The position numbers and the translations under genes are program-made. From contig OX638343.1 of NCBI GenBank assembly GCA_951813075.1, positions 2,167,999-2,231,998 of the forward strand: a stretch of DNA of 64,000 bases, in the 5' to 3' direction. The notes under the pieces were generated by a model. It worked only from the letters and a program-made list of their open reading frames with translations. It was not told the origin of the DNA and did not search any database. The DNA is from Arenicellales bacterium (lineage in GTDB: Bacteria; Pseudomonadota; Gammaproteobacteria; Arenicellales; JAJDZL01). Positions 1 through 64,000 of the stretch are shown here, in pieces (positions within the stretch are counted from its first letter, which is position 1; each line of letters begins with the position of its first letter).

Positions 1-221
1 CTGAGTGCGCGGGCAGCCTTCACGGTCAGGCATTGCTCCTCCGGAATACCTTTTACCTCAATCGGTCGGCGTATCTGTCCATTATGGGTAACCTCAAACT
101 CCAGTTCGTCTTTCCAGTCAATGAACTGATAAACCGTTTGGAGTTGGTGATACCCGTTGTCCAGACGGCCCACAACATGAAGAAAGAGATTCAACTTGGC
201 GGGGGCGTGCCAAATTTTCAA
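1..221 (-). CDS. ispE: IspE, 4-diphosphocytidyl-2-C-methyl-D-erythritol kinase (N-terminal part, cut by window edge)
   Basis: Reading the minus strand from a TTG at 221 gives an open frame that runs off the window. It begins KIWHAPAKLNLFLHVVG and continues with RLDNGYHQLQTVYQFIDW, the GHMP-kinase N-terminus typical of IspE (substrate-binding PAKLNL and GYH). IspE phosphorylates CDP-methylerythritol in the MEP isoprenoid pathway. A GGAG lies 7 nt before the TTG, supporting that start. The gene follows lolB by about 40 bp on the same strand, the usual gammaproteobacterial order lolB-ispE. Only about 73 residues are visible; no stop or frameshift is seen in them. Confidence 0.93.
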   Translation of the reverse strand, partial: MKIWHAPAKLNLFLHVVGRLDNGYHQLQTVYQFIDWKDELEFEVTHNGQIRRPIEVKGIPEEQCLTVKAARAL

Positions 222-262
222 TAATATTCTCCGATCAACCTCTGGTAGCAGTTATGCTGGAA

Positions 263-892
263 TTATTCAATTCCCCAATCGGAGATGACAATTCGAATTT
301 CTTCGATATTCTGATCAGGTTCTTCAGAGACTACCAATTCCGCATCTGCAACCATATCAAACCGCGTCGGGAGTTTGTATCCGCCGAAATTCCCATACTT
401 TGAAAAATTGACAGTCCAACCGGCTTGTTGAATTGAAATCAACCGCCCTTCTACATCCCATACGTTTACCGACAGGTAATCTGGATCAATTGCTCCGACT
501 ATCCAGTAAGTGAGTGACTCCACTGGCAACGATTGTCCGGTCCGTTGTTCAAGCACAGCCTGCATGCTTGAGCCAGTGATTTTTCTACCTTGTGTGTCCT
601 CTAACACAACACTGCCGGAATCTTGAATTAAACGGATTCGGCGCGAACCGAAATTTCCATATAGTTCCAATTGATGTGAATCCCCGTCCCGAATCCAGAG
701 AATTCTTCCAATTTCTCCTTCTGATCCGGCACGCACACTGATTTTCCCGCGCAGGTTCCAGTGATCAATTGTAGATACCGATGCGGCATGTTCTTGATAG
801 ACATCAAGGTTTATCGATTCGATAGCGGTTTCGATTGTCGTGCAGCCTGTTGCGAAGACAGCAAGCAGCAAAAGTATCAGTGCACGGATCAT
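263..892 (-). CDS. lolB: LolB, outer-membrane lipoprotein insertion protein
   Basis: 209 residues. It starts with a short hydrophobic signal ending in a lipobox (A-T-G-Cys17), so it should be an outer-membrane lipoprotein. The body shows LolB features: an N-terminal W-N-L-R-G-K-I-S-V strand, and K-I-T-G and W-I-V-G segments in the middle. LolB receives lipoproteins from the periplasmic carrier LolA and inserts them in the outer membrane. Its ATG overlaps the stop of the upstream TPR lipoprotein gene (TGATG), so the two are translationally coupled, and ispE follows directly. Placement between a TPR lipoprotein and ispE is the same as in Pseudomonas. Confidence 0.9.
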   Translation of the reverse strand: MIRALILLLLAVFATGCTTIETAIESINLDVYQEHAASVSTIDHWNLRGKISVRAGSEGEIGRILWIRDGDSHQLELYGNFGSRRIRLIQDSGSVVLEDTQGRKITGSSMQAVLEQRTGQSLPVESLTYWIVGAIDPDYLSVNVWDVEGRLISIQQAGWTVNFSKYGNFGGYKLPTRFDMVADAELVVSEEPDQNIEEIRIVISDWGIE

Positions 893-2613
893 CAGTTGAG
901 GAGTCTTTCAACTGTTTCGATCAATATCTTGTCTTGGGGTGATTTTTTAAGTGCCCGATTCCAAATACTTCTCGCCTTGGTTTGGTTCCCGATCGACCAG
1001 TACACCTCGCCCAGATGCGCTGCGATGACCGGGTCGTCTCGCTTTTCGAGTGCAGTTTCCAAAAACTCAATTGCGGAATCCGTATTTCCGAGTCTGAACT
1101 GCACCCAACCCATGCTGTCGAGAATGTAGGGATCGTTGGGCTTTAGAGTCAGCGCTTTTTCGATTAAATCCAAAGCTTCACTCAGTCGATCAGTCTGATC
1201 CGCCAGTATATATCCCAGCGAGTTGAGGGCGACCGGGTTGTTGGGATTTTGGTCAAGTACTGCTCTTATGTCGACTTCCACCGGTCCGATCAAGTTGAGT
1301 TCGGCTGCAATATAACTGCGAGCCAACAATAAAGAGGAATTAGCGGGAAATATTTGCAAAGCGTCATCAAGTGTCTTTCTGGCATCATCAAGCCTGTGAG
1401 CGTCCTGGTAAACCTGGCTCATCGCAAGAGTCAGCCGAATTCGCTCTCGATTGTCGTTGGGTTTGTATTGTTTCAGTAGCGAAATCGCCTTTTCGACACT
1501 GTCTGTTCTTGCGATGTATTGCGCCGACAGCGTAACTCGTTGAAACAGGTATCTTGGTGACCTGATCTTATTGATCCATTCCTTGGCATCATCGTACTTC
1601 ATCTGAGTCAGCGAGATTTCCGCAAGCCCCAGCAAAACGACTTGATCTCGCGGTCTGAGATTGAGGTAGTCAAGATACTTTTCGTATGCAAGGTCGAGAT
1701 AGTTTGCACGGGAATGCAAGTCACCAAGCTGTAAAAGAGATTCCGCGCTATCGATCCGCTCAAACTGACTGACAGCCTCTCGGTAATACCCGTTGTCCGC
1801 CAGATATTCTGCATATGTCTTTCTCAAATTCGGTGATTCAGGATTGAATCGCAGATACCTCCGAGCAAACAACTCAGCCTCTTCGGTGCGGTTGGTAAAA
1901 CGAAGCAAACCAAATTTTGCGTTCGCCAGTATATCGGGGTCTTTGACGACTTTTTTCGCCGCTTCGAGCAAGTCATCGATCTCCTCATTACTTTTGCCGG
2001 CATTAAATGCAAGCGTAATCTGAATCAGACGACCGGTTTGGTTGCTTGGAAATTCTGACATCACAACGCCGAATAGGTCGAATGCTTCTTCCGGTTTCAG
2101 GTTGGAGGAGATGATACGTGCAATATCCTGGGTCAGGGCGGATTGCTCGGTTCTCAGTTCCAACGCCTTGTGAAAGTCCAGTGGTGCTTCATGGTAGTCA
2201 CCAGTTACGACTTTTACCGCGCCTCGCCAGTACCAGGCCTCAAAATTCTCCGGGCTGAGTTCCACCCAAAGATCTGTTGTATTGGCAGCGACATCCAAGC
2301 GGGAGTTCTCAATCGCCAGCTTCGATACTCTCGCCACAATTCTAGGATCTCTGGTTTCGAACGCGACCTCTTCGAAAATCTCAATTGCAGTATGGGGATC
2401 GTTGCGGAAATAGGACAAATCGGCAAGCATGAGTTTCGAAAGCAGGTCCGCACTGAGCGGGACATCGGGAAAGACTGGGGCTTTAGAAACTTCGGTACCG
2501 CCGACCGGATCGATCTGAGTTGACAATGTGGTCGCGGTACAAGCACCTAAGCTGATCGCAGTCAGCACAATCAACGCGAGTTTTTCCAATGTTCTTGTCT
2601 TGGGTTGTGTCAT
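892..2613 (-). CDS. TPR-repeat lipoprotein (LbcA/PA4667-like)
   Basis: About 573 residues from the ATG at 2613. That start places a lipoprotein signal at the N-terminus with lipobox L-G-A-Cys25; a longer frame to 2661 would put 16 extra residues before it. The rest is helical with repeated tetratricopeptide units, clearest at the C-terminus (N-P-V-A-L-N-S-L-G-Y and P-Y-I-L-D-S-M-G-W). Its position directly upstream of lolB and divergent from prfA matches Pseudomonas PA4667 (LbcA), a lipoprotein scaffold that brings cell-wall hydrolases to the protease CtpA. The family is clear; the exact role is inferred from synteny. Confidence 0.8.
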   Translation of the reverse strand: MTQPKTRTLEKLALIVLTAISLGACTATTLSTQIDPVGGTEVSKAPVFPDVPLSADLLSKLMLADLSYFRNDPHTAIEIFEEVAFETRDPRIVARVSKLAIENSRLDVAANTTDLWVELSPENFEAWYWRGAVKVVTGDYHEAPLDFHKALELRTEQSALTQDIARIISSNLKPEEAFDLFGVVMSEFPSNQTGRLIQITLAFNAGKSNEEIDDLLEAAKKVVKDPDILANAKFGLLRFTNRTEEAELFARRYLRFNPESPNLRKTYAEYLADNGYYREAVSQFERIDSAESLLQLGDLHSRANYLDLAYEKYLDYLNLRPRDQVVLLGLAEISLTQMKYDDAKEWINKIRSPRYLFQRVTLSAQYIARTDSVEKAISLLKQYKPNDNRERIRLTLAMSQVYQDAHRLDDARKTLDDALQIFPANSSLLLARSYIAAELNLIGPVEVDIRAVLDQNPNNPVALNSLGYILADQTDRLSEALDLIEKALTLKPNDPYILDSMGWVQFRLGNTDSAIEFLETALEKRDDPVIAAHLGEVYWSIGNQTKARSIWNRALKKSPQDKILIETVERLLN

Positions 2614-2832
2614 TGCTGAAGTAGCGTCTCGGTCACTGGACTGTCGTTCTGACGATGTCACAATAAGGACTGGCCAGGTTCAATTCGTTTCGTAGTGTCT
2701 GAAGTCGATTAATCCACTTCATTATAATGTTAGAATTGCCAGACTTTCGGATTCGTGAAGCAGGATACCGGTCAAATCCTTCCACGCCGAATGGTTCAAC
2801 TTCTGTATTCACCAGAGTAATTAAGCCCGTCA

Positions 2833-3921
2833 ATGAAAGATTCACTGAGAAATAAACTTGATATTCTGACGGCTCGCCACGATGCGTTGAATACACAGCT
2901 GTCGGACCCCGAAATTCTGCGAATTCCTGATCGCTTGCGACAACTCTCGATCGAGCTGTCGGAAATATCTGAAATTGTCCAGAAGTACCGCGAGCATTGC
3001 AGTTTTGAACATCAGATACAAGAAGCAAAACTGCTGCTGCAGGACGAAGACAACCAGATTCAGGCAATGGCTCAAGCCGAGATACAGGAACTCGAATCGA
3101 GCATTCAGAATACCAGCGATCAGCTTCAGCGATTGCTTCTGCCCAAGGACCCGAATGACAAGCGCAATATTTTCCTTGAGATTCGCGCGGGTACGGGAGG
3201 TGATGAGGCAGCTATCTTTGCTGGCGATCTTTATCGAATGTACCGAACCTATGTGCAAAATCAGGGTTGGAAAGTTGAGACGGTGAGCGAGCACGAAGGT
3301 GAGTACGGGGGTTACAAGGAAGTGATTCTGCGAATAATCGGTATTGGTGCGAATTCGCGGTTGAAATTCGAGTCTGGCACACATCGCGTACAGCGAGTAC
3401 CTAAGACCGAGGCACAGGGAAGAATTCACACGTCGGCCTGTACAGTCGCTGTTTTACCGGAGACCGATGAAATCAGTGTTGATGTCAATACACAGGATCT
3501 GCGTGTTGATACATATCGCGCATCCGGTGCAGGTGGACAACACGTCAATCGAACTGATTCCGCGGTTCGTATAACGCATTTACCCTCAGGAATTGTGGTC
3601 GAGTGTCAGGATGAGCGCTCGCAGCATCAGAACCGTGCGAGAGCCATGATCATGCTTCGGACTCGGTTGCTGCAGGCGGAAATTCAGAAGCAACACGACG
3701 AACGTACCGAAGCGCGCAGACTCATGGTAGGTTCCGGTGATCGTTCCGAAAGAATTCGTACCTACAACTTTCCACAGAGTCGCGTCACCGACCATCGGAT
3801 AAATCTGACGTTGTACCGACTCGAAGATTTCATCAGCGGTGACATGGATCAGATCATCGATCCACTGACTGCGGAACATCAAGCCGCGTTAATGGCCGAT
3901 ATGGAATTGGACGGACGATGA
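2833..3921 (+). CDS. prfA: Peptide chain release factor 1
   Basis: 362 residues, normal for RF1. The catalytic Gly-Gly-Gln tripeptide is at 234-236 in the context [17 protein letters not shown]. The codon-recognition P-x-T motif is P190-K191-T192, as expected for a factor reading UAA/UAG. The N-terminal 100 residues are a helical domain. RF1 releases the finished polypeptide from the ribosome. It overlaps prmC, which methylates its GGQ glutamine, by ATGA. In many relatives hemA precedes prfA; here the upstream neighbour is the divergent TPR gene instead. Confidence 0.97.
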
Positions 3922-4772
3922 ATTCTCCGACCGTGACGGTCGAGCAAGCGCGGCGCGCCGGAAGCAATCGGCTTCAGTCCATCAGCGATACCGCAAAACT
4001 CGACGCTGATATCATCCTGTCGGAGGTCATGTTAATGCATCGAAATATGCTGAACATGATGTCACATGTCGAGCTGAGTGCAGTCCAACAAAATAATTTC
4101 GAAACATTACTTTCGCGACGAATGGCAGGAGAACCCATTGCCTACATTACAGGATCAAAGGAATTCTGGTCGCTTGAATTCTGTGTCAGCCCGGCGACGC
4201 TGGTACCGCGCCCGGAAACAGAATTGGTTGTTGAGCGCACGATGGTTCACTGCAATGATCTGGATTCGCCTGACATCGCGGATTTGGGAACCGGATGTGG
4301 CGCCATCGCTTTGGCTTTGGCGGTCGAACTTGGCAGATCAAACATTGTTGCGACAGACATTTCAAAAGAAGCCTTGCAGGTTGCCCGTCAGAACCAACGA
4401 AATCTGAATTTGGAAAATGTGGCACTAATTCAAGGAGATTGGACTGATACGCTGTCGACCATGCGGTTTGATGTAATTGCTTCAAATCCCCCGTATATCA
4501 GAAAGGGCGACCCCTGTCTGACGGACATTTTCATGCAGCACGAACCGAAACTGGCTCTGATCGCAGGGATGGACGGTCTGAGCGCGATTCGTCGGATCAT
4601 CCAATCATCGATGAGGTATCTGAACCCGGGAGGATGGTTGGTTGTCGAGCACGGCTTCGATCAGGCTGAAGCGGTTCGAAAAATTATGATGCGTAATTGC
4701 TACGCAGATATCTGTACTTTCGAGGACCTTGCGGGACTACCACGTGTGACTGAGGGACGGGCGTTGAGTTAA
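3918..4772 (+). CDS. prmC: PrmC, release-factor glutamine N5-methyltransferase
   Basis: 284 residues. The SAM-binding motif D122-L-G-T-G-C-G-A-I is followed by the amide-methyltransferase signature N190-P-P-Y193. The N-terminal helical PrmC domain contains the typical R-P-E-T-E-L segment (98-103). It methylates the glutamine of the GGQ motif in RF1 and RF2. Its start overlaps the prfA stop by 4 nt (ATGA), the standard coupled pair. Confidence 0.96.
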
Positions 4773-4779
4773 CGATGCC

Positions 4780-5550
4780 TTATAGTTCGAATTCCGCGAC
4801 AACCGGAGTGTGATCGGATGGTCGCTCCCACTTTCTGGGCTCCTTGTCAATTGAGCATCCTGTACAAACTTCCCGAAGCGCGTCACTGATCATGATGAGA
4901 TCAATTCGAAGACCAAGATTTCGCCGAAAACCCGCAGCACGATAGTCCCACCATGAATAGCTCTCGGTAGGTTGGTCAAACTCGCGGAAAGCATCTACCA
5001 ATCCCAATTCGGTAAGTTTTTGAAAACAGTTGCGTTCCGGCTTGCTGCACAGAATCCTGTCTTTCCATAAATCCGGATCATGTACATCTTCATCTGCTGG
5101 TGCGATGTTGAAATCACCTGTAACAACCACCTTGTCATACCGGGTCATTTCCTGTTCGACGAACGTCAGAAGGTGATTGAACCATTCCAGTTTATAAAAA
5201 TATTTCGGATCATCAACTTCCCTTCCATTCGGTACGTACACGTTGATGACGCGAACATCGTTGGTTGTTATCGCAAGAACCCGTTTCTGCGGGTCGTCAT
5301 AATCTGGCAGATCGCGGCTTACATCCTCGATTTCACCCTGTACCAGTGTTGCCACACCGTTGTAGGTTTTCTGCCCTGAAAAACAGGAGGTAAAGCCGAT
5401 CTCCGAAAGAGATTCTTCTGGAAACTTCTCATCTATGGTTTTGGTTTCCTGAAGGCAAAGCACATCTGGCTCGTGTTCGAGACTCCAATCTCTGACGTGT
5501 GGGAGGCGAACATTCAGGGAGTTGACGTTCCAGGTGGCTAGTTTGAACAC
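4780..5550 (-). CDS. xthA: Exodeoxyribonuclease III family AP endonuclease
   Basis: 256 residues, the typical ExoIII/Xth length. The metal and catalytic motifs are visible: W-N-V-N-S at the N-terminus, L-Q-E-T-K, the G-D-F-N-I-A-P loop, and S-D-H-T-P-V near the C-terminus. It cleaves DNA 5' of abasic sites in base-excision repair and removes nucleotides from 3' ends. It converges on prmC with only 7 bp between the stops, so both genes must terminate inside or past each other. Confidence 0.94.
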   Translation of the reverse strand: MFKLATWNVNSLNVRLPHVRDWSLEHEPDVLCLQETKTIDEKFPEESLSEIGFTSCFSGQKTYNGVATLVQGEIEDVSRDLPDYDDPQKRVLAITTNDVRVINVYVPNGREVDDPKYFYKLEWFNHLLTFVEQEMTRYDKVVVTGDFNIAPADEDVHDPDLWKDRILCSKPERNCFQKLTELGLVDAFREFDQPTESYSWWDYRAAGFRRNLGLRIDLIMISDALREVCTGCSIDKEPRKWERPSDHTPVVAEFEL

Positions 5551-6318
5551 CGCAATTTTCCTATCAACCCGGACGATTCAGACAATTAATATTTCGATAT
5601 CCATAATGCATACCATGATACCAGCAGAATTGACGCAACGTGAAGTTCAGGTTTGTTCCAAGGCACTAAAGTCGGAGATGATTTTCCAGCCTTTGAAGTG
5701 CACGTTATGTCAACGAACGGCGAGCTATCGCAAGAAGTTGAATCTGAGCAGGGCATTTTTAGAGAAATTCGGGCAGAATTCAGCGCGTGATCAGGGTTGC
5801 TACGGTGAGTGAGGAATTGTACCTGCGTTGATTGCGCTCACCTTGTCGTAATCGCCCTACAAAGACGACCAGGTGTCACAAAGTCCGCGCAAATTGTTTT
5901 TTGACTTATCGATACACTTTCTGGGTCTGACCTGCAGAGAGCACTTGTTGGCTGGCACTGAATACAGTACTAATACTATGTTGACCATGTGTCAAATCTA
6001 AGGAGCGATGCTGTATCGCGCAGTATCTGATCTGGTGCATGAACGTAACAAAACAAAAAGCCTTCACATTGGCTTTCCAAATTGAAAAAGTAAACGATCA
6101 GGCTATCCGACCATTGGATGGGAAATGATGTCAATTTTCAAGTAAATGTCAGAACTGAATTACATGACAGGCAGGGTGCCTATATTGAACCTTCGCTCCC
6201 AAGTCTGCTGAATGTGAAACCAGATCGAAATTGACGATGAACAACAGTGCCGTTTGATTCAGCATGCGCCGATCAGGTAGAATTGGACGATGACGCAATT
6301 GAAGATAACAAAAACGCA
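5551..6318. other. Gene-poor stretch between xthA and the Uma2 gene
   Basis: About 770 bp with no open frame I can assign. Short frames exist, but none has a recognisable motif or a convincing codon pattern together with a ribosome site. A 25-codon frame at 6008-6085 has AGGAG only 2 nt before its ATG and resembles nothing known. The region presumably contains the xthA promoter at its left end. Confidence 0.4.
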
Positions 6319-6987
6319 ATGAGCAAATCGCAGACATCCAAATCCGAGACAGCTTCACCCCGAGCGACCTATCAAGACGTACTGGATGCACCGCCGCACA
6401 TGGTTGCAGAAATTGTTGACGACACGCTTTACACCCACCCAAGACCTGCTCCGACACACGGTGAGGCGAGTTCGGGGCTTATGGGTTGTATTGTTCCACC
6501 TTTTCGCTTCGGTCGCGGCGGACCGGGCGGCTGGCGGATTCACTTCGAGCCTGAACTTCACTTGGGCGAGGATATTGTGGTACCTGACATTGCAGGATGG
6601 CGACGCGAGAGAATGTCTGAGTTGCCGAAAACAGCTTTCTTTACGCTGGCTCCGGATTGGGTGTGTGAAATACTTTCTCCTTCGACGCGAAAATTTGATC
6701 TTGGTGACAAGCGAGCGGTGTATGCCCGTGAGGGTGTCGACTATCTTTGGTTAGTGGACCCAGATGCCCGATCTCTGGAAGTGCTTAAATTACGGGGAAT
6801 TGGGTGGTTGTCGATTGACAAGCTTTTCGATGAAGCAACAGTGTCTTTGCCACCATTTGAAGCGATTGGTTTCAATCTCGGTGATTTGTGGCCACCGCAC
6901 GCTGTTCACAAAGGCATACCTGCAAATGAGCAGCCAAACAAGCCAACAGCGGAATCTGCTTCCGAGTTGCTTGAAGCTGCAAAGTGA
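6319..6987 (+). CDS. Uma2 family (DUF820) restriction-endonuclease-fold protein
   Basis: About 222 residues from the ATG at 6319; a longer frame to 6247 adds a low-complexity acidic stretch. The Uma2 pattern is present: an N-terminal Y-Q-D-V-L-D segment, E-x-V-D-D-T-L, then P-D-I-A-G-W and W-V-C-E-I-L-S-P-S-T, whose acidic residues match the PD-(D/E)xK-like active site, followed by K-R-A-V-Y-A-R and Y-L-W-L-V-D-P. The cellular role of this family is poorly known. The gene stands alone, with long noncoding stretches on both sides, which fits acquisition as a single gene. Confidence 0.85.
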   Translation: MSKSQTSKSETASPRATYQDVLDAPPHMVAEIVDDTLYTHPRPAPTHGEASSGLMGCIVPPFRFGRGGPGGWRIHFEPELHLGEDIVVPDIAGWRRERMSELPKTAFFTLAPDWVCEILSPSTRKFDLGDKRAVYAREGVDYLWLVDPDARSLEVLKLRGIGWLSIDKLFDEATVSLPPFEAIGFNLGDLWPPHAVHKGIPANEQPNKPTAESASELLEAAK

Positions 6988-7684
6988 CATACATCAGCTT
7001 CGTCCCTGCTATTTGGTTATTCTGAGTTCAAGGTTTTTTTGGGTCAATTTCTCACTACTGGGTGATGTCCTCATAGAGCAATGATCGACAAACTTCGGTT
7101 TCCTCCGCGACAGCTAGAATTACACTAGCGAAATTCAGTTCCACGTTATTCGAATGGGCAGACGGGCTCTTCGGTGTCATTGGAGTCGATGGATGAGCGT
7201 ATTGTCTGCGCCGGGACCTGGTAGAGATTTTTCTGAGCTTGCGAGTCGTTGACAAGGTCGTTATGTCATCGCCAATTCGCAAGCTGAATCGGGTAGTTCG
7301 CTTTAACGAGAATACGCCTTTTTTTACGACCCGCCCCAGACAGTCCGGGTAATCGGATTAGCGGATCTGAGAATGTTGAAGAAAAATGGAGGAATGCACC
7401 AATCAGATCTGAAAAACTTCGTTGGATGGTTGCGGTTGACATGGTTGGGATATGGCCAAGTGGAAATTGGTCGTCTCATATGCGTAAGGATATAGGCAGT
7501 ATAATCAGTCTGTGAAAAGGAAAAAAAGCGAAGGCCTGTATCTGATGTAGTTGCATGATACAACGCATAGAAATCCGACTTTTTCATGAAAAGAGACACT
7601 TTGATCCCCTTTTATGTCATGTGGGCCGACGTCGTAATTTATACTACTCGCCGAATTGTTGGCAGATAAGTTTTGCTTGATTGT
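6988..7684. other. Gene-poor stretch before the tRNA gene
   Basis: Almost 700 bp between the Uma2 gene and tRNA-Met. Frames of 60-90 codons exist on the minus strand, but they are basic, low in recognisable structure and lack ribosome sites. I see no transposase motif or clean repeat. The right end presumably carries the tRNA promoter; a TATACT lies around 7641-7646. Confidence 0.35.
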
Positions 7685-7761
7685 GGCTATGTAGCTCAGC
7701 AGGTTAGAGCACGGCACTCATAATGCCGGGGTCGGTGGTTCGAGTCCACCCATAGCCACCA
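7685..7761 (+). tRNA. tRNA-Met (anticodon CAT), elongator type
   Basis: A 77-nt cloverleaf with encoded CCA. The acceptor stem GGCTATG pairs with CATAGCC; the D arm is GCTC...GAGC; the anticodon stem-loop has CTCATAA with CAT at 7719-7721; the T arm has GGTTCGAGTCC. It closely follows elongator tRNA-Met of enteric bacteria. A CAT anticodon could also be tRNA-Ile2, but the acceptor and anticodon stems favour Met. It stands alone, with BenE converging about 35 bp downstream. Confidence 0.95.
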
Positions 7762-7796
7762 CGCAACCATTTCGACCGAACAGCAATCCGGGTGCA

Positions 7797-9029
7797 CTAG
7801 GTCTGCGCTTCTTTGAGGTGCTCTCGATAATCGCTTCGCTCAATTGTGAATGCCACAATCAACCCTGCGACCAGGCCCCAGAATGGTGCGCCAATGTTCC
7901 AGATCGTAATATCTGATATCGTCACCACCAGCGAAACCAGGGAACCCATCTGGAACCTTCCCGAAAACGCCGCTACAAAAGATCTTTGAAGAACTGGCAG
8001 CAAAGCCAGTCCGCTCAGAACCGCGATAAACTCCGGCGGCAGTTTCAGAATCAGCCAAGTGGCAGTAAATGCCATGACGCCAAAAGCGATACTCATGATG
8101 CCAAACAACACGCCTGCTGTGTATTGTCTCGCCGGCTCACCACCGCTGACTAGTACAGCATTGGCCGGACCAGTCACACAGGCAGATACGGACCCGAAGA
8201 CAGCGTTGACCAAAGATCCGATACCACAGGCTGTCGTCATCGCATTCGCAGGAGGTTTGTGGCCACTGTTTATCAAAACTGCAAAGCCTTGGGCATTTTG
8301 AGCGACCAGCACCGTGACAGCCAGCGGAATCACAAGCTCGAATAACGCCTGCTGAGAAAATTCCGGCATATGCAACACCGGCCAGTCGAACCATCTGACG
8401 ACCTGTTCACCCTCAAAACTGCCGGTAGACATTACAATCACAATACCTCCGATCAATGATGCGACAACTGGAGGACAAAAGGTTGCCAGTTGTGGAATCA
8501 ATAAAACGATGAAGTAAGCGATTACCATGACCGCCGCGAGTAATAACTCCTGTTCAAACGCCAAAACCAAGTCAAGCCCGAACTGGAGAAAAATTCCGGC
8601 GACCATTGCCAATACAATTGGCATCGGTGTGTATGTCAGGGCTTTTCTCACGCCGCCGGATAACCCGATCGCCCCGACCAGAATTCCAGTCACCCAGAAT
8701 GCCCCGATCACTTCCGAAAAACTCAGATGATCCAGAGAAGCTCCCAATAGCACAGAACCTGGAATCGTCCAGGCAAAACTCAAAGGTTGTTTGTACGCAA
8801 TCGAGAATACCAGTGTCAGCCCACCACCCACGACACAACCAGAAAATATCCAGGATGCAATTTCAACCTGCGACAGGCCACCTGCAATGCCGACTGAAAC
8901 GATAATTGCGACAGGTCCGGTGCACGAAAACAGAATCGCCACAACGGCGTTCGCGATGTAGACGGTACCGATATCACGAAAGAAATTGCTGATGCCGGCA
9001 ACAGGACGCTGAATCGGTTCCAAGATCAT
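7797..9029 (-). CDS. benE: BenE family benzoate/H+ symporter
   Basis: 410 residues, strongly hydrophobic, about 12 predicted membrane segments, matching the BenE/YdcO family in length. Family-type segments include the N-terminal N-A-V-V-A-I-L-F-S-C-T-G-P, A-W-T-I-P-G-S-V, and the C-terminal N-I-G-A-P-F-W-G-L-V-A-G-L. Members import benzoate with protons across the inner membrane. It is not linked in an operon to the benzoyl-CoA genes 30 kb to the right, but those genes make benzoate a reasonable substrate. Confidence 0.85.
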   Translation of the reverse strand: MILEPIQRPVAGISNFFRDIGTVYIANAVVAILFSCTGPVAIIVSVGIAGGLSQVEIASWIFSGCVVGGGLTLVFSIAYKQPLSFAWTIPGSVLLGASLDHLSFSEVIGAFWVTGILVGAIGLSGGVRKALTYTPMPIVLAMVAGIFLQFGLDLVLAFEQELLLAAVMVIAYFIVLLIPQLATFCPPVVASLIGGIVIVMSTGSFEGEQVVRWFDWPVLHMPEFSQQALFELVIPLAVTVLVAQNAQGFAVLINSGHKPPANAMTTACGIGSLVNAVFGSVSACVTGPANAVLVSGGEPARQYTAGVLFGIMSIAFGVMAFTATWLILKLPPEFIAVLSGLALLPVLQRSFVAAFSGRFQMGSLVSLVVTISDITIWNIGAPFWGLVAGLIVAFTIERSDYREHLKEAQT

Positions 9030-9508
9030 TGCACAGGTTCTGTCTGGCGCATAAGCGCGATTGTAATCGAAGAAAAATTTGAAGCCCTGCTCTGGTTGAA
9101 CAGATTGTCATTGTAGGGATGTCTTTTCACGATTCCGATACTGCCGAAAATACTGACTTGACCAAGGTTACAATTCGACAGCGCCAAACACACGCAGTTG
9201 CGTTGTCACCAAGTTCCGGCATTCGACGAAGAGTCCAATGATCGGAGTCCAATAATTTTACAAGCAGTTTTGATTTACTTGATAAAATTTAGGTCGCTTT
9301 CAATCGCCGCAAACGCCAACACATTCAAGTATTGCATTCCGACTGCATTCAACCGAAAACCCATCAAATGAAAAACCGATCTGAGCCGAACCGCCCTTTT
9401 CTGGCAATCAAAATTGAGGACATGCACGGCTTCGCATCACGGTTGATGCTTCGGTAACACAAAAAGCCCACCCGGCTCAAATCGGCTCATCGTACTTTAG
9501 GATATATC
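9030..9508. other. Intergenic region between divergent benE and aminotransferase
   Basis: About 480 bp that should hold promoters for both flanking genes. I see a 9-bp direct repeat GAGTCCAAT (two copies about 14 bp apart, near 9230-9255) and otherwise no recognisable gene, tRNA or strong palindrome. Confidence 0.35.
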
Positions 9509-10696
9509 TTGCACTTCACTGGTCTGACAGAACGCGTCGGTGGTAAGGGTTCGGGCGCGTGGGAAATTCACTACGCGGCAATCGAACGCAAGCGTCAAGG
9601 CGCAGACATCATCGTACTTTCCATCGGTCAGGAAATGATTGAGAGTACACCTGATGTTGTCATTGAATCCGCTTTTGAAAGCCTGAACAGGGGTCGCCAT
9701 CACTATAGCGAAATCGGCGGAGAACCAGACTTGAGACAAGCAATAGCCAAACGATTTTCTGACGAGTCAGGCCTGCCGGTATCCGCCGCCAATTGTGCTG
9801 TTCTCGCCGGTGCGCAGAATGCGCTCTTCGCCACCTCTCTGTGTACACTTGAGAAAGACGATGAGGCAATTATCATGGAACCGTATTACGCGACTTATCC
9901 GGCAACATTTTCAGTTGGTGGCGCTCGCGTTGTTTCTGTTCCGACGCGAGCCGAGGACGATTTCATGCCCAAGGCCCATGATGTGGAAAAATGTATTTCA
10001 AGCCGAACCCGTGTCATTGTCGTCAACTCGCCACACAATCCATCCGGTATTGTCTATGACATCGATTTCATGCAAGCCATGGTCGACATTTGTCGGGAAC
10101 GAAACATCTGGTTAATCAGCGATGAAGTTTACAGTTGTTTTTTACAACCCGGCATGTATCGCAGCCCTGCAACTTTACCGGATGCGTTTGATAGTTGCAT
10201 CACTGTATCCAGTTTGTCCAAATCGCACAGAATGACAGGATGGCGAATAGGCTGGATCATCGCATCAGAGCCGGTCATCGAGAAGGTATTCAATCTTTCA
10301 ACCTGCATGAGCTATGGATTACCGATGTTCATCCAAGACGCGTCAGTTAAGGCGATGATGCACACCGACAGTATTACCAGCGTGGTGCGCGATGAGATTG
10401 ACCGCAAAAGAAAATTGGTGATTTCCTGTCTGAGCGAGATCGACGGTATCAATATCTATGGCTCAAGATATGGTATGTTCGTCATCTTCGAAGTCAGGGA
10501 CCTGGGTATTTCCGGCATTAATTTCGCTTGGCGTCTGCTGGATGAATATCAGGTTGCTGTCTTGCCCTGCGACGCTTTTGGTGATAGCGCAAAAGATCTG
10601 GTCAGGATCAATATCGGTGAGGCAGAAACAAATTTACGGACAGCTTGTGAACACATCCGTTCTCTGGCGACTTCCCTGAAATCTAGTAGTCGGTAA
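9509..10696 (+). CDS. Class I/II PLP-dependent aminotransferase
   Basis: 395 residues of fold-type I aminotransferase (AspC/AlaA-like). Visible motifs: H-Y-S-E-I-G-G-E-P-D-L-R, N-S-P-H-N-P-S-G, the D-E-V-Y segment, the PLP-lysine motif S-S-L-S-K-S-H-R-M-T-G-W-R-I-G-W, and the substrate-carboxylate Arg in V-R-I-N-I-G near the C-terminus. The start is a TTG with AGGA about 8 nt upstream. The amino-acid substrate cannot be told from sequence. An 8-bp stem hairpin follows the stop. Confidence 0.9.
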   Translation: MHFTGLTERVGGKGSGAWEIHYAAIERKRQGADIIVLSIGQEMIESTPDVVIESAFESLNRGRHHYSEIGGEPDLRQAIAKRFSDESGLPVSAANCAVLAGAQNALFATSLCTLEKDDEAIIMEPYYATYPATFSVGGARVVSVPTRAEDDFMPKAHDVEKCISSRTRVIVVNSPHNPSGIVYDIDFMQAMVDICRERNIWLISDEVYSCFLQPGMYRSPATLPDAFDSCITVSSLSKSHRMTGWRIGWIIASEPVIEKVFNLSTCMSYGLPMFIQDASVKAMMHTDSITSVVRDEIDRKRKLVISCLSEIDGINIYGSRYGMFVIFEVRDLGISGINFAWRLLDEYQVAVLPCDAFGDSAKDLVRINIGEAETNLRTACEHIRSLATSLKSSSR

Positions 10697-10700
10697 ACGA

Positions 10701-10722
10701 TTGGCAACGACTGAGTTGCCAA
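10701..10722 (+). terminator. Hairpin after the aminotransferase gene
   Basis: TTGGCAAC and GTTGCCAA form a perfect 8-bp stem around a 6-nt loop, 5 bp after the stop codon. No T-run follows, so it may be a weak or Rho-assisted terminator or an mRNA 3' end. Confidence 0.5.
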
Positions 10723-10791
10723 CTCCTTGAACTATTCCGATTCAGCCCGATATTGGTATCAGCGATCAGATCGCTGTTCACTTTACTTTGG

Positions 10792-10832
10792 AAATATTAT
10801 TTCTTAATTCCTTAATTTGTGAAATAATATTT
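10792..10832. promoter_or_regulatory. 12-bp perfect inverted repeat upstream of the acyl-CoA dehydrogenase operon
   Basis: AAATATTATTTC at 10792-10803 and its exact complement GAAATAATATTT at 10821-10832, spaced by 17 bp, lie 39-79 bp before the ATG at 10871. Each arm is itself partly symmetric. Position and symmetry suggest an operator for a dimeric repressor; no regulator gene lies next to it. The AT richness could also serve as promoter DNA. Confidence 0.5.
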
Positions 10833-10870
10833 GATTCCGTAACGCTAATTTACATGTTTGTAAAAATATT

Positions 10871-12070
10871 ATGCTAAACACACCGCTGTTCAGTCCTGAA
10901 CTGGAAGAATTTCGCGAAACTGTCGGAGAGTTCATTCGGGACAATCTGCCGGAAGATATTCGAAGGATGGTGGCGGCCGAACAGATGGATCTGCCACGCG
11001 AGGCGCAGGCGCGTTGGCACAGAATCTTGCGCGCCAAGGGAGGGTGGTGCTGTCCATCATGGCCGGAGCAGTACGGTGGACCACAGTGGAACGATTCGCA
11101 GCAGTATATTTTTGAACAGGAGTTGGCACTGAATGATGCACCGCGTCTGATGATCTACGGCGTTGGCATGTTGGGTCCTACATTGTTCAAATACGGAAGC
11201 AAATCCCAGAAAGAATCAATACTACCGGATATTCTAGATGCCAACACGTTCTGGTGTCAGGGATTCTCTGAACCGAATTCCGGATCAGATCTCGCTTCGC
11301 TGAAGTGTGAGGCGCAGCGCGTCGGAGACGAATACATCATTAACGGATCAAAGATCTGGACCAGTGAGGCACATATCGCCGACTGGATATTCGGTCTGTT
11401 TCGAACAAGCAAGGGAGTTCGCAAACAAGAAGGTATCACATTCTTGATGATCGACTTGTCGAACTCCGGAATCACCATTGATCCACTGTTGCTGTTCGAG
11501 GGGACACATGAAGTCAATCAGGTGTATTTTGAAGATGTCCGGATTCCAGTGGAAAATCGAGTTGGTAATGAGGGTCATGGCTGGGAAATTGGAAAATATC
11601 TGCTTGGGCTGGAACGTTTTGGAACCGCCGAAGTATCCCGCACCAAAGCCAGTTTTGAGCGTTTGAGGCGAATTGCCCATTCCGAGGTACCCGGTGGCTC
11701 GCGACTGATTGACACTCCGTCGTTTGCCGAACAATTCGACAGGTTGGAAATTGCCCTCCATGCACTTGAGATGACTGAACGAAGATTTCTTCTTGAGGAA
11801 AACACATCAAAGTCGCTCGGAGCGGAAGCCTCGATGCTGAAAGTGCGCGGAACCGAAATTCAATGTGATGTTCTGCGCCTGACGGCGCAGACTGGCGCGC
11901 ACTACTCGCAAATTGATCTGCCCCGCGATCAGATTGAAAGTGATTCAACCAACCCATACTCGCCGGGCCACACCGCGCGAAATTACTTTAACTATCGAAA
12001 AACGCCGATTTATTCGGGATCAAATGAGATTCAACGCAATATCGTCGCCAAGGCCGCATTGGGACTTTAG
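10871..12070 (+). CDS. Acyl-CoA dehydrogenase, large subunit (PimC/FadE-like)
   Basis: 399 residues with the complete acyl-CoA dehydrogenase fold: F-S-E-P-N-S-G-S-D-L for FAD and substrate, K-I-W-T-S-E, G-L-E-R-F-G-T-A, and the C-terminal I-Y-S-G-S-N-E-I-Q-R-N-I. The canonical catalytic Glu of Y-E-G is a Ser here, as in large subunits of heteromeric dehydrogenases. It probably oxidises an acyl-CoA at C2-C3 together with the next gene's product. The second gene starts 2 bp after this stop, so the two form one operon. The actual acyl group (dicarboxylic, aromatic-derived or branched) cannot be told. Confidence 0.88.
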   Translation: MLNTPLFSPELEEFRETVGEFIRDNLPEDIRRMVAAEQMDLPREAQARWHRILRAKGGWCCPSWPEQYGGPQWNDSQQYIFEQELALNDAPRLMIYGVGMLGPTLFKYGSKSQKESILPDILDANTFWCQGFSEPNSGSDLASLKCEAQRVGDEYIINGSKIWTSEAHIADWIFGLFRTSKGVRKQEGITFLMIDLSNSGITIDPLLLFEGTHEVNQVYFEDVRIPVENRVGNEGHGWEIGKYLLGLERFGTAEVSRTKASFERLRRIAHSEVPGGSRLIDTPSFAEQFDRLEIALHALEMTERRFLLEENTSKSLGAEASMLKVRGTEIQCDVLRLTAQTGAHYSQIDLPRDQIESDSTNPYSPGHTARNYFNYRKTPIYSGSNEIQRNIVAKAALGL

Positions 12071-12072
12071 TC

Positions 12073-13218
12073 ATGAATCAAATTGAGAAAATCGAACAGT
12101 GCAATATGATTGAGCAATCGGCAACGCGTTTCTTGCAGAACCGCTACCCATTTCCAGTTCGCCAGAAACTAATCAATACAAATTCCGGATACTGTCATCA
12201 TCAATGGCAGGAAACCGCGGATCTCGGCTGGATGCAACTACCCTTGTCAGAGCATTTTGACGGACACGGTGGCAATGCTGAATTTGTTGCGATCCTGATG
12301 CGTGAGTTCGGTCGAAACAACTACCAGAGTCCATACTTTGTCAGCGCGGTACTGTGTGCGAAAGTGTTGGAAAAAATGGCGAAGGACCCCGTGCGAACCG
12401 ATATGCTTCACCAGATTGCTGAGGGAAAGGCGATCGTATCAGCCGCATTTTATGAAAAGCAATCGAGATATGACCTTTGCAATACCACCACATCAGCGAC
12501 ACAATCGGATAACGGTTATACACTGCAAGGCTCAAAGGTTGGTGTGCAATATGGAAACATTGCTACGCATCTGCTGATTCTTGCACGAGCTTCAGGCGAT
12601 CAGCTTGATTGTTCGGGATTGTCGATTTTCCTGGTGCCGAAAGAACGCGAGGGTATTGGTTTTGAACATCATCGTACTCACGACGGCGGGCGAGTCTCTA
12701 TCGTTCAATTGAATAATGTTGCAGTGGAGCGCAACAGTCTGATCGGATCTGAATATCCGGCTTTGCCGAAGTTACAGGAAGCACTCAACTTTGCCATCGC
12801 TATGCTGTGCGCCGAGCTGGCTGGTGTGATGGATTCGACATTCAAGCTGGTCTTGGAATTTGTCAAGACCCGTACTCAGTTCAATAGCAGTATTGGATCC
12901 TTCCAGTCGATCCAGCATCGGTTGGTCGACATGTACATGCGCTGCGAACTTGCGACTTCCATGAGTCGGGAAGCTACGCGGGCCGTCAATGATCTCATCG
13001 GTCCGGAACAGGATCGACTGGTGTCAGCAGCCAAGGCGGAGATCGGACGACTGTCGATTCTAAATGCGGAAGAGGCAATTCAGCTACATGGTGCGATGGG
13101 AATGATGGACGAAATGCCCATCGGACATTTTCTGAAGCGTGTTTTTGTGCTGAATTCGCTCTATGGAGATGCCGAGCATCATCAGGCCCGTTATCGCCAA
13201 CTCAGTCGGGATCAATAA
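12073..13218 (+). CDS. Acyl-CoA dehydrogenase, small subunit (PimD/FadE-like)
   Basis: 381 residues of the acyl-CoA dehydrogenase superfamily, divergent in the N-terminal half where the usual E-x-x-x-G-S-D motif is not recognisable. The C-terminal half is clear: R-T-Q-F-N-S-S-I-G-S-F-Q-S-I-Q-H-R-L-V-D-M and Q-L-H-G-A-M-G-M-M-D-E. Such short, divergent partners form alpha2beta2 enzymes with a large subunit like that of the preceding gene. Coupled to it with a 2-bp gap. Confidence 0.87.
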   Translation: MNQIEKIEQCNMIEQSATRFLQNRYPFPVRQKLINTNSGYCHHQWQETADLGWMQLPLSEHFDGHGGNAEFVAILMREFGRNNYQSPYFVSAVLCAKVLEKMAKDPVRTDMLHQIAEGKAIVSAAFYEKQSRYDLCNTTTSATQSDNGYTLQGSKVGVQYGNIATHLLILARASGDQLDCSGLSIFLVPKEREGIGFEHHRTHDGGRVSIVQLNNVAVERNSLIGSEYPALPKLQEALNFAIAMLCAELAGVMDSTFKLVLEFVKTRTQFNSSIGSFQSIQHRLVDMYMRCELATSMSREATRAVNDLIGPEQDRLVSAAKAEIGRLSILNAEEAIQLHGAMGMMDEMPIGHFLKRVFVLNSLYGDAEHHQARYRQLSRDQ

Positions 13219-13236
13219 ATAAAGCGATCAGACAAT

Positions 13237-13250
13237 GCGGCATATGCCGC
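13237..13250. promoter_or_regulatory. 14-bp perfect palindrome upstream of cysK
   Basis: GCGGCATATGCCGC reads identically on both strands and lies 34 bp before the cysK start. With no loop it is a poor terminator, so a protein-binding site is the more natural reading. Single occurrence; function not known. Confidence 0.35.
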
Positions 13251-13283
13251 GACAAAACATCAAAGCAATAGTGTGAGACATCA

Positions 13284-14195
13284 GTGAAGTACGAAAACAT
13301 ATTACAGACTGTCGGTAATACACCGGTAGTTCGATTGAGCAAATCGTCGGCACCGAGTGACGTGGAGGTTTGGGTCAAGGTTGAAAGCTTCAATCCAGCG
13401 GGTTCCGTCAAGGACCGACCGGCATTGAATATGATTGAGGACGCGGAACAAAAGGGATTTATCAAACCGGGTGATACGATTATTGAACCGACTTCCGGCA
13501 ATACGGGCATCGGTCTCGCTATGGTGGCAGCCTACAAGGGGTATCGCGCGGTTTTCACCATGGCGGAAGATATGAGTGAGGAACGAAAAAAAATTCTGAC
13601 GTCGTTCGGAGCGGAAATCGTACTGACACCCGCTGATAAAGGGACCAAGGGTGCTATTGAAAGAGCGAGAGAGCTTGCAGAGCATGAAGGTTATTTTTTT
13701 GTCGGCCAGCATTTCAATCCCGCCAATCCGCAGGCACACCAAGCGACAGCAAATGAGATATTCGATGACTTCGGTGATGATCTTGATTATCTCGTATGCA
13801 CGACCGGAACAGGCGGTACCATCACCGGCATGAAGCACTACCTTAAAAAGCACATCCCGCACCTTGCGATCGTAGCGACCGAACCTGCGGATTCGCCGAT
13901 TCTGTCGAAAGGTGTCGCATGCAAACACAAGATCATGGGCACGGCACCGGGATTTATTCCGGAAATTCTCGATACAGATTCGTACGATGAGATCGTTCCT
14001 GTGACAACCGAGGAGGCATATCAGACGACGCGCTATCTCGCAACCGAAGAGGGTATCTTTTCAGGTATCTCATCCGGCGCAGCCGTTTTCGGTATGTTGA
14101 CAGTGGCACAGCGCGAGAGTTCTGCAGGCAAGATTCTGCTCGCAATTTTACCGGATACCGGCGAACGCTATCTCAGCACTGATGTCTGGCAATGA
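13284..14195 (+). CDS. cysK: Cysteine synthase (O-acetylserine sulfhydrylase)
   Basis: 303 residues of PLP-dependent beta family. The PLP lysine lies in N-P-A-G-S-V-K-D-R; the phosphate and substrate loop is E-P-T-S-G-N-T-G-I; the glycine loop is T-G-T-G-G-T-I-T-G; the C-terminus has G-I-S-S-G-A. It makes cysteine from O-acetylserine and sulfide. CysK and CysM are close; the H-F-N-P-A-N-P loop fits CysK better. GTG start. Not in an operon with miaB, from which hairpins separate it. Confidence 0.9.
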   Translation: MKYENILQTVGNTPVVRLSKSSAPSDVEVWVKVESFNPAGSVKDRPALNMIEDAEQKGFIKPGDTIIEPTSGNTGIGLAMVAAYKGYRAVFTMAEDMSEERKKILTSFGAEIVLTPADKGTKGAIERARELAEHEGYFFVGQHFNPANPQAHQATANEIFDDFGDDLDYLVCTTGTGGTITGMKHYLKKHIPHLAIVATEPADSPILSKGVACKHKIMGTAPGFIPEILDTDSYDEIVPVTTEEAYQTTRYLATEEGIFSGISSGAAVFGMLTVAQRESSAGKILLAILPDTGERYLSTDVWQ

Positions 14196-14199
14196 CTTT

Positions 14200-14267
14200 G
14201 AGTTGGCGACACTGAATCAGCTCCCGTTCAAGAGTGTCGCAATATCGCAGTTGGCGTGAACCAACTC
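14200..14267 (+). terminator. Nested, mutually exclusive hairpins between cysK and miaB
   Basis: GCGACACT (14206-14213) pairs with AGTGTCGC (14233-14240). AGTTGG (14249-14254) pairs with CCAACT (14261-14266). GAGTTGG (14200-14206) can also pair with CCAACTC (14261-14267), enclosing the first hairpin and excluding the second. A short CTTTG follows. Most likely the cysK terminator; alternative pairing could also make it an attenuator for miaB. Confidence 0.45.
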
Positions 14268-14375
14268 TTTGCAATCATTCGTTTACAATATGCAAATTGA
14301 TTGCAGACCTGTTCACGGTCTCAAATTGCAGTACATTATGAATCCGCGCAGTTCAGCCAAGACAGACATTACGTA

Positions 14376-15737
14376 GTGGACAAGAAACTTTACATCAAGA
14401 CATTCGGTTGCCAGATGAACGAATATGATTCGTCAAGACTGGCGGAGTCGCTCGCGGTTTCTCATGGCTACAGAGAGACCGATGCACCAGAAAACGCAGA
14501 TCTGTTGCTGCTGAACACCTGCTCAGTGAGGGAAAAAGCGCAAGAGAAGGTATTTTCATTGCTTGGTCGATGGCGGCCCTGGAAAGTGAACAACCCGAAT
14601 CTCGTCATCGGTGTGGGAGGTTGTGTCGCCAGTCAGGAAGGCGACGTTATTTTGAAAAAAGCACCATTCGTTGATTTTGTGTTCGGGCCTCAGACCTATC
14701 ACCGAGTCAGCGAGATGCTTGACGACGCCATATCCGCACGTAGTCAAAGTGTCGATATCACTTTCCCGGAAATTGAGAAATTTGACTGTCTGCCACCGAG
14801 ACGTGTGGAAGGTCCGCGTGCTTTCGTGTCGATCATGGAAGGCTGCAGCAAATACTGTAGTTTCTGTGTGGTACCCTATACCAGAGGCGAAGAATATAGT
14901 CGACCGTTCGACAGTGTCATTACAGAAATCTACGAACTTGCCGAACAGGGTGTTCGGGAAGTGACATTGCTCGGACAGAACGTCAATGCCTACCGTACCA
15001 CCGATCATATGAATCAGGAATTAGATTTTGCCACCCTTCTGCGCTACATCAGCCAAATTGATGGCATTGGCAGAATCCGATACACCACCTCTCATCCGCT
15101 TGAATTCACCGATGGGCTGGCGAGAGCACACCGCGAGTTGGAGTCACTCGCAAGACATGTTCATCTCCCGGTACAAAGCGGTTCGAATAAAATTCTGACA
15201 AAAATGAAACGCAGATACACGCGCGAAAGTTATCTCGAGATCATTGCCAACCTGCGCAACCACTGTCCGGAAGTCAGCATTACATCGGACTTCATCGTGG
15301 GATTCCCAGGAGAATCGGAGGAAGATTTTCAGGCGACAATGGACTTGATTGACGAAGTTCAATTCGATCAGTCTTTCAGTTTTCTATACAGCAAACGACC
15401 CGGCACGCCTGCAGCGCAATTATCGGACGATGCTTCTATTGAGGAAAAGAAAGACCGCTTGCATCGACTGCAAGGTAAACTGAACGCATATGCTGCCAAT
15501 GTGAGCAATGCTATGGTTCAGTCGGATCAGACAGTACTGGTTGAAGGTCCATCAAAACGCAGTAACGGCCAGTTGTGTGGCCGGACTGAAAATAATCGAG
15601 TGGTTAACTTTGACGGATCGCTCGATTGGATTGGAAAATTTATCGATTTGCGAATAACTGAAACCATGACAAACTCGCTTCGCGGTGTCGCTGTTGCAAC
15701 ACACATCAAGGATTCACAAACTGCCCGAATTGGCTGA
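14376..15737 (+). CDS. miaB: MiaB, tRNA-2-methylthio-N6-dimethylallyladenosine synthase
   Basis: About 453 residues from the GTG at 14376, which aligns the N-terminus ([18 protein letters not shown]) with known MiaB; an upstream TTG at 14301 would add 25 unlikely residues. The N-terminal UPF0004 domain carries three cluster cysteines, the radical-SAM motif is C-S-K-Y-C-S-F-C, and a TRAM domain ends the protein. It adds a methylthio group to A37 of tRNAs reading UNN codons. First gene of miaB-phoH-ybeY-corC-lnt. Confidence 0.95.
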
Positions 15738-16701
15738 TCCATCAAACATTTCCCAGGTCGAAAACGTTCTCGTATTGACCCCCGCCGACAGCCGACGGCT
15801 CGCCAACCTATGCGGACAATTCGATGCCAATATCAAGTCTATCGAGGGACATTTCAGCGTCCGTGTCTCGAATCGGGGAAATCTGTTTTACATCGAGGGA
15901 AACGAGAACTCCGTTCGTGATGTGGAATCTGTGCTTCGTGCTCTCTATGAGGAGACTGAGAAGTCCGACCGTCTAGACTCCAATGACGTTCAGGGCGTGA
16001 TTTCCCGTCTCGACCAGAAGCAGTCGAGCAATCAATCATATTCCCTGAAGATCAGGAAGAGCACCGTTCGGGCATGGTCGAAAAATCAGGAAACCTATTT
16101 ACGCAGCATAGAACAGAACACTATTACGATTGGTGTGGGTCCCGCTGGGACCGGGAAGACCTATTTGGCAGTCGCCAGTGCTGCGCATGCACTGGCCAAC
16201 GATACAGTCAATCGCATTGTTCTCGTTCGGCCGGTGGTCGAAGCCGGCGAACGCATCGGATTCTTACCTGGTGATATCGAAAAGAAGGTAAATCCCTATC
16301 TGCGGCCGCTTTATGACGCGTTGTATGAAATGTTGGGATTTGATCGGGTCGGTCGGTTGCTTGAACGAAGTACTATTGAAATCGCACCGTTGGCGTTCAT
16401 GAGAGGCAGAACTCTGAACGATGCGTTCATCATTCTTGATGAAGCCCAGAATACGACGGTCGCGCAGATGAAAATGTTTCTGACACGCGTGGGATTCAAT
16501 TCCCGTGCAGTTATTTCAGGCGATATCACTCAGATCGATCTGCCCCGCACCACCCAGTCCGGACTTAAGCACGCATTGCGGATCTTAAGTGATATCAAGG
16601 ATATTTCGGTTGTCAGATTCAACAACTCTGACATCGTACGCCATCCTCTGGTTCAGACTATTGTCGATGCCTATGAGCGCGATTCCAGTCCAAACGACTG
16701 A
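15730..16701 (+). CDS. ybeZ: PhoH-like (YbeZ) ATPase
   Basis: About 323 residues from a TTG at 15730 overlapping the miaB stop; a GTG at 15685 is also possible and no start has a clear ribosome site. Walker A is G-P-A-G-T-G-K-T, Walker B is [10 protein letters not shown], and the N-terminal KH-like segment begins T-P-A-D-S-R-R-L. PhoH/YbeZ is an RNA-associated NTPase that works with the RNase YbeY, whose gene follows after a 12-bp gap. Confidence 0.92.
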
Positions 16702-16713
16702 CGGGCGGTGAAC

Positions 16714-17172
16714 ATGTCTGTGAATATTCAAATTTCAAGTTCGTCCAAAGACCTGCCTGCCGACACAGATATTGACGATTGGATACGTCAAACACTGAAT
16801 TATGTCGACCGCGTCAACGGTGAGGTGACGGTTCGGGTGGTGGATGAGAACGAAATTACCGTCCTGAACCGAGTCTATCGACATAAGAACACTCCCACAG
16901 ATGTACTCGCATTTCCGCATCAGCTTCCAAAGGAAATTGATGTGGATCTTCTCGGTGATGTTGTTGTCTGTGCCGACGTGATCAATCGGCACGCGATCGA
17001 TCACAGAATATCCCAATCAGCTCACTGGGCAAGAATCATAGCTCATGGAATTCTGCACTTGTGTGGTTATGATCACACAGAACCGAACGATGCAATGAAC
17101 ATGGAAAGAGCCGAAGCTGAAATCTTGAGAAATATTGGGCTTTTTCATAAAGAACTTTCGAAATCATCATGA
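16714..17172 (+). CDS. ybeY: YbeY endoribonuclease
   Basis: About 152 residues from the ATG at 16714 (a GTG two codons earlier is possible). The zinc-binding signature H-G-I-L-H-L-C-G-Y-D-H is intact. YbeY acts in 16S rRNA 3'-end maturation and 70S quality control. Its stop overlaps the corC start (ATGA). Confidence 0.94.
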   Translation: MSVNIQISSSSKDLPADTDIDDWIRQTLNYVDRVNGEVTVRVVDENEITVLNRVYRHKNTPTDVLAFPHQLPKEIDVDLLGDVVVCADVINRHAIDHRISQSAHWARIIAHGILHLCGYDHTEPNDAMNMERAEAEILRNIGLFHKELSKSS

Positions 17173-18020
17173 CAGATTCAAGAATCTCCATCAACGCGCT
17201 ATCCGGAAAGCTACGCAACAAACTTGCCCGTTTGATCGCACCCGCACCAAATTCGGTGGACGATGTAATCGGACTCGTTCGCCGCGCGACTGAACACAAC
17301 GTTATAGCGCAGGATGTATACGAAATTATCGGGCGTGTAATCGGAGTTTCAGAACTGAGAGTAAAGAATGTGATGATTCCACGCGCGCTGATGGTGACAC
17401 TTGACATCGACTCAAGTGTCGATGAAATTCTAGAAATTGTTACGCAATCCGGCCATTCACGATTTCCGGTATTGGGTGGCCATTCGGACAATGAGCAGCA
17501 GGGAATTCTTCTGGCGAAGGATATTCTGCAGTACATTCAGGACGATTCTATCGAGGAATTCAATCTTCATGACAATCTGCGCGATGCGATGGCTGTACCC
17601 GAGGCGATGCGCCTGAATACGTTGCTCAAACTGTTTCAATCAACCCGTAATCATATGGCCATAGTTGTCAACGAATACAATGGAATTGCCGGATTGATTA
17701 CCATTGAAGACGTACTCGAGGAGATAGTCGGCGAAATCGAAGATGAGTCGGATTATGATGAAACCGAAAGGATTACGCAGATTGCCGACAATCAGTATAT
17801 GGTGCATGCTCAGACCGACATCAGTGACTTTAACGAGACTTTTAACGTCAATATCGACGAAGATACCGACACGATTGGTGGAGTTATACTAAAGTTAGCG
17901 GGTAAGGTACCGGATGAAGGGGAAAAATTTGACTATGAGGGACTGAATTTTAGAATCACCAGCGCTGACCAGAGGAGAATTCGTTCTTTAAAGGTCACCC
18001 TCAAGGATAGCGACAAGTAG
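17169..18020 (+). CDS. corC: CorC-type CBS-domain protein (magnesium/cobalt efflux family)
   Basis: 283 residues: a short N-terminal part, two CBS domains (V-M-I-P-R-A-L near 75 and N-H-M-A-I-V-V-N-E-Y-N-G-I in the second), an acidic linker, and a CorC/HlyC domain (D-T-I-G-G-V-I-L-K-L-A-G-K-V-P). No membrane segment is present, as in E. coli CorC/YbeX. The cluster with ybeZ-ybeY suggests a ribosome-linked role in addition to the ion-transport name. Confidence 0.92.
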   Translation: MTDSRISINALSGKLRNKLARLIAPAPNSVDDVIGLVRRATEHNVIAQDVYEIIGRVIGVSELRVKNVMIPRALMVTLDIDSSVDEILEIVTQSGHSRFPVLGGHSDNEQQGILLAKDILQYIQDDSIEEFNLHDNLRDAMAVPEAMRLNTLLKLFQSTRNHMAIVVNEYNGIAGLITIEDVLEEIVGEIEDESDYDETERITQIADNQYMVHAQTDISDFNETFNVNIDEDTDTIGGVILKLAGKVPDEGEKFDYEGLNFRITSADQRRIRSLKVTLKDSDK

Positions 18021-18060
18021 ACTATTTGATTCTTACAGCCGACGATCTGACGGTAGAAAA

Positions 18061-19545
18061 TTGAGATCAGACTTGCTGAAGATTTTGTCGATGTTCGGTG
18101 CCGGACTTCTCACCAATATCGCATTCGAACCCGCTGGTGTATTTCCCTTTGTATTTCTTACGCTCGCTGTCCTATTCTGGATCTGGAGTGAATCATCAGC
18201 CAGAATTTGCGCGTGGAGTGGGTTTGCGTTCGCTTTGGGCTTCTATGGCTTCGGAATTCACTGGATATACACCAGCCTGCACGAATTCGGTGCCGCTGCA
18301 CCGGCACTTGCCGGCTTCATGGTTTTTGTTCTGGCTTGTTTTCTGTCGCTTCTGGTTGCCATCGGTGGGTATCTTCAGGCGCGTTTACGAGTTTCCAAGA
18401 CATTACGCTGCCTCGCAGTAATTCCCGCAATCTGGGTTTCTGTGGAGTGGATCCGAAGCTGGATACTGACCGGATTCCCATGGCTTTACCTGGGATACAG
18501 TCAAACTGACAGCTGGCTGGCGGGATGGGCTCCATTGCTCGGAGTTCTAGGGGTAAGTTTCATGGTTTGCCTGATTGCAGGAGTGCTCGTCTGTTCAATC
18601 AGAAATGGAATTCGGGTGGATATCGTTGTTCTCGCACTTGTTGTAGCATTAGCTGGATTTTGGAGCAAGACGATTGATTGGACAACTGAAAGTCATCCAC
18701 CGATTCGTGTAGCGATAGTCCAGGCGGATGTCGACATTCTCGACAAATGGAATTTTCAAAACGCCAGATCAAACCTTGAATTTTTCGTTAAGCAGACTCA
18801 GGCATTGGACGAACAGGATCTCGTGTTATGGCCGGAAATTGCAATTGTTCACACTGACAAGCGACTTGAAAAGCTTCAGCTGTGGAGATTGCTGAAAGAC
18901 CTTGAACCGGATGTTCTCCTGGGAGTGGTTGAAGAACAGGAACATGATGACAAGACGGTGCACTACAACAGTGCATACGGTATCAGCGATGAGGTTCAGA
19001 AATATCGCAAGCGTCATCTCGTTCCTTTCGGAGAGTTCACACCATTTCGGTCCTTACTGGGTTGGCTGGATAACTACATCGATATCCCGGAATCGGATTT
19101 CACGTCGTACCCAGGGACTCAGAAACCTCTAATTCTCGCAGGTCAACCTGCAGCTGTCTCGATCTGTTATGAGGATGCTTTTCCACAAGAGTTTTTCAAA
19201 ATGCTTCCTGAATCCACCTATCTGGTCAACATCAGCGAAGATGCATGGTTCGGCGAAATACTGGCCCCGTTTCAGCGACTGCAAATGTCGCGTATGAGAG
19301 CAATGGAATCCGCCCGACCTGTAGTTCGGGCAGCCAACAAAGGCATATCCGCGTCGGTTGATCACAAAGGGAATGTCATAGCTCAATTAGCGCAAGACGA
19401 AGGCAAAGTGTTGAAAACACAGATTACACCAAAATCGGGATCAACACCCTACGTAAGATTCGGGAATTTACCGGTATTGCTTATGTGCGCGATTGTTTTT
19501 GTACTCGCGGTTGTACGCAAAATACCTGTCCGAAAGTCGAACTAA
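18061..19545 (+). CDS. lnt: Apolipoprotein N-acyltransferase
   Basis: 494 residues: six N-terminal membrane segments, then a nitrilase-fold periplasmic domain, then a final membrane helix. Catalytic elements are visible: L-W-P-E-I-A (Glu), K-R-H-L-V-P-F-G-E-F (Lys), and S-I-C-Y-E-D (Cys). It acylates the N-terminal cysteine of lipoproteins, which the LolB and TPR lipoproteins of this window also need. TTG start, 40 bp after corC. Its stop overlaps the convergent mgtE stop by 4 nt. Confidence 0.94.
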   Translation: MRSDLLKILSMFGAGLLTNIAFEPAGVFPFVFLTLAVLFWIWSESSARICAWSGFAFALGFYGFGIHWIYTSLHEFGAAAPALAGFMVFVLACFLSLLVAIGGYLQARLRVSKTLRCLAVIPAIWVSVEWIRSWILTGFPWLYLGYSQTDSWLAGWAPLLGVLGVSFMVCLIAGVLVCSIRNGIRVDIVVLALVVALAGFWSKTIDWTTESHPPIRVAIVQADVDILDKWNFQNARSNLEFFVKQTQALDEQDLVLWPEIAIVHTDKRLEKLQLWRLLKDLEPDVLLGVVEEQEHDDKTVHYNSAYGISDEVQKYRKRHLVPFGEFTPFRSLLGWLDNYIDIPESDFTSYPGTQKPLILAGQPAAVSICYEDAFPQEFFKMLPESTYLVNISEDAWFGEILAPFQRLQMSRMRAMESARPVVRAANKGISASVDHKGNVIAQLAQDEGKVLKTQITPKSGSTPYVRFGNLPVLLMCAIVFVLAVVRKIPVRKSN

Positions 19546-20888
19546 ACGAGAACCAGGGCAGCGAATCCGAGTATTGCGAGGAATCCCACCACATCCGTGA
19601 TGGTAGTCAATGCGACACCGGCAGCCAATGAGGGGTCAATACCGATACGATCTAGAAGTACGGGTAAAACCACTCCGGAAATCGACGATACACAGATGTT
19701 GACCAGCATCGCAATTGCGACTATTGCCGCAAGCCCGTAATTGTCGTACCAAAGAATTGAGACGAATGCGACAACCAGCGCCCAGACCAATCCATTCAAC
19801 CCGCCAACCAATAGTTCCTTTTTCAGTACATCTTTCGCGTTTGCAATTGAAATCGTACCGACGCCAAGGCCACGGATGACGTTGGTCAGAGTCTGAGTGC
19901 CGGCATTGCCCCCCATACTTGCAATGATCGGCATGAGTACTGCCAGTGCGACAAGTTTTTCGATGGCCTCCTCGAACTGGCCGATTACCCAGGATGCCAG
20001 AACTGCCGTAACCAGATTGACACCAAGCCAGATCGCACGTTTGCGGGCGGTCTGGAATACCGGTGCGAAAATGTCCTCTTCATCGTCCAGACCCGCTGGC
20101 GCCAGCAGCGTACGACTGGCCGAATCCTGAATGACATCGACCACGTCGTCAATCGTAATTCGCCCGATCAAACGACCATTTTCATCAATGACTGGTGCTG
20201 AAGTCAGATCATAGCGCTCGAAAGATGCCGCAACATCCTCTTCTGAATCGGACGGCAGAAAAGTCTGTGGATTTTCGTCCATGATAGCCGATATTCGTTG
20301 ATTCAAATCTGATGTGACAAGATTACGCAGCAATACGCTGCCTCGAAGCACGCCTTCTCGGTCTACGACATAAAATTTGTCGGTTTGCTGCGGCAGTTCC
20401 CCGCGAAGTCGCAGATATCGCATCACGACGCCCACGGAAATGGTTTCGCGCACGATGACGGTATCTACATTCATCAACCGGCCGGCGGTTTCCTCTTCAT
20501 AGGACAGCACCGCGCCGAGTCCCTCTCGCCTGTCCTCGTCGACCGCCACCATGACATCAGCGATGATCTGCGACGATAAATCAGGTACCAGTTCGGCAAT
20601 ATCATCAATGTCCAACGTCTGAATTGCGCGCACCAAGGTGTTCGATTCCATATGGCTGATCAGGTTTTCGCGAACACCGTCGGAAACCTTGGCGAGAATC
20701 TCGCCCATGTCTGATTCCGCGACTTCAAACCAGATCATTCGCCTTTGTTCGGGAGGAATACTTTCGAGTACCTGCGCAAGGTCGGCCGGATGAAGACGAT
20801 GAATTAGATCCCGCAACTCACTGGCCACACCATGTTGCAAGCGTTGCAACACGAACTCTCGAATTTCAGTATGTTCGCTGGCAGTCAT
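19542..20888 (-). CDS. mgtE: MgtE magnesium transporter
   Basis: 448 residues: an N-terminal helical superhelix (H-P-A-D-L-A-Q-V-L-E), two CBS domains in the middle, and five C-terminal membrane helices with the pore signature P-I-I-A-S-M-G-G-N-A-G-T-Q. MgtE is a Mg2+ channel gated by intracellular Mg2+ through its N and CBS domains. A GC-rich hairpin lies only 22 nt before the ATG. Confidence 0.95.
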   Translation of the reverse strand: MTASEHTEIREFVLQRLQHGVASELRDLIHRLHPADLAQVLESIPPEQRRMIWFEVAESDMGEILAKVSDGVRENLISHMESNTLVRAIQTLDIDDIAELVPDLSSQIIADVMVAVDEDRREGLGAVLSYEEETAGRLMNVDTVIVRETISVGVVMRYLRLRGELPQQTDKFYVVDREGVLRGSVLLRNLVTSDLNQRISAIMDENPQTFLPSDSEEDVAASFERYDLTSAPVIDENGRLIGRITIDDVVDVIQDSASRTLLAPAGLDDEEDIFAPVFQTARKRAIWLGVNLVTAVLASWVIGQFEEAIEKLVALAVLMPIIASMGGNAGTQTLTNVIRGLGVGTISIANAKDVLKKELLVGGLNGLVWALVVAFVSILWYDNYGLAAIVAIAMLVNICVSSISGVVLPVLLDRIGIDPSLAAGVALTTITDVVGFLAILGFAALVLV

Positions 20889-20910
20889 GGGATTTACTTA
20901 GTGAATCAAA

Positions 20911-20932
20911 AGCGGCGAGAAGAATAGCCGCT
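20911..20932 (-). terminator. Hairpin with T-run just upstream of mgtE
   Basis: On the minus strand AGCGGC pairs with GCCGCT around a 10-nt loop, followed by TTTTGATT. This is a compact intrinsic-terminator shape, 22 nt before the mgtE ATG. It may end transcripts from the ptsI side or act as a leader attenuator of mgtE. Confidence 0.5.
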
Positions 20933-21071
20933 GGTTTTGGAGACTATAAGTTTAGCACACTCCACTTCATAGCCTGTTTTTCGGCAAATGAAAGTAATTT
21001 TTCGAAGCTTTGATTTGGACTCCAAAACTGCGTGATTGCAGGATTTCAGAATCTTCAGATCTTTGTGTCAT

Positions 21072-21100
21072 CGAATCCGATCTATTAGCGATCGGGTTCG
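21072..21100 (-). terminator. Hairpin 8 bp after the ptsI stop
   Basis: CGAATCCGATC (21072-21082) pairs with GATCGGGTTCG (21090-21100), an 11-bp stem with one G-T pair and a 7-nt loop. It follows the last gene of the long lptC-to-ptsI minus-strand series and is likely its transcript end, though a T-run is lacking on the minus strand. Confidence 0.5.
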
Positions 21101-21108
21101 AAAATTGA

Positions 21109-22872
21109 CTAAGCGAATGCCTTTGCTGATCGATCGGTCAAATCAATTCGATTTAATTGTTCCAACAATTCGAGTCGCTTCAAAGAATTTTGACAATTGA
21201 TGATTTCGCTGACATATCCGACGACCTGTTCAACGGAGCTACTCATCACAACCTGCTTTACTTCCAGCAATGTTGCGGGGTCCATGCTGAAAATCCTCAG
21301 ACCCATGCCAAGTAGCAATCTTGTATAGTTGCTATCGCTTGCCATTTCCCCGCACAATGACACCGGCTTGTCGAATTTTCTTCCAGCGTCGATCGTGTGT
21401 TTGACCAACGTCAAAACGGATGGATGTAAAGGGTCGTATAGATAATTGACTTCGTCGTCCACCCGATCGATGGCCAAGGTGTACTGAATAAGATCGTTTG
21501 TGCCAATCGACAGAAAGTCCAGATGCTGTGCAAACTGATCTGCGGTGATTGCGGCTGCCGGGACCTCAATCATTCCTCCGATCGGAACAGTCGAATTATG
21601 CTCTATGTTCTCCTTACGAAGATCGTTTGCGACCCGCGCTACAGTTGCCTTGACCTGCGCCAGTTCCTCAAGGTTCGAAAGCATCGGAATCATGCACTGC
21701 ACATTGCCGTACACCGCGGCACGCAAAATTGCCCTTAGTTGTGTACGAAACATGTCCGGAGAACGCAAGCAAAATCGCACGGCACGTACTCCGAGTGCAG
21801 GATTGGTTGCCACCTTTCCCTGTCTGCGTCCGCCATCTACCTGCTTGTCTGCTCCAAGATCAAGCGTCCGGATGGTGACGTTATCCAGCGCCTGCACAAC
21901 CTGTCGATAAGATTCGTATTGCTCTTCTTCACTCGGCGACTGTGCCCGGTTCATGAACAGGTATTCCGTTCGATACAGACCAACACCAGAAGCACCTGAT
22001 TCCAACGCTGTATCAATTTCCGACGGCAGTTCCACGTTTGCCAGAAGGGTTATTTCATGTTCGTCAAGCGTAATCGAATTCAGATGTCGGATTGCCAACA
22101 GTTGCTGGTGTTGTCTATCGTACTCCTGATGTCGACGTGTCAGTTCTTCGAGTGTCTGCTCATCAGGATTTACGATAACTTGTCCGGTGTGACTATCGAC
22201 TGCGACGAGCGCACCATGGGGGATGTGTCTAACCTCACCGTGCAGACCAACGACAGCAGGAATCTTGAGGCTTCGGGCGAGAATTGCAACGTGGGATATC
22301 CGGCTTCCCAAGTCAGTTACGAATGCCCGCATTTTCAAATTCGTAAACGACACTGTATCCGCCGGAGTCAGTTCGTGAGCAACGACGATGTATTCGCTAA
22401 GGTCCTGTTCAGTCCGTTTGTCATCCTCACCCTTCAAGACAAGCAACTGTCGGTGAATCTGGGAAATCACCTGACTGACATCATCTTTTTTGCTTCTCAG
22501 ATATTCATCTTCCATCGATTCGAACACCTTGATCAGGTCGTCGCGATGAATCATAAGAGCCGTTTCCGCGCTGACTGATTCTCTATAGACGATATTTACG
22601 GTTTCTTCCCGCAGCGTTTCATCTTCGACCATCAGCACATGTGCTTCAAGAAATGCCGCGATTTCGTGAGGTGCATCTTCCGGAACCTCGGTACGCGTTT
22701 TCCTAAGTGTCTCAGCGGTGCGCTTGAGTGCAAGATCAAGTAATTCAACTTCCGTTGTGAGTCTATCGTGTTCGATGACTTCGAACGATGATTCGACGGC
22801 CGCCGTATCTGTGACAAAAGCAGTACCTATCGCAATTCCAGCCCCGACACCTGATCCTTGCAGCAGAATCAC
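21109..22872 (-). CDS. ptsI: PTS enzyme I (phosphoenolpyruvate-protein phosphotransferase)
   Basis: 587 residues. The phospho-histidine domain has R-I-S-H-V-A-I-L-A-R-S-L with the active His, and the PEP-binding barrel has S-I-G-T-N-D-L-I-Q-Y and S-L-C-G-E-M-A. There is no N-terminal GAF domain, so this is PtsI-type rather than PtsP. It passes phosphate from PEP to HPr. As no sugar permease is present, it probably feeds the regulatory HPr-PtsN relay encoded just upstream. It abuts the ptsH stop. Confidence 0.94.
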   Translation of the reverse strand: MILLQGSGVGAGIAIGTAFVTDTAAVESSFEVIEHDRLTTEVELLDLALKRTAETLRKTRTEVPEDAPHEIAAFLEAHVLMVEDETLREETVNIVYRESVSAETALMIHRDDLIKVFESMEDEYLRSKKDDVSQVISQIHRQLLVLKGEDDKRTEQDLSEYIVVAHELTPADTVSFTNLKMRAFVTDLGSRISHVAILARSLKIPAVVGLHGEVRHIPHGALVAVDSHTGQVIVNPDEQTLEELTRRHQEYDRQHQQLLAIRHLNSITLDEHEITLLANVELPSEIDTALESGASGVGLYRTEYLFMNRAQSPSEEEQYESYRQVVQALDNVTIRTLDLGADKQVDGGRRQGKVATNPALGVRAVRFCLRSPDMFRTQLRAILRAAVYGNVQCMIPMLSNLEELAQVKATVARVANDLRKENIEHNSTVPIGGMIEVPAAAITADQFAQHLDFLSIGTNDLIQYTLAIDRVDDEVNYLYDPLHPSVLTLVKHTIDAGRKFDKPVSLCGEMASDSNYTRLLLGMGLRIFSMDPATLLEVKQVVMSSSVEQVVGYVSEIINCQNSLKRLELLEQLNRIDLTDRSAKAFA

Positions 22873-23141
22873 TACTCGTCCTCCCCGAAACGCGATTCAA
22901 ACAACTGCCGTATCGTTTCGTAAGCGATTGTTTCATCTGGTCCGTCTATCCGAAGTTCCAGTTCGGTTCCCTGCGTCGCAGCCAGCATCATCAATCCCAT
23001 GATGCCTTTGGCGTTTGCTGATTTGGCACCGTTTATAAGTTTGATCTCGCTCTCAAATCCAGAAGCGACGCGAACGAGTTGCGCAGCTGATCTGGCATGC
23101 AAACCGAGCTTGTTGCTCACTTGGATGTTGCCGGACTTCAT
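22872..23141 (-). CDS. ptsH: HPr family phosphocarrier (NPr-type)
   Basis: 89 residues. The phosphorylatable His15 is in N-K-L-G-L-H-A-R-S-A. The Ser-46-like region reads G-A-K-S-A-N-A-K-G-I-M-G-L-M. It carries phosphate from enzyme I to PtsN. It lies between ptsI and rapZ, 3 bp after rapZ. Confidence 0.93.
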   Translation of the reverse strand: MKSGNIQVSNKLGLHARSAAQLVRVASGFESEIKLINGAKSANAKGIMGLMMLAATQGTELELRIDGPDETIAYETIRQLFESRFGEDE

Positions 23142-23144
23142 CGG

Positions 23145-24032
23145 CTATAAGAGCTCATTGTGTCGCTTGATCACGTTATGTCCCCGATCGGAAAATCGTT
23201 GGGCAAGCTGTTCGACAACGTACACTGATCGGTGTCGTCCACCAGTGCATCCGATCGCTATGGTGAGATAGACGCGTCCGGCGTCATGAAACTTCGAGAG
23301 CCACTGGTGTACAAACCCATCGATCTGGTTAATCATGTCGTGAACTGTGGGCTTGTCGGAGAAATAGTCTTTGATCGGATCTTCCAGACCGTTGAATTCT
23401 TTCAGTTCCCCGACCCAGTAGGGATTAGGCAGACAGCGAACATCGAACACAAAATCAGCATCCAGGGGCGTGCCCCGTTTATACGCAAAGGACTTGAACA
23501 GCAATGATGAATCGCCGACACCAAAACCAGCGGCATCTTCCTGAATCAGATTACGCAACTCATGGGGTGAAATACTTGTCGTGTCGAAATGTTTGGAAGC
23601 AATTTCCGACAATGGTGCAAGCAGCAGCTTCTCTTCGTGAATACTTTCAAGCAGTGATGTCGTACCTTCCATAAGCGGGTGGGTTCGTCGCGTCTCTCCA
23701 TAGCGCTTGACCAGTGCATTGACTTCGGCATCAAGGTAGATGATCTCGAATTGAATTCCACTGCGTCGCAGATATCGAATGTTGTCAGCGAGCGAATCCA
23801 GGAATTTTCTGTTGCGCGAATCGATTCCCACAGCCGCCCATCGAAACAACACCTGCTCGGATTCCAGCACCGAGTTTATGAACGGTTCAAGCAGCACGAT
23901 CGGAAGATTGTCCACACAATAGTACCCGAGATCTTCCAGCGCTCGCATAGCGACACTTTTGCCGGAGCCCGACAGGCCGGTGATCACCTTCAGATATTTG
24001 GTGTCCTTGTTATTATTGATACTTTGTTCCAC
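23145..24032 (-). CDS. rapZ: RapZ, RNase adapter protein
   Basis: About 295 residues from a GTG at 24032, chosen because it lies just after the ptsN stop; an upstream start at 24152 would add 40 atypical residues overlapping ptsN. Walker A is G-L-S-G-S-G-K-S, and the C-terminal GlcN6P-sensing domain has A-I-G-C-T-G-G-R-H-R-S-V. RapZ controls amino-sugar synthesis in enterics by guiding RNase E to a small RNA; here context links it to the nitrogen-PTS. Confidence 0.93.
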   Translation of the reverse strand: MEQSINNNKDTKYLKVITGLSGSGKSVAMRALEDLGYYCVDNLPIVLLEPFINSVLESEQVLFRWAAVGIDSRNRKFLDSLADNIRYLRRSGIQFEIIYLDAEVNALVKRYGETRRTHPLMEGTTSLLESIHEEKLLLAPLSEIASKHFDTTSISPHELRNLIQEDAAGFGVGDSSLLFKSFAYKRGTPLDADFVFDVRCLPNPYWVGELKEFNGLEDPIKDYFSDKPTVHDMINQIDGFVHQWLSKFHDAGRVYLTIAIGCTGGRHRSVYVVEQLAQRFSDRGHNVIKRHNELL

Positions 24033-24075
24033 GTGATTGTGCTTTGCAATGACTGTAGTGTGTGGGCCCGGTGAA

Positions 24076-24615
24076 TCAGACGATCGGATTTTCGGTTTTC
24101 TCGATCTCAGACTCGATACTCGAAAGCACGTCGTAAATATCCTCTGGGTCATCGGCTTTCATCAGCTTTGAATACAGATCGTATTGCATGAATGCCTGAG
24201 CCAGCCTGGACAGAATATGAACATGCGAGTCTGCGCTCTTTTTGGGAACCAGTAAACCGCAGGCCACGCTGACAAATTTGTTTTCCCTTGAATCTACACA
24301 CAAGGGAGTCTTCAGGCGTAATATGACGCCAATTGAATCGGACAAAGAATCCAGACGACAATGTGGAATCGCTACACCATCAGTGATCCATGTACTGCCG
24401 ATCTGCTCGCGTTCCAGCAATGCCCGAAAAACTGCATTCTTATCCAGCTGATGTGCGCTGTTGCGGGCAAACACTCCCGCAATCTCGTCGATCATTCGTT
24501 TTAGAGTTGAAGCTTCACTCCCGGTGCGTATTCTGGTCGGTGTGAAGATATCCGCAAGCCGCACCGGGTGTCGGGAATCCGCTTCGGATGACGAATGATC
24601 CGGACCGTCACTCAT
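24076..24615 (-). CDS. ptsN: PtsN, nitrogen-regulatory PTS EIIA component
   Basis: 179 residues of EIIA-fructose/Ntr fold with phospho-His in V-A-I-P-H-C-R-L-D. The N-terminus (first about 20 residues) is extended and polar. PtsN receives phosphate from HPr and modulates potassium transport and other systems. It starts 2 bp after hpf. Confidence 0.93.
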   Translation of the reverse strand: MSDGPDHSSSEADSRHPVRLADIFTPTRIRTGSEASTLKRMIDEIAGVFARNSAHQLDKNAVFRALLEREQIGSTWITDGVAIPHCRLDSLSDSIGVILRLKTPLCVDSRENKFVSVACGLLVPKKSADSHVHILSRLAQAFMQYDLYSKLMKADDPEDIYDVLSSIESEIEKTENPIV

Positions 24616-24617
24616 GA

Positions 24618-24941
24618 TTAGTGTCTGATAGTTCGTTGGCGGTCACTGTGTCGTCCATGATCGGTGCGAAGTTCCTTGTGCTTGATAACCTGACGGTCGA
24701 GTTTGTTGGACATGGCATCGATTGCCGTGAACATGTCAGGTGCCTGTGATTTTGCATGAATTGACACCTTGCGTGCGTGAATTGTCGCTTCCGACTGGAA
24801 TGACGTTTTCTCCCTGTGCAAAATCACTTCGACTTTGGTGGGTTGACGAAAATGATTTTCCACTTTCTTCAAGCGTTTGTTTACGTACTTGCGGAGTGAA
24901 TCTGTAACGTTCAGATGATGTCCTGTGATCGAAATTTCCAT
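24618..24941 (-). CDS. hpf: Ribosome hibernation promoting factor
   Basis: 107 residues, the short HPF form. It begins M-E-I-S-I-T-G-H-H-L-N-V-T-D-S-L-R and has the beta-alpha-beta pattern with H-A-R-K-V-S-I-H-A-K-S. It binds 30S subunits and promotes inactive 100S dimers in resting cells. It lies 15 bp after rpoN, the standard place. Confidence 0.94.
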   Translation of the reverse strand: MEISITGHHLNVTDSLRKYVNKRLKKVENHFRQPTKVEVILHREKTSFQSEATIHARKVSIHAKSQAPDMFTAIDAMSNKLDRQVIKHKELRTDHGRHSDRQRTIRH

Positions 24942-24956
24942 AACAATACCTCTAAA

Positions 24957-26333
24957 TCACTCAAGGTTTGACAATTGATTCGTTGCGATTGATCTACGAA
25001 CCTTACAAGACGGTACACGCATTTCACCCCGATATTTGGCAATTGTCCTGCGTGCGATTTGTATCCCACTGTCCCACATCCGTTGTGCGATCTGCTGGTC
25101 GCTCAAGGGTGCCTGTCGATTTTCAGATTCTACAATCTGAAGGATTTTATGTTTGATCGACATCGCTGATTCATCCTCGCCGATGTCGTTTTTTATGCGA
25201 ATTGAAAAAAAGTGTTTCAACTCGAATGTGCCTCGTGGCGTCATTATATATTTGCCGGAACACGCACGGCTAACCGTCGATTCATGCAGATTGAGAGATT
25301 CTGCGACCTGTTGCAACGTCAATGGTTTCATAGCTTGATCACCATTTTCTAAAAATGGAATCTGGTGCATGACGATCGTTGTGGCGACTCGCAAAACCGT
25401 TTCATTTCGCCGGCTGAGACTGTCCATAAAGGTTTGGGCACTGGTCAGATTGCTCTGAAGATACTTGCGCTCTTCAGTTTTGATTCTATCGTCAATCATC
25501 GACCGGTAGTTCTCGGAAATCCTCAGTTTCGGGAGAAACGTGGAGTTCAGGTAGACAGACCACCGTTCACCTTTCTTGCGTGCGATGACATCAGGAATCA
25601 CCGCCAGCGCGGCCGAACCAAAACTGCTGGCAGGCGAAGGATTCAGAGACTGTATCAGATTGACAGCAGTGCGGACTGTTCGCAGATCGCACTGCATTTC
25701 AGCACTGATCTGTTCGAGTCGCATCTCCGAAAGCAATTCGAGGTGATGGTTCAATATTGTTTTCGCGTTGTGCCGCACAGACGCCGGAGTTTTTATCGTA
25801 TCAAGCTGAATCGACAGGCACTCCTGCAAATTTTTCGCGGCAATACCGGGAGGGTCGAATTGCTGTACGATCTTCAGTACGGCCTCGACCTGTTGTGGGT
25901 CGATGACGCATGGCAAGTATTCGGCGATGTCCTGGATTGATTCGGTCAGGTATCCGCGCTCATCAATAGAATCGATAATTGCGTCGGCAATGGCACGATC
26001 CAATTCCGAGAGTCCGGTTGCGAGAACTTGCTGGGCAAGATGATCGCGAATGGATATGTTTTCCATCCGATTTGCCGCAAATTCCAGCATCTCATCGGAA
26101 TCCAGGTCGGCACCGCGCAGGCCGTTCGTTGACAACTCACCATTGAGCCATGCCTCATCAGAGTCGTCTGAAACAATCCTGTCGACCTCTTCCAGAAGTG
26201 GATTGGAGTCGAGAACATCCCTGATTTCATCGGTCAGTTCAGAACTGGATAATTGCAAAACCCGGACGGCGGTGCTGAATCGCGCGTTGAAAGTCTGCTT
26301 CTGGCGCTGACGTAATTCTGCAGTCTGTCTCAT
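24957..26333 (-). CDS. rpoN: RNA polymerase sigma-54 factor
   Basis: 458 residues. Region I is Q-rich (R-Q-R-Q-K-Q-T), an acidic region II follows, then the core-binding domain and the C-terminal DNA-binding domain with the RpoN box A-R-R-T-I-A-K-Y-R. The helix-turn-helix before it is recognisable (S-L-N-L-H-E-S-T-V-S-R). It directs polymerase to -24/-12 promoters. It sits between lptB and hpf as usual. Confidence 0.96.
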   Translation of the reverse strand: MRQTAELRQRQKQTFNARFSTAVRVLQLSSSELTDEIRDVLDSNPLLEEVDRIVSDDSDEAWLNGELSTNGLRGADLDSDEMLEFAANRMENISIRDHLAQQVLATGLSELDRAIADAIIDSIDERGYLTESIQDIAEYLPCVIDPQQVEAVLKIVQQFDPPGIAAKNLQECLSIQLDTIKTPASVRHNAKTILNHHLELLSEMRLEQISAEMQCDLRTVRTAVNLIQSLNPSPASSFGSAALAVIPDVIARKKGERWSVYLNSTFLPKLRISENYRSMIDDRIKTEERKYLQSNLTSAQTFMDSLSRRNETVLRVATTIVMHQIPFLENGDQAMKPLTLQQVAESLNLHESTVSRACSGKYIMTPRGTFELKHFFSIRIKNDIGEDESAMSIKHKILQIVESENRQAPLSDQQIAQRMWDSGIQIARRTIAKYRGEMRVPSCKVRRSIATNQLSNLE

Positions 26334-26491
26334 AATGAACTAAATATTCATTCTACAGCAATCGCCGAAAAATGCGCAAAGGATTTTATCAATTGTGACA
26401 AAATTTGGGGAGAACCCGAATAACCGACCTGAATAGGTCTCAATCAAAATTTGATATGGACCGGTTGAACCGGCGCAGTTTCACCGACTCA

Positions 26492-27229
26492 CTAGATGTG
26501 GAAGTTTTCACCCAGATAAAATTTCTTTGCATCATCGTTCGCCAGAATCTGTTCAGCAGTGCCAGAGGCGATAACGATGCCTGCATTCATGATGTGGGCT
26601 CGGGTGCATACAGTCAACGTTTCGCGAACGTTGTGGTCGGTGATTAGAAAACCGACATTTCGTTGGCACAGCATTTGAAGCAGTTCGGTCAGTTCAATGA
26701 CCGCGATCGGGTCAACACCGGCAAATGGCTCGTCCAGCAATATGAATCTAGGCTCAAGTGCGAGTGCTCTTGCGATCTCGACCCGCCTTCGTTCGCCACC
26801 TGATAGTGTTGAAGCTTTCTGATTGCGCAGGTGTTCGATTTGGAATTCCTCCAGCAAGTCTTGCAAACATTCCCGTCGTTCTTTGAAAGTGGATGATTTT
26901 ATGGTTTCCAGCATGGCTGTTATGTTTTCTTCGACAGTGAGGTTGCGAAATATTGATGAATCCTGCGGTAGGTAGCCGACTCCTTTTCGGGCCCGAGCGT
27001 ACATTGGCAGATTCGAGATGTCCTCACCATCCAGCAGGACTGATCCACTGTCGCACTTTTCCAATCCGATTACGGAATTGAAGCATGTCGTCTTGCCAGC
27101 GCCATTGGGACCGAGCAGCCCGATAATTTCGCCACTGTCAACGTGCAGACTGACTGAATCGACCACCTTTCTGGATCTGAACGACTTGGAAATATTGACA
27201 ATTTCCAGGCGACTGAGTTCCCCATTCAC
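26492..27229 (-). CDS. lptB: LptB, ATPase of the LPS export ABC transporter
   Basis: About 245 residues from a GTG at 27229; the frame extends further, but that part overlaps lptA and is not LptB-like. Walker A is G-P-N-G-A-G-K-T-T, the signature is L-S-G-G-E-R-R-R-V, and Walker B is F-I-L-L-D-E-P-F-A-G-V-D-P. It powers extraction of lipopolysaccharide from the inner membrane with LptFG and LptC. Confidence 0.95.
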   Translation of the reverse strand: MNGELSRLEIVNISKSFRSRKVVDSVSLHVDSGEIIGLLGPNGAGKTTCFNSVIGLEKCDSGSVLLDGEDISNLPMYARARKGVGYLPQDSSIFRNLTVEENITAMLETIKSSTFKERRECLQDLLEEFQIEHLRNQKASTLSGGERRRVEIARALALEPRFILLDEPFAGVDPIAVIELTELLQMLCQRNVGFLITDHNVRETLTVCTRAHIMNAGIVIASGTAEQILANDDAKKFYLGENFHI

Positions 27230-27281
27230 AAGTTTCTGCCCAGCTTGCTGTTCATCATACGGACAAGCTGTACGCGACGAA

Positions 27282-27791
27282 TCAGTTCTGGAGTTGAATC
27301 GTGACCGTCGTGCGATTGTCGGAAGGTGCCACATTCTCATCTTCGGACTCAGATGTCTGGAGTTCCCTGGTTGACCAATTGTATGAGGCGGTTTGAGTTT
27401 CGACGACAATGTCACCTTGCTCGAAAGTGACATCGCCACTTAGGTGTATCTGATCAGTAGAATAGTGCACAATGGCCGTGTTTGCCAAACCACTCGCAGA
27501 TTCTTCTCCCGATTCCTGAACCGAAAATTTTATTGGATCCCCTGATGCGGTGACTTTATTGCTGCCATCTTCCAGCGTCACGATCTCGACGCGTTCCGCA
27601 TCCAGATTCACATCCTCGCTGGTAAGGCGAACGTCACCTTCAAATATAGTGGTTGCAATGTCGTGATCGTACGTCGCGGTCACTGCTGTAATCGTTACCT
27701 CATCATCTGCAACCAACATGAAGGACCACATTGTCGCGCAGACAGCAAAAATTCCAATTGCTGATTTGCGAAATCTATTCCCGGGTTTCAT
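27282..27791 (-). CDS. lptA: LptA, periplasmic LPS bridge protein
   Basis: 169 residues with an N-terminal signal peptide (cleavage near A-D-D-E). The body is an OstA-type beta jelly roll with F-E-G-D-V-R-L-T and L-S-G-D-V-T-F-E-Q-G repeats. It forms the bridge that carries LPS from LptC to LptD. Placed between lptC and lptB. Confidence 0.92.
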   Translation of the reverse strand: MKPGNRFRKSAIGIFAVCATMWSFMLVADDEVTITAVTATYDHDIATTIFEGDVRLTSEDVNLDAERVEIVTLEDGSNKVTASGDPIKFSVQESGEESASGLANTAIVHYSTDQIHLSGDVTFEQGDIVVETQTASYNWSTRELQTSESEDENVAPSDNRTTVTIQLQN

Positions 27792-27828
27792 TTTCCACCG
27801 ATTTAATCCAATTTCCGTGATTCAAAGT

Positions 27829-28290
27829 TCAATTACCCAAGTCTCCCAATTGAAAGGTCAATTTGTTAGTTGTCGATTCCATTACTTTCAATCTATCGGG
27901 GTTGATCAGAGAAATACTAACGTTTCCTGTCAGTGATATTTCCTGAGTATCCTCATAGTATTTTCCGTTGTTTGCCACAAGCACGCGTTCAAATCCTTTC
28001 GAGTCAGTTTGTGATACTCGGGGTTTAATCAAATCACTGTGACCTTTCTCAGGAAACTGTAACAGACTGTCTGCTTCAATCGTATAATTTACTTCCGAAT
28101 CAGGTACTACGCCGTTGATCACGACATCCTGAATGACTCGGTTGCGTTGAAAAAAATCAGAATCATTCGATATTTCGCTGTCTTCCTGAATATTCAGGCT
28201 TGTAAAAGCAATCAGCCCAATTGCGACTAAAGAGGTCACAACAGCCAGCCTTCTCAGTCTTCCGCGCAGCAAATCCTGGGGTCCACTCAC
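27829..28290 (-). CDS. lptC: LptC, LPS export inner-membrane protein
   Basis: 153 residues, shorter than the roughly 190 of E. coli. One N-terminal membrane helix (V-V-T-S-L-V-A-I-G-L-I-A-F) is followed by an OstA-like domain (L-T-G-N-V-S-I). It links the LptBFG pump to LptA. It is the first gene of its operon here, as kdsD and kdsC are absent upstream. It is divergent from mlaF, 54 bp away. Confidence 0.88.
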   Translation of the reverse strand: MSGPQDLLRGRLRRLAVVTSLVAIGLIAFTSLNIQEDSEISNDSDFFQRNRVIQDVVINGVVPDSEVNYTIEADSLLQFPEKGHSDLIKPRVSQTDSKGFERVLVANNGKYYEDTQEISLTGNVSISLINPDRLKVMESTTNKLTFQLGDLGN

Positions 28291-28344
28291 ATTACATCGT
28301 AGTATCGCTCATCGAAACTAAACACCCACCCAATTAATAATCCG

Positions 28345-29151
28345 TTGTCGGAATCAAGTAAACCTATAGTTTCAATCGAAGAAGTTGGTTTCTTCTTCGG
28401 CGAGAAGGAAATCTACGCTAATGTTAGCATAGAAATACCTCTTCGTGGTATCAGTGTAATTATGGGACCGAGTGGTTGTGGCAAGTCCACGCTACTGAAC
28501 ATGATTTGCGGAAGGCTTCGCCCAAGCAGTGGCAATATCAAGGTTTTCGGCCAACACGTTCCAAATCTGAATGAACATGATCTTTTTCGGCTGCGCCGAA
28601 GAATGGGGATGATGTTTCAGTCCAATGCTTTGCTTACAGATCTGAGTGTATTCGAGAATGTAGCATTTCCTCTGCGTGAGAACACCGACCTGCCTGAGGA
28701 ACTGATCCGAAATCTTGTGCTGATGAAACTCGAGCAGGTGGGTATGCGTGGCACACAGGCACTGATGCCATCAGAACTGTCGGGCGGCATGTCACGTCGC
28801 GTCGCGTTGGCGAGAGCGACTGTCATGGACCCGGAATTACTGCTTTACGATGAGCCCTTTACCGGATTGGACCCGGTTTCTCTGGGGGTGATCACAAAAC
28901 TTGTCCGGGAGTTGACGGATGCTTTGAATACAACCTCCATTGTGGTGACGCACGATGTCGAGGAGGGACTGAGTATCGCGGACTACGTTTACTTGCTTGG
29001 AGATGGTGTACTGCTGGCAAGCGGAACCCCGAAAGAATTGCTGGCAAGTTCTCAACCCGAGGTGAGACAGTTCCTGCATGGCCTGCCCGACGGGCCGGTA
29101 CCGTTTCACTACCCAGCCAAAGACTACCGAGGTGACTTGCTTGAACGCTAG
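28345..29151 (+). CDS. mlaF: MlaF, ATPase of the phospholipid-trafficking ABC system
   Basis: 268 residues from a TTG. Walker A is G-P-S-G-C-G-K-S-T, signature L-S-G-G-M-S-R-R-V, Walker B L-L-L-Y-D-E-P-F-T-G-L-D-P. The variant signature GGMSRR and the C-terminal tail are typical of MlaF rather than of amino-acid importers. With MlaE it energises lipid movement between the membranes. mlaE overlaps its end. Confidence 0.92.
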   Translation: MSESSKPIVSIEEVGFFFGEKEIYANVSIEIPLRGISVIMGPSGCGKSTLLNMICGRLRPSSGNIKVFGQHVPNLNEHDLFRLRRRMGMMFQSNALLTDLSVFENVAFPLRENTDLPEELIRNLVLMKLEQVGMRGTQALMPSELSGGMSRRVALARATVMDPELLLYDEPFTGLDPVSLGVITKLVRELTDALNTTSIVVTHDVEEGLSIADYVYLLGDGVLLASGTPKELLASSQPEVRQFLHGLPDGPVPFHYPAKDYRGDLLER

Positions 29152-29935
29152 TTTCCTCACAAACTGGATACGCTTAATCGGGTCGACGTCGTTGGGAGTT
29201 GTGGAGCGGCTGGGTTACGCGGTAATTTTTCTTTTACGGTGCATTGTCCGATTCCCCAAACTCATCATGCGGCCCTCAATCATTGTTCAACAGTTGTACT
29301 CGGTCGGCGTCCTGACGGTCGTGATCACAATTGTTGCTGGTGCTTTCGTGGGTATGGTTCTGGGCTTTCAGGGATACTACACTTTGGTCGATTTCGGTGC
29401 TGAAAGTTCGCTAGGGCTAGTCGTTGCCTTGAGCCTTACTCGGGAACTCGGACCGGTTCTATCCGCCTTGTTATATACAGGTCGCGCCGGGTCGGCGCTC
29501 ACTGCCGAGATCGGCCTGATGAAAACCACCGAACAACTCGCTGCGCTTGAAATGATGGCGGTCAATCCGATCCAGCGAGTCATCGCCCCGCGTCTATTGG
29601 CTGGCATCATTACCGTGCCGCTGCTGTGCGCGATGTTTACCTTTGTCGGCATACTCGGCGGGTATTTCATTGGCGTGGTGCAGCTCGGAGTCGATTCGGG
29701 TGTTTACTGGTCGACAATCAACGATGGCGTGGACCTTTATCAGGATGTCGTGAATGGAATGATCAAGAGTGTTGTATTCGGAGTGATCGTAACCTGGATC
29801 GCGGTTTTCGAAGGTTACGACTCCTATCCGTCAGCCGAAGGTATCAGCAGTGCAACAACACGGACGGTGGTATCGGGTTCTCTGGCGATTCTGGGAGTTG
29901 ACTACATACTCACCGCGCTGATGTTCAGGTTCTGA
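29141..29935 (+). CDS. mlaE: MlaE, permease of the phospholipid-trafficking ABC system
   Basis: 264 residues from a TTG at 29141, which has GAGGTG about 6 nt upstream and overlaps the mlaF stop; the frame opens earlier but inside mlaF. Five to six membrane segments, with the family segment S-L-T-R-E-L-G-P-V-L-S-A-L-L and A-L-E-M-M-A-V-N-P. It normally works with MlaD, but mlaD, mlaC and mlaB do not follow here. Confidence 0.92.
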   Translation: MNASFLTNWIRLIGSTSLGVVERLGYAVIFLLRCIVRFPKLIMRPSIIVQQLYSVGVLTVVITIVAGAFVGMVLGFQGYYTLVDFGAESSLGLVVALSLTRELGPVLSALLYTGRAGSALTAEIGLMKTTEQLAALEMMAVNPIQRVIAPRLLAGIITVPLLCAMFTFVGILGGYFIGVVQLGVDSGVYWSTINDGVDLYQDVVNGMIKSVVFGVIVTWIAVFEGYDSYPSAEGISSATTRTVVSGSLAILGVDYILTALMFRF

Positions 29936-30032
29936 TTGAGAAGAGTCCGGCAAGCGAGCAAATGCTGTGTGTCGCAGAATTCGTCCAAACGACACTGCGG
30001 GAATCTCATGTTTCAGTCAAGCAGCTAATCTC

Positions 30033-32093
30033 ATGGCAGTCCGTACACGTCGAGAAAAATCAAACTTCATTGTCGAGCTCGACAATCCTCCAGTTAATGC
30101 GATAGGACTGGCTGTACGCAAAGGTCTGCACCAAGCACTTGAAAAACTCAAGTGCCACAAAGATGTGTCGCGAGTGATACTGATTGGAAAAGGTGACGTA
30201 TTTGCCGCGGGTGGAGACCTGAAGGAATTCGACTTGCCGCCGGTTGCGCCACATTTGCCGGATTTGATCGCGCAGATCGAGGCGTCGGAAGTACCATGGA
30301 TAGCCGTTATCAACGGAACTGCACTGGGAGCAGGTTGTGAACTCATACTTGGCTGCAGTTACCGAATCGCGGTACCGAATTGCCAGGTCGGATTTCCAGA
30401 GGTGACGTTTGGCGTGGTACCGGGTTGTGGCGGTACTCAGCGGTTACCGAGATTGATTGGTATTGAAGATGCGATTGCGCTGATATCACAAGGCAAACCA
30501 ATTTCATCCGGAAAAGCGTTGGCGATTGGTCTTATCGATATGATTTCGGAAGACCCGCTGGCGACAGCAATCAAACTCAGTGATTCGACAATCCTGAATG
30601 CGAAGAACATCTGTCAAATGCCCTCGCCGAGAGTGACACACGGAGCAATCAAGGTCAGTGGGAAAAGCGTATCGCGAAATTCCGATCTTGTCGCTCCGAA
30701 AAAGGCGATTGAACTTGTTCTGAAATCTGCCGACGTACCGCTTGCTGAAGGTTTGAAATTAGAGCGCGAGACATTTTACGAGTTACACTCAAATGAACAG
30801 GCTCGTTCGCTTCGGCATGTAATTTTCGCAGAACGAAAAGCAAATTCTGTGCAAATTCCGATTCTTGATGCTGAATCCAGTGATCATGTTGCGGTCATCG
30901 GTGGTGGAGCGATGGGTTCGGGAATTGGTTATGCGCTGTTGAGTGCCGGTTATCGTGTGACAGTCATTGAATCTGATTCCGCGTCGAGTGAGCGAGCGAG
31001 TTCAAATGTACTCAAGCTAATCGACGCTGGTATCAAGCGCGAATACATTACACAATCGGATGGGCTGAACTATCGCGCCAGGCTCAGAACCAGTTCTGAT
31101 TACGCGGAAATTGCGGACGCATCTGTAGCAATTGAAGCGGTATTTGAAGATATGCAAGTCAAAAAGTCCGTCTTCGCGATGATGGAGACAAGCGTCGCAG
31201 ATTCCGCGATTCTGGCATCCAATACATCTTATCTCGACCTCAACGAAATTGCGGGTGTTGTTGAAGATCCGTCTCGTGTGGTTGGCCTTCACTTCTTTGC
31301 GCCTGCCCATATCATGAAACTGTTGGAAATCGTCCGCGGTGATGCCACTTCGCAGCGAGCGCTTGCAGCAGGGTTTGCCATAGCTCGACGATTGCGCAAA
31401 GTGCCTGTACTTGCGGGTGTTTGCGACGGGTTTATCGGGAACCGTATTCTGTCCCGATATCGGGAAGCCGCCGATTCACTGTTGTTGGATGGCGCATTAC
31501 CTTGGGAAGTGGATCAGGCGATGGTAAATTTCGGTTATCCAATGGGACCCTATGAAGCGCAAGACCTTTCGGGGCTTGACATCGCTTATGCAAACCGACG
31601 CCGCCAAGATGCGACACGCGATCCGGACCGCCGATATGTATCAATAGCAGACAAAATGGTCGAAAATGACAGGCTCGGAAGAAAATCGGGACTTGGTTGG
31701 TATCAGTACTCAGCGTCAGGTCAGAAGCAAATCGATGGGCGAGTTGAGGCTTTGATACTGCAAGAATCCAGACGTGAGGGGGTAAGTCGTGTTGAATACT
31801 CTCCGAATGAAATCCAGCAGCGTCTGCTGTCAGCCATGATTAATGAAGCAGCGGATATCCTGCAGGAGGGCATTGCACAATCAGCCGCCGATGTCGACTT
31901 GGTCACCATATTCGGCTACGGATTCCCGCGCTGGCGAGGTGGTCTCATGCACTATGCCGATTACGTTGGTATCGGCAAAATTCTGACCAAATTGGAAAAT
32001 CTTCAGGAAGAAGATTTTGTCGCGTGGAAGCCGAGTCAGGTTCTGTATCAGTGTGTCGCCGAGAATCTGAACATTTCCGACTATCGCAGATGA
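30033..32093 (+). CDS. FadB/FadJ-type enoyl-CoA hydratase / 3-hydroxyacyl-CoA dehydrogenase
   Basis: About 686 residues from the ATG at 30033. The N-terminal hydratase domain has the acidic pair in G-A-G-C-E-L and F-P-E-V-T-F-G-V-V-P. The NAD domain has G-G-G-A-M-G-S-G-I-G, the catalytic His lies in G-L-H-F-F-A-P-A-H, and the C-terminal 3HCDH domain is duplicated. It performs the hydration and oxidation steps of beta-oxidation. Convergent with a PcaF-type thiolase and near boxBC, it could convert 3,4-dehydroadipyl-CoA to 3-oxoadipyl-CoA; that assignment is inference. Confidence 0.9.
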   Translation: MAVRTRREKSNFIVELDNPPVNAIGLAVRKGLHQALEKLKCHKDVSRVILIGKGDVFAAGGDLKEFDLPPVAPHLPDLIAQIEASEVPWIAVINGTALGAGCELILGCSYRIAVPNCQVGFPEVTFGVVPGCGGTQRLPRLIGIEDAIALISQGKPISSGKALAIGLIDMISEDPLATAIKLSDSTILNAKNICQMPSPRVTHGAIKVSGKSVSRNSDLVAPKKAIELVLKSADVPLAEGLKLERETFYELHSNEQARSLRHVIFAERKANSVQIPILDAESSDHVAVIGGGAMGSGIGYALLSAGYRVTVIESDSASSERASSNVLKLIDAGIKREYITQSDGLNYRARLRTSSDYAEIADASVAIEAVFEDMQVKKSVFAMMETSVADSAILASNTSYLDLNEIAGVVEDPSRVVGLHFFAPAHIMKLLEIVRGDATSQRALAAGFAIARRLRKVPVLAGVCDGFIGNRILSRYREAADSLLLDGALPWEVDQAMVNFGYPMGPYEAQDLSGLDIAYANRRRQDATRDPDRRYVSIADKMVENDRLGRKSGLGWYQYSASGQKQIDGRVEALILQESRREGVSRVEYSPNEIQQRLLSAMINEAADILQEGIAQSAADVDLVTIFGYGFPRWRGGLMHYADYVGIGKILTKLENLQEEDFVAWKPSQVLYQCVAENLNISDYRR

Positions 32094-32131
32094 CGTGACA
32101 GTGATATTTCAGAATATCTTGGGAGATACCG

Positions 32132-32153
32132 CTTGGTGGCACGTATAACCAAG
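32132..32153. terminator. Hairpin between the convergent fadB-like and pcaF genes
   Basis: CTTGGT and ACCAAG pair across a 10-nt loop in the 61-bp gap between the two stops. The stem is short and no clear T-run follows. Confidence 0.35.
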
Positions 32154-32154
32154 A

Positions 32155-33348
32155 TCAGATCTTTTCGATCGCGATGGAAATTCCCTGACCCACACCAACG
32201 CACATTGTTGCCAGCGCGATGTCACCGGAACTTTTCAATTCGAGAGCAGCACTGCCTGTAATGCGCGCGCCAGACATACCAAGTGGGTGTCCAAGTGCGA
32301 TCGCACCTCCGTTAGAATTGACATGCTCGGCGGCATCGTCGATGCCCAATTGACGAAGGACCGCAAGCGCCTGACTTGCAAACGCCTCGTTCAATTCGAT
32401 CACACTGAATTTCTGCGGAGTCAATTTCAGGCGCTCACACAGTCGGCGGGTTGCTGGTACAGGACCTATTCCCATAATTCTCGGAGGCACCCCGGCACAA
32501 GCACCGCCGAGTATCCGGGCTATCGGTTTCAGATCGAATTGGCGGATCGCCGCTTCACTCGCGACAAGTAACGTAGCCGCTCCATCGTTGATGCCGGAAG
32601 CGTTACCTGCGGTAACACAACCGTTTTTCCGAAAAAGCGGCGGCAATGCATTCAGTCTCTCAAGCGTTGTATCACGAGGATGTTCATCTTTACTGATAGA
32701 AATGGATTCGGTATTGCGCTGTGGGATCTCAATAGATACGATTTCCGTTGCGAGTCTCGCTGCAGCACAATTGGCTCGAGTTTGACTTCGTAGTGCGAAC
32801 GCATCCTGATCTTCACGGGTAATCGAAAATTCTTCGGCAACATTTTCCGCCGTCTCCGCCATCGAGTCGACTCCGTATTGCTGTCTGATAGCCGGATTGA
32901 CGAAGCGCCAGCCCAAAGTCGTGTCGTATATCTTTGCATTGCGCGCAAACGGCTGAGTTGCTTTCGGGATGACGAATGGGGCCCGGCTCATACTCTCGAC
33001 TCCACCGGCGATGACCAGATCAAGTTCACCAGTTCGAATTGATCGGGCCGCTGTGATTATTGCATCCATTCCAGACCCACAGAGCCGATTGATTGTGGTA
33101 CCAGGAACAGTGACCGGAATACCCGCAAGCAATAGCGCCATTCGAGCAACATTTCGGTTGTCTTCTCCGGCTTGGTTGGCGCAGCCTAGAATCACTTCAT
33201 CTATCTTTGTAGGGTCCAGGTTGGCATTGCGCTCAATCAGCGCTTTTAGCGGAATTGCACCGAGGTCATCGGTTCGAACGCTGGAGAGGGCACCGCCGAA
33301 TCTACCGATCGGCGTGCGGATGTAGTCACAGATAAAAGCTTCTGGCAT
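32155..33348 (-). CDS. pcaF: 3-oxoadipyl-CoA thiolase (PcaF/PaaJ type)
   Basis: 397 residues. The N-terminus (A-F-I-C-D-Y-I-R-T-P-I-G-R-F-G-G-A-L) and the segment G-C-A-N-Q-A-G-E-D-N-R-N-V-A-R-M are hallmarks of PcaF/PaaJ rather than of general FadA. The nucleophilic Cys is in N-R-L-C-G-S-G-M-D; the base motifs are N-S-N-G-G-A-I-A-L-G-H-P and C-V-G-V-G-Q-G. It splits 3-oxoadipyl-CoA into succinyl-CoA and acetyl-CoA, the last step of aromatic routes including the box pathway. Confidence 0.92.
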   Translation of the reverse strand: MPEAFICDYIRTPIGRFGGALSSVRTDDLGAIPLKALIERNANLDPTKIDEVILGCANQAGEDNRNVARMALLLAGIPVTVPGTTINRLCGSGMDAIITAARSIRTGELDLVIAGGVESMSRAPFVIPKATQPFARNAKIYDTTLGWRFVNPAIRQQYGVDSMAETAENVAEEFSITREDQDAFALRSQTRANCAAARLATEIVSIEIPQRNTESISISKDEHPRDTTLERLNALPPLFRKNGCVTAGNASGINDGAATLLVASEAAIRQFDLKPIARILGGACAGVPPRIMGIGPVPATRRLCERLKLTPQKFSVIELNEAFASQALAVLRQLGIDDAAEHVNSNGGAIALGHPLGMSGARITGSAALELKSSGDIALATMCVGVGQGISIAIEKI

Positions 33349-33575
33349 TGATATTTTGGACTCCGGTTGAGGTGATTATTCTGTTGTAACGCAAAAATAA
33401 TCCCATTGATTCAGCCGTTCAGTGCGAAGTGAATTCATCGGGCTGACTTTCTCAACAGTGCGGTTATATGGAAATTTGTTGCTTTAATGCAGGGAGTTAT
33501 AAACTTGTGTTGGGAAACAGCAAATTTCAGAATTGCTTTCTATTGTAGATAAATCGAAATAGAAGGTCGAAACAG

Positions 33576-33985
33576 ATGGCGAAGAACGCGCCCGGAAATA
33601 CTGAAAGAAAGGGAATATTCCTACTGGAACCGGCTGAGAATTTACCGGACGACGAATCTGTCAGGAAGTGGCTGTAAGACATTATCTGGCCAAAAGGCAG
33701 ATAATGCCGGAATTGCGTCGGCAAGAGCACCCATGAATGTTCGAAAGCGAAGATGCTGTATCGATGTCAGGGCTGTTCCAAGTATCTCAGTATCAGAACG
33801 GGCACGGTCTTGTCGGGCTCAGCCATTTCGTTAAAGAAGTGGTTTTTGAAATTTATGTGAACCTTACCGCGCTCAAGGCTGCTTAAAGTACAAAACTGCA
33901 TCGCAATCTGGGCATTAGTCGAAGATCTGTCTGATTCCTGTAGCAAAGGATTCATAAGGCATTAGCCGAAAAGGGTAATGCGGTG
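33576..33985 (+). pseudogene. Decayed IS1595-family transposase (N-terminal remnant)
   Basis: Translation from the ATG at 33576 gives M-A-K-N-A-P-G-N-T-E-R-K-G-I and then F-P-like D-D-E-S-V-R-K-W-L, a typical IS1595 transposase start, with stops interrupting it. It continues through a zinc-ribbon remnant (Y-R-C-Q-G-C-S-K-Y-L-S-I-R-T-G-T-V-L). After a frame change it reads Y-V-N-L-T-A-L-K-A-A and S-T-K-L-H-R-N-L-G-I-S-R-R-S-V. At least five in-frame stops and one frameshift are present and the catalytic C-terminal half is missing. Terminal inverted repeats were not found. It lies between pcaF and the ABC importer. Confidence 0.8.
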
Positions 33986-34408
33986 ATGTTCCCTGGTCCC
34001 CCATTCTTTCTATTATCCGAATAACTGGCTATAGGAATCGGAAAACGCCATCGACCCATTCAACCGCGCATTTTTTCATAGTCGCATCAGCGGACGATAA
34101 ATCCCCGGATTGGAACACTTCGCTGAGTTACCTATAGTTCCTATCGGATGCATCCCGGGAGATATCTTGAATCAATCTAGAATTTCTTTAAACATTTTGC
34201 AAGACACGACAATTAGACTCTATACTAAATTCCAAAGAGGATGAGATACACGTAACAAAATTATGGCAATACGCAATCTCCGATTGCAGTATTTTCTGCC
34301 ATCTACGATAACGTATAAAAATATTTCCCAGTATGGCAAAACGAGTAAGATGAATAAATCTTCGTTGATACTTGGAACTACCGCTTTCCCGCTGATTGTT
34401 GAGCTGTC
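33986..34408. other. Intergenic region before the Pot-type ABC operon
   Basis: About 420 bp following the transposase remnant. It contains a plausible sigma-70 promoter (34197-34226) and a 20-codon open frame (34350-34412) that ends on the permease start. The part before 34190 may be further decayed insertion-sequence DNA but shows no clear motif. Confidence 0.4.
34197..34226 (+). promoter_or_regulatory. Candidate sigma-70 promoter of the Pot-type ABC operon
   Basis: TTGCAA and TATACT are spaced by 18 bp, about 180 bp before the first permease start. Match and spacing are reasonable; no other strong candidate is seen in the gap. Confidence 0.45.
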
Positions 34409-34412
34409 GTGA
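34350..34412 (+). CDS. Possible 20-residue leader peptide overlapping the permease start
   Basis: An ATG at 34350 opens a 20-codon frame (M-N-K-S-S-L-I-L-G-T-T-A-F-P-L-I-V-E-L-S) whose stop TGA lies inside the GTGATG start of the permease. Such an arrangement permits translational coupling. There is no strong ribosome site before the ATG, so it may be chance. Confidence 0.25.
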   Translation: MNKSSLILGTTAFPLIVELS

Positions 34413-35266
34413 TGTGGGTTAGGTGGTGGATACTGCTCATCCCTCCTTTGGTCGTTGGTTTCACCCTGGTTGCCGCATCGCAGTTCATCTTTCTACGAGT
34501 CAGCTTCTTTCAGGATCTCGGCCTTGGACGCATCGGCGATGAGGTGGTTATCGAAAACTATGTACGATTCTTGACCGATGGATTTTATCTCAAGATTCTG
34601 TGGGTTACAGTCAAGACATCAGCGCTTGCGGCGCTGTCGACACTAATCCTGGGATTTCCAGTCGCCTATCTCATTGCACGAATGCGGTCCAGCTGGTCCA
34701 TGATTCTGCTGGCCGGAATTGTCGTCTCAACATTCGTCACCATCGTGATCAAGGTTTACGGCCTGATCGTCATATTTTCTGCCGATGGCTTGTTTAACCA
34801 GACGATGCTCAAGCTTGGGTTGTTTGACAGGCCGTTCTCAGTGTTTGGCAACGAAACTGGAGTGGTAATCGGATTGATGCACTTTACGCTTGGATTTGGT
34901 GTTCTGCTACTCTACAGTATCATTCAAACGATTCCAAGTTCGTTGGAATCCGCTGCGCAAATTCATGGTGCCAGTCGCTGGCGGGTCTACTATCGTGTAA
35001 TTTTTCCGCTCTCTCTGCCCGGAGTTACAGCAATGCTCCTAATGGTTTTCAATATGTGCATGGGGGCATTCACATCAGCGGCTCTGCTCGGAGGTGGACG
35101 CGTTTTCACGCTTCCTGTGATGATCCAAAGGATTGTCATGATGGACATCAAGTACTCAATGGGTGCGACGATCGCCGCGGTACTACTGTTTTCGGTGATT
35201 GTAATTAACGTTCTGTCCATTTATTTGTTGCGGCGTTTGCGCGCCGCTCATCTCGTAATGGTCTGA
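34409..35266 (+). CDS. ABC transporter permease, PotB-like
   Basis: 285 residues, six predicted membrane helices, and the permease EAA loop E-S-A-A-Q-I-H-G-A-S-R-W-R-V-Y-Y-R-V-I-F-P-L. It belongs to the spermidine/putrescine-type (family 1) permeases. It starts GTG-ATG at 34409 and precedes a second permease, a binding protein and an ATPase, making a complete importer. The substrate is unknown; the setting among aromatic-degradation genes allows an organic acid as well as a polyamine. Confidence 0.87.
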   Translation: MMWVRWWILLIPPLVVGFTLVAASQFIFLRVSFFQDLGLGRIGDEVVIENYVRFLTDGFYLKILWVTVKTSALAALSTLILGFPVAYLIARMRSSWSMILLAGIVVSTFVTIVIKVYGLIVIFSADGLFNQTMLKLGLFDRPFSVFGNETGVVIGLMHFTLGFGVLLLYSIIQTIPSSLESAAQIHGASRWRVYYRVIFPLSLPGVTAMLLMVFNMCMGAFTSAALLGGGRVFTLPVMIQRIVMMDIKYSMGATIAAVLLFSVIVINVLSIYLLRRLRAAHLVMV

Positions 35267-35274
35267 TACTTTCC

Positions 35275-36138
35275 GTGAATATCTCACTTTACAAAATTCA
35301 AAAATTGATAGGTCGTTTCTTATTTGGGCTTTACTGTTCTTTTTCGTACGTTTTTCTTCTATCGCCCATTCTGGTCGTTATCGGCACGTCTTTGAACGGT
35401 CCGACAAAAAATGTTGAAGCGTCCTTCAAATTTCCACCTGAATCACTGTCGCTGTATTGGTACACCCAAATTCCGGAAGGGCAGATTGAAGCGCTGGCGT
35501 TGAGTTTCGCCCTCGCGACAGTAGCGTCACTGTGCGGTTGCCTGCTGGGCGTGCCCGCCGCGCTTGGACTGGTGCGCAGTAATGTTCCCGGAAAAGCATT
35601 GATAAGCGCGATTTTCCGTGCTCCTCTGCAAATTCCCGCGATCGTGACTGGCATTGCTTTCTTGCAGCTGTTTTACTGGATTGGTGACGTTACGGGATTT
35701 TATTGGCACGGTACTCTGGTAGGTCTCGCGATTGGTCATATATTTATCGCTACCCCATACGTAGTTGGAACGGTCACCGCAATTTTGCAGAGATTTGATA
35801 CGCGACTGGAGGAAGCCGCTGTTATTCACGGAGCAACACCGAGACGTGCCTTTTTCCGCGTTACGCTGCCAGTTATCATGCCTGGAGTCTATGCTGGAGC
35901 GCTTTACGCTTTTATGGTTTCATTCTCCGATGTTCCAGTTGCAATATTTCTGAGCGCTCCTGGTTTCGTTACTTATCCAGTCGAAATATTCTTTGCACTT
36001 GAAAACGATTTCGAACCCAGTCTGATGGCTTCAGCTACGCTGGTTATTATTACCTGTCTGTTCCTGCTGTTACTAGTTCAAAAAGTGATCGGCCTTGATA
36101 CGCTTCTGAAAGTCGGTGGATCTCGTGGTGCAAGTTAG
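35275..36138 (+). CDS. ABC transporter permease, PotC-like
   Basis: 287 residues, six membrane helices, with EAA loop E-E-A-A-V-I-H-G-A-T-P-R-R-A-F-F-R-V-T-L-P. It pairs with the preceding permease, 8 bp after its stop, from a GTG start. It forms the second half of the inner-membrane channel. Confidence 0.87.
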   Translation: MNISLYKIQKLIGRFLFGLYCSFSYVFLLSPILVVIGTSLNGPTKNVEASFKFPPESLSLYWYTQIPEGQIEALALSFALATVASLCGCLLGVPAALGLVRSNVPGKALISAIFRAPLQIPAIVTGIAFLQLFYWIGDVTGFYWHGTLVGLAIGHIFIATPYVVGTVTAILQRFDTRLEEAAVIHGATPRRAFFRVTLPVIMPGVYAGALYAFMVSFSDVPVAIFLSAPGFVTYPVEIFFALENDFEPSLMASATLVIITCLFLLLLVQKVIGLDTLLKVGGSRGAS

Positions 36139-36655
36139 TCAGCCATCTCAGATTTAAGTTCGTGTTCCTCGAATCTTTTTCGGAAAAGAACACACTCTCT
36201 CACAATGAAGATCAACCGGTCGGGCTTTGATGCTGCAAACTATCAGGATAGGTAACTCGCCGTTTACAATATTTGCAAAACCTGAATCCAATTCCCCAAT
36301 GTGCCATCGGGCATTGTTCGGATGCTCCAATAACCAAATACTACCGTGAATCAGAATTCTATAGCGTTGTTGAGGAAATCTTTCACCTGACTATGGATAG
36401 ACATCCAATATTATCACTCCAATCATTTACCACTGCCGAACAAAGTATTTCACAAATGTGGTAACTCTCCAACCCACGTTTATAATCGCCTAAATCAAAC
36501 AATGTCGAACGAAGTTTCGAAAGTGGGGAGAGACTAAAATGAATTATGCCTGATCATTTGTAGAACTGAACTGCGAATGTCCCGGTTTCCGAACCTCATA
36601 GACTGTAAAAAATAGAATATTTACTAAACAAATCAAAATACTTCAGGAGATGGAA
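36139..36655. other. Intergenic region between permeases and binding protein
   Basis: About 510 bp without an assignable gene. It contains a promoter-like element at 36470-36490 shared with the aryl-CoA ligase upstream region, and an AT-rich stretch before the binding-protein ribosome site. The gap suggests that the binding protein and ATPase have their own promoter. Confidence 0.45.
36470..36490 (+). promoter_or_regulatory. Promoter-like element shared with the aryl-CoA ligase upstream region (copy 1)
   Basis: The sequence fits CAACCCACnTTTAnAATC, with TATAAT as the likely -10 hexamer. The same pattern recurs at 39451-39471. No good -35 is seen at 17 bp, so an activator may be needed. Confidence 0.5.
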
Positions 36656-37726
36656 ATGTTAAAAACACTAAAAACTACAGTAGTCAGTTTGACAATTACG
36701 ACTTTAGTTCTTTTTTCTTCGTCAGTAGTGGCGGGCAAGTTTGACGATGTGACACTACGAGTTGCTACTTGGGGTGGTTTATGGAAAGGCAACATCGAAG
36801 AGAACATCGTGCCGAAATTCGAAGCGGAAGGTGGGAAAGTCGAGTTCATTACGGGATCTCCCGCAGCAAATTTCGCAAAAATTATCGCTGCTCGCGGCGA
36901 AGCACCTTTTGACGTTGTAGAAATTCTTGCCGCTCAGGTCAAGGATTACCACGAACTTGATGTTCTTCATGAATTGGACTTGCAACTGATTCCCAATACT
37001 AAATTTCTGGCATCAAATCGATACAACGAGTCGGTGGTCGGTTCGTGGGAGACTCAGGAAGTCATCTGTTACCACAAAGACAAATTTGCCGAAGAAGGAA
37101 TTCCTGTACCTACTACCTATCGCGACCTGGTACATCCTAAAATTTCCAGCAGACTTCTTTTCCCCGACATTAATTCTGGTGGGGGGCTTCCAGGTCTGGC
37201 TGGTGTGGCGTTCGCTGAAGGCGGCGATGAAACCAACATCCAACCCGGTCTGAAACTTGTCACTGAAATGAACGTCCTGAAATTCTGGGCGCGCGGAGGT
37301 GAATCGATGGCGCAGTTTGAATCCGGTGACATTATTGCGGCAGTTGTACACGCAGGTTGGTGTCTACGGTCCAAAACAAGAGCCGGGCAGAATGTGGCAA
37401 GCGTACATCCGCGCATCAATGATGAGCTGGTCGGTGTCGCATCAGAAGGTTGGTTCGGAGTTATGAAAAATAGCAAGAACGTTGAGGCGGCTCAATGGTA
37501 CATCAACGAGTTTATCAGTGCTGACTACCAGTTAAAAATGGCAACTCAAACCGGTCTCGTTCCCGTGAATCAGAGCGTTTTCGAAGAGATGGCGAAAGAC
37601 CCGATCGTAGCGGAAATGCTAGTGTTGGACCCCGAGAAGGTAAGCAATCAACTGAGAATCGACTATTCGAAAGTTATCATCTCGGACTGGACCGATCAGT
37701 GGAACAGGGCCATCGCCGCTCAGTAG
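36656..37726 (+). CDS. ABC transporter substrate-binding protein, PotD/family 1-like
   Basis: About 356 residues from the ATG at 36656, which has AGGAG 6 nt upstream. A signal peptide ends near V-V-A-G-K. The mature part has V-A-T-W-G-G-L-W and G-E-A-P-F-D-V-V, like periplasmic binding proteins for polyamines and related small molecules. It delivers substrate to the two permeases encoded upstream. Confidence 0.87.
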   Translation: MLKTLKTTVVSLTITTLVLFSSSVVAGKFDDVTLRVATWGGLWKGNIEENIVPKFEAEGGKVEFITGSPAANFAKIIAARGEAPFDVVEILAAQVKDYHELDVLHELDLQLIPNTKFLASNRYNESVVGSWETQEVICYHKDKFAEEGIPVPTTYRDLVHPKISSRLLFPDINSGGGLPGLAGVAFAEGGDETNIQPGLKLVTEMNVLKFWARGGESMAQFESGDIIAAVVHAGWCLRSKTRAGQNVASVHPRINDELVGVASEGWFGVMKNSKNVEAAQWYINEFISADYQLKMATQTGLVPVNQSVFEEMAKDPIVAEMLVLDPEKVSNQLRIDYSKVIISDWTDQWNRAIAAQ

Positions 37727-37761
37727 ACTTGCATTGGTTCCAATCCAACTGAACACCAAAG

Positions 37762-38844
37762 ATGTCACAACGCGTTGTACTGCGAAATGTCGCCAAGTCA
37801 TTTGGCAGTGTAGTCGCACTTAAAGCAATAAATCTTGAAATCAAGGAGGGTGAATTCATCACCCTCCTTGGCCCGTCGGGTTGCGGTAAAACCACAACAC
37901 TACGGTTGATTGCGGGATTTAACGAACCCGATCAGGGGCAAATTTTTTTGGGAGATGAGGACATCACGAATCTTCCACCACAGAAACGGGAAATTGGAAT
38001 GGTATTCCAGGACTATGCCCTTTTTCCGCATCTTACCGTAAAAGAAAACATCGCGTTTCCCCTGCGCGAGCGACGCACTCCTAAAGAAGATATTGACAGC
38101 AGAGTCGAAGAACTGCTGGAACTAGTTCGTCTTGCGGGTGTTGAACAGCGTTATCCCTCTGAACTTAGTGGCGGACAAGCACAGCGAATCTCAGTCGCGC
38201 GGGCTGTCGCTTATCCGCCGAGAGTGTTGCTTATGGACGAACCCCTAGGCGCTCTGGACCTTAAACTTCGTGAGGTCATGCAAGCTGAACTACGCAGAAT
38301 TCAGCAGGAACTACAGATTACGACTGTGTTTGTTACACACGACCAAACGGAAGCGATGAATATGTCCGACCGAATCGCCGTGATGAGAAACGGCGAGATC
38401 GAACAAGTTGGCACGGCAAGGGAAATCTATAATTTCCCCCGAAGTGCCTTTGTTGCCGATTTTGTTGGCCGCATTAATCTACTGGATGCAAAACTCTCGA
38501 GCAAATCCGAAGGAATCGCTGAATTGAACATACTGAATTACATGAAAATTCGTGCCAAAATGACAACTGAAGAAGAATTGACTTCCGGGCCTCTTTGCGT
38601 TGGAATCAGACCGGAAAAACTTGTAATTGGTGTGTCAGGACAGGAAAGCGAATTTGATAACCGAATTCCGGGCACGGTCATTCGTTATTCCTTTTCCGGC
38701 AATTTAGTGAATGTTTTCGTCGATGTTGGAGCAGACAGGCCATTCCTGGTGGAACAGCGTCCAGATCATACTCCTTTGAATTCCGGTACGAAAACTGAGG
38801 TTTGCTGGAATGCCCCAGACACTTTGGTTCTAAGTGCAAAATAA
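37762..38844 (+). CDS. ABC transporter ATP-binding protein, PotA-like
   Basis: 360 residues. Walker A is G37-P-S-G-C-G-K-T, the signature is L-S-G-G-Q-A-Q-R, Walker B is L-L-M-D-E-P-L-G-A-L-D, and a C-terminal TOBE domain follows (C-V-G-I-R-P-E-K-L). It energises the importer. A 12-bp perfect hairpin containing AAGGAGG lies inside the gene at codons 27-37, just before Walker A. Confidence 0.92.
   Translation: MSQRVVLRNVAKSFGSVVALKAINLEIKEGEFITLLGPSGCGKTTTLRLIAGFNEPDQGQIFLGDEDITNLPPQKREIGMVFQDYALFPHLTVKENIAFPLRERRTPKEDIDSRVEELLELVRLAGVEQRYPSELSGGQAQRISVARAVAYPPRVLLMDEPLGALDLKLREVMQAELRRIQQELQITTVFVTHDQTEAMNMSDRIAVMRNGEIEQVGTAREIYNFPRSAFVADFVGRINLLDAKLSSKSEGIAELNILNYMKIRAKMTTEEELTSGPLCVGIRPEKLVIGVSGQESEFDNRIPGTVIRYSFSGNLVNVFVDVGADRPFLVEQRPDHTPLNSGTKTEVCWNAPDTLVLSAK
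37842..37870 (+). other. Intragenic 12-bp perfect hairpin in the ABC ATPase gene
   Basis: CAAGGAGGGTGA pairs exactly with TCACCCTCCTTG around the loop ATTCA. The left arm contains a perfect Shine-Dalgarno sequence. It lies within coding DNA, so the signal competes with protein constraint. Confidence 0.5.
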
Positions 38845-39050
38845 TTCAATTGCGAGTGAATTCATCCTTTCTTAAATTCGTCTTTTGTGTGACCGAAGTT
38901 CGAAGTGTATTGAGCCGTAACGCACATAGCGCCACGATCCCAAAAACAAATTCTTCGTCTCACTTTCTTTGATGTTAATCGGAGAAAGTGCTCGATGCTC
39001 AATAACTTGGATCAAGGAATATAGAACTCGATCCTGTTTGGAATAGACTA

Positions 39051-39081
39051 CCAAATTGATTCGACTGACGAATCAATTTGG
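39051..39081. terminator. Strong hairpin downstream of the Pot-type ABC operon
   Basis: CCAAATTGATTCG pairs perfectly with CGAATCAATTTGG (13 bp) around a 5-nt loop ACTGA. It lies about 207 bp after the ATPase stop. No T-run follows on either strand, so it may be a processed 3' end or a different palindromic element. Confidence 0.5.
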
Positions 39082-39376
39082 CATCTGCTCAATTCTGTAG
39101 TTTCGCATGAGATCTGAAGTATAGGACCCCGACATCGACAGCCACCCGTGCCGTGCGATTGACAGTGACGCGGATTTTCGCAGCATTTTGCGGAAAGAGA
39201 CGGCAATGCACCGGTCTCGTATCCGGGTATAGGGTGTCGAACGTATTGTGGTGAATAGAATTCTGTAGCTCAGCTTGCCAGAACTGAATTCGATAATTCA
39301 AATTTTGTTAGCTGACCGGTAAAAAACTGCCAAACAATACTCAATAAAAGTTACACCGAGTTTCGTGCCGCCGGCT

Positions 39377-39398
39377 GATGTTTCCAAATTGAAACATC
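39377..39398. promoter_or_regulatory. Inverted repeat upstream of the aryl-CoA ligase
   Basis: GATGTTTC and GAAACATC flank a 6-bp centre (CAAATT). The arms match perfectly. It lies about 55 bp upstream of the promoter-like element at 39451, a natural place for a regulator site. Confidence 0.4.
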
Positions 39399-39450
39399 CG
39401 CAGATATCAAAAAAGAATTGTTTAGAATTGTTGAACGATACTACGGTCGT

Positions 39451-39471
39451 CAACCCACTTTTACAATCCCA
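39451..39471 (+). promoter_or_regulatory. Promoter-like element of the aryl-CoA ligase (copy 2)
   Basis: Fits CAACCCACnTTTAnAATC, with TACAAT as the likely -10. It lies about 105 bp before the ligase start and matches the element at 36470-36490 upstream of the binding protein. Confidence 0.5.
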
Positions 39472-39574
39472 TTCTTGAAGCATATACAATGATCGGACGA
39501 ATTAATAATTTTCAACCACAAATTCATTGCAGTTTGCGTCAATTGATATCCATCTGGCGTCGTCGAGTAAGTTG

Positions 39575-41122
39575 ATGGAAGGTACAAAGAACGAAAATGC
39601 CGCGATTTGGTTTGTTGACCGGCACGTTGAAGAGGGAAGATCCGACCAGGTCGCCTTCAAGGAATCGTTTGGTGAAAATCGAACTATAACCTACGGAGAG
39701 CTGGCCGAACGTTCCGGGCTCGTCGCAGATGCCTTTTCCAAACTGGATATTCGACGCGAAGAGAGAGTAGCTTGTCTCATGCTCGACCAGATCGAATATC
39801 CTGAGGTGTTCTGGGGAGCATTGAGATCAGGGGTTGTTCCTGTATTAATCAACACATTGCTGTCGACAGCGGTGTACGGCGCTATTCTCGAAGACAGCCG
39901 GTCAGTATGCCTGATTGTCTCATCCGAACTGCTTGACAAGGTACTGCCGGTAATCAAAAACAACCCTTACCTGCGCGAAGTGATTGTAGTCGGCGATCGC
40001 GCTCCGGAAGGAATGTCTGTTTACAGTGACTTTCTGGCTGACACAAAACCACGTCAGGCAATTCAGGCTGACGGGGATGAGTGTGCATTTTGGCTTTATT
40101 CATCGGGTTCAACAGGTGAACCCAAAGGTGTAAGGCATGTCCACAGCGCACTGCGAGCTACAGCCGAAACCTACGGCGCGCAAGTCCTTCAGATAGCAAA
40201 TGATGATGTGGTTTTTTCAGCTGCCAAGATATTCTTTGCATACGGACTTGGAAACACGATGACATTTCCAATGTCAGTCGGTGCTACCGCACTTTTGTAC
40301 AACGGACGCCCCACACCGGACATTGTGCTGCGAATCATTGAGCAGGAACAACCGACCGTATTTTTCGGTGTTCCAACTTTATATGCAGCAACGATCGCTA
40401 AGTTGGACACTATGGATGTTCCATCGTCGAACTTACGAGTCTGTATTTCAGCGGGTGAAGCATTACCCGAGGAGATTGGTATTCGCTGGCGAGAAATCTG
40501 GAATGTCAATATTCTCGACGGAGTGGGGTCCACCGAAATGCTTCATATTTTTCTAAGTAACCGGTCTGATGATGTCCATTTTGGCACGTCAGGTACTGCT
40601 GTGCCGGGTTATGACCTGCGTTGCATCGACGAAGATGGAAACGAAATAGATGTCGGTGGAATTGGTGAATTACTGGTGCGAGGAGATTCGGCGGCTGACG
40701 GGTATTGGAATCAGCGCGAAAAGAGTCGATCGACGTTCGAGGGCGAGTGGACACGCACCGGAGACAAGTTCGAATATGCTGGCGAAGGACGCTACATTTA
40801 TTGCGGTCGGACTGATGATATGTTTAAAGTTTCAGGTATCTGGGTGTCACCGTTCGAGGTTGAACAGGCACTGGTGGCTCACGAAGCTGTTCTCGAAGCC
40901 GCAGTTGTCGCTGTCAGAGATGAAGATGGGCTCGAAAAGCCAAAGGCATTTGTTGTACTGAATGTTGGCGTGGATGAATCGAACATACAAGATACCCTGA
41001 AGGAGTTCGTAAAGGATAGAATCGGACTATGGAAGTATCCACGCTGGATTGACATCGTGTCCGGACTTCCAAAAACAGCAACAGGGAAAATTCAGCGATT
41101 CAAGTTGCGGGAACATCAATGA
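39575..41122 (+). CDS. Benzoate-CoA ligase family protein
   Basis: About 515 residues from the ATG at 39575; an in-frame TTG at 39527 is less likely. AMP-binding motifs: S-S-G-S-T-G-E-P-K-G, then F-A-Y-G-L-G-N-T-M-T-F-P, which is typical of benzoate-CoA ligases, then G-S-T-E-M, T-G-D-K-F, and the catalytic Lys in K-T-A-T-G-K. It activates benzoate or a related aromatic acid with ATP and CoA, the entry step of the box pathway. It overlaps the next gene by ATGA. Confidence 0.9.
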   Translation: MEGTKNENAAIWFVDRHVEEGRSDQVAFKESFGENRTITYGELAERSGLVADAFSKLDIRREERVACLMLDQIEYPEVFWGALRSGVVPVLINTLLSTAVYGAILEDSRSVCLIVSSELLDKVLPVIKNNPYLREVIVVGDRAPEGMSVYSDFLADTKPRQAIQADGDECAFWLYSSGSTGEPKGVRHVHSALRATAETYGAQVLQIANDDVVFSAAKIFFAYGLGNTMTFPMSVGATALLYNGRPTPDIVLRIIEQEQPTVFFGVPTLYAATIAKLDTMDVPSSNLRVCISAGEALPEEIGIRWREIWNVNILDGVGSTEMLHIFLSNRSDDVHFGTSGTAVPGYDLRCIDEDGNEIDVGGIGELLVRGDSAADGYWNQREKSRSTFEGEWTRTGDKFEYAGEGRYIYCGRTDDMFKVSGIWVSPFEVEQALVAHEAVLEAAVVAVRDEDGLEKPKAFVVLNVGVDESNIQDTLKEFVKDRIGLWKYPRWIDIVSGLPKTATGKIQRFKLREHQ

Positions 41123-41946
41123 CTCGGATCGCCTGGGCCGATCGCGCCAGTGGTTTCGTTCAAGCTGACGGTTGTTCTCTCGAATATGCCTGCTACGGTC
41201 CGGAGCCTCAAAGCGCACCTACGATCATCATGTTGCACGAAGGTCTCGGCTGTGTGCGCTTGTGGCGAGAATTTCCGAAATTCGTATCAGAATCGACCGG
41301 GTTTGGCGTATTCGCATATTCTCGAGCTGGTTATGGTCAGTCCGATTCAGTTTCACTGCCGCGTTCGGTGGACTACATGACACGCGAGGCGCAGGATGTT
41401 CTTCCAGATGTTCTGAATTCGATCGGATTAATGCGCGGAATTCTTCTTGGACACTCAGATGGCGCGACAATCTCGGCAATTTATGCAGGATCGGTTTCCG
41501 ATCTTCGAGTTCGAGGCCTCATTCTGATCGCTCCACACTTCTTCGCAGAAGAGGCCGGTTTACTGGAGATTGCACGGGTTGGAAGAAATTTCGAGATAAG
41601 CGATATGAAACTCAAAATGGCTAAGTACCATCGAAATCCTGAATCTGCTTTCCGCGGATGGAACGACGTGTGGCTGCATCCTGACTTTAAGAGATGGAAT
41701 GTAAGTGATGTGATCGATCACCTGCGTATTCCAGTGCTCGCTATCCAGGGTGAAGACGATCAGTACGGGACATTGGCGCAAATTAGTGAAATTGAAGATA
41801 GGATCAATTCACCATTCGAAAAGTTGATCCTGCCGAAATGTGGGCACTCGCCCCACATCAATCAGCCGGAAATGACACTTGCAGCGATTACCGAATTTGC
41901 AATACGACTTGAGGAATTTGAAAAGGAGTCCGTGAACATTACCTGA
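41119..41946 (+). CDS. Alpha/beta hydrolase
   Basis: 275 residues. The nucleophile elbow is G111-H-S113-D-G, the acid probably lies in Q-G-E-D-D-Q-Y-G, and the His is in C-G-H-S-P-H. Hydrolases of this type often accompany benzoate-CoA ligase and box genes. It could act as a thioesterase releasing trapped CoA or hydrolyse a ring-cleavage product. Translationally coupled to the ligase. Confidence 0.82.
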   Translation: MTRIAWADRASGFVQADGCSLEYACYGPEPQSAPTIIMLHEGLGCVRLWREFPKFVSESTGFGVFAYSRAGYGQSDSVSLPRSVDYMTREAQDVLPDVLNSIGLMRGILLGHSDGATISAIYAGSVSDLRVRGLILIAPHFFAEEAGLLEIARVGRNFEISDMKLKMAKYHRNPESAFRGWNDVWLHPDFKRWNVSDVIDHLRIPVLAIQGEDDQYGTLAQISEIEDRINSPFEKLILPKCGHSPHINQPEMTLAAITEFAIRLEEFEKESVNIT

Positions 41947-42501
41947 TAGCGTCTTGTTGTCGCAGATGATCAGCCAGAACTGCTGCACAGGATTGCTGAT
42001 CTACCACTTTTAAACTTGACCAACCGCTCCTTTTTGGGGACAGTGATCCGTTGCCTGCAACTTTCGCAGATGATCAGGAAATGACAGCGACTGTATGAGA
42101 CATGCACGGAAGTCGGCGATGCGAATGTCGTCGAATCGGGACAGGTCTTGCGCCAGTCAGGTATCTTCCAGAACTGACTGTATATATTGTCAACTACAGA
42201 TTTGGCCACGATGGCCACGGTGTGAGTCAATTCAAATTTGAGATATTTTTACTACAGTGAAATCAAACCATCATTCAAAACCCATATTTCGGACTTGATC
42301 ACATGAAAATTCCAAGTCGAAATCTGCTAATGATCCTGATGACCAAACTGTGTCATTCGATTGAGACGTTATAATGCCTTTTTCTAATCGCTTGTTCGCC
42401 GATCCGATCTGCTTTTCGAAATCGAAATTGAGACATTGGCAATCGAATTGTTTGCCAAAACCCGATGGTTTCAGAAGCATTGAATAATTCGAAATTAAGC
42501 A
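41947..42501. other. Intergenic region between the hydrolase and boxC
   Basis: About 555 bp without a supported gene. The 14-mer TCGCAGATGATCAG occurs at 41960-41973 and again at 42064-42077. The right end has a 16-bp direct repeat overlapping the boxC start. Frames here are broken by many stops. Confidence 0.4.
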
Positions 42502-42512
42502 TTGAATAATTC
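42475..42512 (+). repeat. 16-bp direct repeat at the boxC start
   Basis: AAGCATTGAATAATTC occurs at 42475-42490 and 42497-42512, a 22-bp period. The second copy contains the TTG used as boxC start. Two helical turns of spacing suits a regulator binding one DNA face. Confidence 0.55.
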
Positions 42513-44160
42513 CGTAGACTTTCAGACTGACCCATCGAATTATCGACACTGGCGTGTTGATTACAACGGCGCGATTGCCAATGTCTATATGGATGTTGAT
42601 GACAATGGTGGGCTTTTTGACGGATATGACCTGAAACTGAATTCCTACGATCTCGGTGTCGACATTGAACTTGCAGATATCGTTGAGCGTATGCGCTTCG
42701 AACATCCACAAATAAAGGTCGTGGTGCTTCAATCCGGCAAGGATCGGGTATTCTGCGCAGGTGCCAACATTCGTATGCTCGGCGGCGCATCACACAGCCA
42801 TAAGGTGAATTTCTGTAAGTTCACAAATGAGACGCGGAATGCTTTGGAGTCTGCAGAAGCCGACAGCGGACAAAAATACATCGCAGCGATTAAAGGTGCT
42901 TGTGCAGGGGGTGGTTATGAACTGGCTCTTGCGTGTAACTACATCATGCTCACTGACGACAGAAATACTTCCGTGTCCCTTCCGGAAGTGCCGCTTCTTG
43001 CTGTGTTACCTGGAACCGGTGGCCTGACCCGATTAACGGACAAGCGCAAAGTGCGTCGCGATCTGGCTGATGTTTTTTGTTCAACAGAAGAAGGTGTCAA
43101 AGGCAAGCGTGCGGAACAGTGGCGACTTGTCGATGAGGTGATCACGAATTCCAGATTTGATCAGGCGGTACTGGAGCGCGCCGGTGAATTTGCCGCTGCG
43201 TCTGACAAGTCAGATGTGTCTGAAGGCATTGTGCTGACAAAACTGGATCGTACGTTCGAGAATGATGGAAATATAAGATACTCAACCGTCGATGTTGAAG
43301 TTGACCGCGCATCCAGAAAGGCAACCATCACAATTCGAGGTCCGGATTCGACGCCGACGAACATTGAATCGTTTATCGACGAAGGCGCAAACACCTATCT
43401 GCTCCGTCTTGCCCGAGAATTGGACGATGCAATTCTGCATCTTAGATTGAACGAACTTGAACTCGGACTTTTGATCTTCAAATCACAAGGTGATCACGAA
43501 AAGCTCGTTGCTCACGAAAACTTGTTATTGCAAAACGCTGACCACTGGCTGGTCAATGAGGTATTGCAGCTGTGGAAACGGGTATTGAAGCGAATTGATA
43601 TCACGTCGCGTTCCATGATTGCCACAATCGAACACGGTTCGTGCTTCAGTGGGATTCTGGCGGAGATTCTCTTTGCCGTTGATCGCAGCTATATGATGAA
43701 AGATGAATTTGAGGACGACGACAGACGGATCGCCCATATTTCATTGACCGATGCAAATTTCGGTATGTTTCCGATGGCCAATGGCCTGTCGCGGTTGCAA
43801 ACTCGTTTTCTGGGCGATCAGAATTTCCTTCAGGCAGCAACAGCCCTGAAGGCTGAAAGGCTTGAGGCAGATGACGCTGAGAAACTCGGATTGGTAACAA
43901 TGGCTTTAGATGAATTAGACTGGGATGACGAACTGAGAATTTTCATGGAAGAGCGTGCTTCGTTCAGTCCAGACGCCATGACTGCAATGGAAGCGAATTT
44001 GAGGTTCGCAGGTCCCGAGACGATGGAAACACGAATTTTCGGGCGTTTGACCGCCTGGCAGAATTGGATATTCAACCGTCCCAATGCAGTCGGACACAAA
44101 GGTGCACTGCAACGCTATGGCAGTGGTATGCGCGGCAAGTTTGACATGGAACGTGTCTGA
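42502..44160 (+). CDS. boxC: BoxC, 2,3-epoxybenzoyl-CoA dihydrolase
   Basis: 552 residues, the BoxC length. It comprises two crotonase-like domains; the first has V-F-C-A-G-A-N-I-R-M-L, C-A-G-G-G-Y-E-L-A-L-A and L-P-E-V-P-L-L-A-V-L-P-G-T-G-G-L. BoxC opens the epoxidised ring of benzoyl-CoA to 3,4-dehydroadipyl-CoA semialdehyde and formate. TTG start without a strong ribosome site. boxB follows 47 bp later. Confidence 0.94.
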   Translation: MNNSVDFQTDPSNYRHWRVDYNGAIANVYMDVDDNGGLFDGYDLKLNSYDLGVDIELADIVERMRFEHPQIKVVVLQSGKDRVFCAGANIRMLGGASHSHKVNFCKFTNETRNALESAEADSGQKYIAAIKGACAGGGYELALACNYIMLTDDRNTSVSLPEVPLLAVLPGTGGLTRLTDKRKVRRDLADVFCSTEEGVKGKRAEQWRLVDEVITNSRFDQAVLERAGEFAAASDKSDVSEGIVLTKLDRTFENDGNIRYSTVDVEVDRASRKATITIRGPDSTPTNIESFIDEGANTYLLRLARELDDAILHLRLNELELGLLIFKSQGDHEKLVAHENLLLQNADHWLVNEVLQLWKRVLKRIDITSRSMIATIEHGSCFSGILAEILFAVDRSYMMKDEFEDDDRRIAHISLTDANFGMFPMANGLSRLQTRFLGDQNFLQAATALKAERLEADDAEKLGLVTMALDELDWDDELRIFMEERASFSPDAMTAMEANLRFAGPETMETRIFGRLTAWQNWIFNRPNAVGHKGALQRYGSGMRGKFDMERV

Positions 44161-44207
44161 GTCGAGTCTGAACCAGTTCGATTCGGAAAAACTAGTGAGG
44201 TAGTCAG

Positions 44208-45659
44208 ATGGAAGATCATGTAAAGGTCAATTACGACACTCGGATCCCGAATAACGTTGGGCTGAGTTCCGACAGGAAAGTTCTCCGGGCTCTGGAAAAA
44301 TGGCATCCCGGTTTTATCGATTGGTGGAATCAACTGATTCCACCGCGATATCAGCAGTCTATGGTCTATCTACGAACCGCAGTTTCGGCAGACTCGAAGG
44401 GATGGGCGAAATTTGACTATGTGAAGATGCCAGACTATCGTTGGGGAGTACTGCTGGCGCCGCGTCAGGAAGACCGTACGATTCCCTGCGGCGAGCACTA
44501 CGGCGCACCTGCATGGCAGGAAGTTCCCGGAGAGTATCGAAACATGCTCAAGCGTCTGATCGTCATTCAGGGTGATACCGAGCCTGCGTCTGTAGAGCAA
44601 CAACATTTACTTGCCCTAAGCGCACCTTCGTTATATGACATGCGCAACCTTTTTCAGGTGAATGTCGAAGAAAGCCGTCATTTGTGGGCGATGGTATATT
44701 TGCTCTTCAAATATTTCGGCAGAGATGGTCGCGAAGAGGGCGAGGATCTCCTGCGTCGCTCATCCGGTTCTGAGGAAACACCAAGATTGCTTGGCGCATT
44801 CAATGAAAAAACGCCAGATTGGCTATCTTTTTTCATGTTCACTTTCTGCACTGATCGTGATGGGAAAATGCAGTTGGAGAGTCTGGCGCAATCTGGTTTT
44901 GATCCTCTCAGTCGAACCTGCCGATTCATGTTGACTGAAGAGGCGCATCACATGTTTGTCGGTGAAAACGGAGTCACGCGAACAATACAAGCGACCTTGG
45001 AGGCGATGAACAGAGTAAATATCGATGATCCGTATGACATTGACGAAATTCGCAGCCTTGGCGTCATCGATCTGCCGACAATTCAGAAGAAACTGAATCT
45101 GCACTTTTCGCTCAGCCTTGACTTGTTTGGCCAGGAACTGTCAACCAACGCCGCCAACGCATTCAATGCCGGAATCAAAGGACGCTACATGGAGTCCAAG
45201 CTTGAAGATGATCACAAGCTTGTGGACGATACGTATACCGTCAAAACAGTCAAGAATGGCAAAATTGTTGCTGAAGAGGTTCCCGCACTGACCGCGATCA
45301 ATATGCGGTTAAGAGATGATTACATTCGCGATGCAGCGAGAGGAGTTAAACGATGGAACACCTTAATCCGCAGAAATGGAGTTCAGTTCGAGATAAAACT
45401 ACCGAATGAAGCCTTCCATCGTCAGATTGGCGTTTTCAAAAGCGTTCATGCGGATGTGGACGGAGACTTGATCGGTAAGGAAGAGTGGGATAGGAATGTC
45501 AGCAAATGGTTGCCGACGAGTGGCGACAATGACTTCATTCAATCGTTGATGGAACCTTGCTACGAACCCGGTAGATTTGCCAGCTGGATTGCTCCACCTA
45601 GAGTGGGCATCAACAACATGCCAGGAGAATTCGATTACGTCAAATTACACATGGCGTAA
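44208..45659 (+). CDS. boxB: BoxB, benzoyl-CoA 2,3-epoxidase oxygenase component
   Basis: 483 residues, matching BoxB. Diiron-ligand candidates are E125, E155-S-R-H158 and E245-A-H-H248 in the family segments N-V-E-E-S-R-H and L-T-E-E-A-H-H-M. It inserts one oxygen atom from O2 across the C2-C3 bond of benzoyl-CoA. It needs an electron-transfer partner, normally BoxA, which is not encoded in this window. Operon with boxC. Confidence 0.95.
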   Translation: MEDHVKVNYDTRIPNNVGLSSDRKVLRALEKWHPGFIDWWNQLIPPRYQQSMVYLRTAVSADSKGWAKFDYVKMPDYRWGVLLAPRQEDRTIPCGEHYGAPAWQEVPGEYRNMLKRLIVIQGDTEPASVEQQHLLALSAPSLYDMRNLFQVNVEESRHLWAMVYLLFKYFGRDGREEGEDLLRRSSGSEETPRLLGAFNEKTPDWLSFFMFTFCTDRDGKMQLESLAQSGFDPLSRTCRFMLTEEAHHMFVGENGVTRTIQATLEAMNRVNIDDPYDIDEIRSLGVIDLPTIQKKLNLHFSLSLDLFGQELSTNAANAFNAGIKGRYMESKLEDDHKLVDDTYTVKTVKNGKIVAEEVPALTAINMRLRDDYIRDAARGVKRWNTLIRRNGVQFEIKLPNEAFHRQIGVFKSVHADVDGDLIGKEEWDRNVSKWLPTSGDNDFIQSLMEPCYEPGRFASWIAPPRVGINNMPGEFDYVKLHMA

Positions 45660-45723
45660 GTGTTCAATTCGGTTGGGGGTGTCAATTTTCTGGCAACATC
45701 ATCCACCCGGAATCGCCCCTGCG

Positions 45724-45742
45724 ATCAGTCGGCCAGACTGAT
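45724..45742. terminator. Hairpin after boxB
   Basis: ATCAGTC pairs with GACTGAT across a 5-nt loop. A second imperfect pair (45788-45799 with 45828-45839) lies beyond it, before the convergent GPP34 stop. No T-run. Confidence 0.4.
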
Positions 45743-45840
45743 GACCGACTTGTTACCAAAAATCCTGAGACCAGCAACCTCTCTGCACGAAGGCGAATCG
45801 GTACTTCCAAGTGCTTTTGCGTGATGGGATTCGTCTTCGT

Positions 45841-46467
45841 TCAGCCAGTGCTCTTTTTGAATATCTCTTGAACGACCGCCTGCCCTATCAACTCAAGACC
45901 GGCGAAACTCTTGATACGCGGCTCTACAGTGGTGAATGTTTCCTGATCAAATTGATTTTGCCAAAGATCGCAGGTATCTGCCAATGCGATGATCATGATG
46001 TCTCTCGGATCGGGCAGCTCATCGCTCAGCAGAATTCTGGCGATTCGACGCAGCACATCGTGATCTGACTTGCCGGATTCATAGGTGATCGTATAGTCGC
46101 CAATAAATCGCAACAACCGATTCCGACGCCGTAAAAGAATGCCGCGCTCCACCAGACTTTCGGTCAGTCGGCTGACAATACCTTCAGCACCGCTCGCGAA
46201 CACACGAACCCAATATCTTATTGGGCGTTTTTTCGGGTCAGCGAGAATCTGCTCCAACACAATGTCAAGCAACGGTTCGCCCATTGGTTCCGGACTGACT
46301 ACAAACAATCCTTCCAAGTCGGTATCTATGCGATTGTTGATCGCGAGTTCCATCAGGAGTGCGCCACTGAGCGTATTACTGATTTTTTCGGGTGGTAATT
46401 TGTCTGTCAGTCTGCCGGTATCAAGATCCAGCATAAGAATGAATATTTCTTCACCGATTGTGATCAT
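45841..46467 (-). CDS. GPP34 (GOLPH3/Vps74-like) family protein
   Basis: 208 residues with the GPP34 pattern: N-terminal E-E-I-F-I-L-M-L-D-L-D-T-G-R-L, then S-G-A-L-L-M-E-L-A-I-N-N-R-I, S-P-E-P-M-G-E-P-L-L-D, and L-T-E-S-L-V-E-R-G-I-L. In eukaryotes such proteins bind PI4P on Golgi membranes. Bacterial members are best known from actinobacteria and their function is unclear. Single gene, convergent with boxB. Confidence 0.8.
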   Translation of the reverse strand: MITIGEEIFILMLDLDTGRLTDKLPPEKISNTLSGALLMELAINNRIDTDLEGLFVVSPEPMGEPLLDIVLEQILADPKKRPIRYWVRVFASGAEGIVSRLTESLVERGILLRRRNRLLRFIGDYTITYESGKSDHDVLRRIARILLSDELPDPRDIMIIALADTCDLWQNQFDQETFTTVEPRIKSFAGLELIGQAVVQEIFKKSTG

Positions 46468-46831
46468 CCGAAAAATTACCGAACGCCTAAATTTCTACTT
46501 TCGCCAGCGGAAAATAAAAATTTGGCAGATTCTGAGACTTTTAAGTTGGTTGAATTGACTAATTTGATGTGGATTGATGGATATTTTACATTTCTCGGTC
46601 AGCAAATTAAGCAATTAACAGAAATGTTCACCCGGCGAATAAACTTCTTGCCTACGTTGAATCATGGCATTTTCCGATCAGCGGCAATTAGTCATGCCAG
46701 CGATTGTGGCACCAAGACTGTGCGAGATTCAGACCATCGTCCAAGAGCTCAGAAATTGAGGATTTGGAACGCAATCAGGTAACGAACCCGAACCGACTCG
46801 ACGCAGGCAATTAGAAATACAAGCGAATTCG
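46468..46831. other. Intergenic region between GPP34 gene and glxD
   Basis: About 360 bp. It should contain the GPP34 promoter and the 3' end of the long minus-strand series. I see no gene and no strong hairpin. Confidence 0.35.
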
Positions 46832-48253
46832 CTACCAAGCGAACACCTTGTCCATACCGACCATTTTTACACCCGTGAGTGCAGACGCCTCCAAAGACAA
46901 GGCGCGTAAGTCTTCCGATTCCAGATTGTGCACCGATGACTTGCCGCATGATTTTGCTAACATGGTAATTTCCATCGTAATAGCAGTCAGAAATCTCGCG
47001 ACCCGCTCCGCGCTTGCCGCAATATCGACCCTCTTCTCCAATTCAGGGTCCTGGGTGGTGATACCAACCGGACATAACCCTGTGTGGCAGTGGTGACACG
47101 CACCTGGTGAAGTGCCCAGTTTCTTGTAATCCTGCTCATATCTCGGCGAATTGCAGCCAAGCGCAATCATCGCAGCATTACCAATCATTACCGCATCCGC
47201 TCCTAGTGCCAGGCATTTAGCCGCGTCAACACCAGAGCGAATCCCACCAGAAATCACCAGCGATACTTTGCCTGTCATTCCGCATTCATCCAATGCTTCT
47301 CGCGCAGGTTTGATCGCTGACAACGTCGGGATACCGGTATGATTCAGTAAAAGCTCCGGTGACGCGCCTGTTCCGCCCTCGGCGCCGTCAACCACGACAA
47401 CGTCAGCACCAGCTTTTGCTGCGATCGCAACATCGTAGCGCGGTCGCGTTGCTCCGATCTTGACAAATATCGGAATACGGAAATCAGTCGCCAGACGCAA
47501 TTCCTCAATCTTAACGGCCAGATCATCTGCGCCAAGGAAGTCTGGATGTCTTACAGTGGAGCGCTGATCCACACCTTCGGGCAACTTTCGCATCATGGAT
47601 ACACGCGGTGACACCTTCATTCCAAGTAGCAATCCACCAGTGCCCGGTTTGGCACCTTGGCCCATAACCAACTCGAATCCGTCTGCTTGTCTCAGATGAT
47701 TAATATCCACGCCATAACGTGAGGGCGTCATCTGATAAACCAAGCACTGACTGGCCTGCCGCTCTTCGTCCAGCATGCCGCCTTCGCCTGTGCAGGTCAT
47801 CGTACCCACCTTGGAAGCGCCATAGCCGAGCGCTGTCTTGGCGCTGGCGGACAACGCGCCGAAAGACATGGACGCGATGTATACGGGAATTTTCAGTTCG
47901 ATCGGTTTTTCTACACGGCCTGTTCCGCCACCTAATATTGTTGTTGTATTGCAACTTTCCCGATAACCCTCAAGTGGCAATCGGGTCATTGTGGCGGGTA
48001 CAAATGTAAGATCATCAAATGTTGGGAGACGTTTGTTGAACGTGTTGTATCCGCGTACCTGATATCTTCCCAGTTGGGCAAGTGCCTGCACCTCTGCTAT
48101 GGCATCCGGAGTCCAACGAGTTGACCCACCTTCGTCATAGGATGACGGTACACCAGCTGGCCTATTCGGAATCGCATTATCGTTGAATGCAATATCCTCT
48201 TCGGATGGAGGCTCAAATGGGAATTGATAAGATTTGTTCAGATCATGAGCCAC
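46832..48253 (-). CDS. glxD: FMN-binding glutamate-synthase-like subunit (GlxD / N-methylglutamate synthase MgsC type)
   Basis: 473 residues of the glutamate-synthase central barrel. FMN and substrate motifs include G-E-G-G-M-L and V-D-G-A-E-G-G-T-G-A-S; a 3Fe-4S cluster is indicated by C-H-H-C-H-T-G-L-C. It would combine ammonia or an amine with a glutamate skeleton, using the partner subunits of the two upstream genes. In methylamine users the same trio makes N-methylglutamate. It overlaps glxC by 16 bp. Which amine is used is not visible. Confidence 0.88.
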   Translation of the reverse strand: MAHDLNKSYQFPFEPPSEEDIAFNDNAIPNRPAGVPSSYDEGGSTRWTPDAIAEVQALAQLGRYQVRGYNTFNKRLPTFDDLTFVPATMTRLPLEGYRESCNTTTILGGGTGRVEKPIELKIPVYIASMSFGALSASAKTALGYGASKVGTMTCTGEGGMLDEERQASQCLVYQMTPSRYGVDINHLRQADGFELVMGQGAKPGTGGLLLGMKVSPRVSMMRKLPEGVDQRSTVRHPDFLGADDLAVKIEELRLATDFRIPIFVKIGATRPRYDVAIAAKAGADVVVVDGAEGGTGASPELLLNHTGIPTLSAIKPAREALDECGMTGKVSLVISGGIRSGVDAAKCLALGADAVMIGNAAMIALGCNSPRYEQDYKKLGTSPGACHHCHTGLCPVGITTQDPELEKRVDIAASAERVARFLTAITMEITMLAKSCGKSSVHNLESEDLRALSLEASALTGVKMVGMDKVFAW

Positions 48254-48930
48254 GCGCTTGCCTCCCGACTTTCAAAATACCAAAGGCGTTCGCCTGAGAC
48301 GATTTTCTGCCATTCGCGACTGGAATCCTCCAGCCCATATTGACTCAGCTGAGATTCAACCGAATCGACTTCTTCTGGTTGCGGTTCAACGATTTTTGTA
48401 TCGACACCCAGAGATTCAATTGCGCCAACAACCCAAACTTCGCCAGCCCATAGTGCATCCGCGCAGGAGACGCCAGCCCCACCCAAAGCGATGATACGTC
48501 CCGCATGCGACATGAAGCCGGACTGATAACCCAGCTTTCCTTCTACGATGATGGTGCCGCCTTTCATTGCCACTCCGCATCTCGGTCCACTATCGCCTTT
48601 GATGTGTATGGTGCCACCCAACATAGAAGCGCCGGTAGCCATGCCCGCATAGCCATTAATAGTAATGTGTCCGTCAGACATCCCCTCACCGGTACCCCAG
48701 CCCGCATTTCGTTCGATTTCTAAAATTGCTCCATTATTCAATCCACCGCAATAGTAACCGACACTTCCTTCAAACCGAACTTTCGCACTGGCTGGCAGCC
48801 CAACACCCAGATTATGTCGAGACAGAGTCTCTCGAACGTAAACGCTCTGACCGCTGAGTACCGCAGCCTTGATCTCCTCGTTGACTTCGCGGATGCTTCT
48901 TCGACCCACAATAATTTCGACTTCTTTCAT
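48238..48930 (-). CDS. glxC: GXGXG-domain glutamate-synthase-like subunit (GlxC / MgsB type)
   Basis: 230 residues of repeated glycine-rich beta-helix turns (G-G-L-N-N-G-A-I, G-Y-A-G-M-A-T-G-A, G-G-T-I-H-I-K-G-D, G-G-T-I-I-V-E-G), equivalent to the C-terminal domain of glutamate synthase GltB. It is the structural subunit linking the amidotransferase and FMN subunits. Overlaps glxB by ATGA and glxD by 16 bp. Confidence 0.88.
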   Translation of the reverse strand: MKEVEIIVGRRSIREVNEEIKAAVLSGQSVYVRETLSRHNLGVGLPASAKVRFEGSVGYYCGGLNNGAILEIERNAGWGTGEGMSDGHITINGYAGMATGASMLGGTIHIKGDSGPRCGVAMKGGTIIVEGKLGYQSGFMSHAGRIIALGGAGVSCADALWAGEVWVVGAIESLGVDTKIVEPQPEEVDSVESQLSQYGLEDSSREWQKIVSGERLWYFESREASAWLMI

Positions 48931-49874
48931 GCTGCTTTGAGATGCTGTGTATTCACTGGCCAGATTCTTACCATCGACGGACCATCGTAATTAATCACAT
49001 CCAACGCGTCCGGTAGCACGCATCTAACGGCCTGCTCTTCTGTGGCTGCTGTCAGTTCATTGTTTTCCTCAACAGTAACAAGCGGCTTCATTGCAAAACG
49101 ATCTTTTGCGAAACCGATTCCATTCAGGTCGCTGATCATATAGGTGAAAACCCCGTCGATTTCAACAATGGACTTTTGCAATGCCTGCTTCTGATTCAAT
49201 CCGCGTTTCATCTGGTCTGAGATCCACACGGCGATGAGTTCACTGTCGTTTTCTGTCAGGAACCGATAGCCAACAGACTCCAGGCGATCACGCCAGGTGT
49301 AGTAATTTGTGATCTGTCCGTTATGAACTATGGCTACGTCTGGAAAAGGGCGCGCCCAGAATGGATGACTCGCATCAGGCAGTACATCAGACTCCGTAGC
49401 GAGTCGTGCGTGTCCGAGCCCATGTGTACCGCGAATTGTCCGTAACTGATGCTTGTCTGCAACCGCCAACGCGTCACCTGTATCTTTGATGATCTCGAGT
49501 GATTTACCGACAGACTGTACTGCAATCCTATCTGCGATCTGATCCGCATCCATAATCCATTTGTCGAGATGGCGCGGTTCCCTGATGAGCATTCTCACCG
49601 AATAGTGCGCTTCTTCGGTTTCGTATATCAGAGGTTCTTCAAGCAAGTCTGAGTCATGTTCTTTTAGTGTGAGGCGAAATTCATCAAGGTCGACGTTAAG
49701 ATTCTTTCGATTGAACCCCATGAGTCTAACCTTGTATCCGACACTGCATGGGTCGGAGTAGATCGCGAACCCGGTGGAATCAGCCCCTCTGTGAGATTGG
49801 GCACCCATCAGCTCTACGAGATCTGCCCCGACCTGCCCATACTCGCGCAGTATTCTTCCCGCTATACCGCACAT
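48927..49874 (-). CDS. glxB: Class II glutamine amidotransferase subunit (GlxB / MgsA type)
   Basis: 315 residues starting M-C-G-I-A-G, so Cys2 is the N-terminal nucleophile after Met removal. S-H-R-G-A-D-S-T-G, G-H-A-R-L-A-T, and V-H-N-G-Q-I-T-N-Y are the substrate motifs. It would release ammonia from glutamine (or accept the amide of a gamma-glutamyl amide) for the partner subunits. First of the three-gene overlapping set, 38 bp after the GntR gene. Confidence 0.88.
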   Translation of the reverse strand: MCGIAGRILREYGQVGADLVELMGAQSHRGADSTGFAIYSDPCSVGYKVRLMGFNRKNLNVDLDEFRLTLKEHDSDLLEEPLIYETEEAHYSVRMLIREPRHLDKWIMDADQIADRIAVQSVGKSLEIIKDTGDALAVADKHQLRTIRGTHGLGHARLATESDVLPDASHPFWARPFPDVAIVHNGQITNYYTWRDRLESVGYRFLTENDSELIAVWISDQMKRGLNQKQALQKSIVEIDGVFTYMISDLNGIGFAKDRFAMKPLVTVEENNELTAATEEQAVRCVLPDALDVINYDGPSMVRIWPVNTQHLKAA

Positions 49875-49911
49875 AATTCCTGTCCTGTCCCAATTGAGAA
49901 ATTTTTCATCA

Positions 49912-50616
49912 TTAATTTACGTCTATAGATTCTGACTGTTCGACTGTTTCGCGATTCGATTTTTCAAGCGCACCCCGTTGAAGCTCAAGACCATCCTGGA
50001 TATGTTTTCTCATCTGCTGTATGGCAAGTTGTTCATCTTGACTTCTCAGTACATCGCAAAGCTCAAGATGACCTTCGAGTGATTTTTCCATATCTTTAGG
50101 ACTGAATTCCGCAAATAGAAAATATGATCTGCTACGATTCCATATGCCGTCAAACATTTCTACCAGAACGGCGTTGCCTGTAGCGAGTACGAATTCTCGG
50201 TGAATTGCAAGGTTGGCTTTGAAGTAATCCGAAAGCGACTGCTGAACATTGTCCTCAATTTTCTTGATAACTGACTTCAGACGGTCGATATCATCGGCAT
50301 TCGCATTCTGGCTTAGCCAGCCGAGTGCATAACATTCAACAGCCTCGCGTGCCTGATACAGTTGCCGTACTTCGTCGTCGGTGTATTCGCGCAATTTAAA
50401 TCCGCTTCGCCCCAAACGCATAAGTACGCCCTCACCTTCCAACCTGAGCAAAGCGTCGCGGACCGGAGTACGACTGACTTCCATCCGGTCCGCAAGGTCT
50501 TCCTGAATGATTCGTTGATGAGGATCAATTGTGCGATTCAGCACCGCTTGCAGAATCTGATCGTACACTTCATCCGACAATCGAGACAAATGTTTGATTT
50601 TGCTGAATGTCTCCAT
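49912..50616 (-). CDS. GntR family regulator, FadR/FCD type
   Basis: 234 residues. The N-terminal winged helix has E-D-L-A-D-R-M-E-V-S-R-T-P-V-R-D-A-L-L-R-L; the C-terminal FCD ligand domain has A-N-L-A-I-H-R-E-F and H-L-E-L-C-D-V-L metal-type histidines. FCD members bind palindromes with TAC/GTA-type half sites. The palindromes at 62515-62530 and 55452-55467, centred on GTATAC, are the natural candidates. It lies between the importer and glx genes on the same strand. Confidence 0.9.
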   Translation of the reverse strand: METFSKIKHLSRLSDEVYDQILQAVLNRTIDPHQRIIQEDLADRMEVSRTPVRDALLRLEGEGVLMRLGRSGFKLREYTDDEVRQLYQAREAVECYALGWLSQNANADDIDRLKSVIKKIEDNVQQSLSDYFKANLAIHREFVLATGNAVLVEMFDGIWNRSRSYFLFAEFSPKDMEKSLEGHLELCDVLRSQDEQLAIQQMRKHIQDGLELQRGALEKSNRETVEQSESIDVN

Positions 50617-50658
50617 GATTAGAAACTTATTTCGTTCTTCGCATACATCGTGATATTC

Positions 50659-51375
50659 CTAGGTTGATCGGGCACGATTGCCAAAATATGATTCCTGGAT
50701 AGCCTTGTCTGCGCGCAGTTCATCCGCGGTGCCACTACCGATGATTCTGCCGGCTTCAAGCAGATAGATGTATTGAGCAAGACCAAGCGTAAAATTGGCA
50801 TTCTGCTCGGCGATCAGAATTGTCAGGCCATGTTGGGAATTAAGCCGCGTCAGCGCTGTTGCAATATCTACACAGACTTTGGGTGAAAGCCCGATCGTGG
50901 GTTCGTCCACCAACAAAAGTCGGGGACTGTTCATCAGCGCCCGTCCGAGGGACACCATCTGACGTTCGCCACCACTTTGGGTACCAACTTCCTGGTTCTG
51001 TCTTTTTTTCAGTATTGGAAATAGATCGAATACCAAATCAAGGTTTGACTCTATAGCGGCGCGACTGGTGTAGGCACCGACCAGAAGGTTTTCCCTGACG
51101 TTCATCTGTGTGAAAAGATTACCTCGTTCGGGAGCGTAGCCGATGCCCAAACGCACAATCTTCGAGGTGGGTAGCTGACGCAGGTTTTTATCCTCGAAAG
51201 TGATACTTCCAGTTGCGTCGTTCAGCCCTAGCACTGCATCCAGCAATGTGGATTTGCCGGCGCCGACAGGTCCAATGATAGCGGCGATATCGCCCGCCTC
51301 AACATCGATAGATGCCCTGTTCAAAGACATCGCCTTGCTGTAGAACACTGACAGATTTTGAATTTGCAACATCAT
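50659..51375 (-). CDS. livF: Branched-chain-type ABC importer ATPase, LivF-like
   Basis: 238 residues. Walker A is G-P-V-G-A-G-K-S-T, the signature is S-G-G-E-R-Q, and Walker B is L-L-L-V-D-E-P-T-I-G-L-S-P. It is the short LivF-type ATPase working with LivG. It is the last gene of the importer series, 17 bp after livG. Confidence 0.92.
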   Translation of the reverse strand: MMLQIQNLSVFYSKAMSLNRASIDVEAGDIAAIIGPVGAGKSTLLDAVLGLNDATGSITFEDKNLRQLPTSKIVRLGIGYAPERGNLFTQMNVRENLLVGAYTSRAAIESNLDLVFDLFPILKKRQNQEVGTQSGGERQMVSLGRALMNSPRLLLVDEPTIGLSPKVCVDIATALTRLNSQHGLTILIAEQNANFTLGLAQYIYLLEAGRIIGSGTADELRADKAIQESYFGNRARST

Positions 51376-51392
51376 CGCTTTGTCTGAATTCG

Positions 51393-52199
51393 CTATTCCT
51401 GTTCCCAGCCGGTGCCTAGATATGCATTTTGCACATCCGTGTCTGCAACGACTTCCCGAAAAGTGCCCTCCGTCATCACCTCACCAAAATTGATCACCAC
51501 GACGCGGTCCACGAGTGGCTCCAGTGCCTTGAGATCGTGACTGACGATCATATACGTCGTACTATGCGTCGCTCTTCTGTTAGTCAGTAATTCCGAAATC
51601 TGGTCGATTTCCTTGACGGTAAGTCCGGCGAAGACCTCATCCAGCAGCAGGATACTTGGTTCAGTGGCAAGGGTGCGTACCAGTTCCAGTCGGCGCAAGT
51701 CACCCATGGCCAGCTCGTATGGATACTGTTGCGCACGTTCACCGCCAAGTCCGACGCTTTCAGCGATTTTTAGTTCCTTTTCATCATCAGCACCGTGGAG
51801 CAGCATATCAAACAAACCATCGGGCATCATACCAACTCGAATGTGCTCCTGAATTGTCAGATCGTGAAATGGACGTGGCACCTGATAGGTTCTTGCCAAC
51901 CCAGCGAGAACACGCTTGTGGATGGACAAGCGATCGATACAGTTTCCGTTGAGAAATACACTACCCTGGTCGGGCGTGATTTCTTTGGTCAGCAAATTTA
52001 ACAATGTAGTCTTTCCAGCTCCGTTGGGACCGATAATTCCCAAGGACTCTCCCGGGTTTACGTGTAGGGAAACATTCTTGGTTGCCATTAGTCCGCCGAA
52101 AGACTTTGTTAACCCCCGCGCTTCAAGCATCGGTTGCGGGCGATTCTCGCTGGTGGCCGATAATGTGTCGAAACCCTTGTTTTCAGTGAAATAACTCAT
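51393..52199 (-). CDS. livG: Branched-chain-type ABC importer ATPase, LivG-like
   Basis: About 268 residues from the ATG at 52199, which overlaps the livM stop (ATGA). Walker A G-P-N-G-A-G-K-T-T, Walker B I-L-L-L-D-E-V-F-A-G-L. Signature motif is degenerate (A-M-G-D-L-R-R), in place of the usual L-S-G-G-Q, which is worth noting. Partner of LivF. Confidence 0.9.
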   Translation of the reverse strand: MSYFTENKGFDTLSATSENRPQPMLEARGLTKSFGGLMATKNVSLHVNPGESLGIIGPNGAGKTTLLNLLTKEITPDQGSVFLNGNCIDRLSIHKRVLAGLARTYQVPRPFHDLTIQEHIRVGMMPDGLFDMLLHGADDEKELKIAESVGLGGERAQQYPYELAMGDLRRLELVRTLATEPSILLLDEVFAGLTVKEIDQISELLTNRRATHSTTYMIVSHDLKALEPLVDRVVVINFGEVMTEGTFREVVADTDVQNAYLGTGWEQE

Positions 52200-53161
52200 G
52201 TCGATTTTCTTCGCATGAAACCCTCGACAAACCAATTCACTGTGATCTGGATCAGTCGATGTATTCCTCTAGGCTGAAGTACGTAGAGAACCAGTGTTGC
52301 GACGCCGTAGATCAGATAACGCTCTGAACCTGGAATGTAAGGTCTTAGAAATTCGAGAAGCAACGTAAGGAAGAATGCACCCATGATGGGGCCGGTAATT
52401 GTGCCCGCACCACCTAGCAGGCAAGCAACCAGAATGGTGAAAAGAAAACTGACATCAAACAATCCGCGGGGTGCAATCGATCCCAGATAGTGTATGTACA
52501 TCGCACCACCGAGTCCGGCAATCATTGCGCTCAGCGTGAACGCGAACAGTTTGAGTTTGGTTGTGTTCAGACCACAGGCGCGGACTGCCTCCTCGTTCAT
52601 TCCGATCGAACCCAGCGCTGTACCGAGTCGGGTTCTGATCAGCAACCACATGGCGAGCCCAAGTGTGAACATCACTCCGAATGAGAGATAGTAGTTGCTC
52701 ACTGCACCAGTAACAATACTCGGAAGTCCCGTCAATCCACGCGTACCTCCGGTGATGTCTGGTGCGACCACCTGCACGAGTCCATACATCAGTTCCATGA
52801 AAGCCAGAGTCACAAGCGCAAAGTAGGTTCCGCGTATCCTGAGCGCTGGCAGGAAAAACAAAGTACCTGCAATCATTGTTACAAGCACCGCTGCAGGAAT
52901 CGTGATGTAAAGCGGCATGTCAAGATGATGGGTCAAAAGGGCGGTTGTATATCCGCCAATACCAATCAGAAACGGATGTCCGAAGCTGATGTATCCCGTC
53001 CTCCCGGACAGGACATCCCAGCTGATAGCGAAGATAGCGATGTAGTTTGCAAAAACAAAGATCCGCACTGTCGCAGAACTCGCGAATAACGGTAGCGCCA
53101 GCATCGCGATACCAAAAATCATCCATCCGAGGAAACCCTTGTTCGTACCCTTCGCGAACAC
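52196..53161 (-). CDS. livM: Branched-chain-type ABC importer permease, LivM-like
   Basis: About 321 residues from a GTG at 53161, 2 bp after the livH stop with GGAG upstream; the frame is open further, but that part overlaps livH and is polar and cysteine-rich, unlike LivM. Eight or more membrane helices and the family segment G-R-T-G-Y-I-S-F-G-H and R-T-R-L-G-T-A-L-G-S-I-G. Second channel subunit. Confidence 0.9.
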   Translation of the reverse strand: MFAKGTNKGFLGWMIFGIAMLALPLFASSATVRIFVFANYIAIFAISWDVLSGRTGYISFGHPFLIGIGGYTTALLTHHLDMPLYITIPAAVLVTMIAGTLFFLPALRIRGTYFALVTLAFMELMYGLVQVVAPDITGGTRGLTGLPSIVTGAVSNYYLSFGVMFTLGLAMWLLIRTRLGTALGSIGMNEEAVRACGLNTTKLKLFAFTLSAMIAGLGGAMYIHYLGSIAPRGLFDVSFLFTILVACLLGGAGTITGPIMGAFFLTLLLEFLRPYIPGSERYLIYGVATLVLYVLQPRGIHRLIQITVNWFVEGFMRRKST

Positions 53162-53163
53162 AA

Positions 53164-54018
53164 CTATAGCTCCGCTTTGCCGAACAATCCCTTCGGTGCG
53201 ATGATCAGCACCAGTATGATCAATAGCATTGTTGCAACGCCTCTGAGTTCCGCGGCGATTAATGTCGTCGTGATCGTTTCCAGCATTCCGATGACGTGCG
53301 CAGCGACCAGCCCACCGAGTATGCTGCCTATCCCACCCACGATCACAACCGCGACTGCAATGATGAGTGGTGCCACCCACATGGCCGGTGCAAGTTGGGT
53401 ATAGGTTGCGAGGAAAATTCCAGCCATCGCTCCCAGACCACCTGACAATCCCCAGATTATCAGGTTGATTCGGTCTGGATCGATTCCAGATATTACGGCT
53501 CCTTTTGGATCCATCGACACGGCGCGGATGGCGCGTCCGATGTGTGTCTTACCGATAAACAGGAACAACGCCGCCAACACCACCCAGCTTGTCACAGCTG
53601 CAACTACAAGGTTGTAGGTGACAATCACATCACCGACTCGAAGAACACCAGGAATCAGCGGCCACATGGATTTGGGAGACGGAGAGAATACAACGATGAT
53701 CGCCGCTTGAGTGACGATGGCGAAAATCAGCGTGGAAATTTCAATTGCGATTGCGTCTCCTTTGAGTTTCCTGATCAGGATTACGTAAACAATCAACCCG
53801 AGCAGGACACCCGCAGCGGTCGCGATCACGAAACTTGGCACCTTACCAAGACCTAGGATCTGAGCACTCTGATAATAGATATAACCACCGAACATTATAA
53901 ATGCGCCATAACCAAGGTTCAGTACACGACCGACACTGAAAATCATGGTAAACCCGATTGCGATCAGCGCGTAAAGACCGCTGAGCAATAATCCCGGTAA
54001 CAATATCTGTATTAACAC
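53164..54018 (-). CDS. livH: Branched-chain-type ABC importer permease, LivH-like
   Basis: 284 residues from a GTG, with about eight membrane helices and the LivH segments G-F-T-M-I-F-S-V-G-R-V-L-N-L-G-Y-G and G-R-A-I-R-A-V-S-M-D. It follows the binding-protein gene after a strong hairpin (54055-54091). Confidence 0.9.
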   Translation of the reverse strand: MLIQILLPGLLLSGLYALIAIGFTMIFSVGRVLNLGYGAFIMFGGYIYYQSAQILGLGKVPSFVIATAAGVLLGLIVYVILIRKLKGDAIAIEISTLIFAIVTQAAIIVVFSPSPKSMWPLIPGVLRVGDVIVTYNLVVAAVTSWVVLAALFLFIGKTHIGRAIRAVSMDPKGAVISGIDPDRINLIIWGLSGGLGAMAGIFLATYTQLAPAMWVAPLIIAVAVVIVGGIGSILGGLVAAHVIGMLETITTTLIAAELRGVATMLLIILVLIIAPKGLFGKAEL

Positions 54019-54054
54019 AACGCTAGCCGATACATCAAACTATCCGAAAATCAA

Positions 54055-54091
54055 CGACCCGTCCCCGGCGAATTCCACCGGAAACGGGTCG
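54055..54091 (-). terminator. Hairpin between binding protein and permease genes
   Basis: CGACCCGT pairs with ACGGGTCG, with an inner CCGG/CCGG stem. On the minus strand a T-rich tract (TTGATTTTC) follows. Such hairpins in importer operons let binding-protein mRNA outnumber permease mRNA. Confidence 0.6.
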
Positions 54092-54101
54092 AACTTCTCG
54101 G

Positions 54102-55418
54102 TTATTTCACCCAAGATGGCTCCTGGAATTTACCAGTTGCGAACTTGGGTGGATATATCACGGCAGAAGAACCATCCTCATACCACTGCACCACGACCAT
54201 TGCGGGAGAACCATCATCAAACGGTGGTGTGATATCGAACTTTACATTGTGCGTATATTCGCGCTGTGTTCGAGGTTCAATCTCACCGCGTTTCCAGAAT
54301 GCATAGCGAAACCATAATTCGCCATCCTTGTAAAGTTTGAGGTCTTCATTCTCCATTTCACGGATCCAGTCATCCAACGGTGCGAAACCACCGGCTCGTT
54401 CAGCAGCAGCGAATGCTGTATAGATGCCATAGTAGGCGTTGAATCCATTGAAGTGTGGGTAAATCGGACGCTCGGACCCATATCTTGCCTTGTAGTTCGT
54501 GATAAACTCGGCGGATCGATCATCCAATGCCATACCGACCGAAGGTACCGGGCTCAGTGTTGATGTTCCTGCTCCCAATCCACCAGTGTCATTCCAGAAA
54601 TCCTGTCCGAACGCGGCGACGTTGACGCCAGTCATCGGAATCGGTACCTGCAGTTTCACATATTGGGATGCCGGAACCTGACTTCTAACAGAAGATACCA
54701 GATAGATGAAATCTGCACCTGAGCTGACTGCTTTGTTGAATAGAGGAGCGAAATCGACCGTATTGGCATCGTAGATGATCTTTTCACTGATCTTGATTCC
54801 GGCCTCAGGTGCAAGCAAGCCTTCCACCAAGCCAGCGATGGACACACCAAATGCCGTGTCCTCGTACATCAGTACAGTGCTGGTGTATCCCATTTCCTTT
54901 GCCAGTACGTCCTTACCGAAGTCGATGTAAAGTGTTGCCAGTGCCTCATCGCAAGCGATATTCATAAAGTACATTTTGTACTTGTCGTATTCGTTGACCA
55001 CGAGATCGATTATTCCGACATACGATGTCCAAGTATCCAGTGTCGGTGTCTTGTATTCCGCCATTCGCGGCAGCCATCCGAGAGAGACATCATCGATACT
55101 GCCAGAAATGATGAAATCGACATTTTCGGATTCGACGAGATACTCGTACGCTTTGATGCCTTCGGCAACATCTTCACGGGTATCCGCTTTGACAAACTTG
55201 ATCATTCGTCCGTCAAGCACACCCCCGGCAGCATTGAGTTCGTCGATCGCAATCTCAGCACCTCTGATTGTGCTAAGACCGGTATCGGATGCAAACGATC
55301 CAATGTATCCAACCACTATCGGGTCTTTGTCTTGAGCGATAGAAGATCCACTCATTCCAGATCCCAACAACATTGCAGCAACCGCTAGCAATAATTTGGA
55401 TGATTTAGATATTTTCAT
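54102..55418 (-). CDS. ABC importer substrate-binding protein, Leu/Ile/Val family (periplasmic-binding type 1)
   Basis: 438 residues with a signal peptide ending near S-S-I-A-Q. The mature start D-P-I-V-V-G-Y-I-G-S-F-A-S and G-A-E-I-A-I-D-E-L-N-A-A-G-G-V-L match the LivJ/amide-urea binding family. The ligand is not predictable; since the regulon carries amine-handling enzymes, an amine or amino compound is the inferred substrate. Its promoter region holds a 16-bp palindrome. Confidence 0.88.
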   Translation of the reverse strand: MKISKSSKLLLAVAAMLLGSGMSGSSIAQDKDPIVVGYIGSFASDTGLSTIRGAEIAIDELNAAGGVLDGRMIKFVKADTREDVAEGIKAYEYLVESENVDFIISGSIDDVSLGWLPRMAEYKTPTLDTWTSYVGIIDLVVNEYDKYKMYFMNIACDEALATLYIDFGKDVLAKEMGYTSTVLMYEDTAFGVSIAGLVEGLLAPEAGIKISEKIIYDANTVDFAPLFNKAVSSGADFIYLVSSVRSQVPASQYVKLQVPIPMTGVNVAAFGQDFWNDTGGLGAGTSTLSPVPSVGMALDDRSAEFITNYKARYGSERPIYPHFNGFNAYYGIYTAFAAAERAGGFAPLDDWIREMENEDLKLYKDGELWFRYAFWKRGEIEPRTQREYTHNVKFDITPPFDDGSPAMVVVQWYEDGSSAVIYPPKFATGKFQEPSWVK

Positions 55419-55451
55419 TGCTTTGTACTCCTAATTTGCAGAAAAAATTGA

Positions 55452-55467
55452 ACAGGGTATACCCTGT
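55452..55467. promoter_or_regulatory. 16-bp perfect palindrome upstream of the binding protein, candidate GntR operator
   Basis: ACAGGGTATACCCTGT is identical on both strands. It lies 34-49 bp before the binding-protein start and overlaps a possible -10 (TATACC). It shares the GTATAC centre with the palindrome at 62515-62530. Confidence 0.65.
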
Positions 55468-55474
55468 AGAAATA

Positions 55475-55491
55475 GACCGTGCAGAACGGTC
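55475..55491 (-). terminator. Short hairpin after the RidA gene
   Basis: GACCGT pairs with ACGGTC around a 5-nt loop; on the minus strand TATTTCT follows. It may end the shell operon transcript before the importer promoter. Confidence 0.4.
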
Positions 55492-55635
55492 GCTTTTGCT
55501 CAGCGAAAATTCGCTCCACGTCCCAGTTAAATTCGAGCATTGAAAAAAAATTCTCGCATTCGCGTTAACCTGAGTTGAGACAGCACCTGCATCAACCTTG
55601 ATTTCGGCGAGCGGGAGCAACGCCGTGAATATTGC

Positions 55636-56046
55636 CTATCGGTAATCAACTTCACCATTTTCGTCATGAATCAGTGCATCAAATTCGATTTCAATCATCA
55701 TACCGGGCATCGTCAATCCGGCTTCGACACCGGAAGTAACCGGATCAATGCCCTTGAATACCTCACCGTGTGCGCGCACGAAATCACCCGCTTTGGAAAT
55801 GTCTGACAAAAAAGCGCGCGTTCGCACCACATGGCGCATTTGCGCTCCAAGCTGTCGCAATGTGTTTTCAGTTCGTTCGAATATATATTTCGACTGTCTG
55901 TATGCGTCGTAAGGCGCATGCAGGCGGCCACTCGGTTCAATTGCTGTGGTGCCGGCAACGAAAACGAAAGGACCGACGCGCTTGGCACGGCTGTATGCGC
56001 CGATTTCCTCAAACCGTCCGCCTGTTGAAACTTTCGCCACCGTCAT
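55636..56046 (-). CDS. RidA/YjgF family protein
   Basis: 136 residues of chorismate-mutase-like fold: V-F-V-A-G-T-T-A, R-T-R-A-F-L-S-D-I, and M-I-E-I-E-F-D-A-L near the C-terminus. RidA proteins hydrolyse reactive enamine/imine intermediates. The archetypal Arg before the final strand aligns with a Leu here (V-E-A-G-L-T-M-P), so this is a divergent, non-archetypal member. Coupled to the malate-dehydrogenase-like gene by ATGA; a role on an imine made in this pathway is inference. Confidence 0.85.
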   Translation of the reverse strand: MTVAKVSTGGRFEEIGAYSRAKRVGPFVFVAGTTAIEPSGRLHAPYDAYRQSKYIFERTENTLRQLGAQMRHVVRTRAFLSDISKAGDFVRAHGEVFKGIDPVTSGVEAGLTMPGMMIEIEFDALIHDENGEVDYR

Positions 56047-57233
56047 GAATCTCTCTCCAGTCTCGCACGCACCGCATTGGCGGCCTCCTGAAGCGCAATC
56101 AGCTCATCTGCGCTCAATGACATCTCTACAACATCCAGAACACCAGTTCGTCCGAGTATGCAAGGTACACCGAGCACGGTATCCTCAATTTGGTATTCGC
56201 CCTTGAGCAATATCGATACCGGAACCGAACCGGCTACGGCGCCTCGAATGTGATTGATCACCTCAACGGTTGCGTGGGCTGGTGCAATTGTCGCGGAACC
56301 TTTCTTTCGCAGAGCAACCACGGCACCTCCTGCTGATACCGTCTGGTTGCGACACAGCTGAATTTGCTCGTGACTCAGAAAATCGGTCAGTGGTCGTTCT
56401 CGTATAGTGGCTTTGGATACGATGGGAACCATTTCGTCCCCGTGACTCCCTAGTGTAATAGCTTCGACGTCTGCCGCGTCCACACCTGCTGCCTGTGCCA
56501 GTGCATTGCGAAATCGAGAACTGTCGAGCGAGCCGGCCATTCCGAGTACTCGTTCACGCGGGAATCCGGTCGCTTGCAGCATCAGGTGCGTCATCTCATC
56601 CAGCGGATTACTGACCACAATGACGATTGATTGTGGGGCCAAATCAGCGATTGCGGTACCGATTGTTCGAATTATTCGCGAGTTGACATCAATCAAATCG
56701 GACCTGCTCATTCCTGGTGTCCGCGGTTGACCGGCAGTAACCACGATCAGTTCGGAATTTGCCAGAAGATTCATGACTTCACTACCGGAAACGCTCGTCG
56801 AAGAACGAGTTGACCCCCGCGCATGTTCAAGGTCGAGCGCGGTCGATTCGGCCAGACCCGGTAAGACATCAACCAGCACAATGTGACTGGCCAATCCCTG
56901 ATTCACACAAAGGTGGGCGATATTTGCGCCGACTCCGCCAACACCTACAATCGCCAATCTGTCCAGTTTTCGTGAATTGGTGTTTATCTGGCGTCGAGGA
57001 GGCTCCCATGCCGGGTTGCGCCGATATAGAATCCTGCGCATGGCTGTGGTGCCGTCAAGACGGTGGTAAGTGGGTAATTCAACCGGATGATCAAGTAACT
57101 GAACATTGAGTCGTTCGGCGGTTTCCCTCGCTTGTGCTGTAATGATGTCGCCGGAACGAATCTCAATAAACTGCCGCCCGCGGCGGTGTGCGTCAACAAC
57201 CTGTTCGTTTGCGATGACGGTAGATTGAGTCAC
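56043..57233 (-). CDS. Malate/lactate-dehydrogenase-like enzyme with BMC-type N-terminal extension
   Basis: 396 residues, about 85-90 longer than usual. The catalytic body begins near 90: NAD loop G97-V-G-G-V-G, substrate Arg171 (G-Q-P-R-T-P-G) typical of malate over lactate, D212, R240, and catalytic His264 in G-S-H-G-D-E. The extension contains G28-D-I-I-T-A-Q-A-R-E-T-A-E-R-L-N-V-Q-L, resembling the ...TP-A-R-D... segment seen on several Eut/Pdu proteins. It would reoxidise NADH inside the compartment. Overlaps the BMC-T and RidA genes by ATGA. Confidence 0.85.
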   Translation of the reverse strand: MTQSTVIANEQVVDAHRRGRQFIEIRSGDIITAQARETAERLNVQLLDHPVELPTYHRLDGTTAMRRILYRRNPAWEPPRRQINTNSRKLDRLAIVGVGGVGANIAHLCVNQGLASHIVLVDVLPGLAESTALDLEHARGSTRSSTSVSGSEVMNLLANSELIVVTAGQPRTPGMSRSDLIDVNSRIIRTIGTAIADLAPQSIVIVVSNPLDEMTHLMLQATGFPRERVLGMAGSLDSSRFRNALAQAAGVDAADVEAITLGSHGDEMVPIVSKATIRERPLTDFLSHEQIQLCRNQTVSAGGAVVALRKKGSATIAPAHATVEVINHIRGAVAGSVPVSILLKGEYQIEDTVLGVPCILGRTGVLDVVEMSLSADELIALQEAANAVRARLERDS

Positions 57234-57859
57234 GGTTCACCTCTTCCTTCAACCGATTCAATCCCTTCACAAGCCGAATTGATTGCGATTTTCACAGACT
57301 CCTCGGTACCCGATATGAACAGTCTGCCGTATCGTCCCACTGCTCGTACCTGCACCATGTCGATGACCGACGCTTTCTCCGCTTCATTAGCGGCGATGGA
57401 AATATAAGCTGCAGGTGAGCATTCGACGATACCAAGTGTTTGTCCGGGAACTACCAAAGATCCAGCCGACCATTTGTTGAGCAGCTGCGCCTGATAGGGT
57501 TCGACAGATGTGATTATCTGGGTTGATTCAATTCTTGGTTTGATGCGGTCATGCAAGCTTTGTCCGATTTCGGCGAGAATTGCATTCAGGGCGGCACTGA
57601 TATGTGAATTGGATGGTGACCGAAGGATAAAGAATCCGTATTCACGTTCCACGATCTGACTGGTTGCTTCAACCGGACTCGCTTTGAGCGCGATATCAAT
57701 CAGGCTGAACACTTCATTGCCGGGGGCGAATTCGCCGATCAGTACCGTATCGCCGGAGAGCGGAATCGATCCTTGCACTGTTGCACCGTTGTAAGCAGCG
57801 AATTTGGGTTGCAAGCGATCGATTTGCATCAACGCACGAATTTTCAGATCTTTTGCCAA
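57230..57859 (-). CDS. BMC-T trimeric shell protein (tandem BMC domains, EutL-like)
   Basis: 209 residues with two BMC-fold halves: about 8-105 (divergent, V-L-I-G-E-F-A-P-G) and about 130-205, where G-I-V-E-C-S-P-A-A-Y, A-N-E-A-E-K-A-S-V, and G-R-L-F-I-S-G-T-E-E-S-V fit the domain. Tandem-domain proteins form trimers tiling the shell facets, often with a larger, gated pore. It starts 3 bp after the aldehyde dehydrogenase stop. Confidence 0.85.
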   Translation of the reverse strand: MAKDLKIRALMQIDRLQPKFAAYNGATVQGSIPLSGDTVLIGEFAPGNEVFSLIDIALKASPVEATSQIVEREYGFFILRSPSNSHISAALNAILAEIGQSLHDRIKPRIESTQIITSVEPYQAQLLNKWSAGSLVVPGQTLGIVECSPAAYISIAANEAEKASVIDMVQVRAVGRYGRLFISGTEESVKIAINSACEGIESVEGRGEP

Positions 57860-57862
57860 ACC

Positions 57863-59245
57863 TTATTCTCCATACATTTCATCGATTTCGCGCCAGGGGC
57901 GTGATTGATAGGCGACACGCTTGATGTTGATCAAGTGCAACGCTGTGACGTTGTCGGAAACAATTGAACCGGACGCGGTTCCCGTTCCCAACATAAAACT
58001 CGGTTCCAAAGCTGTGGAAAATCCCATAGCGCCGTGGAGTGCGGGTGAGTTCACAATGACCCGGTTGACCGGTACCGTCTGGCTGAATCTAGCGACGACA
58101 TCCGGGTTATCACAGTGAACAACGCCCGTGTGCCCCCAACCACCGAACCTGGCGATGTCAGTAGCAATCTGCATACCCTGATCCTCGGATCGGGCTTCGT
58201 ACCAGGCAAGAGCGGGGTTCAGCTTCTCAGCGGATAGCGGCGCCTGCCAGCCGACTTCGGTCTGCTCGCCGACCAGCACGCGGGTTCGTGGCGGCAATTC
58301 GATATCGGCCAGTGATGCGAGTGTTGCTGGAGATTGTCCAACCCGATCAGGATCGATCATATTGCCACGTGGAAAAATCGCCTTGGCGAGACGTTCGGTT
58401 TCCTGATTGCTGCAGAAGTAGGCACCTTTGAGTTTCATTTCGGCTTTCAGTTCGCGACTGATTGAGCGGTCGACCACAATCGCCTGTTCGGATACACAGG
58501 CTGTACCATAGTCAAAGCATTTCGACGATATGACTTGCTCGGCTACCTCCGCGAGATCGTCTCGTTTGGAGGCATGCACGTAACAGGGTACGTTACCCGC
58601 GCCGACTGCAAGTGTCGGTTTGCCGGACGAATATGCCGCCTTGACCATCGCAGACCCACCTGTAGCCAGTACGACGGATGTCCGTCGATGTCGCATAAGT
58701 TCATCGGTTCCATTCAGTGTCACTGTATCAAGGCATTGGACTAGGTTCTTCGGTGCACCTGCGCGCTCTGCAGCTTGTGTTAAAATTTGCGCCGTCAACG
58801 CACCAGACTTGACACCGCGTGGATGTGGTGCGCAGACAATTGCATTGCCGGCCTTGACTGCTGACAGAGTTTTGTAAATTACCGTTGAAGTTGGATTGGT
58901 GACCGGAATCAGTGCCGCTACGACTCCCATCGGCTCACCGAAAGCAGCTATTTTTGCGACATCGTCGCGCCACAGCAAGTTCAGTGTCTTGATGTCCCGG
59001 AGCCATTCTGCAATTGACAGCGAATTGAAGAGATTTTTTATGCGCTTATCCGGTACGTTTCCATAACCGGTCTCCTCGACCGCTAATTCAGCAAGTCGAA
59101 ATGCTTCGGGTTCAATTGCCAAGGCCATCTGTTCGACAATGTTGTCGATATCCGAGGGGTTGTACACGCGGAATTTCAAGAAAGCCTCCCATGCCGCGTC
59201 AGCACATCTGCGGGCATTTGCGATTGACAGGAGGTCTGTGTCCAT
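57863..59245 (-). CDS. CoA-acylating aldehyde dehydrogenase (EutE/PduP/SauS-like)
   Basis: 460 residues from the ATG at 59245, which shares a base with the preceding stop (TAATG) and has GGAG upstream. Catalytic Cys250 lies in K-C-F-D-Y-G-T-A-C-V-S-E-Q, the form seen in acylating enzymes such as AdhE, EutE and sulfoacetaldehyde dehydrogenase SauS. It converts an aldehyde plus CoA and NAD to acyl-CoA, the usual core step of metabolosomes. No clear encapsulation peptide is seen at either end. Which aldehyde is used is unknown. Confidence 0.9.
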   Translation of the reverse strand: MDTDLLSIANARRCADAAWEAFLKFRVYNPSDIDNIVEQMALAIEPEAFRLAELAVEETGYGNVPDKRIKNLFNSLSIAEWLRDIKTLNLLWRDDVAKIAAFGEPMGVVAALIPVTNPTSTVIYKTLSAVKAGNAIVCAPHPRGVKSGALTAQILTQAAERAGAPKNLVQCLDTVTLNGTDELMRHRRTSVVLATGGSAMVKAAYSSGKPTLAVGAGNVPCYVHASKRDDLAEVAEQVISSKCFDYGTACVSEQAIVVDRSISRELKAEMKLKGAYFCSNQETERLAKAIFPRGNMIDPDRVGQSPATLASLADIELPPRTRVLVGEQTEVGWQAPLSAEKLNPALAWYEARSEDQGMQIATDIARFGGWGHTGVVHCDNPDVVARFSQTVPVNRVIVNSPALHGAMGFSTALEPSFMLGTGTASGSIVSDNVTALHLINIKRVAYQSRPWREIDEMYGE

Positions 59246-60441
59246 TATCTTTCTCCGCGTGCCACCGATTCCAGATGTCGGCGTGTAATATCCGCGCAAC
59301 CCACATCAATACCCATGTTTTCGAGTTTCCTTCCCGCAGTTTCCAATTTTCTATTTAAACTGGCCCCGGCGAGAGTGATAATTGAATCGGTTGCCGGGGT
59401 AATGACATTGGCCAGTTTCGCCGCTGACTGAAGTGGTACGAGCGATCCGACAACAGCGCAATGCAACAGATCTACAGCTTGGTCCTGGCTCGGAATTTTT
59501 CGGCTTCCACTACCGGAAATCGTTCCCGAGTATTGTTCCATCCACTCATTGTTGTCCGGGAAATCGCGCACGCCATACGGCCTGGCAGAATCGCGGCGCT
59601 CCTGCAGTAGTGTCTCCAGCAATGCAAGACAGCGCTCAGTTTCAATCAGCGAACGCAAAGTACGACGCTCCTCAAGCGCAACCGCCCCTTCGGGTAAAGT
59701 TTCACCGGACTGATGGATCAATGAGCCACCCAATAAGAGCGAGACACTTTCAACCGCCCCACCCGCGTCAGAAAATCCGCTGTGGATGACTGATGGCGCC
59801 ACGGTGATTTCGTCATAGATGGAACTCAGTGTCTGAATGCAATCTGTACGCCCGGACGGGAGAACCGCGGCAGTCGTACTGTTGCAGGATGACAGATGAA
59901 GCGTGCTGGCATTGATTTCAGTCCAAAACGGCAGGTGTTGCAATTCCACGATTGTATAGTCGGCTCGACAACCCCCGACATGCAACAACCAATCTGTTTC
60001 CAAAGCGGCAAAGGTTCTCGCTGGTGCAACGACAAGTATCTGCCCATCGCGAAGATGATCAGCAAGTACCATCGCATAAGTACGTTGTTTGTGAACCGGT
60101 CCGGTAAGAAAAATCATGTCAGCCGAGGCGACCGCAGTATCCAATTGTGCGGTTGTCTGAATGGATGAAGATTGATCGCGATCGATCTGATAGGTACCCG
60201 TCGGGCCGTCGCCGCGCAAGGTGATACCACCAGTCGAGCGAATTGCGTCCATGTCCGCGCCATAGGCGCTGAAGAGCGTGACCGACAGTCCTTCGGCCAG
60301 CAGCAGTGCTGCCAGCAGCTTGCCGTCGGCACCACCTCCCAGCACTGTTACTGCAGTTACGGATGCAGGCTGTGAGGTCGGTTTTCCTGCGCTGCTGCCT
60401 TGTTCGACAGCCCGCGTGAACCGTTCAAAGTCAGAAACCAT
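59245..60441 (-). CDS. Opine-dehydrogenase-like NAD(P) enzyme with possible encapsulation peptide
   Basis: 398 residues. A short helix (V-S-D-F-E-R-F-T-R-A-V-E-Q-G) and a Ser/Pro-rich linker precede a Rossmann fold with G-G-G-A-D-G; the C-terminal helical half has a conserved-looking V-I-H-S-G. The arrangement resembles octopine/nopaline dehydrogenases, which join or split N-substituted amino acids (secondary amines) and oxo compounds. It may release an aldehyde or ketone from an N-alkyl amino acid. Family call is from fold pattern; ketopantoate-reductase-like enzymes are the alternative. Confidence 0.6.
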   Translation of the reverse strand: MVSDFERFTRAVEQGSSAGKPTSQPASVTAVTVLGGGADGKLLAALLLAEGLSVTLFSAYGADMDAIRSTGGITLRGDGPTGTYQIDRDQSSSIQTTAQLDTAVASADMIFLTGPVHKQRTYAMVLADHLRDGQILVVAPARTFAALETDWLLHVGGCRADYTIVELQHLPFWTEINASTLHLSSCNSTTAAVLPSGRTDCIQTLSSIYDEITVAPSVIHSGFSDAGGAVESVSLLLGGSLIHQSGETLPEGAVALEERRTLRSLIETERCLALLETLLQERRDSARPYGVRDFPDNNEWMEQYSGTISGSGSRKIPSQDQAVDLLHCAVVGSLVPLQSAAKLANVITPATDSIITLAGASLNRKLETAGRKLENMGIDVGCADITRRHLESVARGER

Positions 60442-60492
60442 AATCAGATATCAGACAAATGTCACCGCGATACGATCTGAGAAAAGGCTGAT

Positions 60493-60529
60493 GGTCTTGG
60501 AAATGCGCAGTCGCGCGATCGTCAAGACC
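60493..60529 (-). terminator. Hairpin between BMC-H and the opine-dehydrogenase-like gene
   Basis: GGTCTTG pairs with CAAGACC, and an inner GCGC/GCGC can extend it. It lies in the only sizeable gap (104 bp) of the shell operon and could reduce downstream transcription or protect BMC-H mRNA. Confidence 0.5.
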
Positions 60530-60545
60530 GCCGATTTACGAATCG

Positions 60546-60845
60546 TCAACCGCTCAGATTATCTAGAACTGACTCAACTTCGTCATGCGGGCGCGGGATC
60601 AGGTGCACGGACACCACTTCACCGACCTTGTTAGCTGCACTGGCACCAGCATCTGTTGCTGCCTTTACGGCACCCACTTCACCGCGGACCATGACGGATA
60701 CCAGTCCGCCACCGACTTTGGTCTGACCGACGATACTGACGTTTGCTGCCTTGACCATCGCATCAGCAGCCTCAATTGAGGCGACAATTCCTCGGGTTTC
60801 AATCATGCCGAGCGCTGTTTGACCAACTTCTGCACTTTTTGCCAT
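60546..60845 (-). CDS. BMC-H hexameric shell protein (PduA/EutM/CcmK-like)
   Basis: 99 residues, one BMC domain: A-L-G-M-I-E-T-R-G at the start, hexamer-edge D28-A-M-V-K32-A-A-N, pore loop K43-V-G-G-G, and H-L-I-P-R-P-H at the end. Hexamers tile the facets of the compartment and admit small metabolites. A perfect AAGGAGG lies 6 nt before the ATG, suggesting high expression, as expected for the major shell protein. Confidence 0.96.
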
Positions 60846-60851
60846 TTAGGG

Positions 60852-60858
60852 CCTCCTT
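60852..60858 (-). promoter_or_regulatory. Perfect Shine-Dalgarno sequence of the BMC-H gene
   Basis: AAGGAGG on the minus strand, 6 nt before the ATG at 60845. It is the strongest ribosome site seen in this locus; most other genes of the operon rely on overlapping stops and starts. Confidence 0.8.
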
Positions 60859-60893
60859 GTAATGAAAGTATGCATATTCAATATTATTGATGA

Positions 60894-61166
60894 TTATTTT
60901 TGCGTGAGAGTAATCTCATCAATGATCGCGACAACCGTCGCGTCCGTCGCTATATTGGATATCCCGGCTGGAATCCTTGCGGCAGACCCGCTCACCACCA
61001 GAACGAGTTCACCGACGCCTGCGCCGATGTTGTCGACCGCCACGACGGACGATTCAAGCAGATTGCCTGCCCCATCCTGAATATCGACGACCAGCAGTGT
61101 AAGGCCTGCCAGTTTTTTATCTTTGACGCTTGCTATAATGGTTCCGACTACTCGCGCAATCCGCAT
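60894..61166 (-). CDS. BMC-P pentameric vertex protein (EutN/CcmL family)
   Basis: 90 residues: M-R-I-A-R-V-V-G-T-I-I-A-S-V-K, V-V-A-V-D-N-I-G-A-G-V-G-E-L-V-L-V-V-S-G-S-A-A-R, the EutN/CcmL signature. Pentamers cap the vertices of the polyhedral shell. Its ATG overlaps the stop of the ligase gene (TGATG). With BMC-H and BMC-T this gives the minimal three-component shell. Confidence 0.96.
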   Translation of the reverse strand: MRIARVVGTIIASVKDKKLAGLTLLVVDIQDGAGNLLESSVVAVDNIGAGVGELVLVVSGSAARIPAGISNIATDATVVAIIDEITLTQK

Positions 61167-62467
61167 CAGAAATTCTCCAGATATCGCTCAATTTCGGTCG
61201 GTGTGACCTGTGCGGCAAGAAAATCGACTTCGCGCTGTGCCTGTTGAAGCAAAATAGTCAACCGGTCTTCTCCGATGACATTCCGGAGCCATTCGGATTC
61301 CTGTGCCTGCTGGATTCCTGTTGCGATGTCCAGTGGGATTGGGTCGGCGTCGGTCAATTCGTATGCGTTGCCAGCACACATTTCAGTGGGTTGCAGGTTG
61401 TTTTCGATTCCGTCCAGCCCGGCCGCAATTTCAGTAGCGAATAGATAGTACGGATTGCAGTCGGCGGAACCATCGCGCTTTTCGATTCGCACTGCGTGGT
61501 CTGCACCTTCGATCACTCTGAGTGCGACTGTTCGGTTGTCCATGCCCCAGGTTGCGTTGGTCGGGCAGAAAGTATAAGGCTGGCGACGGCGGTACGCATT
61601 TGGAGTTGTAGCACTTGCAATTGCGGATTCGGCCATGCGAGTCTGCATTCCGGCAAGATAGGATTTCCCGAAATTTGACAGTTTTCCGTTGCCGTCGGAG
61701 AATTGGTTGGTGCGATCTTTCCATACGGAGTGGTGAGTATGAAATCCGTTACCGGATTCATCAGAAAAGGGCTTGGACATGAAGGTCGCATGATAGCCGT
61801 GTATACGAGCGATATCGCGCACGATCTCACGAAACATGACGACTCGGTCTGCGACCAACAGTGCATTGTCGTAGCGCATGTTGATTTCAATTTGTCCAGC
61901 GGCGTATTCAGGGTTAGACTGTTCAATCGGTATGCCCACATCGTTGAGTTGGCGACGAATTGGTCCGATGACATGCTCAAGTTCGGCTGCCCGAGTTAAA
62001 CTATAGACCTGAATGCCGGTATCCTTGGGTTTCATGGTTTCCGGATCCAGCAGGTAGAATTCCAATTCAGCACCGATCAGAACCGCCAGATTCATTGATT
62101 CCGCGCGCTTGATTTGATCGATGAGCGCACCACGCGGATCAATTGGTACCGGTTTGTGATCCATACCCTCCAAATAGCCCAAACAAATTGCAAGTCCGGG
62201 TTCCCAAGGTGTCGAAACCGGTTGCGAAAGTGGAAACATGTGCATGTCGGGATATCCGTTGTCAAAATTCACGTAGGGTGTATCCCAGACATCGCTGGTC
62301 ATGTCCAGTGCCAGCAGGGCGATAGAGAGTGCATTTCCATTCTTGCAGACATTCGGCCAGTTGCTGGCGGGAATTCGCTTGCCGCGCATGATGCCGTTGA
62401 GATCGCCGGCTCCCATAGCAACTGTGTGTGTGCCTTCCGGTAGTGTTTCAACATTCTTATCTGTCAT
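61166..62467 (-). CDS. Glutamine-synthetase-like gamma-glutamyl-amine ligase
   Basis: 433 residues of glutamine synthetase fold: metal ligands in G-A-E-L-E-F-Y, Y-A-A-G-Q-I-E-I-N, F-M-S-K-P-F with G-N-G-F-H-T-H-H-S, and the substrate Arg region N-R-T-V-A-L-R-V and R-I-E-K-R-D-G-S-A-D-C-N-P-Y. The short length and lack of the adenylylation loop separate it from GlnA type I and place it near PuuA, GmaS and IpuC, which join amines to the gamma-carboxyl of glutamate. First gene of the shell operon. Confidence 0.85.
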   Translation of the reverse strand: MTDKNVETLPEGTHTVAMGAGDLNGIMRGKRIPASNWPNVCKNGNALSIALLALDMTSDVWDTPYVNFDNGYPDMHMFPLSQPVSTPWEPGLAICLGYLEGMDHKPVPIDPRGALIDQIKRAESMNLAVLIGAELEFYLLDPETMKPKDTGIQVYSLTRAAELEHVIGPIRRQLNDVGIPIEQSNPEYAAGQIEINMRYDNALLVADRVVMFREIVRDIARIHGYHATFMSKPFSDESGNGFHTHHSVWKDRTNQFSDGNGKLSNFGKSYLAGMQTRMAESAIASATTPNAYRRRQPYTFCPTNATWGMDNRTVALRVIEGADHAVRIEKRDGSADCNPYYLFATEIAAGLDGIENNLQPTEMCAGNAYELTDADPIPLDIATGIQQAQESEWLRNVIGEDRLTILLQQAQREVDFLAAQVTPTEIERYLENF

Positions 62468-62514
62468 ACCGTTCTTCTTACCGATTGAATACTGGTCGTT
62501 GACGCAAATTGTGA

Positions 62515-62547
62515 ATACTGTATACAGTATACGCTATACTAAGTCAA
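62515..62547 (-). promoter_or_regulatory. Shell-operon promoter overlapped by a 16-bp perfect palindrome
   Basis: On the minus strand TTGACT (62547-62542) and TATACA (62524-62519) are 17 bp apart, a good sigma-70 promoter. ATACTGTATACAGTAT at 62515-62530 is a perfect palindrome covering the -10. This geometry suits repression by the GntR/FCD regulator encoded at 49912-50616. It also lies in the divergent gap to the flavoprotein. Confidence 0.7.
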
Positions 62548-62723
62548 GTTTGGCTAGTGCGAATTGAGTCCGTTCGTAATCTAAAATAGTTTGAATGATC
62601 ACGTAAAAATTTTGAGTTTATTCAATGGGATGATTGTTGAGTCAAAAAGCAGTAATTTTCTGACTTGACGTAAAAGTTAGAAGTGATTGATTGAGGTACG
62701 CTGATCCATCGGGTTTTGAAAGG

Positions 62724-63866
62724 ATGAAAGGTAGTGAGATTGTAGTAGTCGGCGCGGGTATTGCCGGTGTGATGAGTGCTTTGAGCCTGCAGCAAAAGGG
62801 GTATCGTGTTGCACTGATCGATCGATGGGAGCCCGGACATCCCCGAGCTTCATCGACTGACTACAATCGACTGTTTCGCAATATTCACGGGGCGGATCGC
62901 ATGTACACACTGTGGGCGAGACAGTCCAGATTGCGTTGGATGGAACTGCAGGCAGAACTGAATTGTGTGCTCTATGTCGAATGCGGCGCGTTGGTGATCG
63001 CAACGCAACGTCATTCGGATTGGGAAGATGCGACATTCGCCACATTTGATGACTTGGGTGTACCCTATTTCAAATATGACGTTGATGAGTTATCAGTTCG
63101 ATTTCCGCAATTCAAATTTGACAATGTCGCTTACGGGCTTTACGAGCCGGAAGCGGGTGCCTTGATGGCGCATCGAGCGATTATCGAGTCGACAAAAAAG
63201 TTTGTTCGAGAGGGAGGTAGTGTTCATCGCCATCACGTTCGGACTGACGAACACGAAAGATTGCACCTTGATGGGAAACCCTTGGAAGCTGATCTAGTCG
63301 TTGTCAGCGCAGGTCCTTGGCTTGGAAGCATGTACCCGAGAACAATAGCGCCGATTCTGGATATCGTTCGACAGAATATTATCTATACATCGACACCTAA
63401 TGCAGACACTACATACGACGGCACCGGCATGCCATGCTGGATCGATCATGGCCATTCAGCTTATGGCGCACCATCAATTGAGGGTAGCGGTGTCAAGGCG
63501 GCAATTGCTTGGACTGAGGCTATCATCGATCTGGACAATGATGAACGAATTGTCGATCAGGCTACATTCACGCGAACCCGACAATATCTTCGAAATCGCC
63601 TACCAGGGTTGGCCAGAGAAAGAGCTGTCGACCAAAAAGCATGTCAAATTGCCATGACACCGGACACACATTTCATTATTGACCACCATCCACAACATGA
63701 AAATGTTGTGATAGTGGGCGGATGTTCGGGACATTTATTCAAGCACGGTCCGGTACTGGGTGATTTTGTAGCAGGTGTGGGTCTGCGGGAATTTGGAACC
63801 GCCGAGCGATTCAAGATAAATTCGAGATTGCGACTGTCGTCGGAGGATTCACCATCGGGACGATAG
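62724..63866 (+). CDS. Sarcosine-oxidase-like FAD-dependent amine oxidoreductase (DAO family)
   Basis: About 380 residues from the ATG at 62724, placing the FAD loop V-V-G-A-G-I-A-G at the usual distance; a TTG at 62691 is possible. The C-terminal motifs K-A-C-Q-I-A-M-T-P-D-T-H-F-I-I-D and G-G-C-S-G-H-L-F-K-H-G-P match monomeric sarcosine / N-methyltryptophan oxidases, including the Cys that binds FAD covalently. Such enzymes oxidise secondary amino acids to an aldehyde plus the amino acid. Divergent from the shell operon across a shared regulatory gap. Confidence 0.87.
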   Translation: MKGSEIVVVGAGIAGVMSALSLQQKGYRVALIDRWEPGHPRASSTDYNRLFRNIHGADRMYTLWARQSRLRWMELQAELNCVLYVECGALVIATQRHSDWEDATFATFDDLGVPYFKYDVDELSVRFPQFKFDNVAYGLYEPEAGALMAHRAIIESTKKFVREGGSVHRHHVRTDEHERLHLDGKPLEADLVVVSAGPWLGSMYPRTIAPILDIVRQNIIYTSTPNADTTYDGTGMPCWIDHGHSAYGAPSIEGSGVKAAIAWTEAIIDLDNDERIVDQATFTRTRQYLRNRLPGLARERAVDQKACQIAMTPDTHFIIDHHPQHENVVIVGGCSGHLFKHGPVLGDFVAGVGLREFGTAERFKINSRLRLSSEDSPSGR

Positions 63867-64000
63867 TGGAACAGATAAGAGTGCGATAAAGTCGCACCTG
63901 TTTGAAGGGCAACTTCGCATGGAAGGCTTGATTCAAATTTGCATAAAATTGATGCACATATAAATTTACAGACGGTAATTTCATGTTGAGTTGTGAATTC

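Follow-up and report, generated by a model that had tools for sequence, protein, structure and literature searches.

A conserved operator-like motif at the shell-operon promoter of an uncharacterised microcompartment locus, and the GntR-type regulator that very probably reads it

The 64,000-nucleotide stretch of DNA analysed here (the window) carries a microcompartment gene cluster with a perfect 16-bp palindrome, ATACTGTATACAGTAT, on the promoter of its shell operon, and the question raised by this locus is whether the palindrome is an operator and, if so, which protein reads it. We report a comparison of 80 loci that encode the glutamine-synthetase-like ligase (GS) of this cluster, 61 of which also carry shell genes (BMC loci). 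Related gene clusters, about 60 in number, share what is very probably a DNA switch centred on the palindrome, at which a regulator from the cluster itself would sit on the promoter and hold the protein-shelled compartment off until the substrate appears. A widespread marine alpha/gamma-proteobacterial microcompartment locus, so far uncharacterised, would thereby gain a defined regulator and a precise predicted operator, with a predicted regulon of the shell operon, the glutamate-synthase-like trio, the ABC transporter and the DAO oxidase.

Our literature search found no paper describing a locus type with the GS-like ligase and the glutamate-synthase-like trio, or its regulator. For FCD regulators, sites with the core TGTATACA have precedents, as do accessory boxes at 7-12 nt and operators built of tandem repeats (PMC7797058, PMC4494728, PMC8012715); as far as the searches go, the novelty lies in the regulon and in a regular array of 7-bp units on the promoter of a microcompartment.

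The gene cluster and the shell-operon promoter

The features of the locus are collected in Table 1. The gene set between 46832 and 63866 (ligase, shell, aldehyde dehydrogenase, malate-dehydrogenase-like protein, RidA, transporter, glutamate-synthase-like trio and DAO oxidase) is found again in other alpha- and gammaproteobacteria, Ruegeria, Phaeobacter, Hoeflea and Sulfitobacter among them. The compartment is probably amine-degrading, and the substrate may be an amine whose glutamyl conjugate is converted to an aldehyde and then to an acyl-CoA. An N-terminal stretch of about 90 additional residues in the malate/lactate-dehydrogenase-like protein (56043-57233) matches EutQ weakly and is possibly an encapsulation element.

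Table 1. Features of the locus and its promoter, in window coordinates
Feature	Position	Strand	Basis or remark
Perfect 16-bp palindrome ATACTGTATACAGTAT	62515..62530	no strand	Overlap zone of two 15-bp operator motifs
Predicted operator motif copy 1, TGAATACTGTATACA	62512..62526	no strand	14/15 to TGTATACWGTATACA
Predicted operator motif copy 2, TGTATACAGTATACG	62519..62533	no strand	14/15 to TGTATACWGTATACA
7-bp-spaced hexamer array GAATAC-T-GTATAC-A-GTATAC-G-CTATAC	62513..62539	no strand	Sequence; three clear units, fourth weak
-35 hexamer TTGACT, shell-operon promoter	62542..62547	-	Read from sequence
-10 hexamer TATACA, within predicted operator	62519..62524	-	Sequence; register shared with L035/L043/L063/L065
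GS-like amine-glutamate ligase, first gene of operon	61166..62467	-	Pfam Gln-synt_C
EutN/CcmL shell vertex protein	60894..61166	-	
BMC-H shell protein	60546..60845	-	
Glycerol-3-phosphate-dehydrogenase-like protein, acylating-type aldehyde dehydrogenase, BMC-T (CcmP-like)	57230..60441	-	Order conserved in relatives
Lactate/malate-dehydrogenase-like protein with N-terminal extension, and RidA-like protein	55636..57233	-	
ABC transporter (substrate-binding protein, two permeases, two ATPases)	50659..55418	-	Downstream, same strand as shell operon
FCD-type GntR regulator, proposed operator binder	49912..50616	-	Pfam GntR + FCD; orthologue-motif co-occurrence
Glutamate-synthase-like trio (class-II amidotransferase, GXGXG subunit, FMN subunit)	46832..49874	-	
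FAD-dependent (DAO) oxidase, divergent from GS	62691..63866	+	

A first-pass annotation of the window had described a perfect 16-bp palindrome covering the -10 of the shell-operon promoter. The palindrome is present exactly as it was given, and on the minus strand, upstream of the GS gene start at 62467, the promoter reads TTGACT, 17 bp, TATACA, with the -10 inside the palindrome. A consensus promoter scanner run on the window did not list this promoter because it demands T as the last base of the -10; the promoter call therefore rests on conservation of the register in relatives.

Approximately one perfect 16-bp palindrome is expected by chance per 64 kb, and the window holds three, of 16, 16 and 18 bp, so that the bare symmetry of 62515-62530 is not significant and comparison must decide. 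Within three mismatches of ATACTGTATACAGTAT, 0.05 matches were expected in the window and 2 were found. The whole 3.14-Mb genome holds no second copy of the 16-mer at two mismatches or fewer. Other places in the genome with 2 mismatches that were examined (367262 and 489204) both lie in coding sequence.

A 15-bp motif conserved across related loci

Unbiased k-mer counts returned the words ATACAGTA, TGTATACA and ACTGTATAC, which recur upstream of GS, the amidotransferase (GATase), the transporter and the regulator and were not found in the counts upstream of RidA. Scored at a threshold of at least 13 of 15 matches, the consensus 15-mer TGTATACWGTATACA lies upstream of GS in 59 of the 61 BMC loci (against 0.17% of shuffled regions), upstream of the glutamate-synthase-like GATase in 29/31 BMC relatives and upstream of the transporter operon (SBP) in 27/38 relatives, whereas none of the 50 RidA upstream regions used as an internal control has it. 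In 1.45 Mb of sequence, 144 of the 158 motif places stand ahead of GS, GATase or transporter genes. The DAO upstream region was found in 60 of the 61 BMC loci and holds the motif in 58 of those, and the oxidase is possibly co-regulated from the same operator. At the transporter promoter of the window the 15-mer was not found, unlike in most relatives.

Conservation among relatives with the operon had been named in advance as a check on the palindrome, and the motif is indeed kept in nearly all of them. The site is real and conserved; what did not survive is the even 16-mer as its unit, which is exact in only 3/61 orthologous promoters (50/61 at two mismatches or fewer) and which we reject in favour of the 15-bp TGTATACWGTATACA. 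In L044, one of the two BMC loci whose GS promoter lacks the motif, a 26-bp perfect palindrome, GGCAGCCCGGGCATGCCCGGGCTGCC, stands upstream of GS instead; it could be another operator or a terminator.

In 52/59 promoters a TTG occupies a fitting -35 position 13-20 bp upstream of the 15-mer, whereas most of the adjoining 8-bp bins have about 9/59; the -10 therefore falls inside the predicted operator, as it does in the window and as the annotation had claimed for it. Among relatives the motif lies anywhere between about -38 and -190 from the GS start, and occlusion of the -10 is therefore not to be assumed in every one of them. We consider it highly likely that the motif is the operator of a self-regulating FCD-GntR repressor that occludes the -10 and is released by a pathway metabolite. 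The sign of regulation cannot be read from sequence, and the sites far upstream of GS in some relatives would suit a regulator that binds as an activator or dual regulator rather than as a plain repressor; we regard this as unlikely, since the TTG count puts the -10 inside the operator, the classic position of a repressor, and the related proteins Atu1419 and NanR are repressors (PMC7797058, PMC8012715).

The FCD-GntR regulator and its co-occurrence with the motif

The proposed reader is a member of the FCD (FadR-type) subfamily of the GntR family, with PF00392 and PF07729 both above cut-off and a fold that matches FCD structures. The best Foldseek hits of the predicted fold (mean pLDDT 88) are PmiR, McbR, Atu1419 and TM0439, with FadR lower (TM about 0.48), and by this ranking the regulator appears to belong with the VanR-group FCD proteins. 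Its orthologues are 39-49% identical, and the best paralogue within its own genome 26%. The helix-turn-helix (HTH) residues E39, S48, R49, T50 and R53 are invariant in 38 orthologues and align, in our own alignment, with Glu34, Ser44, Arg45, Thr46 and Arg49 of Atu1419, which are the DNA-contacting residues of that protein (PMC7797058). Equally invariant are N135, H139, H183 and H205, a predicted Asn/His3 metal site whose pattern matches Asn137/His141/His192/His214 of the Atu1419 metal site and agrees with the Asp/Asn plus three His expected of metal-binding FCD domains.

Among GATase-bearing loci the motif is present in all 35 that have a regulator orthologue and in 1 of the 7 with none nearby; a whole-genome search of this exception (L028) located an orthologue elsewhere in its genome. 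Six sampled motif-less genomes that carry these genes, and which could be partly related to each other, lack an orthologue genome-wide. In a forward test within the family to which G107, the Phaeobacter genome containing L022, belongs, in which the motif was scored first and the protein second, the orthologue was found in 5/5 motif-positive genomes, G107 excluded, and in 0/40 motif-negative genomes. The regulator of G107 itself lies on another contig, and there the motif is still found 114 bp from the regulator gene; in L066, L088 and L089 the GntR gene is divergent from GS with the motif in between. The motif occurs at the regulator's own promoter, as well as at the transporter promoter, in relatives, and shared gene context together with motif co-occurrence defines one orthologous regulator group with one regulon. 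The suggestion that the product of 49912-50616 reads the site is supported by a motif that follows its orthologues genome by genome.

One genome, G059, has the operon and the motif and no orthologue was found in it; its assembly is in 320 contigs and the contig ends in a gltC-like gene. This case would fit a site read by some other transcription factor that is simply inherited together with the locus. We judge such a factor very improbable given the motif at the regulator's own promoter even where the regulator is on another contig, the agreement of presence and absence in the forward test and in the six motif-less carriers, and DNA-contacting residues that match those of a TGTATACA binder. 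Two further genomes, G056 and G057, each hold a single isolated strict motif, and no regulator orthologue was found in them; lone motifs of this number are at roughly chance level. In G021, a genome without the ligase gene, a strict motif at L124:7593-7607 is flanked by an AraC-type gene and a purK-like gene, and a GntR with 35% identity is encoded 1.1 kb away.

Geometry of the predicted operator and proposed mechanism

The conserved unit TGTATACWGTATACA is made of GNATAC hexamers, one per 7 bp. Alignment of 128 sites on the core shows TGTATACA to be near-invariant. Weaker GNATAC boxes accompany it at 7 bp, as a pair, one to each side, in 82 of the sites and on a single side in the other 46, the presence of a flank in all 128 being in part demanded, for one side, by the 15-mer used for site finding. 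The near-invariant core CTGTATACAG has the FCD-type operator form NyGTNxACNy, in which GT and AC are spaced 2-3 nt, as GT-AT-AC. The box downstream is GAATAC in 38/59 sites and its mirror form GTATTC in 1/59, so the outer units are direct repeats. The hexamer GTATAC is palindromic by itself, the two 15-mers of the window share 8 bp, and the 16-bp palindrome, as their overlap zone, is a by-product of the 7-bp-spaced units. That it is a chance palindrome, or an RNA hairpin or cruciform with no regulator, as its expected frequency and the two others of its size class in the window might suggest, is scarcely credible when its sequence, beyond symmetry, is conserved in 59/61 loci, its presence goes with that of the regulator in the GATase-bearing loci and in the forward test, and its mostly direct-repeat flanks would break a hairpin.

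For the repressor that we favour, we infer binding and action as follows. Regulator subunits would recognise GTATAC hexamers every 7 bp, as the core TGTATACA plus weaker flanking boxes, on an array that in the window extends from approximately the start point across the -10 and the spacer and comes within 3 bp of the -35. With no inducer, the bound regulator would block RNA polymerase and keep GS, shell and aldehyde dehydrogenase off; blocking is the best reading because the -10 lies inside the operator in most promoters. In this genus the transporter, regulator and glutamate-synthase-like genes would probably be kept off too, since no motif was found in the gap between RidA and the transporter, in the window or in same-genus relatives, and a single operator may consequently control all 16 kb, regulator gene included, so that the regulator would limit its own expression. 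A pathway metabolite, perhaps bound at the FCD Asn/His3 metal site, would then cause release; the metal site and the pathway genes hint, weakly, at a carboxylate, perhaps a glutamyl conjugate.

A close parallel is Atu1419, a VanR-group FCD GntR of Agrobacterium fabrum (PDB 6z74/6za3), which binds ATGTATACAT (PMC7797058). It shares with the window regulator the FCD fold, the TGTATACA core of its sites, the Asn plus three His metal site at matching positions and a Ser-Arg-Thr...Arg recognition helix, and one of its sites lies between the -35 and -10 of its own gene. The two proteins are, however, only 18-19% identical in structural alignment; Atu1419 uses separate 10-bp palindromes 190 bp apart, with looping, rather than tandem hexamers at 7 bp, and its effector, methylene-tetrahydrofolate, and its genes, which degrade hydroxycinnamates, are unlike the window pathway (PMC7797058).

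NanR of E. coli, also an FCD-GntR repressor, acts on three close direct hexamer repeats, (GGTATA)3, where its dimers assemble side by side and cooperatively, three dimers on three repeats (PMC8012715). Direct hexamer repeats set close together are present here as well. The NanR hexamer (GGTATA against GTATAC) and pathway differ from those of the window, and NanR needs a 32-residue N-terminal extension that the window regulator lacks, only about 12 residues preceding the HTH domain (Pfam GntR from residue 13). In operators of the FadR subfamily a strong palindrome is accompanied by weaker boxes whose distance from its centre is 7-12 nt, and the 2-nt GT-AT-AC spacing is a known variant (Suvorova 2015, PMC4494728); the boxes here, at 7 nt, resemble these accessory half-sites, which in that subfamily accompany only some of the sites, singly or as a pair, whereas here every site is flanked, with the reservation on site finding given above. 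As with the regulators encoded in BMC loci in general (catalogue PMC8217296), the gene for this one lies in the locus. TmoR, the R. pomeroyi GntR repressor of the adjacent tmm, has a different gene context (PMC13390433).

We tentatively suggest, as a possibility rather than an expectation, that two to four dimers sit side by side on overlapping TGTATACA cores every 7 bp, a cooperative VanR-group array without the N-terminal extension of NanR, which if true would give a sharp switch for building the whole microcompartment. The motif can be searched for in new genomes and may lead to unlinked pathway genes, and the regulator offers a handle on the substrate, as whatever frees it from the 22-bp array would be the pathway signal.

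Two further perfect palindromes lie in the window. The one of 16 bp, ACAGGGTATACCCTGT (55452-55467), also has a GTATAC core and stands in the gap ahead of the transporter gene; we found no support for reading it as another copy of the operator, its best 15-mer match being 10/15, and same-genus relatives with the same gene order have neither the motif in that gap nor this palindrome. By our own estimate, however, a palindrome of this kind around one of seven GTATAC words has a chance probability of about 0.7%. The other, ATTGTCGAGCTCGACAAT, is an 18-bp palindrome at 30069-30086.
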